The translations under genes and the position numbers were made by a program. From an uncultured bacterium (GTDB taxonomy: Bacteria; Planctomycetota; UBA1135; GCA-002686595), in assembly GCA_937896235.1 (NCBI GenBank), contig CALBMX010000108.1:1-64000 (forward strand): DNA of 64,000 bases, written 5' to 3'. The notes under the pieces were generated by a model. That model saw only the letters and a program-made list of their open reading frames with translations. It was not told the origin of the DNA and ran no database searches. Shown in pieces: positions 1 through 64,000 of this stretch; positions within the stretch are counted from its first letter, which is position 1; each line of letters begins with the position of its first letter.

Positions 1-135
1 TGAGCTCAAGGTAGAACGTCGGCGAATTCCCCTGGCAGGCCAGGAGCCGCGACGGACAAGCCCGCAGTGGTTCCGATCGTTGAGCTCAAGGTAGAACGTC
101 GGCGAATTCCCCTGGCAGGCCAGGAGCCGCGACGG
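1..135. repeat. 55-bp direct repeat at the 3' end of the TPR lipoprotein gene
   Basis: Bases 1-55 and 81-135 are identical (both begin TGAGCTCAAGGTAGAACGTC), separated by 25 unrelated bases. The right copy encodes the last residues and stop of the minus-strand TPR gene, and the left copy lies just downstream of that stop. This looks like a recent tandem duplication of the gene's 3' end. An assembly artefact cannot be excluded because the repeat touches the window edge. Confidence 0.85.
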
Positions 136-1087
136 GCAGGCCGTCATCCTTGAGGTTGTCGAGCTCGCGGCGGGCGCCGATGAGGTCGCCACTTTTGACA
201 AGGGCCCGGACCAGCTCCAGGCGGCGCGGACCCTCGTGGAGGCGATCGGGGATTCCGAACTCCTCCATTTGGATCAAACGATCGTGCTGTTGGGTTGCGG
301 CGCGCGCTTCGGATACGGCGCCAAGCTCCGCGTAACAGCTTGCTAGGCGGTACCAAGCTTCCGTGTCATTGGGACGGCTACCAGTGGCGTCTTGGAAGAG
401 CGTGAGGGCGCTCTCGTACTCTTCAAACTCAAAAAGCACTGCGCCTAGACGCAGCTTCAAGTGCGGTTGAAACGGATGTAATTCGAGGCCCTTCTCAAGC
501 GCCGCACGGCCGGCCTCGAGCTCACCAAGCTCCCAATAGGAGCTATACATCGGCCCTGCCAATCCAACGTCGTCGGGAGTTAGCTCCGTTAGATGTTCCC
601 AAATGGCTAGCGCATCCCTGTGGCGATTCTGGGCGGCGAGACCTGCGGCCGCCATCTTGAGGGCCAGTGAGTTACCAGGGGTTTGGCTAAGGCAAGTGCC
701 GAGGACGGCGAGGGATCTGTCGGGGAATAGGTTCGCAGAATAGGTGTTCGCCAGCTTGAGAAGCAGTCCTGTATCTTTTGGAGAAAGGCTGAGGCGCTCG
801 GTTAGTGCACGCGCGCGATCGATGGCTTGGCGCTGCTCCGCTGTTCCCGATTCCGTCGGGACTGCTGGTATTCCCGCGCCTGCTTGCAACTCTACGAGCT
901 GGGCTTCCCACGCATCGGGATTTTGGAGCTTCGGCCACGGCAAGCTGGACCCCGCCTGGGCCGCGAGGCCGACGGGGGGGTGAGGCACCGTCTCGCTGAC
1001 CACCTTGACGAGAGGGGGCTGCGGCTGGGGGGCCTCTCCAGCGTCCGAGCAAGAGGCAAGTGCCAAAACGAAGAGTGCGCGTCTCAT
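86..1087 (-). CDS. TPR-repeat lipoprotein
   Basis: The protein has 333 residues. It starts with a short lipoprotein signal ending in a lipobox (LALASC, Cys about 13), followed by a Pro-rich linker of about 50 residues. The rest is a run of tetratricopeptide helices, for example 'LALKMAAAGLAAQNRHRDAL' and 'AWYRLASCYAELGAVSEAR'. TPR lipoproteins of this kind usually act as scaffolds on the periplasmic face of a membrane; no enzymatic motif is visible. The ATG at 1087 places the signal peptide directly at the N-terminus. The last codons fall inside a 55-bp direct repeat, so the C-terminus may have been remodelled. The upstream neighbour is a transglutaminase-like lipoprotein on the same strand about 100 bp away, with no evident functional link. 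Confidence 0.85.
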   Translation of the reverse strand: MRRALFVLALASCSDAGEAPQPQPPLVKVVSETVPHPPVGLAAQAGSSLPWPKLQNPDAWEAQLVELQAGAGIPAVPTESGTAEQRQAIDRARALTERLSLSPKDTGLLLKLANTYSANLFPDRSLAVLGTCLSQTPGNSLALKMAAAGLAAQNRHRDALAIWEHLTELTPDDVGLAGPMYSSYWELGELEAGRAALEKGLELHPFQPHLKLRLGAVLFEFEEYESALTLFQDATGSRPNDTEAWYRLASCYAELGAVSEARAATQQHDRLIQMEEFGIPDRLHEGPRRLELVRALVKSGDLIGARRELDNLKDDGLPVAAPGLPGEFADVLP

Positions 1088-1189
1088 CGCTTTATCCTAA
1101 CCCGAATCGAATGGCGAGGTGAAATGGAAGCCGCCCGGCGCACCAGAATTCTGGAGCGCCGAGCGGCCAATAGAAGCGCAGAGATGGCT

Positions 1190-2188
1190 CTATAGGTTCG
1201 TGCGGGTAAACGCTTTGTCGACCTTGGAGCTCGGGAAACCGTTGACCTCAACATAGGGGTAGATGAATAAGTTCAAGCTCCCCGCTGCCGGTTCGGGGCT
1301 CAGAACGATGTCGCGGCCGCCGATCATCTCCAAGCGGTTCTCGTCGAGGTTTCCGAAAAAGAACTCGGCCTTATCGGGGTTCTTGTCAGCCTCTGAGATG
1401 TCAACCGGGCGCCAGCCTTCGCTCTGGTCGTAGAAGTAGGCCCAGCAGTGGTAGCCGCCGATGTTTCCGGTGGAGCCAGCGGCCTCACCGGCACCTGAAA
1501 TCGGAAAGCCCATGACAAAGCGAGCTGGGATTTCACGCGTGCGCGCAAGTCCCATGAAGTAGGAGTGGAAGTCCGTGCAGTTACCGTGGCGACTGTCGCA
1601 AGCCCACTCGGCATCGCCGCGGCCCCAAGAGCCGTTCGCTGGCTTTTCGTAGGTCATCCGATCAAGCGTATGGTCGTAGAGTGACCGCGCAATCGACATC
1701 GTTCCAGAGCCTCTTGAGACTTTGACCGAGGCGGACATCGCAGAGACTTTGCCGCCCATCGGAATCATGGAGTCCGTATGGAGACCCGCTGCGATTTCCG
1801 TTGCCGTTGCGGAGCCGCCGCCGGCCGTCGCAGTGCGCTTGACATCGAAGCTTACGGTAACCGACAGGTCCTCGCCCTTAGATTCAAGGTAGAGGGAGCG
1901 GCCGTCGCCAGACTGGAGTGCATTGATCAAATAGGGGTGACTAGCCACTACCGTAAGCTCGCCAATCTCTTGATCCACGGTGTTGCTTGGCAGGGGGAGC
2001 CACATGCGAATCTCGTCGTCCGGATTCTCGGCTGCGAGTTCGGCGTGGTAGTCGAACCGAAAGCTTCGCGAGGGTGCTTCGGTGTCGAATGCGACGTTGG
2101 TTGTGGCGGTCGTGGAAGGCATGCCAGTACAGGCAGCCATAAGTCCAAGCGCAGCAGTTAGCGCAAGGAGAAAGCTAGGCTTTTTCAC
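1190..2188 (-). CDS. Transglutaminase-like lipoprotein
   Basis: The protein has 332 residues with a lipoprotein signal (lipobox LMAAC, Cys20). The second half carries a transglutaminase-like cysteine protease core. Cys204 lies in 'HGNCTDFHSYF', His247 in 'GGYHCWAYF' and Asp263 in 'RPVDISEADKN', which is the spacing of the papain-like Cys-His-Asp triad in bacterial transglutaminase-like proteins. Such proteins cleave or cross-link peptides; the substrate is not predictable here. The N-terminal 150 residues look like a beta-sandwich placed before the catalytic domain. The start codon is GTG at 2188, chosen because it gives a complete signal peptide. About 380 bp of non-coding sequence lie upstream, so it is probably transcribed alone or together with the TPR gene downstream. 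Confidence 0.88.
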   Translation of the reverse strand: MKKPSFLLALTAALGLMAACTGMPSTTATTNVAFDTEAPSRSFRFDYHAELAAENPDDEIRMWLPLPSNTVDQEIGELTVVASHPYLINALQSGDGRSLYLESKGEDLSVTVSFDVKRTATAGGGSATATEIAAGLHTDSMIPMGGKVSAMSASVKVSRGSGTMSIARSLYDHTLDRMTYEKPANGSWGRGDAEWACDSRHGNCTDFHSYFMGLARTREIPARFVMGFPISGAGEAAGSTGNIGGYHCWAYFYDQSEGWRPVDISEADKNPDKAEFFFGNLDENRLEMIGGRDIVLSPEPAAGSLNLFIYPYVEVNGFPSSKVDKAFTRTNL

Positions 2189-2572
2189 TATGAAGAATCT
2201 CTCGGGGTTTCTCAGACTTCCGTTTCTCCAAGCGTTTTGGCCTGGAGCGGTGGGGGAAGGGAAAGTTAGCCCGGGATCCTACAGTTGATTTGATGGCCTG
2301 CCTAGTGCATGCCTGCAAGTTGCAGGGGGTAATGATGTAGGTCAAACAATGGGGATGCCTAGAGCCAAAAGAAGAGTTGGAGATCGTTTGTTCTGAGCCT
2401 CTCAATCTGCAAAATTGTGAGCTTTACAGGCTGAGAGGAGCCAAACAATGGTGGTGGCGATTAGCTACGGATGTGCCTCTCCGTCAGCTTAAAGCGCCTA
2501 TGCCGGGTTCGAACGGGCGTGGCCTGCGAGTGCGCTGCTCGGCTCCCATGGAGCTTGTCCCTAGGATTCGTG
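2189..2572. other. Intergenic region between EF-hand gene and transglutaminase gene
   Basis: This stretch of about 380 bp has no convincing gene. The listed ORFs through it are shadows of the EF-hand gene or have no protein-like character. A 7-bp inverted pair (CCTCTCA ... TGAGAGG, roughly 2398-2438) could be a weak terminator for the minus-strand EF-hand gene. The promoter of the transglutaminase gene is expected near 2200-2350, but no clear -35/-10 pair stands out. Confidence 0.4.
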
Positions 2573-3466
2573 CTAGCCGTCAAACGCGGCCAGCAGCTCC
2601 TCTGGGCTGAGCTTGCCGTCGGCATCTCTATCGAGGCCGGCGAGGATCGCAGAGGGGCGAACCACGGTGTGGGCGGAAAGGGAGAGCTGCTCGAGATCGT
2701 CCACGTCGATGAAGCCGTCGTTGTCCAGGTCCAAGCGTCGGAATGGAAGTACGGGGCCTTTGATCGTCGGCGGCTGAGGAGTGCCACCGGTGAAGTAGGG
2801 GCGAGGGGTTGTGCCTCCAAAGAGCTCTTCGATCGAACCCGCTTTTGCGCCCAGTGAGACGAGGCTTGCGGCATCCAAAATGTGAAGTGCGGCGAGGACT
2901 CCTTCCAGCTCGGGGGGCTCAACGGAGCCATTCTTGTTGAGGTCTAATTTCGCGAGGATCGCTGTCGGGGGAATCCCTGGAAAACCAAGGGCCGTCGAGG
3001 CGCTGGTGAGTTCAGCAAGGTTGAGCATGCCGTTGACGTCCTTATCGTAAAGGCCCACGAAAGCCTGGCTTGTGTTGGGCAGGGCCGTCACGGGTTGCAT
3101 GGATAATGGAACCGCACCCACGGGAACTTGGGTCACGGACTCAGGTGTCGGAATGCGGAACGATCCGACGCGCTTGAGTAGCAAGCGATAGCGTGTGTTG
3201 AATTCGTCTCGGGTAACTTGGCCGTTGTTGTCAGCGTCGTATTGGGCAAAGCCGTCGCGGTTCAAATGTAAGCTCGCCTCTGCCTCGCGATAGGAGATCC
3301 AGCCGTTCTCGTCGTAGTCGCACGTTGCGAAGTACTCGCCTTCTTGAGCGTCGAGGTTGGTCACCGGCTTCTCGGCTTGAGGCGCCTGTACCTGACCGCC
3401 ATCTTGGGCGAGAAGGACAGGGGCACAAAGGACGAACGCGTAGAGGGGGTGGTGGAGCTTGAACAT
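2573..3466 (-). CDS. Secreted EF-hand calcium-binding protein
   Basis: A signal peptide (MFKLHHPLYAFVLCAPVLLA) is followed by six EF-hand-like loops: 'DYDENGWISYRE', 'DADNNGQVTRDE', 'DKDVNGMLNLAE', 'DLNKNGSVEPPE', 'DLDNDGFIDVDD' and 'DRDADGKLSPEE'. Most keep the D-x-D/N-x-D/N-G pattern and a final acidic residue, so calcium binding in the envelope or outside the cell is likely. The ORF track extends to a TTG at 3502 that overlaps the lon stop. The internal ATG at 3466 is preferred because it starts directly on the signal peptide and has a weak GAAG about 9 bases upstream; the ATG at 3475 is an alternative. It follows the Lon-like gene closely and is probably co-transcribed with it. No enzymatic domain is seen. 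Confidence 0.85.
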   Translation of the reverse strand: MFKLHHPLYAFVLCAPVLLAQDGGQVQAPQAEKPVTNLDAQEGEYFATCDYDENGWISYREAEASLHLNRDGFAQYDADNNGQVTRDEFNTRYRLLLKRVGSFRIPTPESVTQVPVGAVPLSMQPVTALPNTSQAFVGLYDKDVNGMLNLAELTSASTALGFPGIPPTAILAKLDLNKNGSVEPPELEGVLAALHILDAASLVSLGAKAGSIEELFGGTTPRPYFTGGTPQPPTIKGPVLPFRRLDLDNDGFIDVDDLEQLSLSAHTVVRPSAILAGLDRDADGKLSPEELLAAFDG

Positions 3467-3498
3467 GAGGGGCATCTTCGGGGGCGTAGGTGGATTCG

Positions 3499-5313
3499 TC
3501 AAGAGGACGGGCCATTGCCTCTGGATTTGACGGGCTTTCCAACGCTTTTGGCAGCGCGGGCGTGGGGAAGACGATTCTTGGCACTCTTGGAGTGCACCTC
3601 CTCGTCTTTCCTCGGCATGAGAGCGATCTGAAAGACTTGATCGACATGATCCACCAAATGAACCGAGATATCTCCCAGAACATCTTGAGAGAGCTTGAGG
3701 ATGTCCTCTTCATTTCGACGGGGCACGATGACCGCGGAGTAGCCCATTCGAATCGCGACCAGGATTTTCTCGCGGAGTCCACCGACTGGAAGGACCTCGC
3801 CGTGCAGGGTGATCTCGCCGCTCATGGCGATGTCATTGCGCACGGGGATCTCGGTGAGCAGGGAGAGCAGGGCCGTTGCAATAGCGACGCCTCCCGAGGG
3901 CCCGTCTTTGGGGACGGAGGTCGAGGGGAAGTGCATATGTATATCGAGCTGCTCCAACGTACTGGGCTCGATGCCGATGGTGCAAAGCTGCGTGCGGACG
4001 TAGCTGATAGCCGTCTGGACGGACTCCCGCATCGTGTCGCCAACCCTACCGGTCAGAATCGTGCGGCCGTTTCCAGGCATCATGACGACCTCGACGGGGA
4101 GCAGCGCACCTCCGGCAGCGGTCCACGCCAGCCCCGTCGCGATTCCGACAGCCGGTTTGCGGCGAGAGATCTCGTCGTCTGCAAATGAGGGCCCGAGCAT
4201 TCCAAACAGGTCCTCATTTCGAATCGACAAACCCTCGCCCCTTTGAATGACGTGAAGGGCAGCTTTACGAGCTAAGGATTCGAGTAGCCTTCCCAAGTGA
4301 CGCGTCCCGGCTTCTTCAGTGTATTGGTAGATTAGACCACGTAGAGAGCCTTTGCTGATGCGGAGCTCTCCCGGGGTGAGCCCTGCGAACGACCGTGCCC
4401 TGGGGATCAAGTGCTTGCGGGCGATGCAGATCTTCTCCTCTTCGGTATAGCTGCCAAACTCAATGACCTCAAGGCGATCCAGAAGGTTCTCTGGGATCCG
4501 GTCCCGATCGACAGCTGTTGCCACAAATACACACTCGGAGAGATCAAAGGGAGTCCCAAGGTAGTGATCGTGGAACGCGGAGTTGTACTCGCGGTCGAGT
4601 ACGCGCAGCAGGGCGCCGGCGGAGTCTCCTGTGGGGCCGAGTGCAAGCTTGTCGATCTCGTCGATCAACAAGACGGGGTTCCTTGTCCCCGCTAGGTGGA
4701 GTCCAGCCAAGATCGCACCGGGCCATGCTCCGTCCAGGCGGTGGGGGCGTCCGCGAAGCTCTCGCTCATAGACGATCGAGCCCGCGTTGATCTCGACCAA
4801 TGCGCGACCTAGTGCCTCGGCAACGGCACGCCCCATGGACGTCTTTCCGGTGCCGGGCGGGCCGATAAAACAGAGGATAGCGCCGCGTCCGTGCCCACCC
4901 AGAATGCGGGCGGCCAAATGTTCGATGATGCGCTGCTTGACCTCGTCTAACCCGCAAAGTCTGGCGTCCAAGTCAGCAATGATCGAAGTCAGAGATGTGC
5001 GAGCTGCCTGCACTGCCTTCTTGCGTTGGCTACTGGGCTTGGCTGAGCGTAAAGCTGCATCGACTCCTAGGGCGGGCCAGGGTAACTCGAGCATCCACTC
5101 CAGCCAGTTCCGAGTACGAATCGCGTCGTTGGAGGTCGGTGGCGTGTGAACGAGGTGGTCGAGCTCTCGCTCGGCCGCTATGCGGGCCTTCTCGGGGAGA
5201 TTCGCAGCGGCAACGGCCAAGCGCAGCCTCTTTAGCTCGGCAACGGTAAGGCCGTGCGGGTCCTCCGAGGAGTCCAACGAGGTCATCGGGAGCGGGATGG
5301 GCGTATCACTCAT
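3499..5313 (-). CDS. lon: Lon-type ATP-dependent serine protease, short N-terminus
   Basis: The 604-residue protein has the LonA AAA+ and protease domains. Walker A is GPPGTGKT at 151-158, Walker B LLIDEID at about 215-221, and the catalytic dyad is Ser473 ('PKDGPSGGVAIATA') and Lys516 ('GGLREKILVAIRMG'). It degrades damaged or regulatory proteins in the cytoplasm with ATP. Ordinary LonA is about 780-810 residues. Here the globular substrate-binding N-domain is missing; only the helical segment just before AAA+ remains ('LEWMLELPWPAL', about 70-82). Its substrate choice may therefore differ from canonical Lon, and another full-length lon may exist elsewhere in the genome. Upstream lies the terminator of agcS, so this gene probably has its own promoter near 5320-5420. 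Confidence 0.93.
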   Translation of the reverse strand: MSDTPIPLPMTSLDSSEDPHGLTVAELKRLRLAVAAANLPEKARIAAERELDHLVHTPPTSNDAIRTRNWLEWMLELPWPALGVDAALRSAKPSSQRKKAVQAARTSLTSIIADLDARLCGLDEVKQRIIEHLAARILGGHGRGAILCFIGPPGTGKTSMGRAVAEALGRALVEINAGSIVYERELRGRPHRLDGAWPGAILAGLHLAGTRNPVLLIDEIDKLALGPTGDSAGALLRVLDREYNSAFHDHYLGTPFDLSECVFVATAVDRDRIPENLLDRLEVIEFGSYTEEEKICIARKHLIPRARSFAGLTPGELRISKGSLRGLIYQYTEEAGTRHLGRLLESLARKAALHVIQRGEGLSIRNEDLFGMLGPSFADDEISRRKPAVGIATGLAWTAAGGALLPVEVVMMPGNGRTILTGRVGDTMRESVQTAISYVRTQLCTIGIEPSTLEQLDIHMHFPSTSVPKDGPSGGVAIATALLSLLTEIPVRNDIAMSGEITLHGEVLPVGGLREKILVAIRMGYSAVIVPRRNEEDILKLSQDVLGDISVHLVDHVDQVFQIALMPRKDEEVHSKSAKNRLPHARAAKSVGKPVKSRGNGPSS

Positions 5314-5423
5314 TAGGAAACTCTTATCGGCGTTTCTGTGGACTTTCCATAGGCCGATAATGCTCTCTTTTCAGGCCCCAGGACGATGGAAGTCACGTTT
5401 CTCGTGCAACTTGGGCGGGCTTA

Positions 5424-5470
5424 GAAAAAAAGCGAGGGGGGTGCGCGATCCCTCGCACACCCCCCTCGCT
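5424..5470 (-). terminator. Rho-independent terminator of the AgcS-family gene
   Basis: A GC-rich inverted repeat (AGCGAGGGGGGTGCG against CGCACACCCCCCTCGCT, two-base bulge, loop about 8 nt) lies just beyond the agcS stop. In the minus-strand direction it is followed by a run of seven T (plus-strand A run at 5424-5430). This is a textbook intrinsic terminator for the leftward transcript. Confidence 0.88.
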
Positions 5471-5511
5471 CTCACGCTAGCAGGCGCTCTCGCCCTGTGC
5501 GTCTCGATGCC

Positions 5512-7410
5512 TTACGGGTAAGTTTTGAACTCACCAGCTTTGTACTTCTCCCAGTACTCGTCGAGCTTGACCCGGACCTTACCTGTGAGGAGGACAACTC
5601 CCAAGATGTTAGGTAGAGCCATGCCAAGGATCATCAGATCGCCAAACTCTAGAACGTTTGTTGCGGAGACGATCGAGCCTAAGAATACGAAGGTCAAAAA
5701 CAAACACTTGTAGGCAATGCTCGATGCGTCGCCGAACATCCAAACCCAGCACCGCTCGCCGTAGTAGCTCCACGAGATGATCGTAGAGTAGGCGAAGAAG
5801 AAGACCGCGACAGCGAGTAGCTTGGGGAACCAAGAGATCACGCCGCCCATGGCGAGCGAGGTGAGGACAGCTCCTTCATTACTGGAGATGGCGCTCTGCA
5901 TCGCGAGATCGGTGCCACCTTGTGCGTCATAGGCACCTGTGATCACGATCACGAGTGCGGTCATCGTACAGATGACCACGGTGTCGATGAAGGGGCCGAG
6001 CATCGCGACCGTACCCTCGCGAATTGGGAAGTCAGTCTTCGCAGCGGAGTGTGCGATCGCGGCCGAACCCGTGCCAGCCTCGTTGGAGAAGGCAGCGCGT
6101 TTGAAGCCTTGAACAAGCACACCCACAAGACCGCCAAAGCCAGCAGCCGGGGTGAATGCCCCGCTAAAAATGGTGCTAAAGGCGGCCGGGATTTCACCGG
6201 CCATTGACAGCAAGATAAAGATGCAGGCTAGGACGTAGACGCCACACATCAGGGGCACGATTTTCTCTGCAGTTGCTGCGATACGCTTGATGCCACCGAT
6301 GATGACGACGCCGACAAGTACGGTCATGAACAGGCCGTACATCCACTCGTTGCCTCTGAGCCATTCGAACTGTGAGGACATCAAACCCATCGATTGGTTG
6401 ACCTGGAAGGCATTTCCGCCGGCGAGGGATCCGCCAATGCAGAGGAACGCAAAGGAGTAGGCAAGGATCTTGCCTGGGATGGCGAGAGAGCTGGATACAT
6501 CCTTCAGACCTTCGGATAGGTAAACCATGGGGCCACCTAGCATGCGTCCGTCGGGGCGCTTTACGCGATACATCTGCGCGAGGCTACACTCGACAAACTT
6601 GCTGGACATGCCGAGGAAACCGGCACAAATCATCCAGAAGGTTGCGCCTGGACCACCAATGGATATCGCGATGGCGACACCGGCGATGTTGCCGAGTCCG
6701 ACAGTGGCGGAAAGGGCGGAGGTGAGCGCCTGGAAGTGGCTGACTTCGCCTTCGTCTGCGGGGTTGTCGTAAAGGCCGCGGGTCACGCCCAGCGCGTGCT
6801 TGAAGCCGCGGATGTTGATGAAGCCCATGCGAATCGTGAAGAAGATTGCGCCGAGCACAAGCCACAATACAGCAAAGGCAACACCTGGGCTGTAGGCGGC
6901 AAGGGTGACCTTTGTTACGGCGTCGTCTCCTTCGGGGACGGTAACGGCGAAGTTGCGTGATCCTTTGCCGTAATCGGCACTCAGGGACTCCTGGAGCGCC
7001 TTCATCTCAGCCTCGTTTAGAAGCCCCGCGGGTAGCTTCAGGGTTAGATTGGATTCGCTTGCATCCAGCTTGCCATTGGCATCGAGTTTTGCGACCAAAG
7101 CCGCCATTTCGGTGGCGGGGTCGGAGAGGTTGTTGCTGCTGACCTCGGCCGAATCTTCGATGTGAAAGAGGTCGTAAAATATATAACCGGCCAGGAAGCC
7201 GTTGACCTTTCCAAACGTGTCGTTGGCGCCATCGTTAAAGGCCTGCCACCAACCGCCATTCTCGTCCGCTGGCGGAGTCGCCTCTTCAGCAGCGGAGCTG
7301 ACATCGGTCGCCTCCGACGGGGCGGTTCCAAATGGTGTCGCTAGAGCCGTCGGTGCTAAGGAGCAGAGACTGGCGAGGAGGAGTGAGACGAGTGGGATCC
7401 GTCGGCGCAT
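5512..7410 (-). CDS. Sodium:alanine/glycine symporter (AGCS family) with N-terminal extension
   Basis: The 632-residue protein matches the AGCS family of Na+-coupled amino acid carriers. Family signatures include 'GLGNIAGVAIAISIGGPGATFW' (excerpted region), 'FSNEAGTGSAAIAHSAAKT' and many hydrophobic segments from about residue 170 onward. It should import alanine or glycine across the inner membrane. Family members are usually about 450-550 residues. This one has about 170 extra N-terminal residues: a signal peptide (MRRRIPLVSLLLASLCSLAPTALA) and an acidic periplasmic segment that contains 'LDANGKLDASES', a short Asp-rich loop. The role of the extension is unknown. The ATG at 7410 gives the complete signal peptide. 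A strong terminator follows, and the upstream region is shared with a divergent FG-GAP gene. Confidence 0.92.
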   Translation of the reverse strand: MRRRIPLVSLLLASLCSLAPTALATPFGTAPSEATDVSSAAEEATPPADENGGWWQAFNDGANDTFGKVNGFLAGYIFYDLFHIEDSAEVSSNNLSDPATEMAALVAKLDANGKLDASESNLTLKLPAGLLNEAEMKALQESLSADYGKGSRNFAVTVPEGDDAVTKVTLAAYSPGVAFAVLWLVLGAIFFTIRMGFINIRGFKHALGVTRGLYDNPADEGEVSHFQALTSALSATVGLGNIAGVAIAISIGGPGATFWMICAGFLGMSSKFVECSLAQMYRVKRPDGRMLGGPMVYLSEGLKDVSSSLAIPGKILAYSFAFLCIGGSLAGGNAFQVNQSMGLMSSQFEWLRGNEWMYGLFMTVLVGVVIIGGIKRIAATAEKIVPLMCGVYVLACIFILLSMAGEIPAAFSTIFSGAFTPAAGFGGLVGVLVQGFKRAAFSNEAGTGSAAIAHSAAKTDFPIREGTVAMLGPFIDTVVICTMTALVIVITGAYDAQGGTDLAMQSAISSNEGAVLTSLAMGGVISWFPKLLAVAVFFFAYSTIISWSYYGERCWVWMFGDASSIAYKCLFLTFVFLGSIVSATNVLEFGDLMILGMALPNILGVVLLTGKVRVKLDEYWEKYKAGEFKTYP

Positions 7411-7804
7411 GGGAAAATCGGGGATTAGAGGCTGGGCTACAGGGGGAGCGGGGGGAGAACGTAGCTTGCAGGGGCGTAAATCTCACGGTCAAAATTCCGG
7501 CACTCGAATGGCTTCCCGGGCTAGGGGGGAGTTTAGAGGGGCGGTTTGGGAGTAAAGATGGGGTGAAATGGGGAATGGGGTCCCCTCTAAGGTGTTCTAG
7601 ATCGATTGAGGTGGCATCCGCCATTTGTTCAAACACCAGGATCCATCTTCCCTTAAATAAAGAGAATCGTTTCGAGGGCGAGCCTCCAGAAAAGCTCCTT
7701 GAGGGTACGATAAGTGGTATTGAGAGGCCTGTGAGTCACCTTGATCCGGCATGCATGTTCCCCTCCCGCTTCCGCTCCCTGCACCTCTTGCACGTGTTGG
7801 CTCC
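7411..7804. other. Divergent intergenic region
   Basis: About 390 bp separate the leftward AgcS-family gene and the rightward FG-GAP gene. ORFs in it are shadows without family resemblance. It must hold two divergent promoters. A/T-richer patches occur around 7650-7670, but I cannot assign -35/-10 elements with confidence. Confidence 0.35.
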
Positions 7805-10546
7805 ATGCCCAAGTTTTCAGCCTTCTTGGCTCTTGCACTTTGCCTAAGCGGCCCGGCGCTCAACACGAGCGCCCAAACCACGGTGGTCTCCACGCCTCCG
7901 CCGGGCTCGCAGACACCCATCTCAAGCGCGAACGTGGAGGGCTTTGTGCTCGATCCACTGCAGACCGCGAACCAGGTCTACCTACGCACTCGCTATCCCG
8001 ACGGAACGATTTGCCCACCAATCGTCAGCGATGGTGGCTTTGAACCCAGCCAGCTCGGGTGGGACTACGACATCAACTGGGACGGTGCAGGCTTCGGAAC
8101 GTTCAAGGGCCGAATCAAGTGGCTCCAGACAGGCACGAATTTCATCGACATCTACCTGCCGGGGGACAGCTTAGGGGCACCGAGCTACACCCAGTCCATC
8201 GTGTACCAACCGGCAAGTGTTCAGCCGACGGACGTTGTGGCGAACATTCACCCTTTGCAGCGCACGATCGACACGGTCCCCGTCGGTGGAGGCGTCGGTG
8301 CGCTGGCATTCCGCATCGACCTATTGAACACGACTCTGGCAACAACCATGAACGTCACCCTAACGGCGACGTGCAAGTTGCCCGACGGCACCGTGGTTGC
8401 GTTGCCGATGGGGGGAGGCGGGTTGCCCTCTAAAAGTTATACGATCCCCGCGGGCGACTTTAGCTACACGTCAGTCCTCGACAAGCCGGGCATGACCTTC
8501 AGCTTTGACCTCGATCAACCGCCGTTTCCGCAGCCGATCCAGGAGGGTGCCTACCACGTCGAAGTCTTTCTCCACTCCGGACCTGCTCTGATCTTTTTTG
8601 ACGAGGCCACTGATTTCGAAGTGGTTGATCGATCGGGCAAAGCCTTCCGAGATGTGACTCACCTCTCGGGCCTTGACAGCGTCGATTTCCAAGGGGGAAA
8701 CTTACCTGCGGCGGGAACGTGCGTGGCAGTGTTCGACTACAACGGGGACGGGCTGCAGGACCTGTTCTTTAGCAACCCCGTCGCCGACGAAATCTTCCTC
8801 GCGGTCGGAAGCAACTTGGCCATCCCCGGAGGCCGCAACTACCTCATGCAAAACAACGGGGACGGAACGTTCTCGGATGTGAGCGCAATTGCGGGCGTCG
8901 AAGGCGAAATGAAAGAGGCGTCGTACGGTGTGACGTGGGGGGATGTGGACAACGATGGCGACATCGATTTCTTTGTGGCCAACCGAGAGCACCCTCCTTT
9001 CTTCTATCGCAATAATGGCGACAGCACATTTACAGATGTGGGCCATGGTTCGTTTGGCTCGGCGACAGCTGCTTGGTGGATGGCGCCGCGATTTGGAGAT
9101 ATCGATGCGGATGGCGATTTGGACCTCTATGTCGGCCGCTATATGGAAGTCTTCTCCTCCACCTGGAAGCTGGACGGTTGGGAGAACCAGCTCTATCGCA
9201 ATGAGCTCAAAGAGGGCGGAACCGATCCGCTCTTTCCGAACTTCCCTCTCTTTACTCGGCCCCCCTCCGCGACGAACTCCAAAGGAGTGACCCTCGGCAC
9301 GTTCTTTATGGACCCTAATCGCGATGGGAATCTCGACCTGTTTGTTCAGAACGACTTTGGTGCGTTCTCCACGTCGAATCAGATTTTTGAGGGCGACGGC
9401 GCTTTCGGATTTACGGATGTGACGGTCGCCCATGGTGGGGACGTTCGTGAATTTTCGATGGGGGCAGCGACGGCGGATTTCGATGGCGATGGCGACCTGG
9501 ATCTCTACTCAACCAACATCGGGCGCAACTCGCTCTTACTCGGCGACGGTTTGGGCAACTTCACTCAAGGAATCTCTGGCTCGGGAGCGGAGGGGGACTT
9601 CTTGACCCTTGGTCCGCAAGCCGACGGGGAGAAACTTAACGACAACTGGGGAGCGATCGCGTGGGACTACGACCTGGATATGGCGACGGATCTCTATGTT
9701 GTCGGCGCGGACTTGTTTACGGGGTACAACATGCCCATCGCAGAGATTCACCCCGACTCCGTCTTCCGCAACGACGGTACGGGCCACTTTACGGAAGAAG
9801 CTGAGAACTTGGGTTTGAACAACGCCGGTCGCGGTCGCGGCGGTGCGGCCATCGACTTCGACAACGACGGCGACCTCGATATCGTAATCGCCTGCGAGAA
9901 CGAGGGGCCCACACTGCAGCGAAACGACCAGGTCCTCACGAATCATTGGATTGGGCTGCGCCCAAAGACAACACGCTCCGCCCCGGGTGGCTTCAACACT
10001 TACTTCGAAGTGAACGCGGGGGGCACGCAGCAGATCTTTGAATTGATGGCTGAGGTCGCCCACGCAGGTCAAGGGGACAACTACCACGTCTTCGGCCTCG
10101 GCGGGAATCTGACTGCCGAGGTTACGGCCTACTGGCAGCGCGGCGGGAGTACGACACTCTTCAACCTTGCTGCGGACAGCGAGAAGTGGATTTACGAGAC
10201 CGTGATTGAAATTGAAGGCGAGATCGATGGCTCGATTCAGGAGGGGAATGCGCCGACCGTTCGCCTGCTAGGTCCCCCGCTAAGCCTTGGAATCGCCGTT
10301 CTTGGTGATCCCTCCATCCCGGCCGCTTTCCCGCTTCCAAGTGGCGGCACGCTTGACCTGTGGCCCAACTTTTCCTTTTTACATGTCGCGTTTCTTGACG
10401 GTACCGGTGTTGCACCCTGGCCTCTTCCTACGATTCCAGTTGGATTCGCGGGTTTCACTTTTGACTTCCAAATGGTGACTTTCGATGTTGGCCTTTCCAA
10501 CTACGACTCGAAGTCAGGGCTCAGCAGCCTAACGGTCACGCAATAG
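7805..10546 (+). CDS. Secreted FG-GAP/VCBS repeat protein with ASPIC/UnbV-like C-terminal region
   Basis: The protein has about 913 residues from the ATG at 7805, which starts on a signal peptide (MPKFSAFLALALCLSGPALN); the track start at 7751 only adds a Pro-rich leader. The first 300 residues form a beta-rich region. Then come FG-GAP/VCBS Ca-binding blades: 'DYNGDGLQDLFF', 'DVDNDGDIDFFVANRE', 'DIDADGDLDLYVGRY', 'DFDGDGDLDLYSTNI' and 'DFDNDGDLDIVIACEN'. An ASPIC/UnbV-like stretch ('LRPKTTRSAPGGFNTYFEV') follows, and a C-terminal domain ends in 'SKSGLSSLTVTQ'. These proteins are extracellular or surface beta-propellers; the ligand is unknown. It is a close paralogue of the gene at 27176, with the same domain order and the same N- and C-terminal motifs. 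Confidence 0.87.
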   Translation: MPKFSAFLALALCLSGPALNTSAQTTVVSTPPPGSQTPISSANVEGFVLDPLQTANQVYLRTRYPDGTICPPIVSDGGFEPSQLGWDYDINWDGAGFGTFKGRIKWLQTGTNFIDIYLPGDSLGAPSYTQSIVYQPASVQPTDVVANIHPLQRTIDTVPVGGGVGALAFRIDLLNTTLATTMNVTLTATCKLPDGTVVALPMGGGGLPSKSYTIPAGDFSYTSVLDKPGMTFSFDLDQPPFPQPIQEGAYHVEVFLHSGPALIFFDEATDFEVVDRSGKAFRDVTHLSGLDSVDFQGGNLPAAGTCVAVFDYNGDGLQDLFFSNPVADEIFLAVGSNLAIPGGRNYLMQNNGDGTFSDVSAIAGVEGEMKEASYGVTWGDVDNDGDIDFFVANREHPPFFYRNNGDSTFTDVGHGSFGSATAAWWMAPRFGDIDADGDLDLYVGRYMEVFSSTWKLDGWENQLYRNELKEGGTDPLFPNFPLFTRPPSATNSKGVTLGTFFMDPNRDGNLDLFVQNDFGAFSTSNQIFEGDGAFGFTDVTVAHGGDVREFSMGAATADFDGDGDLDLYSTNIGRNSLLLGDGLGNFTQGISGSGAEGDFLTLGPQADGEKLNDNWGAIAWDYDLDMATDLYVVGADLFTGYNMPIAEIHPDSVFRNDGTGHFTEEAENLGLNNAGRGRGGAAIDFDNDGDLDIVIACENEGPTLQRNDQVLTNHWIGLRPKTTRSAPGGFNTYFEVNAGGTQQIFELMAEVAHAGQGDNYHVFGLGGNLTAEVTAYWQRGGSTTLFNLAADSEKWIYETVIEIEGEIDGSIQEGNAPTVRLLGPPLSLGIAVLGDPSIPAAFPLPSGGTLDLWPNFSFLHVAFLDGTGVAPWPLPTIPVGFAGFTFDFQMVTFDVGLSNYDSKSGLSSLTVTQ

Positions 10547-10642
10547 CCGCATATCGCGGTAGGTTTCCGACAAGGGGCTGCAATCCAAGCAGCGGATAGC
10601 GTAGAAAGAGGCCCCACCCAGACTCCGCCCCTTTCTAAAATC

Positions 10643-11992
10643 ATGTTCAAAATCAGTGCCCTTCTCGTCACCCCACTTCTCCTAACCTCGGATTTTACCC
10701 CAGTCGGATTTGGCCAGGACGAAGCCCCAAAAGAAGGGATAACCCAGGCCGAGCTCGAGGAGATGACCGACGGGATTCTCAAGGATATCGAGGTCATGCG
10801 TGGAAAGAAGTTCTTGCGAGATGTTGAGGTATCCATTGCCGATAAGGAGGGGTTTTTCGATTACGCCATGGAGCGTGTCGAGAGCATGTCTACACCCGAG
10901 CGGCTGCATGCGGAAGAGAGTGTCATGAAGCTGCTGGGGCTCTTGGACCCCAAGATTGATTTCCTGAAGACCCAGCTCGCGATGTTGGAAGAGCAGGTCG
11001 GAGGTTTTTACGACCCAGCTTCGGAGTCGTTCTGCCTCATGGACTCGTTTCAAGGGGGGCTAGCCCAGGTGATCCTCTCGCATGAGCTCACGCATGCCTT
11101 GGATGATCAGCTGTACGACATCGATGGCACTCTGGCCCGCCTTGATGGGAACGGTGACGCCCAGCTCGCCTACCAAGCCGTTGTCGAGGGCAGTGGGACG
11201 ACCAACATGAACCAGTGGCTGCTAAAGCATTTGGGCAGCCTGTCCATGGAGGAGATTACGGCATCGGGCGACATGGGGATGGAGAGCATGATGGCGGCTC
11301 CCGAATGCATGTGGAAGCCAACCTTGATGGTGTACATGCGCGGCGCGGCCTTCCTCGTGCGAAGCGACAACGTGATGATGGGGCAAGCCGTTGCGGTTAA
11401 AAATGAAGACTTGCATGCGGCATTCACGAACCCGCCTCGCTCCTCCGAGCAGATCTTGCACCCCGAGAAGTACTGGGACAGAGAGAAGCTCGACGAGCCG
11501 ATTCGAGTGGATCTTGACGCGAGCGGACTCGAGGGGTGGAGGGTCTTGTATGAAGATACTCTAGGGGAAGCCTCACTCGCCCTGGTGACCACTCCGCCAG
11601 CGGGACGCGGTGGGCTGGACCCCACGAATCCGATGGCCCTCCTTGGAGTGAAATACACCAACGAACAGGCTGAGGGATGGGGCGGCGATCGCTACTTGCT
11701 GCTCGAAAAGGAAGGCGTGATGGCTCTGCACCTTTTGGTCACTTGGGATACTGAGCGCGACGCGGACGAGTTTCTGAAGTGCCTCGATTCCCAGAAAGCT
11801 CACCTTCAAACGGGTCTGCTTGGACTGAGTGAGGAGGGCAAGAAAACGTCTACGAAATTGGGTCAAGTGAATCCCAAGACGGTGTCCGTCACTCTTGTTG
11901 CGAACTGCCCGGATGACTTTGATATGGACGCATTTTTGCTCGGCATTCGCAGTCAAGTCGGGACTCGAGTCGAAACTCCGAAGAGCAAGTAG
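10643..11992 (+). CDS. Secreted zinc metalloprotease-like protein (HELTH)
   Basis: The 449-residue protein has an N-terminal signal sequence (MFKISALLVTPLLLTSDFTP). A gluzincin-type zinc site HELTH lies at 147-151 in 'ILSHELTHALDDQLYDID', and a likely third zinc ligand is Glu182 in 'YQAVVEGSGT'. This matches a family of uncharacterised bacterial Zn-peptidases in which HExxH is followed about 30 residues later by a Glu. Substrate and specificity are unknown. The C-terminal third ('RYLLLEKEGVMALHLLVTWD') looks like a beta-rich accessory domain. It lies about 100 bp after the FG-GAP gene on the same strand and converges on the DUF2723 gene, whose track ORF runs into its 3' end only because of a probable frameshift. 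Confidence 0.8.
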   Translation: MFKISALLVTPLLLTSDFTPVGFGQDEAPKEGITQAELEEMTDGILKDIEVMRGKKFLRDVEVSIADKEGFFDYAMERVESMSTPERLHAEESVMKLLGLLDPKIDFLKTQLAMLEEQVGGFYDPASESFCLMDSFQGGLAQVILSHELTHALDDQLYDIDGTLARLDGNGDAQLAYQAVVEGSGTTNMNQWLLKHLGSLSMEEITASGDMGMESMMAAPECMWKPTLMVYMRGAAFLVRSDNVMMGQAVAVKNEDLHAAFTNPPRSSEQILHPEKYWDREKLDEPIRVDLDASGLEGWRVLYEDTLGEASLALVTTPPAGRGGLDPTNPMALLGVKYTNEQAEGWGGDRYLLLEKEGVMALHLLVTWDTERDADEFLKCLDSQKAHLQTGLLGLSEEGKKTSTKLGQVNPKTVSVTLVANCPDDFDMDAFLLGIRSQVGTRVETPKSK

Positions 11993-13676
11993 TCAGTTTG
12001 CTTCGCGGGCTGCGCCCAGCTTTCGTAGCTCGAGGCGCCAGGGATCTTGCACGTCGAGGGGAAGAAAGCCCCAGCTCAAGCCGGTGGCTTGGCCGCTCTC
12101 CATCGGGGGGGAGCTGCCAAGCCACCATCCATTGGGACCGGCCACAAGGGGGGAGCTGGCCACAGATCAGAGGGCTGGGTTTGCCAATGAATCCGAGTCC
12201 GCTCGGCGTGAGCAGGCGGGAGCTGGCGAGCTCTTGCAGGAAGGGGACGGAGGCGAGCCTGCGGGCCTTTGGCCCCTTGTCGGCAACGGCGGCAACCTGA
12301 ATCTGGAGACGCTCTAGTGAAGGGGCGAGCGCAGGTCTTTGGGTGGCGAGCTGCGCGCGATACCAATCGGCGCTGAGTAACTCTCGATCGATGACGAGTA
12401 CGTCGGATCGTTTGCCCAAAGCGAATTGTGCGTAGAGCAGGGGGAAGTAAAGGACGTCGCTAAAGCCTAGGCGGTTGACAACCAGGATGGCGCCTTCTGG
12501 GGCTGCTCCGAGAACTGCTTCGGCGTAGGTCTCAGCCTCGGTAACCTGGGACATATCTTGGAATGCGGCAAGGGTCGGAGCGCCATAGGGGGAGGCGGGG
12601 AAAATCCCAAGGCCGAGTACAAGCAGAACGAAGAGGGGGAGAGGCCTCTTGCCCCAACGCTCCTCCACGCGGCAAAGCAGAACGCCAACAAGTGCAGAGC
12701 AGACAACAATCATTGGGGTGAAGCTACCGGCGAGACGAACGCGCGCGATCTCTTCGCTAACGGGCCAGTGCTGGACCCAAAATGAGCCCATCGCAGTTAC
12801 AAACAGCGTAACTCCAAAGAGTAAGGCGGCTGCGTCAAGTAGGTGCTTGACCTCTGTGTCTTGCCTCTTCCAGCGGACTCCCCAAATCAGTACCAGGACC
12901 AGGATGAGGGGCCATTGACCAACGAGTTGTTCGGAGGCGAACGTAGCTTGCGCAACGAAGTCGCGCTCGGGGCCACTGCCAAACTGCTCTCGCAGCAAAT
13001 GGCTCATTAAGCTGCTGAGATCGTGAATGCCTCCCCAGTTGAGAATGTCGACACGGCCGGCAGCGCGCGCGGCGGCAAGGGGGATGTAGAGAAAAGAACT
13101 AAGGCCGAGGGCCAGGCCGGCACCTCCACGGAGCCACGCCGAGCGTCGATTGGGAGCGCGCAAAACGCCAAAAATAAAGAGCGGGGCTAAGAACAGAGAG
13201 CCGGGGTGCGCCGCGAGCGCGAGCCCAAAGAGCAGGCCAACCACAAGGGGCCGTGCGACTAGCGCTGCAAGCAGTAGACCGGCCTGTAGGGCAGCGGCGG
13301 GGCCATACGCCTCGACCACCACTGCCTGGGCGGCAAACGTCGGTGAAAGTACAAGCAGGAGCCCGGCGAGTAGCGCAGCACCTTTGGCTTTTGGTTGAGT
13401 GACCTCAACGACACGAGCGATCAGGCCGACAGCTGCTGCAGAAGAGAAGACGGAGAGCAACACCAAGCAGCGGGCGGGCTCCATGCCGAAGAGGTCTCCG
13501 ATCCATATCAGTACGCCCCCAACAAGGGAGAGTAGGGGATATCCAGGAGGGTGGGCGACGCCAAAACTGGTTGCTGCCGCAGCGAGCTCCCCGGCATCTT
13601 CAAAGGTGACGCCAGGAGCGGAACGCAAATAGAAGACAACAAGGGCAAGGGCTGCTGCTAAGAGAGAGGGGCGCAT
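11889..13676 (-). CDS. DUF2723/TMEM260-like polytopic membrane protein, probably frameshifted at its 3' end
   Basis: The N-terminus 'FEDAGELAAAATSFGVAHPPGYPL' is the hallmark of DUF2723 proteins, GT-C-fold relatives of protein O-mannosyltransferases. About ten hydrophobic segments follow. The ORF as read overlaps the convergent protease gene by 104 bp and its last ~80 residues look non-native (R/S/P-rich). Removing one base in the run of six G (plus strand 12148-12153) switches to a frame reading 'GPNGWWLGSSPPMESG' and 'GFLPLDVQDPWRLELRKLG', stopping at 11993-11995, exactly abutting the neighbour's stop at 11992. I therefore believe the real gene is 11993..13676, with a one-base insertion or sequencing error. 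A sugar transferase role to a periplasmic acceptor is inferred from the fold only. Confidence 0.85.
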   Translation of the reverse strand: MRPSLLAAALALVVFYLRSAPGVTFEDAGELAAAATSFGVAHPPGYPLLSLVGGVLIWIGDLFGMEPARCLVLLSVFSSAAAVGLIARVVEVTQPKAKGAALLAGLLLVLSPTFAAQAVVVEAYGPAAALQAGLLLAALVARPLVVGLLFGLALAAHPGSLFLAPLFIFGVLRAPNRRSAWLRGGAGLALGLSSFLYIPLAAARAAGRVDILNWGGIHDLSSLMSHLLREQFGSGPERDFVAQATFASEQLVGQWPLILVLVLIWGVRWKRQDTEVKHLLDAAALLFGVTLFVTAMGSFWVQHWPVSEEIARVRLAGSFTPMIVVCSALVGVLLCRVEERWGKRPLPLFVLLVLGLGIFPASPYGAPTLAAFQDMSQVTEAETYAEAVLGAAPEGAILVVNRLGFSDVLYFPLLYAQFALGKRSDVLVIDRELLSADWYRAQLATQRPALAPSLERLQIQVAAVADKGPKARRLASVPFLQELASSRLLTPSGLGFIGKPSPLICGQLPPCGRSQWMVAWQLPPDGERPSHRLELGLSSPRRARSLAPRATKAGRSPRSKLTTCSSEFRLESRLDCECRAKMRPYQSHPGSSQQE

Positions 13677-13699
13677 GGCGAGCTAGCCTAGCAGCCTAT

Positions 13700-14524
13700 T
13701 CATCCAAAGGCCACGCGCCGCCGCTGCTTCGTGCGTGGCAGTCCGCCAACGATTCGTCCAACAAACAAAAAGACACCTTCGATTCGAGCTCCGGGTTTGG
13801 GATGGGGGAGGTCGTCTCTCTCGAGTTGCCAGGGGCTGATAAAAACCTCGAGGGGCGCACCAGGGGCGTCGAGTTCGAGGCGATGGACGGTATTACCGGT
13901 TAGGGCGTTCCGCATGTGCGTGACGGAGCGAATGCGCATCGAGATCTCCATGCAAGCGGCCGGATTGTCCGCCCCCCCGAGGGGGAGCAGGTACGCACCG
14001 TGGGGAGAGTCGAGTACCTCCGGGTCGGAGGCCCCTTCGTTGGGGCCTAAGTAGTCAATGCTTAGGGCGAAACCCGCGATGTTGATCGCGAGGACATGCC
14101 CCTTTGGAAGCGAATGGGGAAGGCGCCTTGCATCGGTCAGGTAAGTCGTGATTTGGTGCCCCGCGGCGTGCCTGCCCAGGCCCTCTACATCGGAGAGTCG
14201 CCAGTCGTTCGCCTCGTGTTCGATCGGCGCGATCGGATCCGTGACTCCCCGGAGGATTGCGTCATACGTCGAATCTGGAACCGATTCGAGCTTATTGACG
14301 GCCACCCTCCTTCGATAGTTGCTGGAGTAGAACGGCCACAAACTCGGTTCCGATTCCTCATCCTGGTCCAGTCGAAGCTCGAGGCCACCCGTTAGTGGAA
14401 GTCGTAAATGTTCGCCTGTTGGGCCGCGCCACGCCGTGGATTCTCCGTGTTGGCGGACTTCCGCTGCGACTCGGGCGAGGTCCCAATCAGGTGGAAAGCC
14501 GATGCATTCGAGGAGGAACTCCAT
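13700..14524 (-). CDS. Hypothetical protein, unrecognised family
   Basis: I do not recognise this protein. It has about 274 residues from the ATG at 14524 ('MEFLLECIGFPPDWDLARV'). The track's longer form adds 23 residues from an earlier start with poor protein character. It is soluble-looking, without signal peptide or membrane segments, and mixed alpha/beta, with a basic C-terminal tail (TKQRRRVAFG). No catalytic or metal-binding motif stands out. It sits 23 bp upstream of the DUF2723 membrane protein gene on the same strand, so the two are probably one transcript and may act together. It is divergent from the envelope operon that begins at 14633. Confidence 0.7.
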   Translation of the reverse strand: MEFLLECIGFPPDWDLARVAAEVRQHGESTAWRGPTGEHLRLPLTGGLELRLDQDEESEPSLWPFYSSNYRRRVAVNKLESVPDSTYDAILRGVTDPIAPIEHEANDWRLSDVEGLGRHAAGHQITTYLTDARRLPHSLPKGHVLAINIAGFALSIDYLGPNEGASDPEVLDSPHGAYLLPLGGADNPAACMEISMRIRSVTHMRNALTGNTVHRLELDAPGAPLEVFISPWQLERDDLPHPKPGARIEGVFLFVGRIVGGLPRTKQRRRVAFG

Positions 14525-14632
14525 AGGAGCGATACGGTGTTGGATGCGGGGGAGGTTGAGGAGAGTGGAGCACACAAAAAGCAGTGGGCGCAAGAGGTCA
14601 CCAAGGCGGGGGCCTTGTGGTAACCTTTTCCG

Positions 14633-16117
14633 ATGCCCCAGCTTTCACCCGTGACCTCTTTTTGCGCAGTTGCAGTCTCTATTGTACTCGGTGCGTGCTC
14701 TAACGCGCCAACCGGCTTTTCCGCGAAGGGCCCGAATGTGCTTTTGATTTCGGTCGATAGTCTACGCCGCGACCATGTTTCGACTTACGGATATCGAAAC
14801 CGCATCTCGCCAAGCGCGATTACGACTCCAACGGTCGATCGCCTAGCCGCGAATGGGATTCGCTTCAATGACGCGGTTTCTTCGACTTCGTGGACCCTTC
14901 CCAGCCACATGTCTTTGATGACGGGGTTGCCGGACATGCTTCACGGTGTCGTCAATAGCGAGAAGAGCTTGGATCCAGCCCTCTTGACTCTGGCCGAGCT
15001 TCTCCAAGACCGTGGATACCAAACCGGGGGCTTCTTCACGGGGCCGAATCTACACCCGTACTTTGGGTTTGCCGATGGTTTTGACACCTATGAAAGCTGC
15101 AGTGAGGTCGCAATGCCTCTCGGGGCATTTGACGGCATGGAGAACCCCGATCGCCTCGAGATGCACGAGGCTTCCCATAAGGGGTTGACGAGTCCGGTCC
15201 TGCTGGACCGCAGCATGAAGTGGCTCGACGAGGCGGCCGCCCGTGACGATCCCTTTTTTCTGTTCGTACACTGGTGGGATCCGCACTACGACTATGAGCC
15301 GCCCCAGGAGTATGCGGACATGTTCGACCCCGACTACGACGGTGATTCGGATGCGACCAACTTCTACTTGGGAAGGGAGACCAAAACCCCTCGCGACATG
15401 GACTACGTGCAGAGCATGTACGATGCTGAGATCCGCTATACCGATGACCATATCGGCAGGCTTGTGGACCACCTCGACACGTTGGGACTCACCGAGAATA
15501 CATTGATCGTATTCACCGCCGATCACGGCGACGAGTTCTACGATCATGGCAAAAAGGGACACCAACGGAACTTCTACGAGGAGTCCATTCGACTGCCGCT
15601 TGTAATGAGCTTGCCAGGAGTACTTCCCGCCGGTATTGAGATCGGTCGCATGGTGCGTATCCAAGACCTAGCGCCGACGATCCTTGAGGTTTGTGACGTG
15701 GCAGCTCCCACCTATTTCGAAGGCCTAAGCCTACGCGCGCTTTGGGATGAGACTGCGGACCAGGACAGCGTGCCAAAGTCTCCGGTGCAGGTATTCGAGC
15801 TGGATCTCCCCAGCCGAGACATTCTGAAGGTTGGTCTTCGTCGCAAGGACGTCAAGGTGACTTGGGACTACACAGAGGGTACGGGTGAAGTCTTCAATCT
15901 ACGCGAGGATCCATTGGAGTTGAATCCAACGGTATTCACGGATTTCGAGGACCCCGAGCTGGCGGCTGTCCGCTTTCTGAAGGAAAAGCTAGAAGAGCTG
16001 GAGGCGCGTGCGAAGGACATCCCCCGTACTCCAGGCCACAAGGGGGCCGGGGAGATGCCTGTGGAGCTTGAGCAGGATCTCTCAAGTGCTGGCTATCTGG
16101 GTGGCCCTAAAGATTGA
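14633..16117 (+). CDS. Sulfatase-fold lipoprotein with threonine at the nucleophile position (cassette copy A)
   Basis: The 494-residue protein has a lipobox LGAC (Cys22) and an alkaline-phosphatase-superfamily core. Metal ligands are Asp42 in 'NVLLISVDSLRRDH' and Asp297-His298 in 'FTADHGDEFYDHG', with His310 downstream. The position of the formylglycine Cys/Ser of true sulfatases (C-x-P-S-R) reads T88-L-P-S-H. Threonine there is typical of phosphotransferase or phosphodiesterase relatives such as LtaS and EptA, so sulfate-ester hydrolysis by the classical mechanism is unlikely. It probably acts on envelope glycans or lipids outside the inner membrane (inference). It is the first gene of a coupled five-gene operon and a paralogue of the gene at 32520..34046. 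Confidence 0.88.
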   Translation: MPQLSPVTSFCAVAVSIVLGACSNAPTGFSAKGPNVLLISVDSLRRDHVSTYGYRNRISPSAITTPTVDRLAANGIRFNDAVSSTSWTLPSHMSLMTGLPDMLHGVVNSEKSLDPALLTLAELLQDRGYQTGGFFTGPNLHPYFGFADGFDTYESCSEVAMPLGAFDGMENPDRLEMHEASHKGLTSPVLLDRSMKWLDEAAARDDPFFLFVHWWDPHYDYEPPQEYADMFDPDYDGDSDATNFYLGRETKTPRDMDYVQSMYDAEIRYTDDHIGRLVDHLDTLGLTENTLIVFTADHGDEFYDHGKKGHQRNFYEESIRLPLVMSLPGVLPAGIEIGRMVRIQDLAPTILEVCDVAAPTYFEGLSLRALWDETADQDSVPKSPVQVFELDLPSRDILKVGLRRKDVKVTWDYTEGTGEVFNLREDPLELNPTVFTDFEDPELAAVRFLKEKLEELEARAKDIPRTPGHKGAGEMPVELEQDLSSAGYLGGPKD

Positions 16118-16707
16118 AGGCGCGTAGTGTGATCTTTGGAGTGGCACTCGCGTTTGGCCTCCTGCCTCTTGCGAATACGATTCACTCGGTTCGGGATTGG
16201 TGGGAGACACGCGCTGGGAAATCGGAAGTTGAGCAGCTTCGTGAGCTTCGCTTGCCCTGGTGTCGCCCTAGCTTTACCGATCACCTCGACCGTCTTCGCG
16301 AGGTCATCCCCGAGGACGCAGCCATCTTGTGCACTCCGGTTAGCGGTGACGACGAGCTCGGGCGCTCGCGCTGGTACTTATTTCTAGCCGACGCGCTCTA
16401 CCCCCGTCGCGTGTTTGTGCGCGAGCCTTCGTTTGCGAGTGGCACCTTGGTGACCTATCCCGACTGGGTTCGGCACCACTTCGAGGTGATCGACACCGAT
16501 CGCTCGGGGCTGACTACGGGCGGCATCATCACAAAGGCGAAACTCGAAGAGACCGTCCGACTCGGGCTAGAAGAGCGGAGTGTAGAGTGGGAACTCCAAT
16601 ATGCGATGGTTCCCAAGGGACCATTTCGCGACGCGGTTCTCCTGCACAAAGGCGTGGTGGTCGACTATAAGGACGGCACAGAGCTCAACTCAGAGGGAGA
16701 GGAATAG
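16114..16707 (+). CDS. Small membrane-anchored protein of the duplicated cassette (copy A)
   Basis: This 197-residue protein starts with TTG overlapping the upstream stop (TTGA) and has an N-terminal hydrophobic anchor ('VIFGVALAFGLLPLA'). The rest is a soluble, probably periplasmic domain of unrecognised family. It is clearly homologous to the 221-residue protein at 31858..32523: 'RWYLFLADALYPRRVF' aligns with 'RWFLYLNYYAYPLHIY', and both share 'ASGTLV', a Y-x-x-W segment and 'HHFEV' at the same spacing. In both copies it lies between a sulfatase-fold gene and a polytopic membrane protein gene, so the three products probably form one functional unit. No catalytic motif is evident; it may be an accessory or substrate-binding subunit. 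Confidence 0.8.
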   Translation: MKARSVIFGVALAFGLLPLANTIHSVRDWWETRAGKSEVEQLRELRLPWCRPSFTDHLDRLREVIPEDAAILCTPVSGDDELGRSRWYLFLADALYPRRVFVREPSFASGTLVTYPDWVRHHFEVIDTDRSGLTTGGIITKAKLEETVRLGLEERSVEWELQYAMVPKGPFRDAVLLHKGVVVDYKDGTELNSEGEE

Positions 16708-18350
16708 TGGGCCTTCTTGATCCCGATGCATCCGGCGTGATTACGGGGCTCTGCCTGTTTTTAGCGGGGCACTTCATGCTGCGTTTTTCCGTGCGCGGAT
16801 CGGAGCTCCGTGGTGATGCGCGCGTGCGCGGACCTTTAGAGTGGAGCGTGACAGCGCTGATGGTCGGCGCAGCGATTTTACCCGCTCTTGTGATTGCACT
16901 GACCTGGCTCTTCGGTCCGCTGAGTGTTCTGGCAGGGCGCCTTCTTGTGTTCGCGCCCGCAGTCCTTGGGCTAGCTCTTCTTCTCTGGCCTGGACTTCTG
17001 GGAAGCGCTCCCACCCCAGGGCGTTTGGGCTCCGGTGATGTGGTGTATCGATTCCGTGGGGAAGCTCCCAAGTCGGCGCTGGAGCTTGCGGGGTTTGCCC
17101 TGCTTGGAGTTGCCACCCTAGCGATTCTGTTTGCAGCCTTCTCTTCACCGGTCCACGCCTTTGATCCGGTGTTTCACTTCGCTTACAAGGGCAAGATCCT
17201 TTTTACAGAGGGCTTCTCGGCAGAGGCTTGGAGCGATCTAACGGGCCCCGTTGGCAGGGTGATGACCCATCCGACCTATCCGCCCGGAGTGCCTGCACTT
17301 GAGGTGCTTGCGAGCTACCCCCTTGGCGAATTCAGTGCGACTGCAGGCCGTGGCTTGATGGCGCTTTTTGTACTAGCGCCCGCAGCGTGGCTGTTCGCCG
17401 CCATGCGCTCGGTGACTTTTCGAAGCGGCGCGTCGGGGCGCGTAGCGGGGCTACTCGCAGCCCTATTGTGGGTGACCCTTCCGATCCTTTTCTACATTCG
17501 CCTGCCACACGCCGCTGGCGGATTCGACGCGGTTTGGGGGCTTGTTTTTGGTCCGGGGGACTCCGCGGGTGTCGTCGGTTCTCCTTGGCGAGCGACGGAT
17601 GGTCCGAGCTTGGATGGGGGTGGAGACCTTCCACTCGCCGGATTTGTGTTTGGGGCTCTCTTGCATCTCTGGCGGCTCCTACCCGGCACAAGAGGCGAGG
17701 GAGATCGAGCCGACATTTTTGTCGCCGGCGCCCTTCTTGGCGCAGCGGTGCTCGCCAAAAACGAGGGACTGGCGCTCTTCGCCGTCCTGGTTATCGCAGT
17801 AGGCCTTGTGGTTTGTGCGAGGCGCATCGCAGGACTTTCCAGCAGCATCTGGCGCGAGCTCGCGCCACTTGGACTCGCCTCGGCCTTCGCCATCCTCATG
17901 ATCTCACCTTGGTTTGTAATCAAGGCGGGTATTCCCACGATCGACGAGTCCTATTTCGACCTTGTGCAGCCGGCGCACCTCGTCAGCGCTGTCTTCACCG
18001 AGCGACCGAATGGCGAGCTTTCGATAACGATTGTTAGCAGGGAGTTCCTCAAGACCTTTTTGGATCCGCTGCACTGGAACATGATCTGGGTCCTGTTCGC
18101 TGGTTACTTGCTCCACAGCCTACGCCGCCCCGTTCAGCTGCTCGGATCGGACGCCGTCCTGCCGCTATTATTCGTGGTTGGTGGCCTGCTAGCATTCTTC
18201 TTGATCCTAGCAGTGACCCCCTGGCCACTCGGTCAGCTGTTTACAACGGGAATCCCCGACAGGCTCTTCTTACAGCTTGCTCCCACCGCGATTTTTGCGA
18301 CCGTTCTCATCGCCTGGCCAAAGGGAAGGGAAGGGGGAGGGGGAGAATGA
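16707..18350 (+). CDS. Polytopic GT-C-like membrane protein of the duplicated cassette (copy A)
   Basis: The 547-residue protein starts with GTG overlapping the previous stop (TAGTG) and has roughly 10-12 hydrophobic segments. After the third or fourth segment comes a conserved extracytoplasmic loop 'FDPVFHFAYKGKILF' and then 'HPTYPPGVPALE'. An acidic residue in the first large loop is what GT-C glycosyltransferases use for catalysis. Together with 'KNEGLALFAVLVIAVG' this suggests a lipid-linked-sugar-dependent transferase, though I cannot name the family. It is homologous along its whole length to the 545-residue protein at 30224..31861. The operon continues directly into an O-antigen-ligase-like gene through an ATGA overlap. 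Confidence 0.82.
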   Translation: MGLLDPDASGVITGLCLFLAGHFMLRFSVRGSELRGDARVRGPLEWSVTALMVGAAILPALVIALTWLFGPLSVLAGRLLVFAPAVLGLALLLWPGLLGSAPTPGRLGSGDVVYRFRGEAPKSALELAGFALLGVATLAILFAAFSSPVHAFDPVFHFAYKGKILFTEGFSAEAWSDLTGPVGRVMTHPTYPPGVPALEVLASYPLGEFSATAGRGLMALFVLAPAAWLFAAMRSVTFRSGASGRVAGLLAALLWVTLPILFYIRLPHAAGGFDAVWGLVFGPGDSAGVVGSPWRATDGPSLDGGGDLPLAGFVFGALLHLWRLLPGTRGEGDRADIFVAGALLGAAVLAKNEGLALFAVLVIAVGLVVCARRIAGLSSSIWRELAPLGLASAFAILMISPWFVIKAGIPTIDESYFDLVQPAHLVSAVFTERPNGELSITIVSREFLKTFLDPLHWNMIWVLFAGYLLHSLRRPVQLLGSDAVLPLLFVVGGLLAFFLILAVTPWPLGQLFTTGIPDRLFLQLAPTAIFATVLIAWPKGREGGGGE

Positions 18351-21300
18351 CAGGCGCTCAAGTGAAGGCTCAGACAACGGCTCTAGAGTTCGTTTTCCTG
18401 CTCGCCTCCGGGGCCATCGCGCTGCTTTGGGGAACCTTTGCTGTCGAGGCCTGGACGCGTACGGGCTTCTCTCCCGGGGCCCGCGACGCTGGCGACTTTT
18501 GGCCTACATGGATCTTTGGACAGCTCGGCCTCACCCTTCTGTTCTCGTTCAAACATTCACAACGAGGGGGGGCCAAAGGCGCTCCCCTGATAAGCGGCTT
18601 CGAGCGTTTTTCGGGGTTGGTGCTAGCCCTGATTGCTTGGGCACTCTCCGTTGAATTCGCGACGACGATTGCGGCCGTACCCAGCGCACAAGACTTTGGC
18701 GGGGGGCCCGTCTTGCGGCCCTTTGCTCTGCTCCTTGGACTGGGTTTAGGCTGGTATGCGTTTGGCGGGCCTACCCCTCCGGGGGGGAAGTTCCGGCCAT
18801 TTGTGTTTGAACATACTCTGGCGGAGCGGAGCCTTGTGCTCTTCACGATTTTTTGCACTGCAAACGGCAAGCTCTTTATGGGGGCCGGTGGCGACAGCTT
18901 CTCTCTGATTTTGGTGGCGGGTTTGGTGACCGCCGTCTTACTTGGTCGGGGGAGAAGCCTGCGAGAGATCGGCTCGTCCCTGGTCGCTCCGCTGGGGATC
19001 CCAACCCTTCTCGCCATCTTTGTCTTGCCCGCTTGGTGGTGGATTGCCGCAGCCAATGCAGCTGCCCCCGACAATGAGATCGCGCTTGCATGGCGCCTGC
19101 TGGTTCCTGCCAGCGTCTCTTTTTTCGCGATGGCGAGCCTCTCCAAAGATGGAATTCGTCGCGTATTTTGCGGTTTGGTCTTCGGGTTCTCCTGCGCCCT
19201 TCTGGCAGGACTTCTCGGTGTGCTCGAAGCTCTAGAGTTTTGCTCGCTGGAGGACGTCCTCCACTCCAGGCTTCGCATCCTCGGCCTGCACCCGAACCTG
19301 GGTGCAGCCCTGCTCGCCATCGGATTGCCCATTACGATCGGGTGGATACTTGCCCCCCAGTCCGTGTCCACGAAGCGCCGAGTGCTCGGCAGCTTCCTTG
19401 TCGCACTTAGCTCGATCGCGCTCTACCTGACGGCCTCACGGGCAGGTGGTCTGGGGGCGATTGTAGGTCTCGTCGCACTTTGGGCCTTTGCGCTAACGGG
19501 CCTGCCAAGGCGCTTGAACGCGAAACTTCTCCTCTCGCTAACTGCGATTGGAGCCGCTGCATTCCTCCTGTTCTTGACTCCTCTCGGAGATGGCATTCGG
19601 GCATCACTCGATGCAAAGGCGCAAACACAATCCGCGATTGGCCAGCGTTGGCACATTTGGAAGATGGCGGGTGACGCCGCGCTGGATCATCCTGTGACGG
19701 GCATCGGCCCCGTTGGTTTCTCCGGTCATGCTCAATACGCCGAGCCCTCGTACTACGACGGCACGTCGCAAACGCTTCATACCCACAACATCTTTCTCGC
19801 AGCCGTTTCGGGTGCAGGCTTTCCGGGGTTGGTCCTCTTTATTGCCTGGCTCATCGCATTTTTCGGCCTCGGTTTTCGGTCTATTTTGACAGAGGGCAGA
19901 GGGCATCCGCTGTTGGCATCTGTTGTTGCTGCCGCCTTCGGATTGTTTGTGTGCAACCTATTCGACCTAGGCCAGACGCAGCTGACCTTCCTTCCTCTGT
20001 TTTACTGGATTGCATTGGCACTCTTCGGCGCTCAAGCACGACTCTTTGGACCACCGGTTGCCGCTAAATTACCTGTCACTTCCTTGGCCATGCCCTTGAT
20101 CTCTATTCTTGCGCTTTGGCCTACGGCGATCAGTGCTTTGGCCGGCAACTACCTTGTCGAGGGTGCGTCCCAAAGGATGAGCGAGGGAGATGTACAGGGT
20201 TCGATCGCAAGATTGGAAGCGGCTCTACTGCCAGGCTTCTCAACTGCGCGCTCTGAAACACGCGCGCTGCTAGCTCGCCAATATGGGCGGCAGGGGCAGG
20301 TCCGGATGCAGCTGGCAACTCTGAAGGCCGGTGTCGAAGAGTCGAGCTACAACGCGCAAACCAGAAGGCTGTATGCCGAGGCGCTTTTAGCAGCCGGTCA
20401 GTTTGAGGCCGGGGCAGTGGTTGCCCAGCGCGCCTTTGAGCTCGACCCGCGCGGAGCCTTTCTTGGCCAGACGCGTATGCTGCAAGCGTGGGCCGCGTTC
20501 GAGCTCGGGGACGTTGTCGCAGGCTCTGCTCACCTAGTGGAAGGGTTTGCGAGTGAGGCCAGTCCTCCCAAGGGAATGCGCTATACGCGCTCCCCGCAGG
20601 ATGATTCGGTGACGTTCCAAACGAAGGATCATGTGGACGTCTCGCTTGCTGAGATCCTTGCGCAGCTAGGCGAGAACCTAGTCGCTCTTGCCAGCAGAGA
20701 CGAGGTCCGAGCACGCAGGGAGCTAACGGGGTTGATTGAAGGCTACCGCTTCAACCACGCTCCGGCCTTGGCCGCACCCTGGATCCGTCGCGTCATTGAT
20801 GGCTCGAAGAATCCCATCCGCGCAACCTACTACCAAGAGATCGAAGTGCTTCTTAGCGCGGGGCTCGAAGGCGAAGCTCGGGCTGTTTGGGAGGGGATGG
20901 ACCTCGGCGAAGACACCAATCTTTCGGACGTTTTTACGGACCTGTTCGCCGCGGAAAAACAGGTCGCCGATCGGCAACTCAACGTAAGCGGTCTGGACAT
21001 CTTTTTTGTTGCTGGGCAGCTGATTGAGCTCCGCTTGGACTGGGCAGCTCGCCTCTCGCTGGAGGGTAAGCGCAGCAAAGCCGTTCATGAGATCGAGCGT
21101 GCAATCTACGATTCGAGTAGTGACACGAGGCGAACGAAGCTCGCCTTTGATTTTTTGGTTAGGGGTATCGGGACCAAAGAGCAGCGGATCGAGGATTGTG
21201 TCAGGTTCTTATATTTTTCATCCCTTACTCGGAAGGGGTCGATGGATGAGGAGCGCTTCCTCGTCGTCTTCTCTCTCCTGTCTGCCACCTTTGAAGGTGA

Positions 21301-21430
21301 TCTGTCCGCACTCCACTCCGCAGTTGTAGCGGCGCTAGGAGAGTCCGGTGGCTTGGGTTTGGCGGGCGAAAACTTCCTGGCGATCAGCACCAAAATGAGT
21401 GCCTTGCGCGGCCCATCGAGGGGGCAGTGA
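18347..21430 (+). CDS. O-antigen ligase/polymerase-like protein (Wzy_C) with C-terminal TPR region
   Basis: The 1027-residue protein has about 600 N-terminal residues of membrane helices. The Wzy_C ligase signature includes 'SRAGGLGAIVGLVALW', 'DHPVTGIGPVGF' and the conserved His in 'QTLHTHNIFLAAVSGAGFPG'. WaaL/PglL-type enzymes transfer a lipid-linked glycan to lipid A-core or to proteins on the periplasmic side. The C-terminal ~400 residues are a TPR-like helical domain ('NAQTRRLYAEALLAAGQFEA'), probably periplasmic, a fusion often seen in this family. It overlaps the preceding gene by ATGA and is followed one base later by a second sulfatase-fold gene. A second ligase-like protein lies at 37324..39519. 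Confidence 0.88.
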   Translation: MTGAQVKAQTTALEFVFLLASGAIALLWGTFAVEAWTRTGFSPGARDAGDFWPTWIFGQLGLTLLFSFKHSQRGGAKGAPLISGFERFSGLVLALIAWALSVEFATTIAAVPSAQDFGGGPVLRPFALLLGLGLGWYAFGGPTPPGGKFRPFVFEHTLAERSLVLFTIFCTANGKLFMGAGGDSFSLILVAGLVTAVLLGRGRSLREIGSSLVAPLGIPTLLAIFVLPAWWWIAAANAAAPDNEIALAWRLLVPASVSFFAMASLSKDGIRRVFCGLVFGFSCALLAGLLGVLEALEFCSLEDVLHSRLRILGLHPNLGAALLAIGLPITIGWILAPQSVSTKRRVLGSFLVALSSIALYLTASRAGGLGAIVGLVALWAFALTGLPRRLNAKLLLSLTAIGAAAFLLFLTPLGDGIRASLDAKAQTQSAIGQRWHIWKMAGDAALDHPVTGIGPVGFSGHAQYAEPSYYDGTSQTLHTHNIFLAAVSGAGFPGLVLFIAWLIAFFGLGFRSILTEGRGHPLLASVVAAAFGLFVCNLFDLGQTQLTFLPLFYWIALALFGAQARLFGPPVAAKLPVTSLAMPLISILALWPTAISALAGNYLVEGASQRMSEGDVQGSIARLEAALLPGFSTARSETRALLARQYGRQGQVRMQLATLKAGVEESSYNAQTRRLYAEALLAAGQFEAGAVVAQRAFELDPRGAFLGQTRMLQAWAAFELGDVVAGSAHLVEGFASEASPPKGMRYTRSPQDDSVTFQTKDHVDVSLAEILAQLGENLVALASRDEVRARRELTGLIEGYRFNHAPALAAPWIRRVIDGSKNPIRATYYQEIEVLLSAGLEGEARAVWEGMDLGEDTNLSDVFTDLFAAEKQVADRQLNVSGLDIFFVAGQLIELRLDWAARLSLEGKRSKAVHEIERAIYDSSSDTRRTKLAFDFLVRGIGTKEQRIEDCVRFLYFSSLTRKGSMDEERFLVVFSLLSATFEGDLSALHSAVVAALGESGGLGLAGENFLAISTKMSALRGPSRGQ

Positions 21431-21431
21431 T

Positions 21432-22880
21432 ATGTTCAGAATCCGACTGACTCCGAACGGGATCCTATGCAGCGTCTTCGGTGCCCTGGTGCTCAGTTGC
21501 GGGTCTTCCCAAGGTGACGCCAAGCTAAGCACGCAGCCGAACTTACTGTTTGTGGTCTTTGACACGACACGCGCGGATCACCTGACACCCTATGGGTACG
21601 AGCGTGAGACGGCACCGCACGTGGCCGCCCTCGCCAAGCGCGGGGCTGTGTTTGAGGCAGCCCGCAGTGTCTCTACACTCACGCCAGTTTCGGCCGCGAG
21701 CTTCCTAACTGGGATGCAGCCTCTTTCAACCGGAGTCCGCAGCTTGTTTCTCTTTCGGCAGCAAGCTCTCAACCAAGGGGTGACCACTTTGGCGGAGCGA
21801 CTCCGAGAGAGTGGGTATGCGACCGGTGCCTTCGTAAGTGCGGCACCGATGGGCGCGAGGTACGGATTAGATCGCGGCTTCGACGTGTATGACGACGATG
21901 TGAAGGAGGGCGCGAAGAAGCTTCAAAAGATCAAAGTTGGCAATGCTTACCAGCGACGAGCGGATAAAACAACGGATGCCGCGCTGGCGTGGCTGGGATC
22001 ATTGGACCAGGACAAAGACCCGTTTGCTCTGCTCGTTCACTACTTTGATGCACATGATCCGGCAAGGGTCCCGCCCCTTGAGTTTCTAAAGTCACGAGTG
22101 ACTTTCGAGCTCCCCGCTGACCTCGATGAGCGGGGACACTTAGCCGAGCTTTTTGATGGTGCAGAGCCCGGACGCGGCGGCGCAAGACAGTCGGATTTGA
22201 TCGAGCTGTACGACGCTGAGCTCGAGTATATGGACCAACAGTTGGGGCGTATTCTCGATGAGCTCCGTGCTAGTCACGAGCTGGAGAATACCTTGATCGT
22301 TTTCTTGGCTGACCACGGGGAGAGCCTTGGCGAGCATGATTTTTGGACACATGGATTGCTGTGGGATGAGCAGCTACACGTTCCGCTGATCCTTGCTGGG
22401 CCGGGCGTGCCTAAAGGGATCTCCGTTCCCCAAACGGTCTCGCTGGTTGACCTCGTGCCCACGCTGACGGTGCGCGGTGGGCTGATGGGGATGACTCTTC
22501 GCGAGGGGGAGCAGCTCGACGGCCACTCTTTTGGCGCGCTGCTCTCCCTGGCAGGCCAAGGGGAGGCCTTCGAGCAGCGCCCCGTGGTCTCGGAAGTCCA
22601 CAACTCGCCCGAGGATCGAACGGGGCGTCCGGCCGCTCTGTTTGCTGTCACCGCGATGCCTTGGAAGCTCATCGTGGAGCCGGGCGCGCGGGCCCAATTG
22701 TTTCATCTCGGCGAGGATCCAGGGGAGCTTGTCGACCTGTATACAGAGGCGCATCCTGCGGGACGCGCGCTTGCTGCTGTGCTGCTGGCCTCGGGATGTA
22801 CGGAGGCGGCAGACTTGCCGTCTCTCGAAGACTTGACCGAGGAAGAGCGCACGATGCTCGGCGATTTAGGCTACTTCTAG
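21432..22880 (+). CDS. Second sulfatase-fold lipoprotein of the envelope operon
   Basis: Translation starts at the ATG at 21432, one base after the upstream stop, giving a lipoprotein signal with lipobox LVLSC. The track start at 21399 overlaps the ligase gene and adds a non-signal leader. The alkaline-phosphatase-superfamily core shows Asp44 in 'LLFVVFDTTRADH' and 'FLADHGESLGEHDFWTHG'. The nucleophile region reads 'STLTPVSAASFLTG', again with threonine and without the C/S-x-P-x-R sulfatase motif. It is only distantly related to the sulfatase-fold proteins at 14633 and 32520. Substrate is unknown; the operon context suggests modification of a surface glycan. Its stop shares the bases CTAG with the stop of the convergent DUF3604 gene. 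Confidence 0.87.
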   Translation: MFRIRLTPNGILCSVFGALVLSCGSSQGDAKLSTQPNLLFVVFDTTRADHLTPYGYERETAPHVAALAKRGAVFEAARSVSTLTPVSAASFLTGMQPLSTGVRSLFLFRQQALNQGVTTLAERLRESGYATGAFVSAAPMGARYGLDRGFDVYDDDVKEGAKKLQKIKVGNAYQRRADKTTDAALAWLGSLDQDKDPFALLVHYFDAHDPARVPPLEFLKSRVTFELPADLDERGHLAELFDGAEPGRGGARQSDLIELYDAELEYMDQQLGRILDELRASHELENTLIVFLADHGESLGEHDFWTHGLLWDEQLHVPLILAGPGVPKGISVPQTVSLVDLVPTLTVRGGLMGMTLREGEQLDGHSFGALLSLAGQGEAFEQRPVVSEVHNSPEDRTGRPAALFAVTAMPWKLIVEPGARAQLFHLGEDPGELVDLYTEAHPAGRALAAVLLASGCTEAADLPSLEDLTEEERTMLGDLGYF

Positions 22881-25783
22881 CGCCCGTCTGGCTTAGCTCC
22901 ACGCCTCATGCTACTCCACGCCATGTTGCCATCGCGCCATACAGCACGCGCGTAATAGACCGCGTCCGAGTCTCCTTCGGGCACGTCGAAGGTTGACTCA
23001 AAGAGCCCCTCGTCGAGGGTTGGAGAGGGGGAGCCAAACGTTAGTCTCGTGACGTCCACTAGGGGGCGGCTGGGGGTGGATTCGAGCGGAATGCGCAGGC
23101 TCTGTCCGGTGATGGCAAGATCCGAGTTCCAACTTACGCCGTTGTCGCGGTAGATGAAATCGAGGAGCGAACCCGAGGGAGCGTGGATGTCGAGCGTAAG
23201 CTCAGCATCGGCACGAACGCCGGGTTGGATTGTCACCTTGATGGTATGGGGATTGATGGATTTATAGGCGAGGCCATTGCCAAGGCTTCGGCGCAGCTGA
23301 ATCTGGCTAAAACGGATGGGGTCTTGTTCGTCAGGTTCACCTAAGTTTCTTGCGCGAATGATGAGCTCGTTCTCCGTGCGATTCCAAAGGTGCAAGTTGA
23401 CCATCACCCTAGAGTCTGCGCTCTTGGCGTCGTCTGCTGGATGGCCCTTTGCATCGAGGCGGGCGACAAGCTCACCGTTCCTCACGAGCTCGATGTAGGC
23501 GAGCTCTCGCGCACTTGCCAGGACCTTGAGCACAGAGGCTCCATTCTCCAGATGGACCCGTTTAGGGCCACTCTGGTGGCCAGGGCGGGGCCCCGTGGTG
23601 GCGACCGTCCGGGCATCACCCAGCGCCGCAAACACCTTCTTCCTTGTAGGGAAATGGACTCCAAAAGTCTGGGCCGGTAAGTACACCCCGGCATATCCGT
23701 TGGACGATGAGCTATGGTCCGCGGAGGAGATCAATCCGGGCAACTTCGCATGCGGAGTGAGGGCCAGGACTTCAGGGAGGCGGCTTACGCGTCCAGCTTG
23801 AGCGCCGATGTCGAGCGCTGCATGCGGCAGATTCGCGGCCTCGTAGCTCCCGCGCCGACCCTGGTGAATCTCCACCAATCGATGGCGCTCTGGATCGAAT
23901 GCCTCCCACGAAAATGCGTTGTCCGACAGGCTGGACATGTGGGGGATCGAGATGACTTCATCTTGTGGGAATACACCTGGTAGCGCGGTTCGCGAAGCGT
24001 CGATCGCCAGCTTGCCCGTGGGCCAGATTAGGTTCTGGTGGCCTTCTTTGGGCACGGCTCGCTCGAGGCCTGGAAACACAACTAGGCTGCCTTCCGCATT
24101 CCAGCGATCGGCATCACGACGGCTACGCCACCACGCGGCGGGGGTTAGGTGCTGGTAGTGATCCGTAATGGCAAGGAAGTCGAGCGCGCCGGGACCCCGG
24201 GCGTAGCGAACAGCGTCGAGAAAGGTCCCATCTTGACCACCTGCACAGCGCGACTGATGAGTGTGCCTGTGCAGGTCTCCCCAAAAGATGTCGTCGGGTC
24301 GAGCGCTCCAAGTGAGGCCCATTGGTCCCGCCGATTGAGTCGTCAGAACCGGGGTTGGCGGCCCATCTTGGACCAACGGGAAGCCACGCGAGTTTGCTGT
24401 GGAGCTCGCGATCGAGGAAATGCCGATCCTCCACAAACCCTCAATCGTGCTCGAAAACGACCAGCTTGACTCAAATGAGCTGCTGCGTGTGTCCGTAGCG
24501 AAGACAAACCGAGTCCCCGTCTCGGAGCCAGAGTCTGCGATCAAAACGGCGTCGTTGTAATTGTCGCCATCGCTCTCGGGTACCTCAAAGTCGAAGCCCT
24601 CTCCGTCTTCCCCAAAGGTCGTTATTCGAGTTCGCCAGTTGGCATAGAACGAGTTTCTCGCTGCGTTCCGAGCTTGGTAGTCCGTGTTCGGAACACGCCT
24701 AGAGAGAACAAGTCCGGACGCGCCGATGGCGACCTGGGGGAAGTCGCCACGCTGCATAGAGGTTACCTCTGCGGGTAGTTCCGCATGGGCGACTCGGACG
24801 TTGTTTTCGGAAGGAGTCACCATTGCCAATCGAGTACTTCTTCGAGAGCGAAGGGAGTCGAACTCTCCGAACTGCGGAGCCTCTTCGTAGGCGACCCAAA
24901 CTGCACCCGTTGGTTGCCATGGATCCGCGGCTAGGGATGGGTGCCCCTGGTAGTTTGGTCCCGTTGCGACAAGGGTCTCTCTGAGAGCGCCCCCCCGGGA
25001 ATCCACAGCGAGATAAACAACATCAAATCCATTCGGACTGCCCGCGGTAAAACGGTCAAACACAACATGGATGGTTGGATTTGAGTCTGGCCCCGTGGCG
25101 ACGATCTGCGGGCACCAATCATCACTTTCGTTGTTGGTCAGTGGAAGCGGAGGCGACCATGTGTCGGCGCCGGGCACGAACCGCGAGAGAAAAATATCAT
25201 AGTCATAGAGGTCGCTCTCGCCGATCGCCTGCCAGACCAGGGCAGCGCCGCCATTCGGCAGGCTCGTCAGGCGGGGAAGCCTTGCGGACGAGTTCGATGG
25301 TGGTGGCGAGGTGCGGTGCGCCTCTAGTTTTCCGGCCGCTGTCAGCTGTGCGGTTGCACATTGCAGGCTCGGGATGCCGTCTTCGACCGACTCCCAAACA
25401 ATCAATACACCCCCTTCAAATGTTGCCAGAGTTGGGGCAGCTAAAGAGCCCCCCGTCGTAATGACGAGCTTCTTTCGATTCCCAGTCGAATCGAGGTGGT
25501 GCAGAACCAAGTCAACGCTGCGGACTTCATCGTTCTTGGCTCCCTCGCTCGATAGGAAAGCGCTCCAGAGTCCGCCGGCATCAGCGGCCGTTGCGGTGAC
25601 CTCTCTAGCAAACGGGCGAGCGGAACCAATCCAGAGAGGCTCGGCCGACTTTGGACTTTCCGCCGAGCTGGGCCTCAGAGCCACTCCGGGAGCTTGCGAC
25701 TCCCCACATGCGCTGGTTAGAGACCCAACGAGGCAAGCCAATAAAAGCACTGCAGAGCTGCCGGAGGATGGGGGAGGCGTCAT
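22877..25783 (-). CDS. DUF3604 (PHP-like) lipoprotein
   Basis: The protein is nearly 970 residues from the ATG at 25783; the track start at 25798 is a TTG five codons earlier. Its lipoprotein signal ends in the lipobox LTSAC. The first ~450 residues look like beta-propeller or Asp-box type repeats. The second half is DUF3604, related to PHP metal-dependent phosphoesterases, with 'FWGDLHRHTHQSRCAGG', 'DFLAITDHYQH' and a later conserved His in 'ISSADHSSSSNGYAG'. DUF3604 proteins are common in marine bacteria and often near sulfatases; their reaction is not established. Some 160 bp of non-coding sequence separate its start from the divergent selenoprotein gene. Confidence 0.88.
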   Translation of the reverse strand: MTPPPSSGSSAVLLLACLVGSLTSACGESQAPGVALRPSSAESPKSAEPLWIGSARPFAREVTATAADAGGLWSAFLSSEGAKNDEVRSVDLVLHHLDSTGNRKKLVITTGGSLAAPTLATFEGGVLIVWESVEDGIPSLQCATAQLTAAGKLEAHRTSPPPSNSSARLPRLTSLPNGGAALVWQAIGESDLYDYDIFLSRFVPGADTWSPPLPLTNNESDDWCPQIVATGPDSNPTIHVVFDRFTAGSPNGFDVVYLAVDSRGGALRETLVATGPNYQGHPSLAADPWQPTGAVWVAYEEAPQFGEFDSLRSRRSTRLAMVTPSENNVRVAHAELPAEVTSMQRGDFPQVAIGASGLVLSRRVPNTDYQARNAARNSFYANWRTRITTFGEDGEGFDFEVPESDGDNYNDAVLIADSGSETGTRFVFATDTRSSSFESSWSFSSTIEGLWRIGISSIASSTANSRGFPLVQDGPPTPVLTTQSAGPMGLTWSARPDDIFWGDLHRHTHQSRCAGGQDGTFLDAVRYARGPGALDFLAITDHYQHLTPAAWWRSRRDADRWNAEGSLVVFPGLERAVPKEGHQNLIWPTGKLAIDASRTALPGVFPQDEVISIPHMSSLSDNAFSWEAFDPERHRLVEIHQGRRGSYEAANLPHAALDIGAQAGRVSRLPEVLALTPHAKLPGLISSADHSSSSNGYAGVYLPAQTFGVHFPTRKKVFAALGDARTVATTGPRPGHQSGPKRVHLENGASVLKVLASARELAYIELVRNGELVARLDAKGHPADDAKSADSRVMVNLHLWNRTENELIIRARNLGEPDEQDPIRFSQIQLRRSLGNGLAYKSINPHTIKVTIQPGVRADAELTLDIHAPSGSLLDFIYRDNGVSWNSDLAITGQSLRIPLESTPSRPLVDVTRLTFGSPSPTLDEGLFESTFDVPEGDSDAVYYARAVWRDGNMAWSSMRRGAKPDGR

Positions 25784-25945
25784 TTGGGGCACATTCAAGT
25801 TTAGGGTTTGTATCAGTAGGCCAGAGATAGCGCCGAATACACACTACACACTACGGAAGCGTCTTGCCTAGTGCCGATCCTGGGGCGAAGTGTTAGCCTC
25901 GTGCTTCGTTCAACTCTCACCCTGTACTTCAACCCCGATCACACC

Positions 25946-26932
25946 ATGATTCGCAACTTGATCTTGGCAAGTGCAATGACTCTCGGTCTTTGCACTTTTG
26001 CCCATGCGGACAACGTTGGCAAACCACTGCCTCTAGCTGACGCTGAAATCGAAGGCCTTGCCCAGTCGCCAGCGTCTTCCCTTGATGAGCTCGCCGGCCG
26101 CGCCGTCCTCATTGAATTCTTCGCCTACTGGTGAGGTCCGTGCGCAGGTGCAGTTTCGCATCTGAACGAACTCAATGAGGAGTTTGCTTCCCAAGGCCTC
26201 TCCATCGTAGCCCTCACCAGCGAAGGTGAGAGCCAAACGGAGCCGTGGATCGATAGCAAGGGTGTCAAGTACGCCTATGCCTATGATCGCGGCGGCAAGT
26301 TGAGCGCAGCCCTCGGCGTATCTGGTATCCCCAACGCGGTCCTAGTGGATACAACGGGCACGATCATCTGGCAAGGACACCCGTCGAGCCTGACCTCCGA
26401 GCTTGTCAGGACGGCGATTTCTGGTGCCATTAAGACTCCCGTGTACGAGTGGGGCGATTCCGCCAAGGCCATCAAGAAGGCCTTTCTAAAGGGCGACTTC
26501 TCCAAGGCGATTTTGGCTGCGGACAAACTTGCTGAAAAGGAAGAGCTCGGCAAAGAAATCGGTAGCTTGCTTCGCGGGATGGTCACCGACCGCGTTGCGA
26601 CCATTGAGAAGCACCTCGAAGCAGGCAACCTCTACAAAGCGTTCGATGGCGCGAAGAGCTTAGCCAGCGGCTTGAAAGGACTTCCAGAAGAGGCCAACAT
26701 CGAGGCGGTCTTGGAAACGATCTCAAAGGATAAGGATCTCAAGAAGGCTCTTGGCGTCCAACAGAAGGTGGTCGAAATCTTGGCCACGGAAGTTGGGAAG
26801 AAGAAGGAGTGCGACGAGTGCATCAAGAAGCTAGAGAAACTCAAGAAGGGGTTCGAGGAAACTCGGACCGGCGAGCTGATCTCCGATGCAATCAAGAGCT
26901 TCCGCGACAAGCAGGGCAAGCTGCAAAGATAG
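25946..26932 (+). CDS. Predicted selenoprotein: secreted thioredoxin-like protein with Sec at TGA 26132-26134
   Basis: One frame runs from the ATG at 25946 to TAG at 26930-26932 (328 residues) if TGA at 26132-26134 is read as selenocysteine. It encodes a signal peptide (MIRNLILASAMTLGLCTFAHA) and then an AhpC/TSA-TlpA-type thioredoxin fold: 'AVLIEFFAYW-U-GPCAGAV', the cis-Pro region 'VSGIPNAVLVDTTG', and 'IIWQGHP'. The TGA replaces the first cysteine of W-C-G-P-C (Sec63, Cys66). Homology continues unbroken after the TGA, which argues against a dead gene. The C-terminal ~150 residues are a Lys/Glu-rich helical domain containing a second CxxC (Cys289-DE-Cys292). A bacterial SECIS-like hairpin follows the TGA. 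It probably works as an extracytoplasmic thiol or selenol oxidoreductase. Gene callers split it into 25871..26134 and 26300..26932. Confidence 0.9.
26132..26164 (+). promoter_or_regulatory. Predicted bacterial SECIS element in the thioredoxin-like gene
   Basis: Seventeen bases after the TGA begins a six-base loop AGTTTC closed by a 7-bp stem: CAGGTGC (26145-26151) pairs with GCATCTG (26158-26164), with one G-T wobble. An internal loop and two more pairs extend it downward. The loop carries GU at its second and third positions. As I recall it, the fdhF SECIS of E. coli has the same 17-base spacing and a six-base loop. SelB binding to such a hairpin would deliver Sec-tRNA to the UGA. Confidence 0.8.
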
Positions 26933-26955
26933 CCCTAGAGCTCGAAAACAGCGAA

Positions 26956-26992
26956 GAAGCGGCCCCCTCAGTCATACTGGGGGGGCCGCTTC
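26956..26992 (+). terminator. Terminator-like hairpin after the thioredoxin selenoprotein gene
   Basis: A perfect 12-bp stem GAAGCGGCCCCC / GGGGGCCGCTTC with a loop of about 13 bases lies 24 bp after the stop. The following TCTCACTTGT is only weakly T-rich, but stem strength and position fit an intrinsic terminator. Confidence 0.8.
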
Positions 26993-27175
26993 TCACTTGT
27001 AAGGGGCCAACTTAGAGGCCATCCCCTAGATTTAGGTACGCCAGGGGCCTGATTTGCACAAGTTCGACGCCGTAAATAGCCGAATTCTGTTTTAATCATT
27101 CCTATAGGAGGCATCCCCCGCTCCTCCTCTGCCTTTTCTCGTCCGCTAGACCATTCTTAGTCGATCCTCGTCGTC

Positions 27176-29941
27176 ATGAAGTTTCTCTCCATGCTTGGCT
27201 CTCTGCTTACTGGCGCATTGTTGTGCACAAGTGCCCCCGCCCAATTCATTGCGGTCACGTCGCCGCCCCCGAGCTCTCAAACCGCCTTACCAAGCGTAGA
27301 GGTTACAGGGCTCGTCATTGGAACTCCTGGACCTGCTCCATTTAGTGATGTTCAGATCAGGACGCGCTATCCCGATGGGACCATGTGCCCTGCATTTTTG
27401 AGTGACGGCTCGGTGGATCAGTCCCCGGGCGCACTCGGTTGGAATTACGCCATAGTGTGGGATGCGTCAGCTGGGATCGGAACCTTCGAAGGGCGGGCGA
27501 GCTTCTTGGATCCGGGCACAAACTACATTGATATCTATTTCCCCGGTAGCACACTTGGAATCCCCGACCAGTCCATTTCGGTCGTTTTCCAGCCGGCCGG
27601 TTTGCAGTCCATGGACTCCATTGCAATCGTCCACCCCCTGCAACGTACGGTTGATCGGACCAACGTAGCGGGCAATTCCGGTGCGATTGAATTTCAAATG
27701 GATGTGTTGAATAACATCATGACACCGACCTCGGCCACAATTACGGCGAAGGTTACGACCCCTAGCGGGGCAATTGTAAATCTGCCTATGGGCGGCGCGG
27801 GTGTGGATGCAGTGAGCTACACGATTCCCCCGGGGGACTTCTCGTTCACCTCGTCAATCGATCCTGTAGGGATGACGTTTAGCTTCCCACTCGACCAGGT
27901 TCCCTTTCCTCAGCCTGTGCAGCTCGGCAAATACCACATGGAGCTCTTTCTCCACGATGGCCCCGCCTTGGTGTTCTTTGACGAGGACATTGACTTCTGG
28001 ATTGTCGACCGTGTTGGCAAGCCGTATCGGGATATCTCCGGCCAGCACGACCTCGGCAAGCTCGTCCTGCATGGCTCTGGTTCCGTCGGGTCCGGACTTT
28101 GTGCCTTCGATTATGACAACGACGGGCTCACGGACCTTTTTGTCACGGACCCTGCGGGCGACCGCATGAGGTTTGAGGGTACCGGAATCGAAATCGACTA
28201 TCCCGGCGCGAGCAACCAATTGATGCACAACAATGGCGACGGTACGTTCACCAATGTGACGGCCATCGCAGGGGTTGGCGGGAACCCCGCGATTCGCTCC
28301 TACGGTGCGTCTTGGGGAGATCTAGATGGGGACGGGGATAATGACCTGGTCGTTGCCAACCGAAAAGCACACTTCACCATCTTCCGCAACAACGGAGATG
28401 GAACCTTCTTTGAGACTCCACAGCCTAGTCTTCCAGATGACGGCAGCGTGTGGGGCCAAGTGATTCGACTCGGTGATTTGGACAACGACGGCGACCTGGA
28501 CATCTTTGTAGGGACTTATGTCCAGCAGTGGAATTTCACCTACCAGCATGTAGGCTTTCGCAATAGGGTCCTCCTAAACGGGGCGAAGCAGGGGAAATTC
28601 GAGGTGTGGGATCCTACTTTCCCAACCTTTGAGGACTTCTCGGCTCCATCGGGCGCAAATTCCCCTTGGCAAACCTTGGCGGCCTTTTTCATAGACAGCA
28701 ACCGTGATGGGAACCTCGACCTAGCCGTTCATCAAGACTTTGGACCTTTCAGTTCACCCAACTCACTTCTTGAAGGGCATGGCGATGGCACCTTTACCGA
28801 TGTCGGCGCGGCTACCGGATACAGTGTGCAGGAGTTTTCAATGGGTGCTGCTTCGGCGGACTTCAACGCGGACGGATATCTTGACGTGTACTCGACTAGC
28901 ATCGGTTTGAACTCCCTTTTGATGGGTGGGCCTGGTGGAACTTATACCCAGGCTATCCACGGTTCTGGCGCAGAGGGTGACTTCATGGCGTTTGGTCCAG
29001 ATGCCAATGGCGTCAATATGGACGACACTTGGGGAGTTCAAACCTTTGACTACGATTTCGACATGGACGTCGATATGCACGTGATTGGTTCTGACCTCTT
29101 CGTTAACTATCAGTTCCCGATCGCGACGCTCGTACCCGACTCCGTGTTTGAGAATGACGGTACGGGGCACTTTGTCGATCGTGCGATAGACCTCGGTTTG
29201 GGCAACGGTGGCCGTGGCCGCAGTTCCGTGCAGATCGACGTCGACAACGATGGTGACCTAGATATCGTCACATCGAACGACAGCGAGGGCCTTACCGTTA
29301 GTCGCAACGACATCGTTCAGACGAACCACTACCTAGGAGTTCGGCCCGTAACGCGTCGCTCGGCACCGGGAGGGTTCAACACCTTCTTCCGCGTTGACGT
29401 GAACCCCGGAAGCTCTCCGGTACAGGTTTACGAGCTTATGGCGGATTCGCCCCACAGTGGCATGCAGGACAACCTGCGCCGCTTTGGCTTGGGCGGCAGT
29501 ACGAAAGCATTCGAAACGACGGCCGAGTGGACTTCGGGTGGCTCGTCGACCTGGTACAACCTGGCTGGCGACCAAGACCACCTGTTATATGAAACGGTGA
29601 TCGAAGTCCAAGGCCAGATCGACGGTAGCGTGGCCGAAGGGAGTACCCCCTCGCTAATCATGTACGGCCGCCCTGGCGACCTCGTCATTGGTGTTTTAGG
29701 AGATGCGGGCGTCCCTTTCCCCTTCCCTTTGCCAACCGGAGGCGAGCTGGACCTCTGGCCTAATTTTAGCTTTCTAAAGCTTGCGTTTGTGGGTCCAACG
29801 GGCACCTCTCCATGGGCAGTGGGACCGATCCCCATCGGATTGGTCGGTGCGATTTTCGAGTTGCAAATGGTCTCGCTTAATCCAGTGAGCGGTATCTTCG
29901 AGTCAAAATCGGGCGTGAGCACCCTGACGGTTACTTTGTAG
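27176..29941 (+). CDS. Secreted FG-GAP/VCBS repeat protein, paralogue of the 7805 gene
   Basis: The 921-residue protein has a signal peptide (MKFLSMLGSLLTGALLCTSAPA). Its architecture matches the gene at 7805. An N-terminal beta-rich part ('QIRTRYPDGTMCPAFLSDGS') precedes FG-GAP/VCBS calcium loops ('DYDNDGLTDLFV', 'DLDGDGDNDLVVANRK', 'DLDNDGDLDIFVGTYV', 'DVDNDGDLDIVTSNDS'). An ASPIC/UnbV-like segment ('RPVTRRSAPGGFNTFFRVDV') and a C-terminal domain ending 'SKSGVSTLTVTL' follow. The two proteins align from end to end, so this is a whole-gene duplication inside or older than the window. It is probably a surface-attached or secreted adhesin-like propeller; ligand unknown. It is bracketed by two strong hairpin terminators, so it is a single-gene transcript. 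Confidence 0.88.
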   Translation: MKFLSMLGSLLTGALLCTSAPAQFIAVTSPPPSSQTALPSVEVTGLVIGTPGPAPFSDVQIRTRYPDGTMCPAFLSDGSVDQSPGALGWNYAIVWDASAGIGTFEGRASFLDPGTNYIDIYFPGSTLGIPDQSISVVFQPAGLQSMDSIAIVHPLQRTVDRTNVAGNSGAIEFQMDVLNNIMTPTSATITAKVTTPSGAIVNLPMGGAGVDAVSYTIPPGDFSFTSSIDPVGMTFSFPLDQVPFPQPVQLGKYHMELFLHDGPALVFFDEDIDFWIVDRVGKPYRDISGQHDLGKLVLHGSGSVGSGLCAFDYDNDGLTDLFVTDPAGDRMRFEGTGIEIDYPGASNQLMHNNGDGTFTNVTAIAGVGGNPAIRSYGASWGDLDGDGDNDLVVANRKAHFTIFRNNGDGTFFETPQPSLPDDGSVWGQVIRLGDLDNDGDLDIFVGTYVQQWNFTYQHVGFRNRVLLNGAKQGKFEVWDPTFPTFEDFSAPSGANSPWQTLAAFFIDSNRDGNLDLAVHQDFGPFSSPNSLLEGHGDGTFTDVGAATGYSVQEFSMGAASADFNADGYLDVYSTSIGLNSLLMGGPGGTYTQAIHGSGAEGDFMAFGPDANGVNMDDTWGVQTFDYDFDMDVDMHVIGSDLFVNYQFPIATLVPDSVFENDGTGHFVDRAIDLGLGNGGRGRSSVQIDVDNDGDLDIVTSNDSEGLTVSRNDIVQTNHYLGVRPVTRRSAPGGFNTFFRVDVNPGSSPVQVYELMADSPHSGMQDNLRRFGLGGSTKAFETTAEWTSGGSSTWYNLAGDQDHLLYETVIEVQGQIDGSVAEGSTPSLIMYGRPGDLVIGVLGDAGVPFPFPLPTGGELDLWPNFSFLKLAFVGPTGTSPWAVGPIPIGLVGAIFELQMVSLNPVSGIFESKSGVSTLTVTL

Positions 29942-29971
29942 AGGTGCTCTCTTAGCCAGGGATTTCCTCCA

Positions 29972-30012
29972 GGGGGCGGCCTCCACCGGCAAAGCTGGTG
30001 GAGGCCGCCCCC
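29972..30012. terminator. Strong hairpin after the FG-GAP gene
   Basis: A perfect 16-bp stem GGGGGCGGCCTCCACC / GGTGGAGGCCGCCCCC with a 9-base loop lies 30 bp after the stop codon. No clear T-run follows on the plus strand. It may work in both directions, since the minus-strand gene ending at 30224 also converges on it. Confidence 0.8.
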
Positions 30013-30223
30013 GTTGGGTAAGACCTAGCTTTGTAGCTAGGACTAGGCCTGCATTCGGGTGGGCCTCAGCAGAGTGGTCGTTCGCCCGAGCTACAGGGCC
30101 GGGCCAGTGGTCCGCCCACCGTTGCGGACCCAGGGGGGGCGAATGGCGCCAACAACAAAGGGCACCCACGAGAGCTCTCCTAGCGTCGTAAGGGCGGGAC
30201 TCGAACCAATACGAAAGCGGCCG

Positions 30224-31861
30224 CTACTCTCTCTCGCCGCTGTGATCGAGGATCAGGATCGAGGCAAAGATCGCCAAGGGGGCGACGTGAAAGATCAAGC
30301 GGTCGGGGATCGCCGTATTGAAGAGCGCTTCGAGATTCCAGGGTGTGACCAAAAGTACCAGCGCATAAAGTGCGCAGGCCCCCAGGACGACCAGGGCCGC
30401 AGGGAAAGCTGGCGTACGCAAAAAGCGCTTGGGCCGAGCGAGCCCGAGGACACAGGTAGCGAGGAATAGTAGCCAGACGATCCCGAAGCGCGGGATTTGT
30501 GTGAAGGCATCGAGAAATCCGCCGCCGACAATTCGGGGGACGGGTACTTCGGCAATCTCGTTGGTCGATGGGGAGAGGTGAACGGGCTGCGTGGAGCTCC
30601 ACGACTCCAGGAGGCCCGAGGGGGAGAGGCGAGAGGGGTAGTCCTCACCGATCGTCGGGATGTCACCACGCACAGCAAGCCATGGCGAGGCGACAACAAG
30701 CGCAACGATCATGGTGAGGGCAAGGGCACTCGGGGTCGAGAGGGCGCGGCCTTTTAGGGCTGTGGCTGGCTTGCGACGCAGCTCGAGAAGCCAGGTGATG
30801 CCGATGGCGATCACGACTACGGGAAGAAGCGCAAGGCCCTCGTTTTTCATCAGGGCTCCACCGCCGAGTAGAGCGCCGGCAATCAGCAGATCGGCAGTGT
30901 CGCGCCTCTCGCGATCCGTGAGTACGAATCTGAGGAGGACGATGAAGCCCGAGCAAAAGAGTGCGGCGAGGGGCAAGTCACCGGCACCATCTAAGGTCCA
31001 ACCGTCGGGCGTCGACCACTCCCCGAGGATCGGGCCCTTGGGGCCGATCGTGTCGCCATACTTAGCTTGCGCAGCGTCGGGGCCAAAGAACAGCCCATAG
31101 GCGCCCTTTACCCAGTTGTCGTGGGGCAAGCGCGAGTAATAGAGGAACGGTGTGGACAGCCAAAGCAAGGTTCCGGTTATAGGTGCAAGCCAGCTACCAC
31201 TGCGTCCGAGGTCTTTGAGCGTGCCAAAAAGGAATGCTCCCAAGGCGAGCGCAAAAAGTGCGAATAGAGGCCTCGCGGCGTCCTCGGAAAACACGCCGCC
31301 GATCCAGCCGCAAAAGGCTTCGAGCGCGCCTACGCCAGGGGGGTAATCCGGGTGGGTGATGATGCGGCCAAGGGAGTCCTCAACGTCCATCCAAGAGCTG
31401 GTCATTAAGCCCTCGGAGTACAGCAACTTTCCCTTGTAGGCAAAGTGAAAGACGGGGTCAAAGATGTGCATCGGCATCGTTGCCGTGTAGAACACGATAA
31501 AGGCGCCAAATGCGAGAATGAGCCCGAAGCCAAGCAGGCACAAGAGCTCCTCTGCACTGCGCGGAGAGCGCAGTGGTGGGCGCGCCTCCATAGATGGTTT
31601 TAATTGGTGCCGGCGATACAGGGCGATGGCACCTCCAGCGCACAAGACGGCCGCAAGCGCCCGAGTGAGTCCAACACCGAGTGGGCCGATCGCCAGGGCG
31701 AGCCCGGTGACAAGGGCGGGGAGTAGCGCCAGACCGAGTAGAAGTGCGGTTCCATGGAGTTCGGCGGCCCCTCGTCTTCGGCTGGGCCGGAATAGGGCGA
31801 GAGCGAAATGCCCTCCGAGAAAGACCACGAATAGGGTGATTAGCGTGGACGCTGTAATCAT
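30224..31861 (-). CDS. Polytopic GT-C-like membrane protein of the duplicated cassette (copy B)
   Basis: This 545-residue, strongly hydrophobic protein is the paralogue of the protein at 16707..18350. Shared blocks in order are 'HIFDPVFHFAYKGKLLYSEG', 'HPDYPPGVGALEAF', 'LDGAGDLPLAAL', 'KNEGLALLPVVVIAIG' and the C-terminal 'TAIPDRLIFHVAPLAIFA'. The conserved first-loop Asp-Pro and His residues are consistent with a GT-C transferase using a polyprenyl-phosphate sugar, but the family is not named with certainty. It starts inside the stop of the small-protein gene (ATGA overlap) and is last in the three-gene minus-strand operon. Unlike copy A, no O-antigen-ligase gene follows. Confidence 0.82.
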   Translation of the reverse strand: MITASTLITLFVVFLGGHFALALFRPSRRRGAAELHGTALLLGLALLPALVTGLALAIGPLGVGLTRALAAVLCAGGAIALYRRHQLKPSMEARPPLRSPRSAEELLCLLGFGLILAFGAFIVFYTATMPMHIFDPVFHFAYKGKLLYSEGLMTSSWMDVEDSLGRIITHPDYPPGVGALEAFCGWIGGVFSEDAARPLFALFALALGAFLFGTLKDLGRSGSWLAPITGTLLWLSTPFLYYSRLPHDNWVKGAYGLFFGPDAAQAKYGDTIGPKGPILGEWSTPDGWTLDGAGDLPLAALFCSGFIVLLRFVLTDRERRDTADLLIAGALLGGGALMKNEGLALLPVVVIAIGITWLLELRRKPATALKGRALSTPSALALTMIVALVVASPWLAVRGDIPTIGEDYPSRLSPSGLLESWSSTQPVHLSPSTNEIAEVPVPRIVGGGFLDAFTQIPRFGIVWLLFLATCVLGLARPKRFLRTPAFPAALVVLGACALYALVLLVTPWNLEALFNTAIPDRLIFHVAPLAIFASILILDHSGERE

Positions 31862-32523
31862 GGCTTCACCTCGCTTTGCATAGATAGGCTATCGGCGAGC
31901 GCATTGAAGTCGGCACTATCGACGGGCATCCAAACGCCGTCCTCGCGGTGGAAAATCCTGACGTTTTCCATCCGAAAAGACTGGCTGATGAGGTAGGTCA
32001 AGCGCCACTCGATGTTGCGTTTTTCGATCTCCAGATCCACCTTTTTTAGCAGCCGTTCCCGCGTAATAGACTCCGCCATACCCTGAAAGGAATTGTCGAC
32101 GTTGAGCACCTCAAAGTGGTGGTCGATCCAAGGGGTGTAATCGACTAGCGTGCCGCTCGCGAGCTTGGGTTCGTGCGCGTAGATATGCAGTGGATAGGCG
32201 TAGTAGTTGAGGTATAAAAACCAACGTGTTCGGCCGCCCGGTTGGCTCTCTTTCTCGTCGATCCCATGGGGCTCGACGAGGATGCCTGTACCTTCGGGAA
32301 GGTGTTCTTTTAGTCGAGCTATGAGCGCTCGGAATTCGGGTTTGAACCACGGGACGCCCTTCATCGAGGCGCGCTGCTGTTCTAGATCTTTACCCTGTCT
32401 CTCGGCGAACCAAGTTCGCGTGTAGAGCGCACCGAACGCGGCGGGAAACGCCGTCAATACAATGACAAGCGGCAGCAGGAGCCGCAGGGGTGATGGCGCG
32501 GCGGTCGGGGGAGGGGTGCTCAC
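31858..32523 (-). CDS. Small membrane-anchored protein of the duplicated cassette (copy B)
   Basis: The 221-residue protein has one N-terminal membrane segment ('LRLLLPLVIVLTAFPAAFGA') after a Pro-rich cytoplasmic start, then a periplasmic domain. It matches the 197-residue protein at 16114 through 'RWFLYLNYYAYPLHIYAHEP', 'ASGTLVDYTPW' and 'HHFEVLNVD', and both have an 'IEWRLTY'/'VEWELQY'-type segment at the same place. The family is unknown to me. ATGA overlaps on both sides couple it to the sulfatase-fold and GT-C-like genes. Conservation of order in both copies suggests a physical complex of the three products. Confidence 0.8.
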   Translation of the reverse strand: MSTPPPTAAPSPLRLLLPLVIVLTAFPAAFGALYTRTWFAERQGKDLEQQRASMKGVPWFKPEFRALIARLKEHLPEGTGILVEPHGIDEKESQPGGRTRWFLYLNYYAYPLHIYAHEPKLASGTLVDYTPWIDHHFEVLNVDNSFQGMAESITRERLLKKVDLEIEKRNIEWRLTYLISQSFRMENVRIFHREDGVWMPVDSADFNALADSLSMQSEVKP

Positions 32524-34046
32524 TTGTCGTTTGTTTTCTCGGGGTCGGCGCTCTCAAGGTAGCCTGCGGCGGAGAGATCGCTGGTGAGGTCGTCGGGCAG
32601 AGCTGCGTCCGAAACATGCAGGTCCAGCTCCTTCACGCGCGCGTCCAGATCTTCCCAGACGGCGAGGGCTTTCTCTAGCGGAGCCTGTACGCCAGCTCCC
32701 GAGTTGAGGATTGGATGCTTTTCCTTGGGGTCGGTAGCTAAGTCGTAGAGCACAAGGCCCTCCTCTGTTTGCAGGACTTTGAGCCGCTCGAGGCGCGCGC
32801 CCCGATGAAAGCGACTGTCCGGGCGGGAGGTGAGCTCCATGGGCGCGGGGCGTAGTTTCGGGGTGGCGGTCGCATCTGTGCAGGCCTCGCGCAAGCTTCG
32901 ACCCCACATGCCGTCTAGTCCGGGTAGATCGCAGAAATCTAGGATTGTCGGCGCGACATCGGCCAGGCTAACGACCTCGGCGATGCGCTTACCCGCTTGG
33001 ATTTCGCCGGGGAAGCGCAGGATGAGCGGCACATGGGTCTCTTCATCGTGCAGGCTGTGCTTGTGGCCAAGGAAGCCGTGCTCGGCAAACGCCTCGCCGT
33101 GATCCGCGGTGAGTACGACCAGGGTATTGTCGAGCCTGCCCGCTGCGTCGAGTGTGCTCAGGAGGTGCTCGACGTTCCGATCGGTGAATTTGAGCTCGCC
33201 ATCGTAGAGGGCGATCAAGTGGTTTAGATCCTTGGGCGCATTCGCGCGGATGCGAAGGTTCATGAAGTCGCGACCGTCGACCTTTCCTCGGTAGTCGGGG
33301 TCAAAAACGTCGAATTCGGCTGGCGGCGTGTAGTCGTAGTGGACATCCCAAAAGTGCGCAAAGGCAAAGAACGGCTTCTCTGCGGGGACGGTCGCAAACC
33401 ACTCGTTAAATGCAGAGACGACTTTGGGGCCCGTGAGCCCTTGATGGGACTCTTCGTGCATGGCCATGAGGGCCTCGTGGTTGGCCTCGGAATCCTCGAG
33501 CGCAAAAATCGTGGGGTCGGCCACGGCGCGGCTGGAACAGTCGACGTAAGTGTCGAAACCGCGGTCGAATCCGAACCACGGATGCAGATTGGGGCCCGAC
33601 CAGAAGCCGGCCGTAGACCAGTTGGCCTGCTGAAAGCGCTGCTGTAGCATCGGGACGGTCGCGGGGAGCCGATCGGGAAGATCGAGCACGCCATGAAGCT
33701 CGTCTGGGCGGCCCGTCAGCAGGGCCAAGTGCGAGGGGAGGGTCCAGCTCGTGGTGCTGAAGGCGCTGTCGAAGGACGTCCCCTGGGCCGCCAGCAGCTT
33801 GTCGATTGCCGGGGTGGTGGGGATATCCGGGCGCGTGGGGCTCTTGTAGCCGTAGCTGCCGACGTGGTCCGCGCGCAAGCTGTCGATGCTGATGAGCAGG
33901 ACGCCCAGGGGTTTCGTCGGGCTGGGCGCGCCTCCACAGCTTCCGAGGGCGAAGAGGCACGCGAATCCCACGGCGGCAGAAGTTGCGCAGTGGGAGGTCG
34001 AAACGTGGCGAGACCAAGTGGTCCTGGTGTGCAGTGGAAAGGCCAT
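32520..34046 (-). CDS. Sulfatase-fold lipoprotein with threonine at the nucleophile position (cassette copy B)
   Basis: The ATG at 34046 is preferred over the track start (34100) because it lies closer to the lipoprotein signal, lipobox FALGSC. The core matches the 14633 protein: 'VLLISIDSLRADHVGSYGY', 'STTSWTLPSHLALLTG', 'HFWDVHYDYTPP', and 'LTADHGEAFAEHGFLGHKHS'. Both proteins end alike ('LTSDLSAAGYL' here, 'LSSAGYLGG' there). The residue aligned to formylglycine is Thr in T-L-P-S-H, pointing to a phospho-transfer or phosphodiester enzyme rather than a classical sulfatase. It is first of three coupled genes. The gene is divergent from the M1 peptidase gene, with a promoter region of about 180 bp between them. 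Confidence 0.88.
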   Translation of the reverse strand: MAFPLHTRTTWSRHVSTSHCATSAAVGFACLFALGSCGGAPSPTKPLGVLLISIDSLRADHVGSYGYKSPTRPDIPTTPAIDKLLAAQGTSFDSAFSTTSWTLPSHLALLTGRPDELHGVLDLPDRLPATVPMLQQRFQQANWSTAGFWSGPNLHPWFGFDRGFDTYVDCSSRAVADPTIFALEDSEANHEALMAMHEESHQGLTGPKVVSAFNEWFATVPAEKPFFAFAHFWDVHYDYTPPAEFDVFDPDYRGKVDGRDFMNLRIRANAPKDLNHLIALYDGELKFTDRNVEHLLSTLDAAGRLDNTLVVLTADHGEAFAEHGFLGHKHSLHDEETHVPLILRFPGEIQAGKRIAEVVSLADVAPTILDFCDLPGLDGMWGRSLREACTDATATPKLRPAPMELTSRPDSRFHRGARLERLKVLQTEEGLVLYDLATDPKEKHPILNSGAGVQAPLEKALAVWEDLDARVKELDLHVSDAALPDDLTSDLSAAGYLESADPEKTNDK

Positions 34047-34223
34047 AAGTCGCCAACATACACAGAATCGTTCTTCCGTGCCTCGCATTGGCGGCGGCAT
34101 GCTTCGATCGGGACCAAAATCTGGGTAGAATCGCGATCAAATAATGACGTAACGGGGCACGACCCCTTACGCCCTTCCGGCCTGCTTACTTGGTTCATTC
34201 CGGTCTTTTGACCCTAGACGCCC

Positions 34224-36710
34224 ATGCGCTTTAAGTCTCTCCCAGCTTCCTCGTCCATCCTTGGTCTTCTTGTCCTCGCCAGCGGCATTGCAGCGTGTAA
34301 AGCGACTGCTTTGGTCCCGCCGCCGCGGATGGATGTGCCTGCCAAGGTTAGCCATTTGGCGCCGGCGCTACCTGTCGATGTCGAACACTACACGATCGAT
34401 CTCGTTTTAGATCCGGTCGCGCGAGCGATTCAGGGTACGTGCAAGTTGCGCTTTACGGCGGGTATGGGCGAGCTGAGCACGGTGGCCCTTAGCCTCGAAG
34501 GACTCCGTGTGCACTCGGTGTTGGACTCCTCCGGGCGCGAGCTGGCGTTCTTTCAAAAGGGCGGCGATCTCAACGTGGTGCTTGCAAGCACCGTGGCCGC
34601 CGGCACCTTTGAGGAGCTCACCGTCTCCTACGGCGGGTCTCCGAAGAAGGGACTGTGGTTTGTCCGTGAGCGCAACGGCGCTCCCACACAGGTCTTCAGC
34701 CAAGGGGAATGCGAGGATGCACAGTGGTGGTTCCCCTGCGTAGACGTTCCCTCGGATCGAGCAACAAGTGAGCTGCGGGTCACGATGCCGACCGGTTGGA
34801 CATCCACCGCAGCTGGCGAATTGATTGACCATCAAGAGGGCACCGGCTCCGTTACCGACACGTGGCGCATGACCGTTCCTCATCCGACATACTTGACCAC
34901 GCTGGTAGCTGGCGAGTTCGCAACCATAACCGGTGATTGGGAGGGTGTTCCGATCTCGTACATGGCGGCACCGGAGTTCGCATCGTACCTAGAGGCGGGG
35001 CTGTCAGAGACTCCGCAGGTGTTGAGCTTCCTCTCGGAGATTACCGGCCTGCGCTATCCCTACGCCAAGTATTCTCAAGCATGTGTCGAGGGTTTCCCCT
35101 TCGGTGGAATGGAGAACATCTCGGCCACGACTTTGACTACCACATGCCTGCGCGACGAGCGCGGTCTGCGCGATGGCGAAGCGACTGGACTCGTTGCGCA
35201 CGAGGCCGCACACCAGTGGTTCGGGGATCTATTGACGTGCAACTCGTGGGATCACATTTGGCTGAACGAGAGTTTCGCCACGTACATGACGATGCTGTAT
35301 TTCGAGGCCACGCGCGGCAACGACGAGTTCCGGATGCGCTGGTACGACACCGTGCAGGGATACCTTGCCGCAGACGTCGGTGCGAAGCGCCGCCCGACCG
35401 TGCACAATGTCTACAAGGACCCGATCGATCTATTCTTCGATGGCCAGACCTATGGCGGCGGCGCTGTTCGCCTGCACTATCTGCGCTTCCTCTTAGGCGA
35501 TGCAACGTTCTTCGAAGGCATCCGCACCTATGTAGCCGACAACCAAGGCCGCGGCGTGACAACCGCTGACCTGCGGGCCGCCATGGAGAAGGTTTCGGGC
35601 CGGGACCTCAGCGTTTTCTTCGGTCAGTGGCTATTGAGCGAGGGATTTCCCGAGCTCTCCGTCAGCTGGAAGTACGATGAAGTCGCCGGTGTTGTCGACC
35701 TACTTGTCGAGCAAAACCAGTCGAGCATAGGGGGAACTCCAGGGACATTCCTCTTGCCCGTCGACATCGAGTTGCGGACCCAAAAGGGAAGCGTTACACA
35801 TCGCATCGAGATCAACGGACGTCGTCAACACTTTGAAATGGCTTCGGAGGATATGCCCACCTGGCTTTGGTTTGACGAGGGCGGATGGGTTCCTGCCCAG
35901 ATCGACCGCAAGAAGAAAATCGGGGAGTGGTTGGCCATTGCCGCCAGTCAAGATGACGTTGTGGCTCGCCGCATTGCGGTTGAAGTACTCGGCAAGCAGC
36001 TGGGCGCAGGGACCGCTGGTCCTCAAACGGACTTCATTCACGCCGAGCTCGTAAACCGCTTGCGTCAAGACTCCAGCAGCTGGGTGCGCAAGGAGGCGGC
36101 GACCGCATTGGGCCTTGCCCATACGGACGAGGCTCGGCTGCGTCTGATGACGGCCGCCACGGGTGACGAGGATACGCAGGTGCGTCGCGCGGCCTTGGCA
36201 GCACTCGGAACCTGGGGTGTTGACCTCGAGTTAGCCGCCTTCGCGCGCACCCAGTATGAGTCCGCCTATAGTTGGGGAACCATGGCCTCAGCTGCGGAGA
36301 TGCTTGCTGCCACAGATCCGAAGGGGATCTTCCAGTGGCTTGTTCGCGAGCTCTTCGCCGCGGATTCACCGCACGACACTCTTCGCGCAGACCTTCTGCG
36401 TTTGATGGCGACCATCGATAACACTCGCGTCACGTCGCAGCTCGTCCAATGGGCAACCGACAAGAGCGCATCGCCCGAAGCCCGTTCGGCCGCTGTGGCT
36501 GGACTTGCCAAACATGGCCAGCTGGACAAAGACGCGCGCGGCGTGTTGATCGAAATGTTGAACGAGCAAGACTTCCGACTACGCGGCGCCGTGGTCCGGA
36601 GCTTGGCCGAGTTCAAGGATGGCGCCTCGCGCAACGCGCTGCAAAAGTTCTACGCGCGCTCGGTATTCCCGCGCGAGAGGCGTGCGATCGAAGCGGCTTT
36701 CGGCAAGTAG
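34224..36710 (+). CDS. M1-family aminopeptidase lipoprotein with C-terminal HEAT repeats
   Basis: The 828-residue protein has a lipobox IAAC near residue 25. The M1 (aminopeptidase N-like) fold is complete: exopeptidase motif GGMEN at 294-298, zinc site HEAAH at 326-330 and third ligand Glu349 in 'WLNESFATYM'. A Tyr in 'FFDGQTYGGGAVRLHYL' is a candidate transition-state stabiliser. It should remove N-terminal residues from peptides in the envelope. From about residue 560 onward the helices look like HEAT or armadillo repeats ('DTQVRRAALAALGTWG', 'SPEARSAAVAGLAKHG'). The AhpD-like selenoprotein gene starts only 3 bp after its stop, so the two are in one operon. Confidence 0.92.
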   Translation: MRFKSLPASSSILGLLVLASGIAACKATALVPPPRMDVPAKVSHLAPALPVDVEHYTIDLVLDPVARAIQGTCKLRFTAGMGELSTVALSLEGLRVHSVLDSSGRELAFFQKGGDLNVVLASTVAAGTFEELTVSYGGSPKKGLWFVRERNGAPTQVFSQGECEDAQWWFPCVDVPSDRATSELRVTMPTGWTSTAAGELIDHQEGTGSVTDTWRMTVPHPTYLTTLVAGEFATITGDWEGVPISYMAAPEFASYLEAGLSETPQVLSFLSEITGLRYPYAKYSQACVEGFPFGGMENISATTLTTTCLRDERGLRDGEATGLVAHEAAHQWFGDLLTCNSWDHIWLNESFATYMTMLYFEATRGNDEFRMRWYDTVQGYLAADVGAKRRPTVHNVYKDPIDLFFDGQTYGGGAVRLHYLRFLLGDATFFEGIRTYVADNQGRGVTTADLRAAMEKVSGRDLSVFFGQWLLSEGFPELSVSWKYDEVAGVVDLLVEQNQSSIGGTPGTFLLPVDIELRTQKGSVTHRIEINGRRQHFEMASEDMPTWLWFDEGGWVPAQIDRKKKIGEWLAIAASQDDVVARRIAVEVLGKQLGAGTAGPQTDFIHAELVNRLRQDSSSWVRKEAATALGLAHTDEARLRLMTAATGDEDTQVRRAALAALGTWGVDLELAAFARTQYESAYSWGTMASAAEMLAATDPKGIFQWLVRELFAADSPHDTLRADLLRLMATIDNTRVTSQLVQWATDKSASPEARSAAVAGLAKHGQLDKDARGVLIEMLNEQDFRLRGAVVRSLAEFKDGASRNALQKFYARSVFPRERRAIEAAFGK

Positions 36711-36713
36711 CGA

Positions 36714-37331
36714 ATGGCCTGGATCCGACTGGTTGCTGACGACGAGGCAAAAGGTCGCCTCGCAAAATCCTACCGCTCCGCCATTGGGCGGGCGGGTAGG
36801 GTTTTTGGCATCGTGCGAACCATGAGTCTTTCGCCGAACGTTCTCGACGCATCCATGCTGCTCTACCAACGCATCATGTTTGCCAAGGAAGGGCTTAGCC
36901 GGCGCCAACGAGAGCTTGTCGCCGTTGTGGTTAGCGCCGCAAATGATTGCCATTACTGAACTCAAGCGCACCAATGGGATCTCCGTGAAGAGGTTCAAGA
37001 GGAGTTTGGCGAAGGGGGTTTTTCATTTGAGGGGAGCTGTGGTGTCACTGCGCACGAGGCATTCCTCGCAAGGGTCGCCAGCAGCTGGCGCGACGCCGAA
37101 TTGTCTCCAGCTGACCTCGCACTTTGCGGTTATGCGGAGAAGCTCACGTTGACGCCCTCCAAAATGAGGGAGTCCGACGTCGTCACGATGCGAACCGCAG
37201 GATTTAGCGATGTGGCGATCCACGATGCCGTTCAGGTCATCGGGTACTTCAACTACATCAACCGTATTGCCGACGCGATCCATGTGGATCTCGAACCGGA
37301 GATGACGCCGTACCCCGAAGCAGGTGCGTAA
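36714..37331 (+). CDS. Predicted selenoprotein: AhpD-like (carboxymuconolactone decarboxylase-fold, peroxidase-related) with Sec at TGA 36957-36959
   Basis: A single 205-residue frame runs from the ATG at 36714 to TAA at 37329-37331 if the TGA at 36957-36959 is read through. Across it the sequence is 'ELVAVVVSAANDCHY-U-TQAHQW', which is the AhpD/peroxidase-related motif E-(x)n-C-x-x-C-x-x-x-H with the second, nucleophilic cysteine replaced by Sec82 (Cys79, His86). The rest of the fold continues normally ('LALCGYAEKLTLTPSKM', 'DVAIHDAVQVIGYFNYINR'). AhpD-like proteins are alkylhydroperoxide-linked disulfide reductases or peroxidases; AhpD-like selenoproteins have been reported from marine metagenomes. 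The next gene starts 8 bases before this TAA, consistent with ribosomes reaching the end. The track splits it into 36714..36959 and 37101..37331. Confidence 0.9.
36957..36996 (+). promoter_or_regulatory. Predicted bacterial SECIS element in the AhpD-like gene
   Basis: Downstream of the TGA, GGATCTC (36977-36983) pairs with GAGGTTC (36990-36996) through seven pairs, two of them G-T wobbles, closing the six-base loop CGTGAA. The loop has GU at positions two and three, as in the hairpin of the other predicted selenoprotein. The loop begins 24 bases after the TGA, inside the range generally accepted for bacterial SECIS elements. Confidence 0.65.
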
Positions 37332-39519
37332 GTTCCCCGCGCTTGCTCTTGCACTGCTCCTGACCTGGACTCTGTTCAGCAGTGCGTGGACGCTCGGGTT
37401 GGGCTGCTTCGCATTTGCCATCCTGGCGTTTTTGGCACCGCTTCTTTTGGCCCGAACGGGGGCACTCTTTGGGGTCGTCGGGTGCGAGGGCCTGTCCACT
37501 CGAGTGTGGCTTTTTTGTTTGGGAGCCGTATTCGCAACTCCCCTGTTGCCGTCACTGGTTGGTGTTGACGGCTTTTTCTTCGCGAGTGCACTCTTACACT
37601 CCGCCTTGATCTTCTTCGCCCTCAATGGCGAAATGCACTTCACAGCAGTGCCGCCGTCCCATCGGATTGATGCGGCGCGCACTCTACTCTGGACCTGGGG
37701 GGCGTGGACGATAGGTTCGATGCTGCGCGGGTATTTCTCCTATCTGCCTCTGGGGACCCCGGATTGGACACCTGGCTTCCTCTCGGCCAACAGCCTGGGA
37801 TTCGGAGACATGACCGCCGCGAACCACCCTCTGGTTGTTGGGTTGTTGCGCTTTGAAATGATCGCATTCGCCTGGATGGGACTTGAGCTCACCTTGCGCG
37901 AGCGTTTGACCAAATCCGAAACGGGCGACCCAAAACGGTCCATGGGGTATCGCATCGCGCGCGCCTTGGCTTGGGCAACGCTTGCCGGTTTCATGATCGG
38001 TGGGGTCGAGTTTGTGTTCTCCTCGCTTTGGCGTGGCGACTCCTCGGTGTTCGCGCGACTAGAGGCAGGATTCGGTCGAAACTACCGCCCGCTACTCGAC
38101 CACAACGCCTTAGGGACGGCGACGGTGTTGATTCTACCCCTGTTGATTTGCTTTGGCGCCGAGCGCGTTTTGGTTCGAATTCGCGCGGGCTCCACATCAC
38201 AGGCCCTGAAGCCCGAGTGCTCTTGGACGGGCTCTGCAATTGACTTGTACCTTGGTCCTCTGGCGGCGCTCGTCGGCTTAGGATTCCTAGTGACCTCGCG
38301 CTCGAAGTCGGCCCTGGTGGGGTTCGGACTCGCGCTTGTTGTACTCGGAACCACGGCGGCCCTGCGAGCGGGCGGCAAGGTGAGAAGACTGGTTGTCGCT
38401 GCGCTTGGTGTCGGTCTCCTGTTTGTGCTTGGCTTCAATCTCGCGCCGGACGCTACGCTCGAGGGGCTCTCGCGCTCACGATATGGCAACGATCTCGTGC
38501 GTGTCTTACGGCTCGACGCGGCGACCGAATACATCGCGGACAACCGCAGCGTGGTCTGGGAGAATACGGCCAAGGTAGGTGCGGAGCATCCCCTTGTTGG
38601 AGTCGGTCTTGGTCGGCTTCCGCTGTTGATGGCCGAGCACCACGACCCGGCGGCAGAGGGCTGGTTTAATCCCCTTCACGAAAATGCGCACAGCCAGTAC
38701 CTACAGGTCCTGGCTGAAGAGGGCTGGGTCGGACTCGGACTTTTTGTTGCGGTCTTGGCGCTCGCGCTGATGGGAGCGCGGCTGAGCAGAGGCGCGCAGG
38801 CCACTCCTAAACGTACGGAGAATCCTATTTGGCGCATCGGGGGTGTTGCAGGTCTCGCTGCGGTCGCCCTCAACCTGGCCGCGGGGCACGCACTTTTGAT
38901 GCCATCGGTGGCCGTTCTTTTTGCAGGGCTTCTCGGCTGGCTGCTCGCCGGACCCGCCGAGCTCACTAAAGCGAGGGCGCGCGGCAAAGGGCTTCTACTT
39001 GTCGCGACCTGCGCAGGTTTTACGATCTCCCTCACCCCCTTGTGGTTGCCAGGCGGACACCGCCCCTTGCCACTCGCAGACATGACATTGGGCTGCTATC
39101 CGTGGGAGTGGCAACCTGATCAATCTCCCAATCGAGCTCGTGTGGTCTCCGGGGACGCGCGTTGGTTCCAAGTGTGGGGGAAGGGCAGCACTATGAAGAT
39201 TCCCGTGCGCGACGTGCGGGATTCGTTCTTTGAAAACTCACAGGAGTTGAGCTTGAGTGTGAAGGTTCCAGGGGTTGCACAAACCACTCCACCCATCCGA
39301 CTCGTGCTTCCGCACAGCAGTGGACTCGACACAGCGGTCGGCCCCGAAAAGGAAGTCAACCCAGTGGCCTACTTCAAGGTGGACGCGCCAGCTGGTATTC
39401 GAGAGGGGGACCTCGTGGAGCTGCATCTCCAAGCCAGCAGCACCTTTAACGGCAGTCGCCTGTTTAGTCTGGACTATCGCCAAGTGGCCGCTCGTATGTG
39501 GCCACCCTTTTTCCAGTAG
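37324..39519 (+). CDS. O-antigen ligase-like polytopic membrane protein (Wzy_C)
   Basis: The 731-residue protein starts with GTG at 37324 inside the 3' end of the selenoprotein gene. It has about 12 membrane segments. The Wzy_C signature is present: 'LVTSRSKSALVGFGLALVVL', then the loop 'EHPLVGVGLGRLP' and the conserved His region 'PLHENAHSQYLQVLAEEGW'. The final ~140 residues form a beta-rich extracytoplasmic domain ('SLSVKVPGVAQTTPPIRLVL'). It likely polymerises or ligates a lipid-linked glycan at the periplasmic face, in parallel to the 18347 protein; acceptor and glycan are unknown. Its stop faces that of the convergent gene at 39524 with a 4-bp gap. Confidence 0.87.
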   Translation: MRKFPALALALLLTWTLFSSAWTLGLGCFAFAILAFLAPLLLARTGALFGVVGCEGLSTRVWLFCLGAVFATPLLPSLVGVDGFFFASALLHSALIFFALNGEMHFTAVPPSHRIDAARTLLWTWGAWTIGSMLRGYFSYLPLGTPDWTPGFLSANSLGFGDMTAANHPLVVGLLRFEMIAFAWMGLELTLRERLTKSETGDPKRSMGYRIARALAWATLAGFMIGGVEFVFSSLWRGDSSVFARLEAGFGRNYRPLLDHNALGTATVLILPLLICFGAERVLVRIRAGSTSQALKPECSWTGSAIDLYLGPLAALVGLGFLVTSRSKSALVGFGLALVVLGTTAALRAGGKVRRLVVAALGVGLLFVLGFNLAPDATLEGLSRSRYGNDLVRVLRLDAATEYIADNRSVVWENTAKVGAEHPLVGVGLGRLPLLMAEHHDPAAEGWFNPLHENAHSQYLQVLAEEGWVGLGLFVAVLALALMGARLSRGAQATPKRTENPIWRIGGVAGLAAVALNLAAGHALLMPSVAVLFAGLLGWLLAGPAELTKARARGKGLLLVATCAGFTISLTPLWLPGGHRPLPLADMTLGCYPWEWQPDQSPNRARVVSGDARWFQVWGKGSTMKIPVRDVRDSFFENSQELSLSVKVPGVAQTTPPIRLVLPHSSGLDTAVGPEKEVNPVAYFKVDAPAGIREGDLVELHLQASSTFNGSRLFSLDYRQVAARMWPPFFQ

Positions 39520-39523
39520 CGGA

Positions 39524-41272
39524 TTAGTTGTGCTTGGTCGAGTTCAGCGCTTGGAGCGAGTCCGCCGCCAAACGAAAGCTCGGGTCGAGTGCGAGCGCGA
39601 TCTCGAGTTCACGGCGCGCCTCCTTGAGCTCGCCAAGTTTGATATGGAACTTGGCAAGCCAGAAGTGCGACACAGTGCGCGACTGTACTTTGGAATTCTC
39701 CCTGTCGAACAGGTCGGCCACATGACGAAGCTTGGAGAGGCCCTCTTCGAGCCAGAGCTTGCGACCTTCCTCGGTCATTCCACCCCAGTCGGTTAGATAC
39801 AAGCGACGGTGTTGGTCGAGAAGCTTCTGGAAGAGATCGTCATAGGACTTCAGCGTGAAGACCTTCTTGAAGTTGGTGATGCGATCCCATTCGCCTTGCA
39901 GGTGCTGCGTCGCAGAGGGGTACGTGGCGACGTCGATGTTGAGGGCCCCTTCAGGCGAGTCGGTGTAGCGGTAATGAAATTTGGACCAGGGTTGCACCGC
40001 CCCGAGGGCCGAAGCCATGCAACTCCAAAGCAAGAGTGGTGCGAGACAGAGAAGAGCCCGTCTTGCCATCTTCTTGTCTGCCAGTCGGAACCACAAAGCG
40101 GGCAACAAAAACAGGGCGGGGGAGAACACCGTGAACCAGCGCATGCCAAAGGAAGAGCCCCCGAAATTCCGCGACTGGGTCAGGTAGTAAAAGAGGATGC
40201 CCAGCGCTGCTAGATCAATCGCCGCGATGAGTGCGACTAGGTTGGTAGCCTCGGCCGTTCCCTTGCAGTCGTCGACCTCGCGGTCCGCTACTTTGATGTG
40301 GGCCAAAACACCGAGGACTCCCAGTATCCACGCCCAAAGGAGTGTCGGGCTATGACTGAACAGGCCGCTCTCCCCAACGAGAGCGCCCTTGGCGTAGGCG
40401 AGAAAACTGCCATCGGGTCCACCCTCTCCGCCACCGGTTAAACTCATCAACAGGAACGGCGACATCGAATATTCAAAACCCTCGGTGTGCAAACCAAGTG
40501 GCTTCCAGTCCCCTGCGATCGAATAGTTAATTCCAAAGTGCAAGGCCAAGATGGGGAGTGCGGCAAGACCGTACCTGAGCACCGCTCCGAGTCCACCGGA
40601 GGCGCCCCTCTTGGTGCGCTCGAGTAGACCGGGGAAGGCAATAGGGAGGACCACTGCGACGGCGAAGAAGACGGCTGTCAAATCGACGGTTGTCGCCAAG
40701 GCGAGCAAGATTCCGGCTGTCGCGAGCCTGCGATTATAGATCGCCGAGAGGGCTAATAGGACGAGGCCAGCGGCTAACCCATGCTGGTTGAGAACCAAGG
40801 AGTAGGGAAGCAGCAGGGTGCCAAAGCTTGCAGCGGCGAGCAGGCAGGCGGTTTGGCCATCGCTGGCGCCTATTCGCCTCATCAATCTGGCCAAGCTGAT
40901 CAGCCCGAGAAGAACGGGAAGTCCGACTAAGGTAAGTGTGAGTATGCGGTACGTTCCTGGATCGGCGATACCGCGCCCACACCAGTGCAGCGCGCCATAT
41001 GGGAGCGCGCCAGCAAGCGCCATCATCGGTGGCTGGTGGCTGTAGAAGTGGCCGCCGAGTTGGACCTTGTCGCCCTGCCAAAGGTAGTCGGACTGATCTA
41101 GGCTTAGTGTCCCGTGTTCAACCAGCGACTGGATGGTTCCCATTCGGGAGGCGTCTGCCCAGGACATGGGCTCGGACTTCGTGAACAGAAGCAGGGCCAA
41201 TGCGAAAAGTGCCAGGACGATTTTAGGCGCGCGGCCAAGCCGAGGTTTTTCCGTCATCGAGTCGGGCATCAT
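39524..41272 (-). CDS. Polytopic membrane protein, glycosyltransferase-like, with short C-terminal TPR-like tail
   Basis: This 582-residue protein starts at one of two adjacent ATG codons (41272). It has an N-terminal hydrophobic helix and a first extracytoplasmic loop 'EPMSWADASRMGTIQSLVE' followed by 'GGHFYSHQPPMMALAGALPY'. The latter resembles the acidic and H-x-P-P loop of ArnT/PMT-type GT-C enzymes. About ten further membrane segments follow. The last 110 residues are soluble helices, including a TPR-like unit 'HFWLAKFHIKLGELKEARRE'. A sugar transfer role from polyprenyl phosphate is inferred from topology and loop pattern only. It is downstream of the 41307 gene on the same strand (34 bp apart), so the two are probably co-transcribed. 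Confidence 0.78.
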   Translation of the reverse strand: MMPDSMTEKPRLGRAPKIVLALFALALLLFTKSEPMSWADASRMGTIQSLVEHGTLSLDQSDYLWQGDKVQLGGHFYSHQPPMMALAGALPYGALHWCGRGIADPGTYRILTLTLVGLPVLLGLISLARLMRRIGASDGQTACLLAAASFGTLLLPYSLVLNQHGLAAGLVLLALSAIYNRRLATAGILLALATTVDLTAVFFAVAVVLPIAFPGLLERTKRGASGGLGAVLRYGLAALPILALHFGINYSIAGDWKPLGLHTEGFEYSMSPFLLMSLTGGGEGGPDGSFLAYAKGALVGESGLFSHSPTLLWAWILGVLGVLAHIKVADREVDDCKGTAEATNLVALIAAIDLAALGILFYYLTQSRNFGGSSFGMRWFTVFSPALFLLPALWFRLADKKMARRALLCLAPLLLWSCMASALGAVQPWSKFHYRYTDSPEGALNIDVATYPSATQHLQGEWDRITNFKKVFTLKSYDDLFQKLLDQHRRLYLTDWGGMTEEGRKLWLEEGLSKLRHVADLFDRENSKVQSRTVSHFWLAKFHIKLGELKEARRELEIALALDPSFRLAADSLQALNSTKHN

Positions 41273-41306
41273 CAGTTCACCTTAGCAGGTCCAGGAGACC
41301 TGCGCG

Positions 41307-43328
41307 TTATTCGGCACCTTGGAATTCAAGGATGTCGATTTGGATGAAGTCGGCCTTGAGTTTGCCGATCAGGTCGGCGAGCTCTACTTGGTCTTTGGAC
41401 AAAAGCGCTGCCTTGATCAGTGCTTCCCACACGGGCCGATTGGGCTTGTCGTGCTCCCCTAAGAAGCGCTCCAGGCCGCGCAGCTCATCCCGTACATTCC
41501 GTTTCATACGCAGCTCGTTCCAAACTGCGGCGCGTTCCAACATCGCGCGCGGCTGGTTGTTCGCGCCCTTGCTGTCCGACAGACTCTCAGCCTCTCGAAG
41601 CTTTGCGATGACCTCAGCAGGCAAGATTCGTAGCTCTGTAAGGTCGGAGGGATGAACCAGATTGATCGCCGCCTCGGTTATCCCGTCCGCGGTGTTCATG
41701 ACAACGCCATCGGACCCCCAAAAACTAGCTGCACGGCGCGCATTCTCCGAGTCACGGCGTACCCAAACGACGGCGATTTCGTCGGTCCAAACGCGGATCC
41801 AACTCTCGTTCGCCGCCTCGCCAGTGCTGGGCGAGTTTGGAGTCCACGACAGAGCGCCCTTCCCGTGGTAGACAAAGTGTTTGAACACGACGAGGTCAAC
41901 GTTTCGATCTTGGAAGACCTGTGCGCGGATGGCGGCGTCGCGCTCCGCTTGCCAACGCTCGAGGATGACATCCTCAAAAAGAACGGTGCGAGCATCGATG
42001 AAAACGGGCGCTGCGTCGCCCAAGACCCAGCCGAGATAGCCGCCCCATTCATAGGGGTTGTACAAGTTACCCGCAAGGCCAGCCTCCGCCGCGAAGTGTG
42101 CAGCTCCGACGGGGAAGAGCGAGTGATCGACGAGGCTCCCGTATTCGCCATTTCGCAAAGATCGTGCTGCGCTAGCGGGATAGTGAGTCGGGAAAAGTAA
42201 AAGCCCCAATAGCGCCGCACCCAGAGCGGGTGGAATTACGAGGCGCCGCAGGGAAGCGCGGCCGCTCAAGGACAGGGAGACAGCGTCGAGTAGTGGGAAC
42301 CAGGCAAGCCAGAAGAAACGTCGTGCGGAGAGCGCGAAGAGTAGGCAGCCTGCGAGAAAGGCGAGCCGCTCCCAGCTGATCTCGTTTGGGGTCCGGCTTA
42401 GTTTTCTCACGAGTGTCCGCAGAGCAAAGAGGCCGCCGAGGAGCAGCGTCGCACAATACGTGGCGAAGACGGGAATCGTGACAGGTGCAAAACGTGGGTC
42501 GCCAGGCAGGACCCACGGGCGGAACCACTCCTCAATGAAATCTTGGGGCACGCCTCGACCAAACAGGGCGTAGTGGTGGGGTGCGAGGAAGAGAGGCGAC
42601 GCCATGGTTCCAACGAGAGCGCAGAGGAACATGGCACACCAAGCGAGTGTGTGTTTTGCGCCTGCGCCTTCGCGGGTGCTCGTAAGGGCTGCGCCCGTCA
42701 CAATGGCGAGTACGAGGATGGGCGCGAAGAGGGCCTCCGCGTGTAGCTGTACCCAGATTGTCGAGAGAATAAAGAGCTCAAGACACCGGCGAAGGTTTGG
42801 CGTTTCGAGGCTTGGGCCCTTGGGGTGTTTGTTCCGGCCGAAGAGGTTGTTCTCAAGCCAAAAGAACAGGAGCAGGCTGAACAGGTGCGGGCGTAACTCC
42901 CACTTTAGCGCGAAGAGAAGGGCAAACAGGCACGTGAAAAGTGCCGCCCATGGTTGGTCGAGCTCCCTGCGGGCGCGCCTCCAAACGACAGCTAAAACAG
43001 CGAGGGAGACCAGGGTTGCAAACAGCTTGATTCCAGGGAATCCTGCTGCGCTATGGACAAGCGCAAGCAGGACTTGGCTGCCGTATTCCTGCAATACCCA
43101 GGGCGTGCTTCCGGCGGTATGGCTAAAGGGGTCGATTGTTGGAAGGCGGCCCTCCGCAAGGATCCACTTGCCGGTGCGCAGGTGCCACCATAGATCGCCG
43201 GAGACGATGGGGCCGAGGTTGGCAAGTAGGACAGCAAGAACGGTAGGGACAAGCGCGAAGAGGGCCCACTTGCGTTTCGGCGAAGCGGCGGTGGCGATGT
43301 GGTGGTCTTGAACTTGGGGTTGTTCCAA
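41307..43328 (-). CDS. Polytopic membrane protein, probable GT-C type, with helical C-terminus
   Basis: The 673-residue protein starts with TTG at 43328, five bases after the stop of the FG-GAP gene; no other good start exists nearby. It has an N-terminal membrane helix, a loop with 'VSGDLWWHLRTGKWILAEG' and 'FSHTAGSTPWVLQEYGSQVL', then about ten membrane segments. The D-x-W-W-H-x-x-x-G loop is seen in a large group of uncharacterised GT-C-like bacterial proteins. The C-terminal ~200 residues are soluble, with a mixed alpha/beta part and a helical tail rich in charged residues. Function is not established; transfer of a sugar or assembly of envelope glycan fits the neighbours. It forms an operon with the genes at 43334 and 39524. 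Confidence 0.78.
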   Translation of the reverse strand: MEQPQVQDHHIATAASPKRKWALFALVPTVLAVLLANLGPIVSGDLWWHLRTGKWILAEGRLPTIDPFSHTAGSTPWVLQEYGSQVLLALVHSAAGFPGIKLFATLVSLAVLAVVWRRARRELDQPWAALFTCLFALLFALKWELRPHLFSLLLFFWLENNLFGRNKHPKGPSLETPNLRRCLELFILSTIWVQLHAEALFAPILVLAIVTGAALTSTREGAGAKHTLAWCAMFLCALVGTMASPLFLAPHHYALFGRGVPQDFIEEWFRPWVLPGDPRFAPVTIPVFATYCATLLLGGLFALRTLVRKLSRTPNEISWERLAFLAGCLLFALSARRFFWLAWFPLLDAVSLSLSGRASLRRLVIPPALGAALLGLLLFPTHYPASAARSLRNGEYGSLVDHSLFPVGAAHFAAEAGLAGNLYNPYEWGGYLGWVLGDAAPVFIDARTVLFEDVILERWQAERDAAIRAQVFQDRNVDLVVFKHFVYHGKGALSWTPNSPSTGEAANESWIRVWTDEIAVVWVRRDSENARRAASFWGSDGVVMNTADGITEAAINLVHPSDLTELRILPAEVIAKLREAESLSDSKGANNQPRAMLERAAVWNELRMKRNVRDELRGLERFLGEHDKPNRPVWEALIKAALLSKDQVELADLIGKLKADFIQIDILEFQGAE

Positions 43329-43333
43329 ATCGT

Positions 43334-46015
43334 CTAACGCGGCTTGCGGTTCTCGAAAAGTCGTGCGGTGGTGTTGGGCTTGCCGGGTCCGTGCGTCGTC
43401 GTCGTTCCGGACGGCCAGCGAATCTCGATCACGGCCACAATATCGAACTCGCCCAACCCAAAGAAGAGCTCCGGAGCATTCCCACCCAAGTAGCTCGATC
43501 CCGCAAGTAAGCTGCGCCGTAGGGTGAGCTTCTCCCCGGTGACGGAGTTCTCTAAGTTCAAGGAGACCTCAGCCCCAATCCCGTGCGTGTTTTTACCCAA
43601 GCCGACGAGGCGCAACGTCAGCCAGTTTCCGGCAATACCAAGTTGACGGTGCTGGTTGCGAAGAAGTTGAACCGGTCCGTTGTTGCTCGTAACAACGAGA
43701 TCTAAGTCGCCGTCTTGGTCGTAATCTGCCGCAAGGGACGTACGTGAGGGTAGCTCAATCGTGACAACCGGTCCCGCCTCAACGCTCGCATCTTCGAAGC
43801 GCGAGTTGCCGAGGTTGCGAAAGAAGTGATTGGGCTGGCCGACGCAAATGCCCGTCTGCTCGTAGTCGGGACTCGTATAGCCGTTGGGTACAAATAGGTC
43901 TAAGTCGGTGTCACAGTCCGCGTCAAAGAGCTCGGCACCCCACGAGGTGTAGCCGACACCATAGGGTGCCAATCGGGACTGAACGATGACGTCTTGGAAG
44001 GTGGCAACACGTGACTTCTGGCTGCGGTGGCTCAACAAGTTGTTGCGGTACAAGGCATTGGCGTCAAGCTGCCAGTTGGACAGGAAAAGGTCCTCGTCGC
44101 CATCTTGATCGTAATCACCGACGGCGACGCCCATGCCGCCGCGGGGGTCGTCCATCCCCGTGCTGAAGGAGACGTCCTTGAAGCCGCCGGGGCCGGGCAT
44201 GGTGTCCCGGGTCATCTCCTTGGTTTTGACTCCATCCGAGGGCTTCGAGGACTCCGATGGCTTGGATGCGACAATCGTCTCGTTTCTCCACAGCCGGTTC
44301 ATCGAGACGTCGTTCGCAACATAGAGGTCCATGTCTCCGTCGCGATCGAAGTCCCAAAAGACGGGTTGCATGCCGCGGCCTTCTTCATCGGCTAGGCCAT
44401 ACTCCTCGGTGCCGTCGCGAAACTGAATCGCGCTTGAGTTTTTGTCGCCGAGGCGCTTTTCTCCGGAGTCATTGAGCAGCAGGTAATTGGCGCCACCAGG
44501 GAATGAAAACGGAAGCATGGCCGCCGGATCTTCGCGCGAGTACAGAGAGCCTTCGCCGTCATCTGGCATTTGGCTTTCGTCGTAGACCAAATAAGTGGTT
44601 ACGTACAGGTCTAGATCACCGTCTAGATCGACATCGCCTGCTGCGACCCCTGCGCTCCAGCCACCGGTGACCTCCACAGGAAAGCCATCGCTGGCAATGC
44701 GGCGGAAGGGTGCACTCAGGGCGGGGCGCTCCTCAAGCCAGCGATTCTCGAAGAAGGTATCCTCACCGAAGTTGGCCTGATAGAGATCTAAGTCGCCGTC
44801 TCCATCCGCGTCAAAGAGCAAGGGCCCCATGCCGAAGGAGGGCACTTCAAGACCCGAGGGGGCCACACTCTCAAAACGATCCATCAGAGCTCCTTCCGCT
44901 GGAAGGAAGCGGAAGAGTCGAGCCACTGGCTGTTCGATTTCGGCTGCGGCTAGCTCCTCGCGCCCGCCTCCTTGCGCAAGGTACAAGTCGATGTAGCCGT
45001 CTCCATCCACGTCACCCCAAGCTGCTCCCGGCCCCATGGTCGGGCGAATGTCCAGCTGTTCGGCTGGTCCCTCCAAGTGTGTGAAGCCGCCATCGAGCAA
45101 AGAGCTCGCGTCGTCGAACAAGGGCGGCTTTTCTGTTTTGGCACCAGCGGGAATCTCTGACCACGGCGCTGGAATGGAGTAGTCACCGTCATTTGCAAGG
45201 GTCGTGATCGAGACGAGGAGCGTCCACGCTTCGGCATCCTCAAGTCGGGGCTCGTCGATCCAGAGCTCCAGACACCGGCCGCGACCGATAACGCGCCCCA
45301 CATAATTATCCGCGTCTAAGGAGAGCGGATACGCCACCTCTTTAGCCATACGCACAGAGCCGTGCGGCAAAGTGCTGGGGTAGCTCAGGGGATAGACCTC
45401 GCGCTCGAGCACATCGACCAAGTTGGCATCACTAAAGTGAACCGGGACGGCGGGGTTGGGTACACCTGTCCCCGTCAGCGCACGCACTGTTGCAGCGAAG
45501 ATTTGATCAAATGAGCGCTTTAGGATATTGCCCGACGACAGGCTTGTCGCTGAACGCACGGACTGCATGCTGTTGATCCCAAGGAGCGCTTTGCCGGCGG
45601 GGGCGCGCACCGACTCTCGGAAGCGGGGGCCGAACGCCATGTCTAGCCGTGCAACCGCTGGGTCCCCTGTGACCAATGTCGGTGGGCCTACAATCGCGGC
45701 GGCGCCATCCACAAGAAGGACTTGCTCGTCAAAAGCGTGGGGCACTGCTGTGATGTTGACCCCGGTCAGGCTCACAAATCCGTCAGAGGCGAAAAAGCGA
45801 AGCCGGATTCCACCCTCCGTGACAATGGCGCGCGGGACGGCCACACTCCGGGTGACCATGGGGAGAGGCCAGGCGACTCCGCGATCAAAGTCGTCGTTTT
45901 GCACGACAGCCGGTGCCCAGACTCCGTCGTCAAAGACGTACAGCTCCATGTGCTGCGCTTGCGCGGGGAATGTGGCAGCAAGGAGCAGGGAAAATGCCAG
46001 TAGGGTGCGATTCAT
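43334..46015 (-). CDS. Secreted FG-GAP repeat protein with ASPIC/UnbV domain
   Basis: The 893-residue protein has a signal peptide (MNRTLLAFSLLLAATFPAQA). The N-terminal ~300 residues are a beta-rich domain that I do not recognise. Then come FG-GAP calcium-binding blades: 'DVDGDGYIDLYLAQGG', 'DADGDGDLDLYQANFG', 'DVDLDGDLDLYVTTYL', 'DFDRDGDMDLYVANDV', 'DYDQDGDEDLFLSNWQ' and 'DYDQDGDLDLVVTSNN'. A typical ASPIC/UnbV domain closes the protein ('NTHGIGAEVSLNLENS', 'SSYLGGNAPELFFGLG', 'EIRWPSGTTTTHGPG'). It is more canonical than the other two FG-GAP proteins of the window. It is probably a secreted or surface calcium-binding protein; ligand unknown. It is first in a minus-strand operon with two polytopic membrane proteins, which may mean its ligand is the glycan they assemble. 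Confidence 0.9.
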   Translation of the reverse strand: MNRTLLAFSLLLAATFPAQAQHMELYVFDDGVWAPAVVQNDDFDRGVAWPLPMVTRSVAVPRAIVTEGGIRLRFFASDGFVSLTGVNITAVPHAFDEQVLLVDGAAAIVGPPTLVTGDPAVARLDMAFGPRFRESVRAPAGKALLGINSMQSVRSATSLSSGNILKRSFDQIFAATVRALTGTGVPNPAVPVHFSDANLVDVLEREVYPLSYPSTLPHGSVRMAKEVAYPLSLDADNYVGRVIGRGRCLELWIDEPRLEDAEAWTLLVSITTLANDGDYSIPAPWSEIPAGAKTEKPPLFDDASSLLDGGFTHLEGPAEQLDIRPTMGPGAAWGDVDGDGYIDLYLAQGGGREELAAAEIEQPVARLFRFLPAEGALMDRFESVAPSGLEVPSFGMGPLLFDADGDGDLDLYQANFGEDTFFENRWLEERPALSAPFRRIASDGFPVEVTGGWSAGVAAGDVDLDGDLDLYVTTYLVYDESQMPDDGEGSLYSREDPAAMLPFSFPGGANYLLLNDSGEKRLGDKNSSAIQFRDGTEEYGLADEEGRGMQPVFWDFDRDGDMDLYVANDVSMNRLWRNETIVASKPSESSKPSDGVKTKEMTRDTMPGPGGFKDVSFSTGMDDPRGGMGVAVGDYDQDGDEDLFLSNWQLDANALYRNNLLSHRSQKSRVATFQDVIVQSRLAPYGVGYTSWGAELFDADCDTDLDLFVPNGYTSPDYEQTGICVGQPNHFFRNLGNSRFEDASVEAGPVVTIELPSRTSLAADYDQDGDLDLVVTSNNGPVQLLRNQHRQLGIAGNWLTLRLVGLGKNTHGIGAEVSLNLENSVTGEKLTLRRSLLAGSSYLGGNAPELFFGLGEFDIVAVIEIRWPSGTTTTHGPGKPNTTARLFENRKPR

Positions 46016-46092
46016 GGGAGTAGTCTACGGATTGCAGGCTGCCAAGGTTAGCTCTCTAAGGGGGTCCGCTTGGCAGATCTCGCAATAGGAAA

Positions 46093-46131
46093 GGGACGAC
46101 CCCGAGCAGCGAGGCTGCCCGGGGTCGTCCC
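46093..46131 (-). terminator. Rho-independent terminator after the small Sm-like gene
   Basis: Eleven perfect pairs GGGACGACCCC / GGGGTCGTCCC, continued inside by a second stem GCAGC/GCTGC around the loop GAG. In the minus direction a short T-rich stretch (TTTCCTATT) follows. It separates the gene at 46165 from the FG-GAP gene at 43334. Confidence 0.85.
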
Positions 46132-46164
46132 GTGATTTACAAGCCGACGCTAGTTGCCCGGCGA

Positions 46165-46395
46165 TTAGCTGCGAATGTCTCGAATGTCGTCGATGGAGAA
46201 GTCCTCGCTCAGCTCTTCGTCGACATTGATCAGGCGCCCCGTGCCTTTCAACTGGTTGAAAATGAGGGCGCCCGTGAGCACGCGCCCATCTTTGAAGCTC
46301 AAAGTAATCGTGTCTGCGGTTCTGGTACTCATCAATTGGTCGTAGATGCGCTCAGGAGATAGGGATCGCGATTTCTTGCTGGAGGAAGTTGTCAT
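46165..46395 (-). CDS. Small protein with a possible Sm-like/SH3-like barrel
   Basis: The ORF track extends to 46524 into the Nudix gene. The start that avoids overlap is the ATG at 46395, giving 76 residues: 'MTTSSSKKSRSLSPERIYDQ' then a compact beta-type core 'ITLSFKDGRVLTGALIFNQL' ending in 'SEDFSIDDIRDIRS'. The pattern of strands with 'DGRVLTGALI' and a short acidic turn recalls Sm/Hfq-like or other small SH3-like barrels, but it is too short for certainty and I do not assign it to a family. It lies 26 bp downstream of the Nudix-like gene and ends in a strong terminator, so it is the last gene of that transcript. Confidence 0.6.
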   Translation of the reverse strand: MTTSSSKKSRSLSPERIYDQLMSTRTADTITLSFKDGRVLTGALIFNQLKGTGRLINVDEELSEDFSIDDIRDIRS

Positions 46396-46420
46396 GGAGT
46401 TCGAGAGTCGATCCGCAGAT

Positions 46421-47077
46421 CTAAGAATGGGCAGGTTGTGGAAGTGGAAGCAGCTCGCCCAGACGCTCGACAAGCATCCGGGACCAGGTCTCGAAATTCG
46501 CACCTTCGGCGAGGAGGGAAGCAAGCTCGTCAGGGGCGACCATACGCCCCTCGAGAATCTCCTCTTCGCGAACGCGCGCCGAACCCTTGTGGAGGAAGAG
46601 CACCTGCACGAGACCTACGTGCACGGCGCCAACGGGGTTCGAATCGTCATTGATTAGGCCGATGGGCTCGAGGCGTCGCGCGCCCTCAAGCCAGAGCTCC
46701 TCTTCAAGCTCGCGCAGAGTGCACTCTGCGATCGGATCCTCTGTTACGGTCTGATTGTTCTCCGCCTCACCAATGTGGTCGACGGGATTCATGTGGCCAC
46801 CGATTCCAATCGAGAGCTTGCCAAAAAGCCGGCCCTCGCCGCCCTTGGGAAGGCGTTTGGTCAGCATGACTTTGCCTTCAGAAACGACCACCGTATAGGG
46901 GATCACTTGCTTGAGGCTGGGAGTGCGCTCGGCGTACTCCCGCTCTACGTAAAAGCCGTTCGCATGGATGCTATCCATGACGGAGTCCCGCGAGAGCTCG
47001 GCGCTAAAACGCACCAGTCCTTGGGGGTAGAACTCAGGAAAGATCTTCTCCCTGGGGACGACGTATACAAACTCCAT
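46421..47077 (-). CDS. Nudix-fold hydrolase-like protein
   Basis: The ATG at 47077 is chosen over the track start at 47266 because a purine-rich GAAGAGAG precedes it at normal distance and the added 63 residues lack protein character. The product has about 218 residues. After an N-terminal beta region ('MEFVYVVPREKIFPEFYPQG') comes a Nudix-like core: 'GKLSIGIGGHMNPVD' followed by 'AECTLRELEEELWLEG', which keeps the R-E-x-x-E-E helix of the Nudix box. The spacing between Gly and the R-E-E helix is about ten residues longer than usual. Such enzymes cleave nucleoside diphosphates linked to another group; substrate unknown. The small Sm-like gene follows in the same transcript. Confidence 0.82.
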   Translation of the reverse strand: MEFVYVVPREKIFPEFYPQGLVRFSAELSRDSVMDSIHANGFYVEREYAERTPSLKQVIPYTVVVSEGKVMLTKRLPKGGEGRLFGKLSIGIGGHMNPVDHIGEAENNQTVTEDPIAECTLRELEEELWLEGARRLEPIGLINDDSNPVGAVHVGLVQVLFLHKGSARVREEEILEGRMVAPDELASLLAEGANFETWSRMLVERLGELLPLPQPAHS

Positions 47078-47366
47078 GAACTCTCTTCGCTCTCTGATGG
47101 AGGGCATCCCTGGGGAATGCCCGAGGTCGTGTGGGGACCAAGTTGGGGGGGTGGAAGCGCTGATGCGCAGCGAGTCGTAACTCACGTGCTCATCTTCACC
47201 GCATCTTCGAATTCCGTCAACCCGTACAGGGCAAGGAAGCCCAAGGTTGCGAACATCCGACGTCAAAGGTGGCCTTGAGTTCGGGTTAATTCCCGTTTTT
47301 GGGGCGACTGCTTTCCATGGCCAGCCTGCCCAAGCTCCAGGCCGAACCTCTAAGGATTACAGGGAA

Positions 47367-50300
47367 TCAATCGCGAGAGTCTCCAAGGGCCCCGACGAGC
47401 GCTTGGGTTAATTGCTGGAGGGCAAATGGTTTTGCCAGGAACTCACCAGGGACGCGTTTTTCTGCCTGATCCAAATAGCCCGACATATAGAGGATGCGCT
47501 GCCCTGGCGAAATCGCTGCGATCTCTTCGCCAAGTTCGATCCCATCCATCCTTGGCATCATGATATCGGTCAAAACTAGATCGTAGGCACCTTGGTTCGC
47601 AAGCCAGATCTCTAGGGCTTCACGCCCGTCGACAGCTTCCGTAATCGTGTTGCCAAGCGCCTGAAGCAGGCTGCTTATCGTCATGCGGACGTCTGCCTGG
47701 TCTTCAACGAGAAGGATATGGTGGCTTGTATTGGGCGTGGAATTTTGAAGTCCCACGGGTTTGTCGAGCTGGACCCCAGGCGCAATGGTCGGAAGGAAAA
47801 TGCGCATCTCCGTGCCCACGCCGGCAGCGCTAAGGACTTCTAGGTGTCCGGAGCTTTGACTGACGATTCCATGGACTGTCGAGAGGCCAAGCCCCGCACC
47901 GTTCATGAGGTCCTTAGTCGTGAAGAATGGTTCAATTGCGCGCGCTTTGACTTCGGGCGTCATCCCGATGCCATTGTCCTTCACCGACAAGAGAGTCCAA
48001 TCCTTGGGCGCATCTGGAGCCAACCCCAGAGGTAAGAGCTCAATGGGCAAGGCTGGGCGAACGGTGATTTTGATCGCGCCGCCATAGGGCATGGCATCTC
48101 GAGAATTCAGACAGAGGTTGAGAACGGCGCGATCGATTTCGGCGCGATCCGCACGAACATAACCGAGTACAGGTTGTTGCTCGGTTTCGATGGTAATCGA
48201 CTTGCCGAGAAGGTCTTTGAGAGGGGCGGCTACCGAAGCGACGACGGGGCCCAAATGGATGAGCTCGGGAATAAGGACTTGGCGCCTGCCAAATGCCAAG
48301 AGCTTGCGAACTAGGCTGGCTCCACGTTGGCCGGCCTCGAGAATCCCGTGGATGCGCTCGCCACCATCCTCGTTTCCTGCGCGTTCGATTTGCAACAGCT
48401 CCGCATGACCAAGAATGGTTGTCAATAGGTTGTTGAAGTCGTGGGCAAGTCCACCCGCAAGTTGACCAATGACACGCAGGCTATCGCCCTGTCGAAGCTC
48501 CTCTCTTAGATTACGCTCTTCCGTAATGTCTAGGATGGTGACGAGCGATAACTTGCCGTCACCAATCTCAAAGCGTGTTATGCGGAACTCTAAAAAACGG
48601 GGCGAGTCAGGTTGGGCCGAAGTCCGTAGCTCGAGTCGGGTCTCTCCATGCACCGCGGCAAGCGCAGAGGTGAGAACCTCTTCCAAAACCTCGCAGCCCA
48701 GGCATTCGACCCATTTCGTGAGTGAGCTTCCTATCAGTAAATCGGGTTTGTCCGGGCCAAGTTTTTTGGCGGATTCGTTGGCTTGCTGAATGGTGCCGGT
48801 CTCTGGATCGACTAGGAGTTGGCCCGCAGGATTCAGGGAGAACAGCCTCTCGAAACGCAGCTCTGTAGAGCGCAGTGCATCTGTGCGTGCAGCGAGCTCC
48901 GCATGTAAGAAGCGGGCCTGTTTACCTTTCTGGATCAGCCCCGTGAGGCTCGCAACCAGCGTGATTCCCAGTAAGGCGGAGAGCGTCTGGAACCACCACG
49001 TATTCCAAAATTTCTCTCGAACTTGAAGGGCGGGCAGAAGGATCGAATCGCTCCACAAGCCAACGGAATCCCTAGTTTGTAGCTCGAGTTGGAACCTCCC
49101 GGGGGCCAGATTGGCGAAGTGAATCTGGTTGTCACTTGCGGGCTTTGGGGCGGACCAATCCTTTGCCTGGTCAAACATGCGAACGCGATACTCCGGTGCG
49201 CCGACGCCTGCAATGGACGCGACATTTATCGCAATGAGTAGATCGCTACCTTCCGTAACCTTCGTAGCTTCGTCGAGAACTAGGGGGGCGCCCTGGGAGA
49301 AGGCAGCAACTGATCGCAAAGTCGGTGCCGGGTGGACGACCTCACAATCGGGTCGGAAGAAGGCTAGTCCACCGTCCATGCCAAACCAAACTGTCCCCGC
49401 AGCATCCTCGAGAATAGCATCGCGATTGACCTCTTGTCCTGGCAGTCCATCCGCTGCGCCAAAGTGGCGCAAGTGGGCTCCGTTCCAGCGGAAAATCCCC
49501 AATGCCGTTCCGATCCAAAGCCAACCTCGCGAATCCTCGAAGGACGCAAATACGGGAGCATCGATGGCGAGTTGAGAAGGAGGGGGAACCAAGCTGGAAC
49601 CCCTTAGTTCACAAAGCCCTCCCAGTGTGGCCACCAGGGGCGGCCCCTCGGATCGGATCAGCACGTTGAAGACATTGTTACAGTCGGGTCGATCTGAGAG
49701 GAATTGACTCCACTCCCCGTCCTTCCACCTGTACAAACCGAGGTTGGTGGTACAGGCATAAAGTTCACCCTCGGGGCCCGCGACGATCCTGCGGACATAG
49801 CTCGTGGGGTGAGGAAAAGGGATGTGCTCAAATCCGTTGCCTTGGTCGCGAGCAAGCCCCTCACTTCTAGTTATCCAAAGGCTACCATCTGTTGTTGTAG
49901 CAAAACCGTTGACTGTACTGGGACTTCCCGGGTCGGGCCTGTCCAGCTCGAAGGTTGTGTCAGCAAGCCAGCGGAAGTGATTGTCCTCGGTGAGGTGAGC
50001 TGCACCAAATCCATTGGCGGCAATCCAAAAGCCACCCCGGCCGTCAGGTTCAAGGTCCAGCGTCCGACCAAGGGTATCTCTCTGCTCCTCAAATGGTATT
50101 TGCTCCCAATCTCCCGGCGAACCACTCTCAAGAATCGTCAAACCCAAGTTGTGCCCAGCAACGATCCCTCCATTGGCGCGAATCGCAAGAGCTGAGACTT
50201 CATTATCCAGAAGCCCACTGCTACGGTCGAAGTATTCCCATGTGCGAGGCGGGACGCGATAAGAGCCGCGAAGAGTCCCCACCCAGATGTTGGAATCGTA

Positions 50301-51218
50301 GTCCAATGCGAATGCGCTTGTCCCACCTCGCGGAAAATCAGTGGACTGATCCAAGGGCCGGACCCGACCTTCGCTATAGAGATTTACCTCAGTGTAGTCC
50401 CCAATGTAGAGTCCTCCAAGGCCATCCGATTGAAGCGACTGTTGCTTGGAAGCCGAGTACAAAGGGTGCTCTTCATCACCGGCAAGGTGGGTGTAGACCC
50501 CCTCTTCGATAGAGTAGAGTCCTCCCTGCGAGAGGACCCAAGTTTTGACTTTGCCTCTGGGCAAGTACTCGCGGTGAGCAGCTTGGACGGGCTCGCGTCT
50601 AGATGCTTCGAGCGGGGCGATCTTCCCGTTTTGGGAAAGGATTTCAACACCCCGTACGGTGGCCAAGAGAAGGCCCTCGGGAATGGGTTGTATGCAGGAC
50701 ACCCCCGCGGCGATTTGCACCCAAGCCCCATCTTGAAATCGCATAAGGGCGCCATTCGACCAGAGCGCATGGGGCGTGTTCTCCGAGTTACGGGAGACAA
50801 TACTGAAGTCGAAGATCGATACGGCGGAGTTGGGAGAAGCCTTTGATGGGAAGTACTCCCAAGTCTCAGCGCGAAGTACAGAGATTCCGGTAGAGGGTCC
50901 GTCACCTGCGACCCAGAGATCTCCGTTCGAGTCGAAAGCCAAGTGGCGGGCGCCGATGGAAAGCTGAGAGCCCATACCCTCCCGATGGATTGCTTCCCAG
51001 TGCACACCGTCGAAGGCGGCGATACCGGAGCGTGTGGCAAACCAAACGCGGTGATCCGGCCCGGCCTTGATGTCGTAAGTCCGCGCGCTGGGGAGCCCGT
51101 TTAGTTCGTTGTACTTAAAGGAGCGAAATGACTGCGCAGAAGTACACTCAGCCAAGAGGGCCAAGAGGGCACCAACTAGACCGATCTTTAGGACGGTTAT
51201 GCGGGGCCGTAGGTTCAT
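47367..51218 (-). CDS. Hybrid sensor histidine kinase with periplasmic two-component-regulator propeller
   Basis: The 1283-residue protein has a signal peptide. A large periplasmic beta-propeller follows, with repeats of the Reg_prop type ('GLPSARTYDIKAGPDHRVWF', 'EDAAGTVWFGMDGGLAFF'), then a Y_Y_Y-like domain ('YRVRMFDQAKDWSAPKP') and one membrane helix at about 755-775 ('TLSALLGITLVASLTGLI'). Inside the cell come a PAS domain, HisKA with the phospho-accepting His in 'GGLAHDFNNLLTTILGHAEL', HATPase ('DNGIGMTPEV', 'GAGLGLSTVHGIV') and a C-terminal receiver domain with the Asp in 'YDLVLTDIMMPRMDG'. Such propeller sensors often detect polysaccharide fragments or envelope signals. A separate phosphotransfer or output partner is not seen nearby. 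The receiver ends the protein; there is no DNA-binding domain. Confidence 0.93.
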   Translation of the reverse strand: MNLRPRITVLKIGLVGALLALLAECTSAQSFRSFKYNELNGLPSARTYDIKAGPDHRVWFATRSGIAAFDGVHWEAIHREGMGSQLSIGARHLAFDSNGDLWVAGDGPSTGISVLRAETWEYFPSKASPNSAVSIFDFSIVSRNSENTPHALWSNGALMRFQDGAWVQIAAGVSCIQPIPEGLLLATVRGVEILSQNGKIAPLEASRREPVQAAHREYLPRGKVKTWVLSQGGLYSIEEGVYTHLAGDEEHPLYSASKQQSLQSDGLGGLYIGDYTEVNLYSEGRVRPLDQSTDFPRGGTSAFALDYDSNIWVGTLRGSYRVPPRTWEYFDRSSGLLDNEVSALAIRANGGIVAGHNLGLTILESGSPGDWEQIPFEEQRDTLGRTLDLEPDGRGGFWIAANGFGAAHLTEDNHFRWLADTTFELDRPDPGSPSTVNGFATTTDGSLWITRSEGLARDQGNGFEHIPFPHPTSYVRRIVAGPEGELYACTTNLGLYRWKDGEWSQFLSDRPDCNNVFNVLIRSEGPPLVATLGGLCELRGSSLVPPPSQLAIDAPVFASFEDSRGWLWIGTALGIFRWNGAHLRHFGAADGLPGQEVNRDAILEDAAGTVWFGMDGGLAFFRPDCEVVHPAPTLRSVAAFSQGAPLVLDEATKVTEGSDLLIAINVASIAGVGAPEYRVRMFDQAKDWSAPKPASDNQIHFANLAPGRFQLELQTRDSVGLWSDSILLPALQVREKFWNTWWFQTLSALLGITLVASLTGLIQKGKQARFLHAELAARTDALRSTELRFERLFSLNPAGQLLVDPETGTIQQANESAKKLGPDKPDLLIGSSLTKWVECLGCEVLEEVLTSALAAVHGETRLELRTSAQPDSPRFLEFRITRFEIGDGKLSLVTILDITEERNLREELRQGDSLRVIGQLAGGLAHDFNNLLTTILGHAELLQIERAGNEDGGERIHGILEAGQRGASLVRKLLAFGRRQVLIPELIHLGPVVASVAAPLKDLLGKSITIETEQQPVLGYVRADRAEIDRAVLNLCLNSRDAMPYGGAIKITVRPALPIELLPLGLAPDAPKDWTLLSVKDNGIGMTPEVKARAIEPFFTTKDLMNGAGLGLSTVHGIVSQSSGHLEVLSAAGVGTEMRIFLPTIAPGVQLDKPVGLQNSTPNTSHHILLVEDQADVRMTISSLLQALGNTITEAVDGREALEIWLANQGAYDLVLTDIMMPRMDGIELGEEIAAISPGQRILYMSGYLDQAEKRVPGEFLAKPFALQQLTQALVGALGDSRD

Positions 51219-51386
51219 TTAGGGGGGGGTGGGGAGGCGAGCGCTTTTCAGTCTAGCATCACTCGAACTTACCCAACGTGACAGTACCGAAAGGATCTCT
51301 GGAAGATCCGGACTCTCGGAGTCGTCGGTCCTCAATCCGTTGAAGCCCTAGGTCCCACCCCAGCGGCACTCTACAGGAGAGGGAGG

Positions 51387-51779
51387 TGGACGTGAGTGGA
51401 TCTATAAGCCGGGTTCTGTCTCCCATCTCCTCGCGGAGGGTGGGGAGGCAACCATTTCTCTAGGACTACTGTCGCCAGCAGCCTCGAACGACCTACCCGG
51501 AAACGAAAGGTGGGGTCATCACCACGCTTCCCTATTTGGTCTTTCTCCAGGTGGGGTTTACCCTGCCAGTCTTGTCACCAAGACCGCGGTGCGCTCTTAC
51601 CGCACCGTTTCATCCTTACCGCAGGCTTGCACCTGAGGCGGTTTATTTTCTGTGGCACTTTCCCTAGCCTCGCGGCCGGTTGCCGTTAACAACCACCTTG
51701 ACCCATGGAGCCCGGACTTTCCTCTCCTCGTTTCGGCCGAAACCTAGCGAGCAACGGCTGCCCAAACCACTCACGTCCA
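51387..51779 (-). ncRNA. rnpB: RNase P RNA, bacterial class A
   Basis: The catalytic RNA of RNase P, which matures the 5' end of tRNAs. On the minus strand the conserved 5' block GAGGAAAGTCCGGGCTCC and the 3' block ACAGAACCCGGCTTATAG are both present, as is the mid-region GGTAAACCCC. The ends were set by the P1 helix: TGGACGTGAGTGG at the 5' end pairs perfectly (13 bp) with CCACTCACGTCCA at the 3' end, giving about 393 nt. ORFs called across it, such as 51664..52068, are spurious. Confidence 0.95.
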
Positions 51780-51877
51780 AGCGCAGTCTATCCCCTACGG
51801 CATGAATAGAAAATACCCGCTCTCGAAAAGTGAGAGATGGATGTGCGACTCCTCCTTCTCTGGGCGATACTTTGGCC

Positions 51878-53869
51878 ATGTTATTCATCCCATTTCTTTC
51901 TGCGGTTCTGGCCCTGGCGCCGGCCTTGAGTTCAGCGGTGCCCTCACCCGCGTCGGTGACGCCAATCGTCAGCGTCGATGACGCCAAGGACGCGTATGAG
52001 GCGGCGGAAAAGCGATTGCGCCAGGCCTCACAAAAACCCCTGTTGAGCGACCGAATGGACGCTCTCACCGGATTGGTAACCTTGGGCGAGCCCGCAGGGG
52101 TCTTGGTTTTGATCGACCGGGGGGCAAGCGCTTCAAAGGAGGCGAAGGCGAGCCGTCGGGAGCTCGACGAAAAGGGTGTGCTCCTAGATCGTCGTCGCGT
52201 TCAACTTGCAGAGATGAGCTTGGCCGCCGAGCGAAACAGCAACATGAAGTCAAAGGTCGGGGAGATGAAACAAATGGTGCGCGACCTCGAAGAGCGCGTC
52301 TCTATCCTCCAAATCGATCTCCAGGTCCAAGAGCCTTGGGCGGGGGCTCTTCGGGAGGGGGCCAAGACCCTTGTCTTAGCTCAAGCCGAGGGAAAGCGGC
52401 GGGCCGTGCTCAAGGGAATCTGGAAGCTCCTCGAGAAGAGTGAAAGTGAGGATTCCCGCGTCTCCAGTGCTGAGTTGTTAGCGGATATTGGCGAGCAGGG
52501 GACGGCGAAGCGTCTTGCGGATGTGTCGCTAGACGCACTAGATGAGCGATTGGACATGATGAAGGCGTTGCCCCAACTCGAGGCCAAAGTGCACGAGTGG
52601 GAGCGGAAGCTTCAAGGGGAGAACGACAAAACGGGCGCAAACAGCCAAGCAACGATGAGCGGTTACAACCAGGTTGTTAACGATGCGGCGGGGCTGCGCC
52701 ATAAGAGTTTTGTACAGAAGCTCTTTGCCGAGGACCTACTGAGTGCCGCAGCTGTAGGGCTTGGGAACGAAGCTGTTGAAGGCCAGTCCGAATCTACGCG
52801 CGCGCTTCTAAAAATCGCGAAGAAGTCGTCCCATAGACTGCGTATTATCGAGCTGCTCATCAACTCCGGCGCAGAGGCTGCTCGCGAGAGCTTGGCGGTC
52901 AGTTTGGCAGATGAAGACGAGCCGCTGATGCGGGTCGCGGTGATCGACGGTCTCGCAGCCGTTGGGGATTCACGCATCGTGGATTGGCTCTTGGAGTTCG
53001 GTCTGGCGGATGAAAGTTGGCATGTTCGCTCGCGCTCCATGCTCGCACTTTCGACTCTTCGTGCGAGCGCGGCTGTGGAGCCGCTCATTGACGCATTGGA
53101 GACCGAAGAGGGTCGTTTGCGAACGGACGCCGAGGCCGCGCTCGAGCTGCTGACGGCCAAGAACTATCACGGGAATGTCACGCTTTGGCGCCGCTGGTGG
53201 GCAGATAACAAGGAGGGCTTTACAGCCTCGGATGCGCCTCAAGCGTCGGACGAGGAGAAGGCTCTCGAGGGTGTCGGATTGACCTTTTTCGGATTGCAAA
53301 CGGAGAGTGAGAAGGTCCTGTTTATTTTAGACGCATCGGGTTCGATGAACGAACCGATGGCTACCTATACGAACGGCGAGAGCGCCGGCGAGACCCGCCT
53401 GACCGTCGCCAAACGGGAGCTCCTGAAGGCGCTCGGTGGAGTGAAAGACGGTGGCACCTTCAACATCGTAGTGTACGCCGCCGACGTTTGGACTTGGTCC
53501 GAAGACCCAAGGGTAATGGACGCGAAAACCCGGGAAGACGCGACCCTTTTTGTGAATGAGATTAAGGCGGTGGGGGGGACCAATATCTGGGGCTGTATGG
53601 AAAAAGGACTTGATCTTGCCCTAGGTCGGAAGGCTCCGAAAGGCCCTTCCAGGTGGCTGCAGCCTAATTACGACACCCTGTTCCTGCTGACGGACGGGCA
53701 GCCGTCCATCGGCGTCTCTATCGACCGCGAGGAGATCCTAGACATGGTTCGCGAGCGAAACGAAGGGCTTGGTCTCGTCCTAAATACCATCGGCCTTTCT
53801 ACAGATCAAGATGCTGTTTTGATGAGACGACTTGCCGAGGAGAACAGTGGTACTTACGCTGCTCGTTAA
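51878..53869 (+). CDS. Secreted HEAT-repeat and von Willebrand factor A domain protein
   Basis: The protein has about 663 residues from the ATG at 51878, which starts on the signal peptide 'MLFIPFLSAVLALAPALSSA'; the track start lies within the rnpB promoter side. Residues 40-180 contain a charged, coiled-coil-prone part ('MKQMVRDLEERVSILQIDLQ'). From about 200 to 440 there are HEAT-type helices ('RESLAVSLADEDEPLMRVAV', 'WHVRSRSMLALSTLRASAAV'). The C-terminal ~200 residues are a VWA domain with a complete MIDAS: D-A-S-G-S-M, a later Thr in 'GGTNIWGCMEKGLDLAL', and Asp in 'LLTDGQPSIG'. It should bind a divalent metal and a protein ligand outside the inner membrane. No partner is evident among the neighbours. 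Confidence 0.88.
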   Translation: MLFIPFLSAVLALAPALSSAVPSPASVTPIVSVDDAKDAYEAAEKRLRQASQKPLLSDRMDALTGLVTLGEPAGVLVLIDRGASASKEAKASRRELDEKGVLLDRRRVQLAEMSLAAERNSNMKSKVGEMKQMVRDLEERVSILQIDLQVQEPWAGALREGAKTLVLAQAEGKRRAVLKGIWKLLEKSESEDSRVSSAELLADIGEQGTAKRLADVSLDALDERLDMMKALPQLEAKVHEWERKLQGENDKTGANSQATMSGYNQVVNDAAGLRHKSFVQKLFAEDLLSAAAVGLGNEAVEGQSESTRALLKIAKKSSHRLRIIELLINSGAEAARESLAVSLADEDEPLMRVAVIDGLAAVGDSRIVDWLLEFGLADESWHVRSRSMLALSTLRASAAVEPLIDALETEEGRLRTDAEAALELLTAKNYHGNVTLWRRWWADNKEGFTASDAPQASDEEKALEGVGLTFFGLQTESEKVLFILDASGSMNEPMATYTNGESAGETRLTVAKRELLKALGGVKDGGTFNIVVYAADVWTWSEDPRVMDAKTREDATLFVNEIKAVGGTNIWGCMEKGLDLALGRKAPKGPSRWLQPNYDTLFLLTDGQPSIGVSIDREEILDMVRERNEGLGLVLNTIGLSTDQDAVLMRRLAEENSGTYAAR

Positions 53870-53897
53870 TCCCCTCTCTCTAATTTGCTCCCAACTC

Positions 53898-54803
53898 ATG
53901 TCTAGCCCCGATTTCCTTCTCACAAACCTCGAGCTTCGCGCTTCGAATCCCGACGGCACCGAAGGCGCTGGCCTCAGCCACCAGACCGGCGGAATCGGCG
54001 GCGCGGGCATGGTCCTCGTCCGCGTCCTCGAGCTGGGCCCACCCCGGTCCAAAGGCGAACCTGACGGCGCGGCGATCGTCATCCACGATGTGGGCGATCA
54101 CGGCGCCCGTTATGAAGAGCTGGCTAAGGAGCTGGCGGCAGCCGGCTGGATGGTTAGCCTGCCCGACATGCGCGGCCATGGTGCATCGGAGGGCGCACGC
54201 GGTCACACCCCCGGAGTCGCGGAGCCCGTTCGTGATATTCACAAGGTCCGCGAGCATGTTGCCTATCGTATGCCCGAAGCGAAAAGTGTAGTCATCGGTG
54301 TGGGCGTCGGTGCCCTTTGGGCGATGGCATATGCCTGCGCCCATCAAGATGAGGTGCACGGCCTTGTGTTGGCTGCCCCGCTCTTGGATCCGAAATTCGG
54401 AGCGCCCGAGAAGATCGGCGGCATGCTGGGAATGTTCAAGAAGATCGAGACGCTGAGCCCGTGCGCGATCTCCTGGAAGGCGAGCGATCTCTTCGCAGAT
54501 GGTGCGGACCAGGCTGCTTGGAGCGGCGACTCGGGCTGTGTGAAGAGCGTCTCTAAAGGCGCGGTCGACGCGATCACAGCTACGCTCCAAAGCGCGCCGG
54601 CCGCCTACGCGGCCCTCGGCAAACCTGCACTTGTTCTCGCTGGCTCTGACGATCCCCTGACGACTCCAGCAGCTGCGCAAGCGCTCGCCGAGAAACTTGG
54701 GGCTACCTGCGAAGTGATCGAAGGCGCAAGGCATTCGATCTTTCAAGGTACTTCAGCGGATCGGGCTGTTGCAAAGGTCGTGGAGTGGCTCGCGGCAAAC
54801 TGA
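53898..54803 (+). CDS. Alpha/beta-hydrolase of the monoacylglycerol lipase type lacking the nucleophile serine
   Basis: The protein has about 301 residues from the ATG at 53898 ('MSSPDFLLTN'); the track start overlaps the VWA gene. It follows the lysophospholipase/S33 pattern: oxyanion region 'VIHDVGDHGARYEELA', 'LPDMRGHGASEG', acid 'VLAGSDDPLT' and His279 in 'EGARHSIFQG'. At the nucleophile elbow, where the family has G-H-S-M-G, this protein reads G-V-G-V-G ('VVIGVGVGALWAMAYA'), so Ser is replaced by Gly136. The DNA here (GGTGTGGGCGTCGGT) is clear and a single base error would not restore Ser with normal flanks. It is probably a catalytically inactive family member, or one acting by another chemistry. 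No signal peptide is seen. Confidence 0.85.
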   Translation: MSSPDFLLTNLELRASNPDGTEGAGLSHQTGGIGGAGMVLVRVLELGPPRSKGEPDGAAIVIHDVGDHGARYEELAKELAAAGWMVSLPDMRGHGASEGARGHTPGVAEPVRDIHKVREHVAYRMPEAKSVVIGVGVGALWAMAYACAHQDEVHGLVLAAPLLDPKFGAPEKIGGMLGMFKKIETLSPCAISWKASDLFADGADQAAWSGDSGCVKSVSKGAVDAITATLQSAPAAYAALGKPALVLAGSDDPLTTPAAAQALAEKLGATCEVIEGARHSIFQGTSADRAVAKVVEWLAAN

Positions 54804-54827
54804 CCGCTAGAACAACCGCGAGTCCGA

Positions 54828-55265
54828 TCACTCGGGTTCGCCGCACTGAAGCCACTCTCTCAAGAAGACGAGTGCACTCCAACTGTCGCGTCGCTTCTTG
54901 CGCTCGTCTCCGATGTAGCCGGCCTCGACCAAAAGAGAGTCGGCTTCTTTTGTTGAGAGCCGCTCATCTTGAAAGCGAATCGGGATCCGCCCAAAGCGCT
55001 TCTCTAGATGGGCTCGTAGGCTGTCGCCAAAGGCGCGGGTCTCTGCGGCACGGGGACCCTCGGTGCCATCCATATTGAAGGGCATGCCGATGACAAATCG
55101 CTCGACGTCGCGCTCATCACATAGCTTCGCAATGTGATGCAATAGGTCCTCTCCATCGCCCGCGCCGTGAAAAACCGCAAGCGGTTCGGTGAGAATCCGC
55201 ATGCCATCGGCGACCGCAAAGCCGGTCTTTTTGGTGCCGTAGTCGATTGCAATGATGACGCCCAT
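54828..55265 (-). CDS. ruvX: Putative pre-16S rRNA nuclease / Holliday junction resolvase-like YqgF
   Basis: The 145-residue protein is a full-length YqgF/RuvX RNase H-fold nuclease. The first strand carries the catalytic Asp ('IIAIDYGTKKTGFAVADGM'). The other conserved elements are 'RFVIGMPFNMDGTEGPRA', 'IPIRFQDERLSTKEADSLL' and the C-terminal 'RRDSWSALVFLREWL', which supplies the last acidic residue. The family matures the 5' end of 16S rRNA in the cytoplasm and is nearly universal in bacteria. ATG at 55265 is the natural start. It lies 10 bp downstream of manC on the same strand and converges with the hydrolase gene. Confidence 0.95.
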   Translation of the reverse strand: MGVIIAIDYGTKKTGFAVADGMRILTEPLAVFHGAGDGEDLLHHIAKLCDERDVERFVIGMPFNMDGTEGPRAAETRAFGDSLRAHLEKRFGRIPIRFQDERLSTKEADSLLVEAGYIGDERKKRRDSWSALVFLREWLQCGEPE

Positions 55266-55275
55266 ACTCGGAACC

Positions 55276-56352
55276 CTAGAGGAAGTTTATTCCAGAGGCT
55301 TTGAGCTCGTCGACGACTGCCTTCACATCTTGAGCGCGGTCCAGAGGGCACACAAGGGTGGCCGTTTCGGTTTGGACAACCGCTAGGCCTTCGACACCAA
55401 CGAGCGCAACGACTCGCTCACCTTCGGCATAGACCAGATTGTTTTTAGCATCTAAGGCGATCAGCTTTCCAGCAGGGCCCAGGACAGCCGCGTTTCCGTT
55501 GGCGTCTTTTGGGGAGATCTCGGCAAGCGCTTGCCACGAGCCGACATCATTCCAAGAGTAGGTGATGGGGAGGAGGCGCACATCGTCCGAGCGCTCCATG
55601 ATGGCGATGTCAATGGGATCCGAGGGGAGCGCTGCGTACTCCACGGCCAAGTCGGAGCCTCCAGCTACGATACGGCGGATACCTGCGTCGAGCTCTGGGG
55701 TGTATTTTGCTAGGGCCGCCAAGATGCTCTTTGTACTCCAGACAAAGATGCCGGCGTTCCAGTAGAAGCCTCCCTCTGACAAGAACTCCTCGGCTTTGGC
55801 TAGGTTCGGCTTCTCGACAAAACGGTCGACGGCATAAACGGGCTCGCCAAGAGACAGACCAAGCTGCGCTGACGTTTTGATATAGCCGTAGCCGGTCGCG
55901 GGGTGGTCGGGCTCAACGCCAAAGGTGAAGAGTCCTCCTTCGACCGCTGCCGCAGCTGCGGCCTCCAGGGTCTTGCGAAACGCATCAGCTGGCTGAATGA
56001 CATGGTCTGCGGGGAGGACGACCTGAATGGCGTTGGGGTCGCGGCGTGCGATCTCGTGGGCGGCCCATGCCACGCAGGGGGCCGTGTTGCGGGCGCAGGG
56101 CTCGGCGAGAATGTTGTCCGCGGGGAGCTCTGGCAAACATTCCGCCACGAGTGCGGCCTGGCTTTCGGCGGTCACTACAAACACGCGCTCCGGCGGAACA
56201 AGCCCATCGAGCCGCCGAAAGGTCTCCTCGATCATGGTTAGCCCGCCAGAGATGGGCAGGAATTGTTTAGGTCGCGCGATTCGGCTAGCTGGCCAAAAAC
56301 GGGTGCCGGATCCGCCGGCCATAATCACGGCGTAGAGAGCGTTGGACGTCAT
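55276..56352 (-). CDS. manC: Mannose-1-phosphate guanylyltransferase
   Basis: The 358-residue protein is a nucleotidyltransferase with the signature 'IMAGGSGTRFWPASRIARPK', the Lys of which contacts the sugar phosphate. It also has 'VVTAESQAALVAECLPELPA', 'EPCARNTAPCVAWAA', 'VLPADHVI', 'FVEKPNLAKAEEFLSEGGFY' and 'SWNDVGSWQALAEI'. It makes GDP-mannose from mannose-1-phosphate and GTP in the cytoplasm, supplying mannose-type residues to surface glycans. The length fits the short form without the C-terminal phosphomannose isomerase domain of two-domain ManC. Its product could feed the many GT-C-like transferases in this window (inference). It forms a close pair with ruvX. Confidence 0.94.
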   Translation of the reverse strand: MTSNALYAVIMAGGSGTRFWPASRIARPKQFLPISGGLTMIEETFRRLDGLVPPERVFVVTAESQAALVAECLPELPADNILAEPCARNTAPCVAWAAHEIARRDPNAIQVVLPADHVIQPADAFRKTLEAAAAAAVEGGLFTFGVEPDHPATGYGYIKTSAQLGLSLGEPVYAVDRFVEKPNLAKAEEFLSEGGFYWNAGIFVWSTKSILAALAKYTPELDAGIRRIVAGGSDLAVEYAALPSDPIDIAIMERSDDVRLLPITYSWNDVGSWQALAEISPKDANGNAAVLGPAGKLIALDAKNNLVYAEGERVVALVGVEGLAVVQTETATLVCPLDRAQDVKAVVDELKASGINFL

Positions 56353-56412
56353 GGCAGCAGTCTAGCAGCCAGCGAGGCGATGCGGATAGCCACGAGGTGC
56401 CGAAATCCCAGT

Positions 56413-59400
56413 CTAGAACCTAGTCGGAAGCCTCGAACTATTGGGCAAGGGCAGGATTGGCTTGATCTTCGGGTCGGAGGAGAAGAGGTTAAAAAGGGAG
56501 TTTCGAAGCAGGACCACGGGCTGGTAGAGATCGCCCTTAACCTCGACCGTTAGCAGGCTGTTTTGAAACCAGTACACAAGCTCACGGATTGGGCCCAACT
56601 TGTCGATCAAGCCGTACCTAACTTCAAAATTTGCACCGAGGTTGCTGTTTAGGTCAAGGAAGCCATCGCCAACTAGCTTGAGAAGCGGGCTGTGGGCGTG
56701 CATCTTATTAAAGGAGATGCGTCCATCGGAGATGGTGAACCCGGAGTTCATGGAATCGAAGACCGCTGTCGCGTCGAATCCTAGGCGTGTGAAGAGCTCG
56801 CGGAAGACCGGAATCGACCAGAGTCGAGCATCGGTTAGGCGAAGGAATCCTCCTCCCTGGGCGTCCAATAGGTTGCCGGGTGCAGCTTCTAACCGGATCG
56901 AGGCATCGATGCTTCCGGAGTTGTCGTCATCTCCCCCAAAGGCGCCAGCGAGAAGCTGTTTAGCCTCGACATCCCGCAGCTCGACGGCGATGGCGAAGTG
57001 GTGGCGGTCCGACAGGTCCAAAGCAAGTGCAGCACCACCGTGGCCTTCGACGCCACCGAGGGAGGTGAGCGTTCCACCGGCGAAATTCAAGGCGAGGTCC
57101 TCGATGTTTAGGCGTTGGTCCGCATAGGTGAAGAGAAGGTTGCCGCCATCGACGCTCCGCCCTCCGACGGCTCCCGCCATGTCGCTCATTCTTCCCCAGG
57201 CACGGGCTCGCCCACCCTCCAGGACAAGCTCCTCGACAAAAACCGAAGCCGCGTGAATCTCGATGGGCGTGCCGGCAACTACACGCAAGCCAGATGGGAT
57301 GACATGGCCAGCAAGTACGAGCCGATGCCGCCCGTCGCTCGACTGGGCCAGGCTCAGCCGGATGTCATCTAGGTCGAGTCGCCCTTCCAAGTAGAATTCG
57401 TCGATAAGCGCACTCAGAGACTCTTGATCAAGGAAAGAGCCCATGTGCTCTTGGTCGAGGGGTAAGTCTTCGGCCGTCAGGCGCGCTGTTAAGAAGACCT
57501 CATCTACACGGGCCTCTTCCGCAATGGCAAAACGGAAATCGCGGAGCTCGATCGGCGTGCCCGCCAAGACTGCACCCACATGGGCACCGGCGAGCGCATC
57601 CCCTACAAGTTGCAGTTTGCCGCGCAGATTGTCCAAAGTCATCGTGCCCGTTCGGAGCGTGTTCTCGCGCAGCTGTATGGAGAGATCGAGTTTGGGCTCG
57701 GCGCCCTCTTCAAAGCCGATGTGGCCCGCCAGGTCAACGCGACCCGTCAAATGGGCTTGCCCCCAGTCGTCGCTTCCTGGGGAACTCGAGGTTGAAGAGA
57801 GGAAGCTTGTGCCGGTCGCCCCGGTCATCTTTGCAAAGGCGCCTATCAAGGCCTCATGGCTCGGGTTGATCCCTCCACCCACGATGTCGAGGTGAGCGCC
57901 GCCACCCTTTTGGGCGTCGGCCTTGACGGTTGCGGCGACCCGCATGCCACCGACCCAATCCCCAGCGAAAACCGCATCGATTGTTCCACTCCGAGTTCCG
58001 TCGACTTGCGAAACGGAGGAATAGCCACCGCGCCCCGCGAGCCGCCGCGTGACCATTTCGAAAGACTTAGGGAGCAGCTGCACTTCGAGGGGGGTGACCT
58101 CTAGAGCTACCTCTGTCGCGCGATCGGACACTCGCTCGCTCTGGGTCCAGCTGAAGTTGACGCGGCCTTTGGCGCCGAGCTCTGCGGCCTGTTCACCGAG
58201 CTCCGGAATCATCTGAACAAGCACATCCCAATCGCTGCCTTCACTGCCGAGCAAGGGCAGCCCCGCACCCGTGATCTTGAGTGCATGCACACTTCCAGTC
58301 CCAGAGATTGGCAGCCCGGAACCGGGAACAGGGTGGCCTTCCCAGAGGCGTGGTTCGGTCGCCTTTGACGCTTCCAACGACCCTAGGTCGACGTCTCGAA
58401 AGACGCCCTCAACGACAAGCTCTTCGACGGACTTGGTCCTTCCGAGCGCTAGGAAGTGCGCACCTAAATCACGCTGCTCCAAGCCCTCTGCGCGCTTGCG
58501 AGGATAGCCGGCCCAGCGCAGCTCCAAGTCAAAATCATCAACTACGGAATCCACTGGAAGTCCGACCCATTTGACCTGTGCGCTCTTGACCTGAATGTCG
58601 CCATGTGCGGAGAAGCCTCCTTGGTCTGCGCGATCGCGAAGATGGAACTGCGCCGAGGCCGTTCCGCCCTTAATCCCGTAGACCTCGTACAGGTTACGGG
58701 TTCCTATAGAGGAGTCCAGCGCGAGCCCCAGCTCGGGATTTAACTCGCGGTCTTCGATCTCGATCACAAGGTCGAGATCCGACCCCATGCGGTCTTGCAG
58801 AGGCTCCGTAATGATCCCCGCGGCACGCGCCCAGCCCGTGCCGTGATATGCCGCAGCTTCGGAGATACCTAGAATCTCACGGCGTTTGTTTTGGCCGCTG
58901 TGCCCAAAGACAACGTGCCCCGAGACCTGATCGCACGCCAGGGGCACGCCTTCGCGCTGCAGCGGACCCTCGCCGTCGACGTCCCACCCAAAGTAGCAGA
59001 ACTTACCCTTTCCAGCCGATCGCACATCCAGCGCAATGTCCAGGTCGTGCAGCGGATCAAAGTCCGCCGTCAGGGGCATCCGGAGACCAAGGCTGACGTC
59101 GGCCCTGCCACCAAGCCCAAGCGCACTCCACGTCTTGCGGAGGGGGTCCTGCTCTGCAAGTCCCGCCTCGATCAGGAGCTTCTCCTCGATCGCAACGCCG
59201 TTTGCGTTGAGGTTAGCCTCTAGGTCCCCTTGTTGGGTTAGCTTGGCTACCCCCGTCATCGTTTCCCCAAGGATGTTCGCGCTCACTTCGGCGCGCACCG
59301 CTAGGGTCTGCCACAAGGCGGTGAGCTTGCTACCGGCAGTGATGGAATCCTGCGGGGTCCAGGTGAAGTCGCCGTTGATTTGAACTTTCTCAAGGGGCGG

Positions 59401-60285
59401 GAAATCTTCGGACGGTCGGAAAAAACCATCTTCGATACGAACATGTGCGCTGGCATGTGGAGGGGCAGTCCCCGCTGGCGCAAGGGTCATCCTGAAGTCA
59501 GTGGAGAGCTTCAAGGTGGCGTCTAAGTTCTGCAGAGCGGGCGGGAATAGAGCCCGTAAATGGGACGTACGGCCCGAAACACGCAAGTTGCGAGCAGCAG
59601 CTTCGACTTCGAGTCGGTCGTCTTTTGTAAGGGTCGCGCGCGCGAAAAGCGGTAGGGGGGAGCCTCCCTCTTGGGGGAGGTCAATGCTGCCCACTAGGCT
59701 GAGGTTCTCCTCCGCATTCAGTTCGAGGCGCGCCTGCCCCTTGCCAAGCTCCACCACCGGGCCACCCACAAGGCGGAGTGCGATTTCAATGTCACGCAAA
59801 GTAAACGTTGGGATTCCCAATGGATCTTTGGGGTCAACCTGGAGCAAGTCGGGGTCCAGCGCAGAGAGGTCTCCAAAGCGGGCGCGCAATCTCTCCTCCA
59901 CTTGAGCAACCGAGCGCGTGCAAGCCTCGATGAAGTCGCGCTCCAGCAACAGGCGACCGCTCTCTATATGAATCGCAGAAAGCGTCGAGCTCGCTTGGGG
60001 GGACAAGTCAAAAAAACAGTCCACCCTTTCGACAAGCGCCTCGCCATGCTCGCCGCGGATGTGCAACCCCCGCAGGGTGAGACTCGGTGCGAACCAATTG
60101 ATCTGAAGGTCGCGGAGGGTGATCGAAAGCTCGGGCTCGTCTTCGATCAGGTTGGCGAGCTCGCGCTCAAGGCGACTCTGGATCACACCCGTCGCGTCGA
60201 GGACAAGAAGGGCCACAAGCCCCGCGCCCACTAGGAGCGCAAGGCTTATGAAAGTCCTGGCGAGGATGCGGAGGAGACGCTTCAA
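56413..60285 (-). CDS. AsmA-like/large envelope protein (AsmA/TamB superfamily type)
   Basis: The 1290-residue protein has a single N-terminal membrane anchor ('ISLALLVGAGLVALLVLDA'), then a very long beta-rich periplasmic part. Near the anchor is the AsmA-type segment 'ELSITLRDLQINWFAPSLTL', and near the C-terminus the AsmA C-terminal-like region 'SGFTISDGRISFNKMHAHSP' followed by 'VEVKGDLYQPVVLLRN'. Proteins of this superfamily (AsmA, YhdP, TamB) form long grooves that carry phospholipids between inner and outer membranes. A similar transport role is likely but inferred. Translation starts with TTG at 60285, which gives the anchor directly. It lies between alr and manC on the same strand, with 60-180 bp gaps. 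Confidence 0.85.
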   Translation of the reverse strand: MKRLLRILARTFISLALLVGAGLVALLVLDATGVIQSRLERELANLIEDEPELSITLRDLQINWFAPSLTLRGLHIRGEHGEALVERVDCFFDLSPQASSTLSAIHIESGRLLLERDFIEACTRSVAQVEERLRARFGDLSALDPDLLQVDPKDPLGIPTFTLRDIEIALRLVGGPVVELGKGQARLELNAEENLSLVGSIDLPQEGGSPLPLFARATLTKDDRLEVEAAARNLRVSGRTSHLRALFPPALQNLDATLKLSTDFRMTLAPAGTAPPHASAHVRIEDGFFRPSEDFPPLEKVQINGDFTWTPQDSITAGSKLTALWQTLAVRAEVSANILGETMTGVAKLTQQGDLEANLNANGVAIEEKLLIEAGLAEQDPLRKTWSALGLGGRADVSLGLRMPLTADFDPLHDLDIALDVRSAGKGKFCYFGWDVDGEGPLQREGVPLACDQVSGHVVFGHSGQNKRREILGISEAAAYHGTGWARAAGIITEPLQDRMGSDLDLVIEIEDRELNPELGLALDSSIGTRNLYEVYGIKGGTASAQFHLRDRADQGGFSAHGDIQVKSAQVKWVGLPVDSVVDDFDLELRWAGYPRKRAEGLEQRDLGAHFLALGRTKSVEELVVEGVFRDVDLGSLEASKATEPRLWEGHPVPGSGLPISGTGSVHALKITGAGLPLLGSEGSDWDVLVQMIPELGEQAAELGAKGRVNFSWTQSERVSDRATEVALEVTPLEVQLLPKSFEMVTRRLAGRGGYSSVSQVDGTRSGTIDAVFAGDWVGGMRVAATVKADAQKGGGAHLDIVGGGINPSHEALIGAFAKMTGATGTSFLSSTSSSPGSDDWGQAHLTGRVDLAGHIGFEEGAEPKLDLSIQLRENTLRTGTMTLDNLRGKLQLVGDALAGAHVGAVLAGTPIELRDFRFAIAEEARVDEVFLTARLTAEDLPLDQEHMGSFLDQESLSALIDEFYLEGRLDLDDIRLSLAQSSDGRHRLVLAGHVIPSGLRVVAGTPIEIHAASVFVEELVLEGGRARAWGRMSDMAGAVGGRSVDGGNLLFTYADQRLNIEDLALNFAGGTLTSLGGVEGHGGAALALDLSDRHHFAIAVELRDVEAKQLLAGAFGGDDDNSGSIDASIRLEAAPGNLLDAQGGGFLRLTDARLWSIPVFRELFTRLGFDATAVFDSMNSGFTISDGRISFNKMHAHSPLLKLVGDGFLDLNSNLGANFEVRYGLIDKLGPIRELVYWFQNSLLTVEVKGDLYQPVVLLRNSLFNLFSSDPKIKPILPLPNSSRLPTRF

Positions 60286-60464
60286 GGGCTACAGCCTAGC
60301 AGTTCACTTGGGGAAAGGGGCGTGGCGAGACTCCGCCATCTTTGAGCATATAAAGGAAGGTGAACCTGCCAACCCGCTGGTCCTGGAGGCTGGAGATACC
60401 GGGCATGACGCAGGGGGGGTAAAGATGACGTGGTCGAGTCGATTGATTGCGGGTGAGCTGCTGT

Positions 60465-61670
60465 CTATTCCGTGGCCAAAAGTGGGGCGGATTCGGGAGT
60501 GCCTTCCTCGGCAAAAACGCGCTTCTGGTTACTAGCTGACCCTCCAAACGAATCGGAATCGCGGAACACCCTAGCGACCCTCTTGCCGATGGAGCAGGCG
60601 ATTTCGTAGGGGATGGTCTCGGCGTGCGAGGCAACGTCGCGCAAAAGAATCGTCTCGTCGCCGTCGTTTCCGATGATCGTAGCCACATCGTCCACGCCGA
60701 CTCCCTTGATGTCCGTCACGTCGATGGTGGTGTAATCCATCGAAACTCTCCCGACAATAGGGGCCCGCTGGCCGTGGACGAGCACTTCCCCGCGGTTGGA
60801 GAGCCTCCACGGGACCCCATCGTTGTACCCGACCGGTAGGGTTGCGATTCTGCGCTTGCCGTCGGCAGTCCACGTTCCGTCGTATCCGACGGTGGATCCG
60901 GAGGGGAGGTCCTTTAGGAAAATGATGCGCGTGCGAAGCGCCATGACAGGAGTCAAATCCGAACCCCAAGTCGCATCTCTCGGCACAACGCCATAAGCGC
61001 TAATCCCGACCCGCACAGCGTCGTAAAGAGGTGAAGTACCGCTGAATAAACCAGCCGAGTTTGACATGTGCACCCAACCGGAAACCAGATCTTCGGCGCG
61101 CGCATTGGCGAGTACCTCTTCGAATTTGGAGGTTTGCGAGGCGATTCCGGCGACAGAGTCCCCTTTTGGTGAGGAGATGTGGGTCATGATACCGGCCAGC
61201 TCCAAGTGGCTTGCGGCGTGAATCTCACGCAAGAGCTCGGTGGCGCGCTCCGGCAAAACCCCCAGTCGACCCATTCCGGTGTCCACATTCAGGTGAACTC
61301 GCGCAATGCGACCTTGTCGGCGCGCGGCTGCTTGCAAGGTGCGACACCGATTCATCGAGTGTAAACCGATATGAATATCGTGGTGTAAACACGCGACGAC
61401 CTCTTCGTCGACGATGGTCCCCAGTACCAAAATTGGCGCGCAGATGCCCCCATGGCGTAATTCGAGCGCTTCCGTAGAGGTGCCCACCCCAAAGGCGGTC
61501 ACCCCGGCACGTGTGGCATGGTGAGCAACGGCGACGGCACCGTGGCCATAGGCGTCCGCCTTGACCACCAGCATCACGTGAACCTTGTCACCAATGGCGT
61601 TGCGGATAACTTTGAGATTTTGAGTGAGGGCGTCGACATTGATGTCGGCCCATGCGCGGTATGCATCCAT
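60465..61670 (-). CDS. alr: Alanine racemase
   Basis: The 401-residue protein is a complete alanine racemase, which converts L- to D-alanine with pyridoxal phosphate for peptidoglycan synthesis. Lys37 in 'MLVVKADAYGHG' binds the cofactor, with the family Tyr at 42. The second catalytic Tyr sits in 'GSTVGYDGTWTADGKRRIAT'. Also present are 'HLNVDTGMGRLG' and 'VGRVSMDYTTIDVTD'. The C-terminal ~25 residues ('NQKRVFAEEGTPESAPLLAT') extend beyond the usual end and look disordered. The ATG at 61670 is the natural start. It is divergent from the histone-fold gene, with about 300 bp between them and no other gene inside. Confidence 0.96.
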   Translation of the reverse strand: MDAYRAWADINVDALTQNLKVIRNAIGDKVHVMLVVKADAYGHGAVAVAHHATRAGVTAFGVGTSTEALELRHGGICAPILVLGTIVDEEVVACLHHDIHIGLHSMNRCRTLQAAARRQGRIARVHLNVDTGMGRLGVLPERATELLREIHAASHLELAGIMTHISSPKGDSVAGIASQTSKFEEVLANARAEDLVSGWVHMSNSAGLFSGTSPLYDAVRVGISAYGVVPRDATWGSDLTPVMALRTRIIFLKDLPSGSTVGYDGTWTADGKRRIATLPVGYNDGVPWRLSNRGEVLVHGQRAPIVGRVSMDYTTIDVTDIKGVGVDDVATIIGNDGDETILLRDVASHAETIPYEIACSIGKRVARVFRDSDSFGGSASNQKRVFAEEGTPESAPLLATE

Positions 61671-61968
61671 GCCATCAAGATACTAAGCGCGGGGCGGCTG
61701 ACCAAGTACGCTCTGGACAACACGGAAAAGAGTCGGGACCGCTCTCCCAGGAACGGCTCGAATAGCAGGAAAAACCCTAGAATTCGCGGGTTTTCCTCTT
61801 TGATAGTTGGCCCCGGAGTTGCATTCTTCTCTTTGTCGGCGCAGCGCTTTCCTGTGTGGCGCCTCGACAATTTTCTGGACGCTGTGTTTGAAGGTCGAGC
61901 TTTTATCTAAAGAGCTTCTTCGAGCCAGACCCCTCCCAAACCCAACATCGAGCCCACGGAATAATCCA

Positions 61969-62274
61969 ATGGCAAAAACGACCAAGAAGGCGGCTGCTAA
62001 GAAGGCGCCGGCTAAGAAGGCAAAAGCCAAAGCCGCTAAGAAGCCAGCATCCAAGGCAGGCAAGAAGCCAGCCGCGAAAGCAGCAAAGAAAGGTGGCAGT
62101 AAGAAGCCCCTCGAGCTGATCATCAGCAAGAGCCGCACCAAGAACGCAGCCGCGATTAACGTCTCCGGCGAATTCTACGGCGCACTTGACGCAGCTGTTC
62201 GCGAGATCATCGCCGGCGCAGAAGCTCGTGCCATGTCGAACGGTCGCAAGACCCTTCGTCCTCACGACCTGTAA
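61969..62274 (+). CDS. Histone-fold protein with an H1-like lysine/alanine-rich N-terminal tail
   Basis: The 101-residue protein starts at the ATG at 61969; the track start at 61807 adds a leader without protein character. Residues 1-46 are almost only Lys, Ala and Pro with AKK/KKP units ('KKAPAKKAKAKAAKKPASKA'), like eukaryotic H1 tails and bacterial HctB-type proteins. Residues 47-101 ('ISKSRTKNAAAINVSGEFYG', 'GAEARAMSNGRKTLRPHDL') resemble bacterial single-histone-fold proteins. In that family a helix-strand-helix core ends in a conserved N-G-R-K-T-x-x-P-x-D-L loop and helix. It should bind DNA and compact the nucleoid. The combination of tail and fold in one small protein is unusual. A strong terminator follows 25 bp after the stop. 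Confidence 0.85.
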   Translation: MAKTTKKAAAKKAPAKKAKAKAAKKPASKAGKKPAAKAAKKGGSKKPLELIISKSRTKNAAAINVSGEFYGALDAAVREIIAGAEARAMSNGRKTLRPHDL

Positions 62275-62298
62275 GGGATCGGCTTTCGGGCCTATGGA

Positions 62299-62343
62299 AG
62301 TGGCCTCTCGTTTGTTATCACCGATATCAAACGAGGGGCCACT
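62299..62343 (+). terminator. Rho-independent terminator of the histone-fold gene
   Basis: AGTGGCCTCTCGTTTG pairs with CAAACGAGGGGCCACT over 16 bases (one T-G wobble), loop about 13 bases, followed by CCCCTTTAAT. It lies 25 bp after the histone-fold stop and 32 bp before the next gene's ATG. Confidence 0.87.
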
Positions 62344-62374
62344 CCCCTTTAATCCACTTGGTAGAATCCCCGCC

Positions 62375-64000
62375 ATGAGCAACGAAGCGAAAGAGGAGAT
62401 CCTTGGATTTCTCCGCCAAAACGAGATTGGCCGCCGCGCGAGCGTGAATACCCCCTTTGGAAAGCGCCTGATTACCTATGCGGACTTGACGGCTTCGGGG
62501 CGCTATCTGCACTTCGTCGAGGCTTGGTTCCGCAATGTGCGACCCTTCTACGCGAACACTCACACGGCTGTCTCGTCCACCGGTCGGATCCTGACGGAGC
62601 TTCGCGAGAAGTCCCGCGAGGTTGTTCGCTGCAGTGTCGGAGCCGACGGGGATTACGTCACCGTGTTCTGTGGTGCAGGGGCAACCGCCGCCATCAATAA
62701 GATCGTTGGCATCCTAGGTCTCGCCATTCCGGAGCCACTCCAGCGGCGTTACAACCTGGCCCAGTACATCCCGAAAAACGAGCGACCGATCGTGTTTGTC
62801 GGTCCCTACGAGCACCACTCGAATTACCTGCCTTGGCTCGAGTCGATCGCCGACGTGGTCGAAATCCCACCGCGCGAGTGTGGTGCGGTCGACCTAGACG
62901 TACTCGCCAGTAAATTGGAAGAGTACAAGGATCGCCCGCTGAAGTTGGGCTCGTTCTCCGCCGCTTCCAACGTGACGGGAATCCTCGCGGATGTTCGAGG
63001 CATCTGCCGCACGCTACACAACGGTGGGGCAAAGGCGATATTCGATTACGCCGCGGCTGGCCCCTACGTCCCCATTAAAATGGTGGTGAGCGATCCAGCG
63101 GAGTGCATCGATGCTGTTGTTCTCTCCACACACAAGTTTTTAGGAGGTCCTGGAGGCTCAGGCGTCTTGGTCGCCCACAAGGACTTCTTTGTTTCGCGAA
63201 CCCCGGCGTTGCCCGGTGGCGGAACGGTGGACTATGTCGGTGCGGTCTCCTACGAGTCTGTCGACTACGTCACCCACCTGGACGAGAGGGAAGAGGGTGG
63301 CACCCCTGCAATCATGGGGGACCTGCGCGCAGGCGCTGCCTTCCTAGTAAAGGATATGGTTGGTGCGCAAACGATCCTCGACCACGAGGTCGTCCTGGCT
63401 GCTGCTGCTGTAAAGCGCCTCGATAGCCACCCGAACATTCGAGTGCTCGGACCGAAAGATGCTCCGCGCCTTGCGATCATCTCGATCATCTTTGAAGGGT
63501 TGCACCACGACTATGCGTCGGGACTACTCGATCACCTCTTTGGTGTGCAGAGCAGGTCGGGATGCGCGTGTGCGGGCCCCTACGGGCACACATTACTCGA
63601 TATTGACGCCGAGACCTCCGAAGCTTACCGCGGTGTGGTCGGACGCGGTTTGACCGGAATGAAGCCGGGCTGGGTCCGCTTGTCTCTACCTTATTACGCC
63701 TCAGAAGAGGACCTTGAGTTCGTGCTCTCCGCAGTGGAGTTTGTAGCGACTCACGGCAAAGAATTTGTGCCGGCCTATCGCTTCGACTGGAGCAATGGCG
63801 TTTGGACACACATGCGCCTCGATATGGACACCGCGGCTCCGTTTGAGCTTAGCGTCAAGTCTTTGACTGAAACGGCCGCTTGCTTTGCGGCAGGCGACCA
63901 CGAGGCGCCCCTCAATGATGATCAAATCGCTGTGGAGCGTGCGCGCTACTTCCGAGAAGCGGAAGCGCATCTAGCGGAAATGCGAACCTTAGCTGCCGCT
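62375..64000 (+). CDS. Class V aminotransferase / cysteine desulfurase-like PLP enzyme (partial, runs off the window)
   Basis: This frame opens at the ATG at 62375 and is still open at 64000 (542 codons), so it is missing from the ORF track. It encodes a fold-type I PLP enzyme of the class V group. The cofactor-binding Lys254 is in 'LSTHKFLGGPGGSGVLV', the Asp that contacts the pyridine ring in 'AIFDYAAAGPYVP', and a Cys-bearing loop in 'RSGCACAGPYGHTLLDID' (Cys397, Cys399). The last sits where cysteine desulfurases and molybdenum-cofactor sulfurases have their active cysteine. An N-terminal part 'YLHFVEAWFRNVRPFYANTH' also fits. It could mobilise sulfur or selenium or act on an amino acid; the sequence alone does not decide. 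The C-terminus is outside the window. Confidence 0.85.
   Translation, partial: MSNEAKEEILGFLRQNEIGRRASVNTPFGKRLITYADLTASGRYLHFVEAWFRNVRPFYANTHTAVSSTGRILTELREKSREVVRCSVGADGDYVTVFCGAGATAAINKIVGILGLAIPEPLQRRYNLAQYIPKNERPIVFVGPYEHHSNYLPWLESIADVVEIPPRECGAVDLDVLASKLEEYKDRPLKLGSFSAASNVTGILADVRGICRTLHNGGAKAIFDYAAAGPYVPIKMVVSDPAECIDAVVLSTHKFLGGPGGSGVLVAHKDFFVSRTPALPGGGTVDYVGAVSYESVDYVTHLDEREEGGTPAIMGDLRAGAAFLVKDMVGAQTILDHEVVLAAAAVKRLDSHPNIRVLGPKDAPRLAIISIIFEGLHHDYASGLLDHLFGVQSRSGCACAGPYGHTLLDIDAETSEAYRGVVGRGLTGMKPGWVRLSLPYYASEEDLEFVLSAVEFVATHGKEFVPAYRFDWSNGVWTHMRLDMDTAAPFELSVKSLTETAACFAAGDHEAPLNDDQIAVERARYFREAEAHLAEMRTLAAA

Follow-up and report, generated by a model that had tools for sequence, protein, structure and literature searches.

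A conserved planctomycete gene unit encoding a predicted GT-C protein, a small membrane-anchored protein and, often, a sulfatase-fold lipoprotein

Introduction

The envelope glycans of planctomycetes are poorly known. The described systems closest to the locus analysed here come from the GT-C glycosyltransferases and from the alkaline phosphatase superfamily. In several GT-C enzymes, acidic residues of the first external loop are essential (PMC6801728). GT-C heterodimers with a partner have been called unusual; GPI mannosyltransferase I, of the eukaryotic endoplasmic reticulum, joins a GT-C protein, PIG-M, to a single-helix partner, PIG-X/Pbn1, with a non-cytoplasmic globular part (PMC9306709). 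A GT-C enzyme has also been proposed to modify glycans outside the membrane in three-component Gtr systems (GtrA/GtrB/Gtr; pentofuranose, PMC11127046). In the alkaline phosphatase superfamily, the nucleophile of phosphotransfer in MCR-1 is a threonine, Thr285 (PMC5031297), and experimental proof is required before PF00884 proteins that carry a threonine in place of the catalytic Cys/Ser may be classed as sulfatases (PMC5066984).

Here we describe a gene unit present twice in one stretch of planctomycete DNA (the window), the initial 64 kb of a 71 kb contig from a genome of 4.26 Mb (88.5% complete, 134 contigs). The unit encodes a sulfatase-fold lipoprotein (SULF), a small membrane-anchored protein (SMALL) and a polytopic protein with a predicted GT-C fold (GTC). 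It is both real and conserved, falls within known enzyme superfamilies and, in the open literature that was searched, appears to be undescribed. An earlier note had suggested an undescribed envelope-modification module; our search of open-licence papers found none describing the unit, and the envelope role is one that we infer. We consider it probable that the unit encodes a two-subunit extracytoplasmic glycosyltransferase together with a lipoprotein, a phospho-type member of the alkaline phosphatase superfamily, and that both work on a single envelope glycan.

Results

Two ancient copies of the unit

The relevant genes of the window are:

11889-13676: TMEM260-like O-mannosyltransferase gene, adjoining copy A
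14633..16117, plus strand: SULF_A, PF00884 lipoprotein (alkaline phosphatase superfamily) with lipobox Cys22 and Thr88
16114..16707, plus strand: SMALL_A, N-terminal membrane helix and an orphan alpha/beta domain
16707..18350, plus strand: GTC_A, polytopic, predicted GT-C fold
18347..21430, plus strand: Wzy_C (PF04932), membrane protein resembling O-antigen ligases/polymerases, its C-terminal part long
21399..22880, plus strand: SULF2, a second, distant PF00884 protein with an uncertain start codon, last in the run of copy A
30224..31861, minus strand: GTC_B, counterpart of GTC_A
31858..32523, minus strand: SMALL_B, counterpart of SMALL_A
32520..34100, minus strand: SULF_B, counterpart of SULF_A; a start at 34046 is equally possible

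The open reading frames bear out the earlier note's description of two trios with the same order and overlapping genes on opposite strands, adjacent frames sharing 1-4 bases. The junctions are TTGA and TAGTG in copy A, followed by ATGA into the next gene, and GTGA and ATGA on the minus strand in copy B. Copy A does continue, as had been stated, into an O-antigen ligase-like gene, and its run of overlapping genes comprises at least five, with the Wzy_C gene and then SULF2 at its end.

All three pairs are homologous, as the note had proposed: in pairwise BLASTP alignment, SULF_A and SULF_B share 39% identity over 499 columns (E 8e-111), SMALL_A and SMALL_B 35% over 168 columns (E 3e-34), and GTC_A and GTC_B 38% over 560 columns (E 5e-78). 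A separate contig of the source genome (C91) carries a third trio with a ligase-like gene after it. The cassette is thus duplicated in the window in the sense that two copies exist, but a recent (tandem) duplication is ruled out by the GTC tree, in which copy A clusters with L041, L045 and the third copy (100/99) and copy B with L046 (100/100). Since L045 and L046 are contigs of a single metagenome-assembled genome (MAG) of another genus, which therefore holds one A-type and one B-type copy, the split predates the divergence of these genera; copies A and B are deep, ancient paralogous types. The SULF and SMALL trees agree with the GTC tree at supported nodes. Pairwise correlations between the distance matrices of the three proteins (r 0.87-0.90) are raw values that include shared phylogeny, and are as expected from common inheritance only.

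The neighbours of copy B, an M1 peptidase with HEAT repeats and a Wzy_C gene, are those of single-copy relatives, and the neighbours of copy A, the TMEM260-like gene and one for a 297-aa protein, adjoin the single copy in another locus, L029. Because the neighbours of each copy adjoin a single copy in relatives, both lie within one old locus.

Distribution and core of the unit

Scanning 85,462 species genomes yielded 34 loci, so the unit is conserved outside the source genome; the scan was seeded by exact peptide patterns, and more distant carriers would therefore escape it. Neither of the two outcomes that would have spoken against the note, absence of the trio from other genomes or insignificant alignments, is what was observed. 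The loci are labelled Planctomycetota or Planctomycetes, bar one MAG that clusters with them, and include the complete genomes Pla86 and Pla163. GTC is present in 16 of 61 relatives (the source genome included), and within the window's own family 11 genomes out of 81 gave a strong GTC match. In the sister (UBA1135-type) family it was found in every genome sampled (26 of 26), among them MAGs of 1.8 Mb and of 73% completeness, and its presence throughout, even in reduced 1.8 Mb MAGs, makes a basic role likely.

Wherever upstream sequence is available (32 GTC genes), GTC is immediately preceded by SMALL, in 32 of 32 cases. SULF adjoins the pair in 27 of the 34 loci and is absent nearby in five; in the other two, the contig ends before it. 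The order is SULF-SMALL-GTC in the window's family and SMALL-GTC-SULF-Ugd in the sister family, at times with an extra SULF in front, while distant planctomycete families keep the SMALL-GTC pair, mostly without a SULF gene. The SMALL-GTC pair is the core; of the earlier proposal of a conserved trio, the conserved unit stands, and the fixed set of three genes does not.

The polytopic protein has a predicted GT-C fold

The earlier note could not name the families of SMALL and GTC, and indeed neither matched a Pfam or NCBIfam family; for GTC, a PDB sequence search returned nothing at E 10. The note's description of the polytopic protein as GT-C-like agrees with its predicted fold. The GTC_A model (pLDDT 84.8, pTM 0.90) had Foldseek matches with probability near 1 to GT-C enzymes only (STT3 of human and yeast OST, Pmt4, DPY19, and Pmt1-Pmt2); the scores are modest (best E 4e-3, TM about 0.4), and GTC is assigned to the predicted GT-C fold at the level of fold only. 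In profile comparison across families, homologs from distant planctomycetes match GTC along their length (E 1e-56), and several of them exceed the PMT_2 cut-off.

Residues D153, H157, H188-P189-x-Y191, K351-N352-E353-G354, E414 and R519 are invariant in the 37 GTC rows aligned, as are P410, Y416 (in E414-x-Y416) and W506. The charge pattern of the Arg-rich loops at 29-42 and 94-123 would place the D153 loop outside the cytoplasmic membrane. At the position of the DxD/ED-type motif, the sister family has N-E-F-D-P (an E-x-D), and the window's family a single invariant Asp.

The product could be a glycosylated protein instead of a polysaccharide. In that case a PMT- or STT3-like GTC would act on exported proteins presented to it by SMALL, and the glycan would be trimmed or tagged by SULF. 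The nearest folds of GTC are those of protein glycosyltransferases, its PMT-like relatives keep this reading in play, a TMEM260-like O-mannosyltransferase gene adjoins copy A, and the sister family has a second PMT_2 protein, divergent from the unit. However, enzymes with a GT-C fold act on lipids and polysaccharides as well, and two features of gene context suggest a polysaccharide: a Wzy_C gene directly follows copy A and the third copy, and a UDP-glucose dehydrogenase gene (Ugd) is next to the unit in the sister family. We regard protein glycosylation as unlikely, though it is the best placed of the alternatives to a two-subunit transferase working on a polysaccharide.

The small protein is a constant neighbour of GTC and is fused to it in one genus

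SMALL_A is modelled (pLDDT 88.9) as one N-terminal helix and a small alpha/beta domain, for which no structural relative above chance was found in the PDB; no sequence match to the SMALL core was found either. The domain probably lies outside the cytoplasmic membrane, and we propose SMALL_A as a partner subunit of GTC_A. In one genome (G032), SMALL is fused in frame ahead of GTC. Another genome of that genus (G452) has this fusion too, with a ligase-like gene after it, so the fusion is not an assembly error. The order of the fusion requires the same GTC topology, with the D153 loop outside. In distant families, an overlapping gene upstream of GTC is kept, and the profile of its protein matches the SMALL core (E 3.8e-6).

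Sister-family SMALL proteins are longer, at about 330 residues, and carry an extra domain that the window copies lack. It scores 43.8 bits against PF03720 (cut-off 30) and matches UDP-glucose dehydrogenases in the PDB (1e-14). These longer SMALL proteins are encoded next to a complete Ugd. The FKxxTDDxR segment of that adjacent Ugd is not conserved in these domains, and because of this loss it is doubtful that they catalyse the reaction of a UDP-sugar enzyme.

The three genes might also be neighbours by inheritance, as part of a conserved chromosomal block, and share no pathway. Sister-family loci do retain a larger block that includes proS-like, transketolase and Ugd genes, SULF is missing at some loci, and most distant GTC homologs are without it. 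Against this, the trio occurs in varied contexts (the neighbours of the third copy are unlike those of the other copies), it stays together although the order changes between families, and SMALL and GTC have become fused. We consider mere inheritance of neighbours improbable, more so than protein glycosylation, and retain the two-subunit transferase with its lipoprotein.

The sulfatase-fold lipoprotein has a threonine at the catalytic position

The SULF proteins of the window match PF00884 (E 3.3e-48 and 7e-43), have an invariant lipobox Cys22 and lack an N-terminal multi-helix membrane domain. The top-scoring models are arylsulfatases and the closest PDB relatives are sulfatases; weak NCBIfam matches are to CptA, EptA, LapC/YejM and LtaS. 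The nucleophile position is threonine in all 30 rows aligned (T88 in SULF_A), never Cys or Ser, in the context W-T-L-[PA]-[SA]-H, and is also threonine in SULF2. D42, D216, H218, D297, H298 and H310 are identical throughout and are likely the metal ligands, to judge from the alignment. No row (0 of 30) matches the formylglycine pattern [CS]-x-[PA]-x-R (PMC5066984), and the Ca-binding [DE]-[DQ] pair is D42-S43 in 30 of 30, a Ser replacing one Asp. The description as a sulfatase-fold lipoprotein therefore holds for domain and lipobox and fails for the formylglycine Cys/Ser; because threonine stands at the catalytic position in 30 of 30 rows, SULF is unlikely to be a formylglycine sulfatase.

The source genome holds dozens of PF00884 genes, among which the trio SULFs score 610-615 bits and the next paralog 458; no SMALL or GTC adjoins the three high-scoring paralogs checked, which are thus not hidden cassettes.

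The least probable explanation is a catabolic or remodelling unit: SULF would be a true sulfatase that desulfates polysaccharides of algae or of the cell itself, and the membrane proteins would do no more than help uptake. It draws on the PF00884 match, the nearest PDB relatives and the number of such genes in the genome. Its catalytic residues (Thr for Cys/Ser, Ser for one Asp of the pair, the formylglycine pattern unmatched) lead us to reject this as the principal interpretation of SULF, and the partner fold is that of a glycosyltransferase, not of a transporter.

Discussion

In the two-subunit transferase that we favour, GTC would work outside the cytoplasmic membrane, with a sugar carried on polyprenyl phosphate as donor and either a protein or a lipid-linked glycan as acceptor, and SMALL would be its dedicated partner, the membrane helix holding the alpha/beta domain against the active face of GTC. 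SULF, with its threonine nucleophile and metal ions, would act on a phosphate-type substituent of the glycan made by GTC, either transferring or removing it. Where the trio leads into a Wzy_C gene (copy A and the third copy), the encoded protein could polymerise or ligate the product. We infer the topology, donor, acceptor and physical complex, and likewise the chemistry of SULF. The scan of neighbouring proteins, which covered some of them, detected neither a polyprenyl-phosphate-sugar synthase nor a flippase. If the two-subunit reading is true, GTC would extend the GT-C superfamily by a new family of glycosyltransferases in which a partner domain is constantly present. Genes annotated as sulfatases in planctomycetes feed claims of algal polysaccharide degradation, and some of them may be biosynthetic phospho-enzymes.

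Comparison with known systems

The known GT-C enzymes (STT3/PglB, PMT1/2/4, DPY19) resemble GTC in predicted fold, in an invariant Asp of a loop that the charge pattern would place outside and in a conserved Arg near the C-terminus. GTC differs from them in three extra N-terminal helices ahead of the helix that precedes the Asp loop and in its constant small partner, and the window copies lack the classical DxD/ED pair. The Gtr-type systems are similar in the proposed site of action of their GT-C enzyme, whereas the cassette has SMALL and SULF, and a donor synthase and flippase were not seen among the scanned neighbours. The extra domain of sister-family SMALL resembles the C-terminal domain of UDP-glucose dehydrogenase (PF03720), but FKxxTDDxR is not kept.

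SULF appears similar to MCR-1/EptA, LtaS and OpgB in its PF00884-type fold, the threonine at the nucleophile position and the Asp/His metal ligands. EptA, LtaS and OpgB reach lipid donors via a membrane domain, while the lipoprotein SULF has no multi-helix donor-binding domain, and its overall sequence is nearer to arylsulfatases than to these threonine-nucleophile transferases.

GPI mannosyltransferase I offers an analogy of layout only: the helix of PIG-X/Pbn1 is C-terminal and that of SMALL N-terminal, SMALL has no family match, and PIG-M/PIG-X belong to eukaryotes. More tentatively, and with less confidence than we place in the two-subunit reading itself, the unit may represent a planctomycete-wide two-subunit GT-C glycosyltransferase, formed by an orphan catalytic family and an orphan extracytoplasmic partner that are sometimes fused, and coupled in one lineage to a threonine-nucleophile lipoprotein of the alkaline phosphatase superfamily; it would then be a bacterial parallel to the GPI pathway, where GT-C enzymes, small partners and phosphotransferases are likewise paired.

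Genes flanking the trios

Both copies of the trio (a PF00884 lipoprotein, SULF; a membrane-anchored protein, SMALL; a predicted GT-C-fold protein, GTC) have notable neighbors in the window. In relatives, the metallopeptidase is kept adjoining the trio unit, and the Wzy_C gene is syntenic with copy B in L029-L031.

11889-13676, member of the TMEM260-like O-mannosyltransferase family (PF11028), in divergent orientation to copy A
34224-36710, M1-family metallopeptidase carrying HEAT repeats at its C-terminus, adjoining copy B
37324-39519, second Wzy_C O-antigen ligase-like protein

The window's glycan genes are interspersed with three large secreted proteins, one with FG-GAP repeats by Pfam (7751-10546) and two resembling it by eye (27176-29941 and 43334-46015).

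Related units in other planctomycetes

Distant planctomycete families have a two-gene version that lacks SULF, in which a SMALL-like gene overlaps a GTC-like one (L113:6189-8512, L110:7736-10047, L106:7043-9366). In several sister-family loci, among them L036:2098-3192, L034:9690-10661 and L056:7676-8656, the membrane-anchored SMALL contains the C-terminal domain of UDP-glucose dehydrogenase (PF03720) in degenerate form, and a complete UDP-glucose dehydrogenase gene adjoins. This domain is probably located outside the membrane, where a UDP-sugar is not expected.

PF00884 genes across the genome

PF00884 "sulfatase" genes number in the dozens across the whole genome (G000), where 108 stretches matched. 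Because all four of the best matches read have threonine at the catalytic position, planctomycete sulfatase counts may be inflated.
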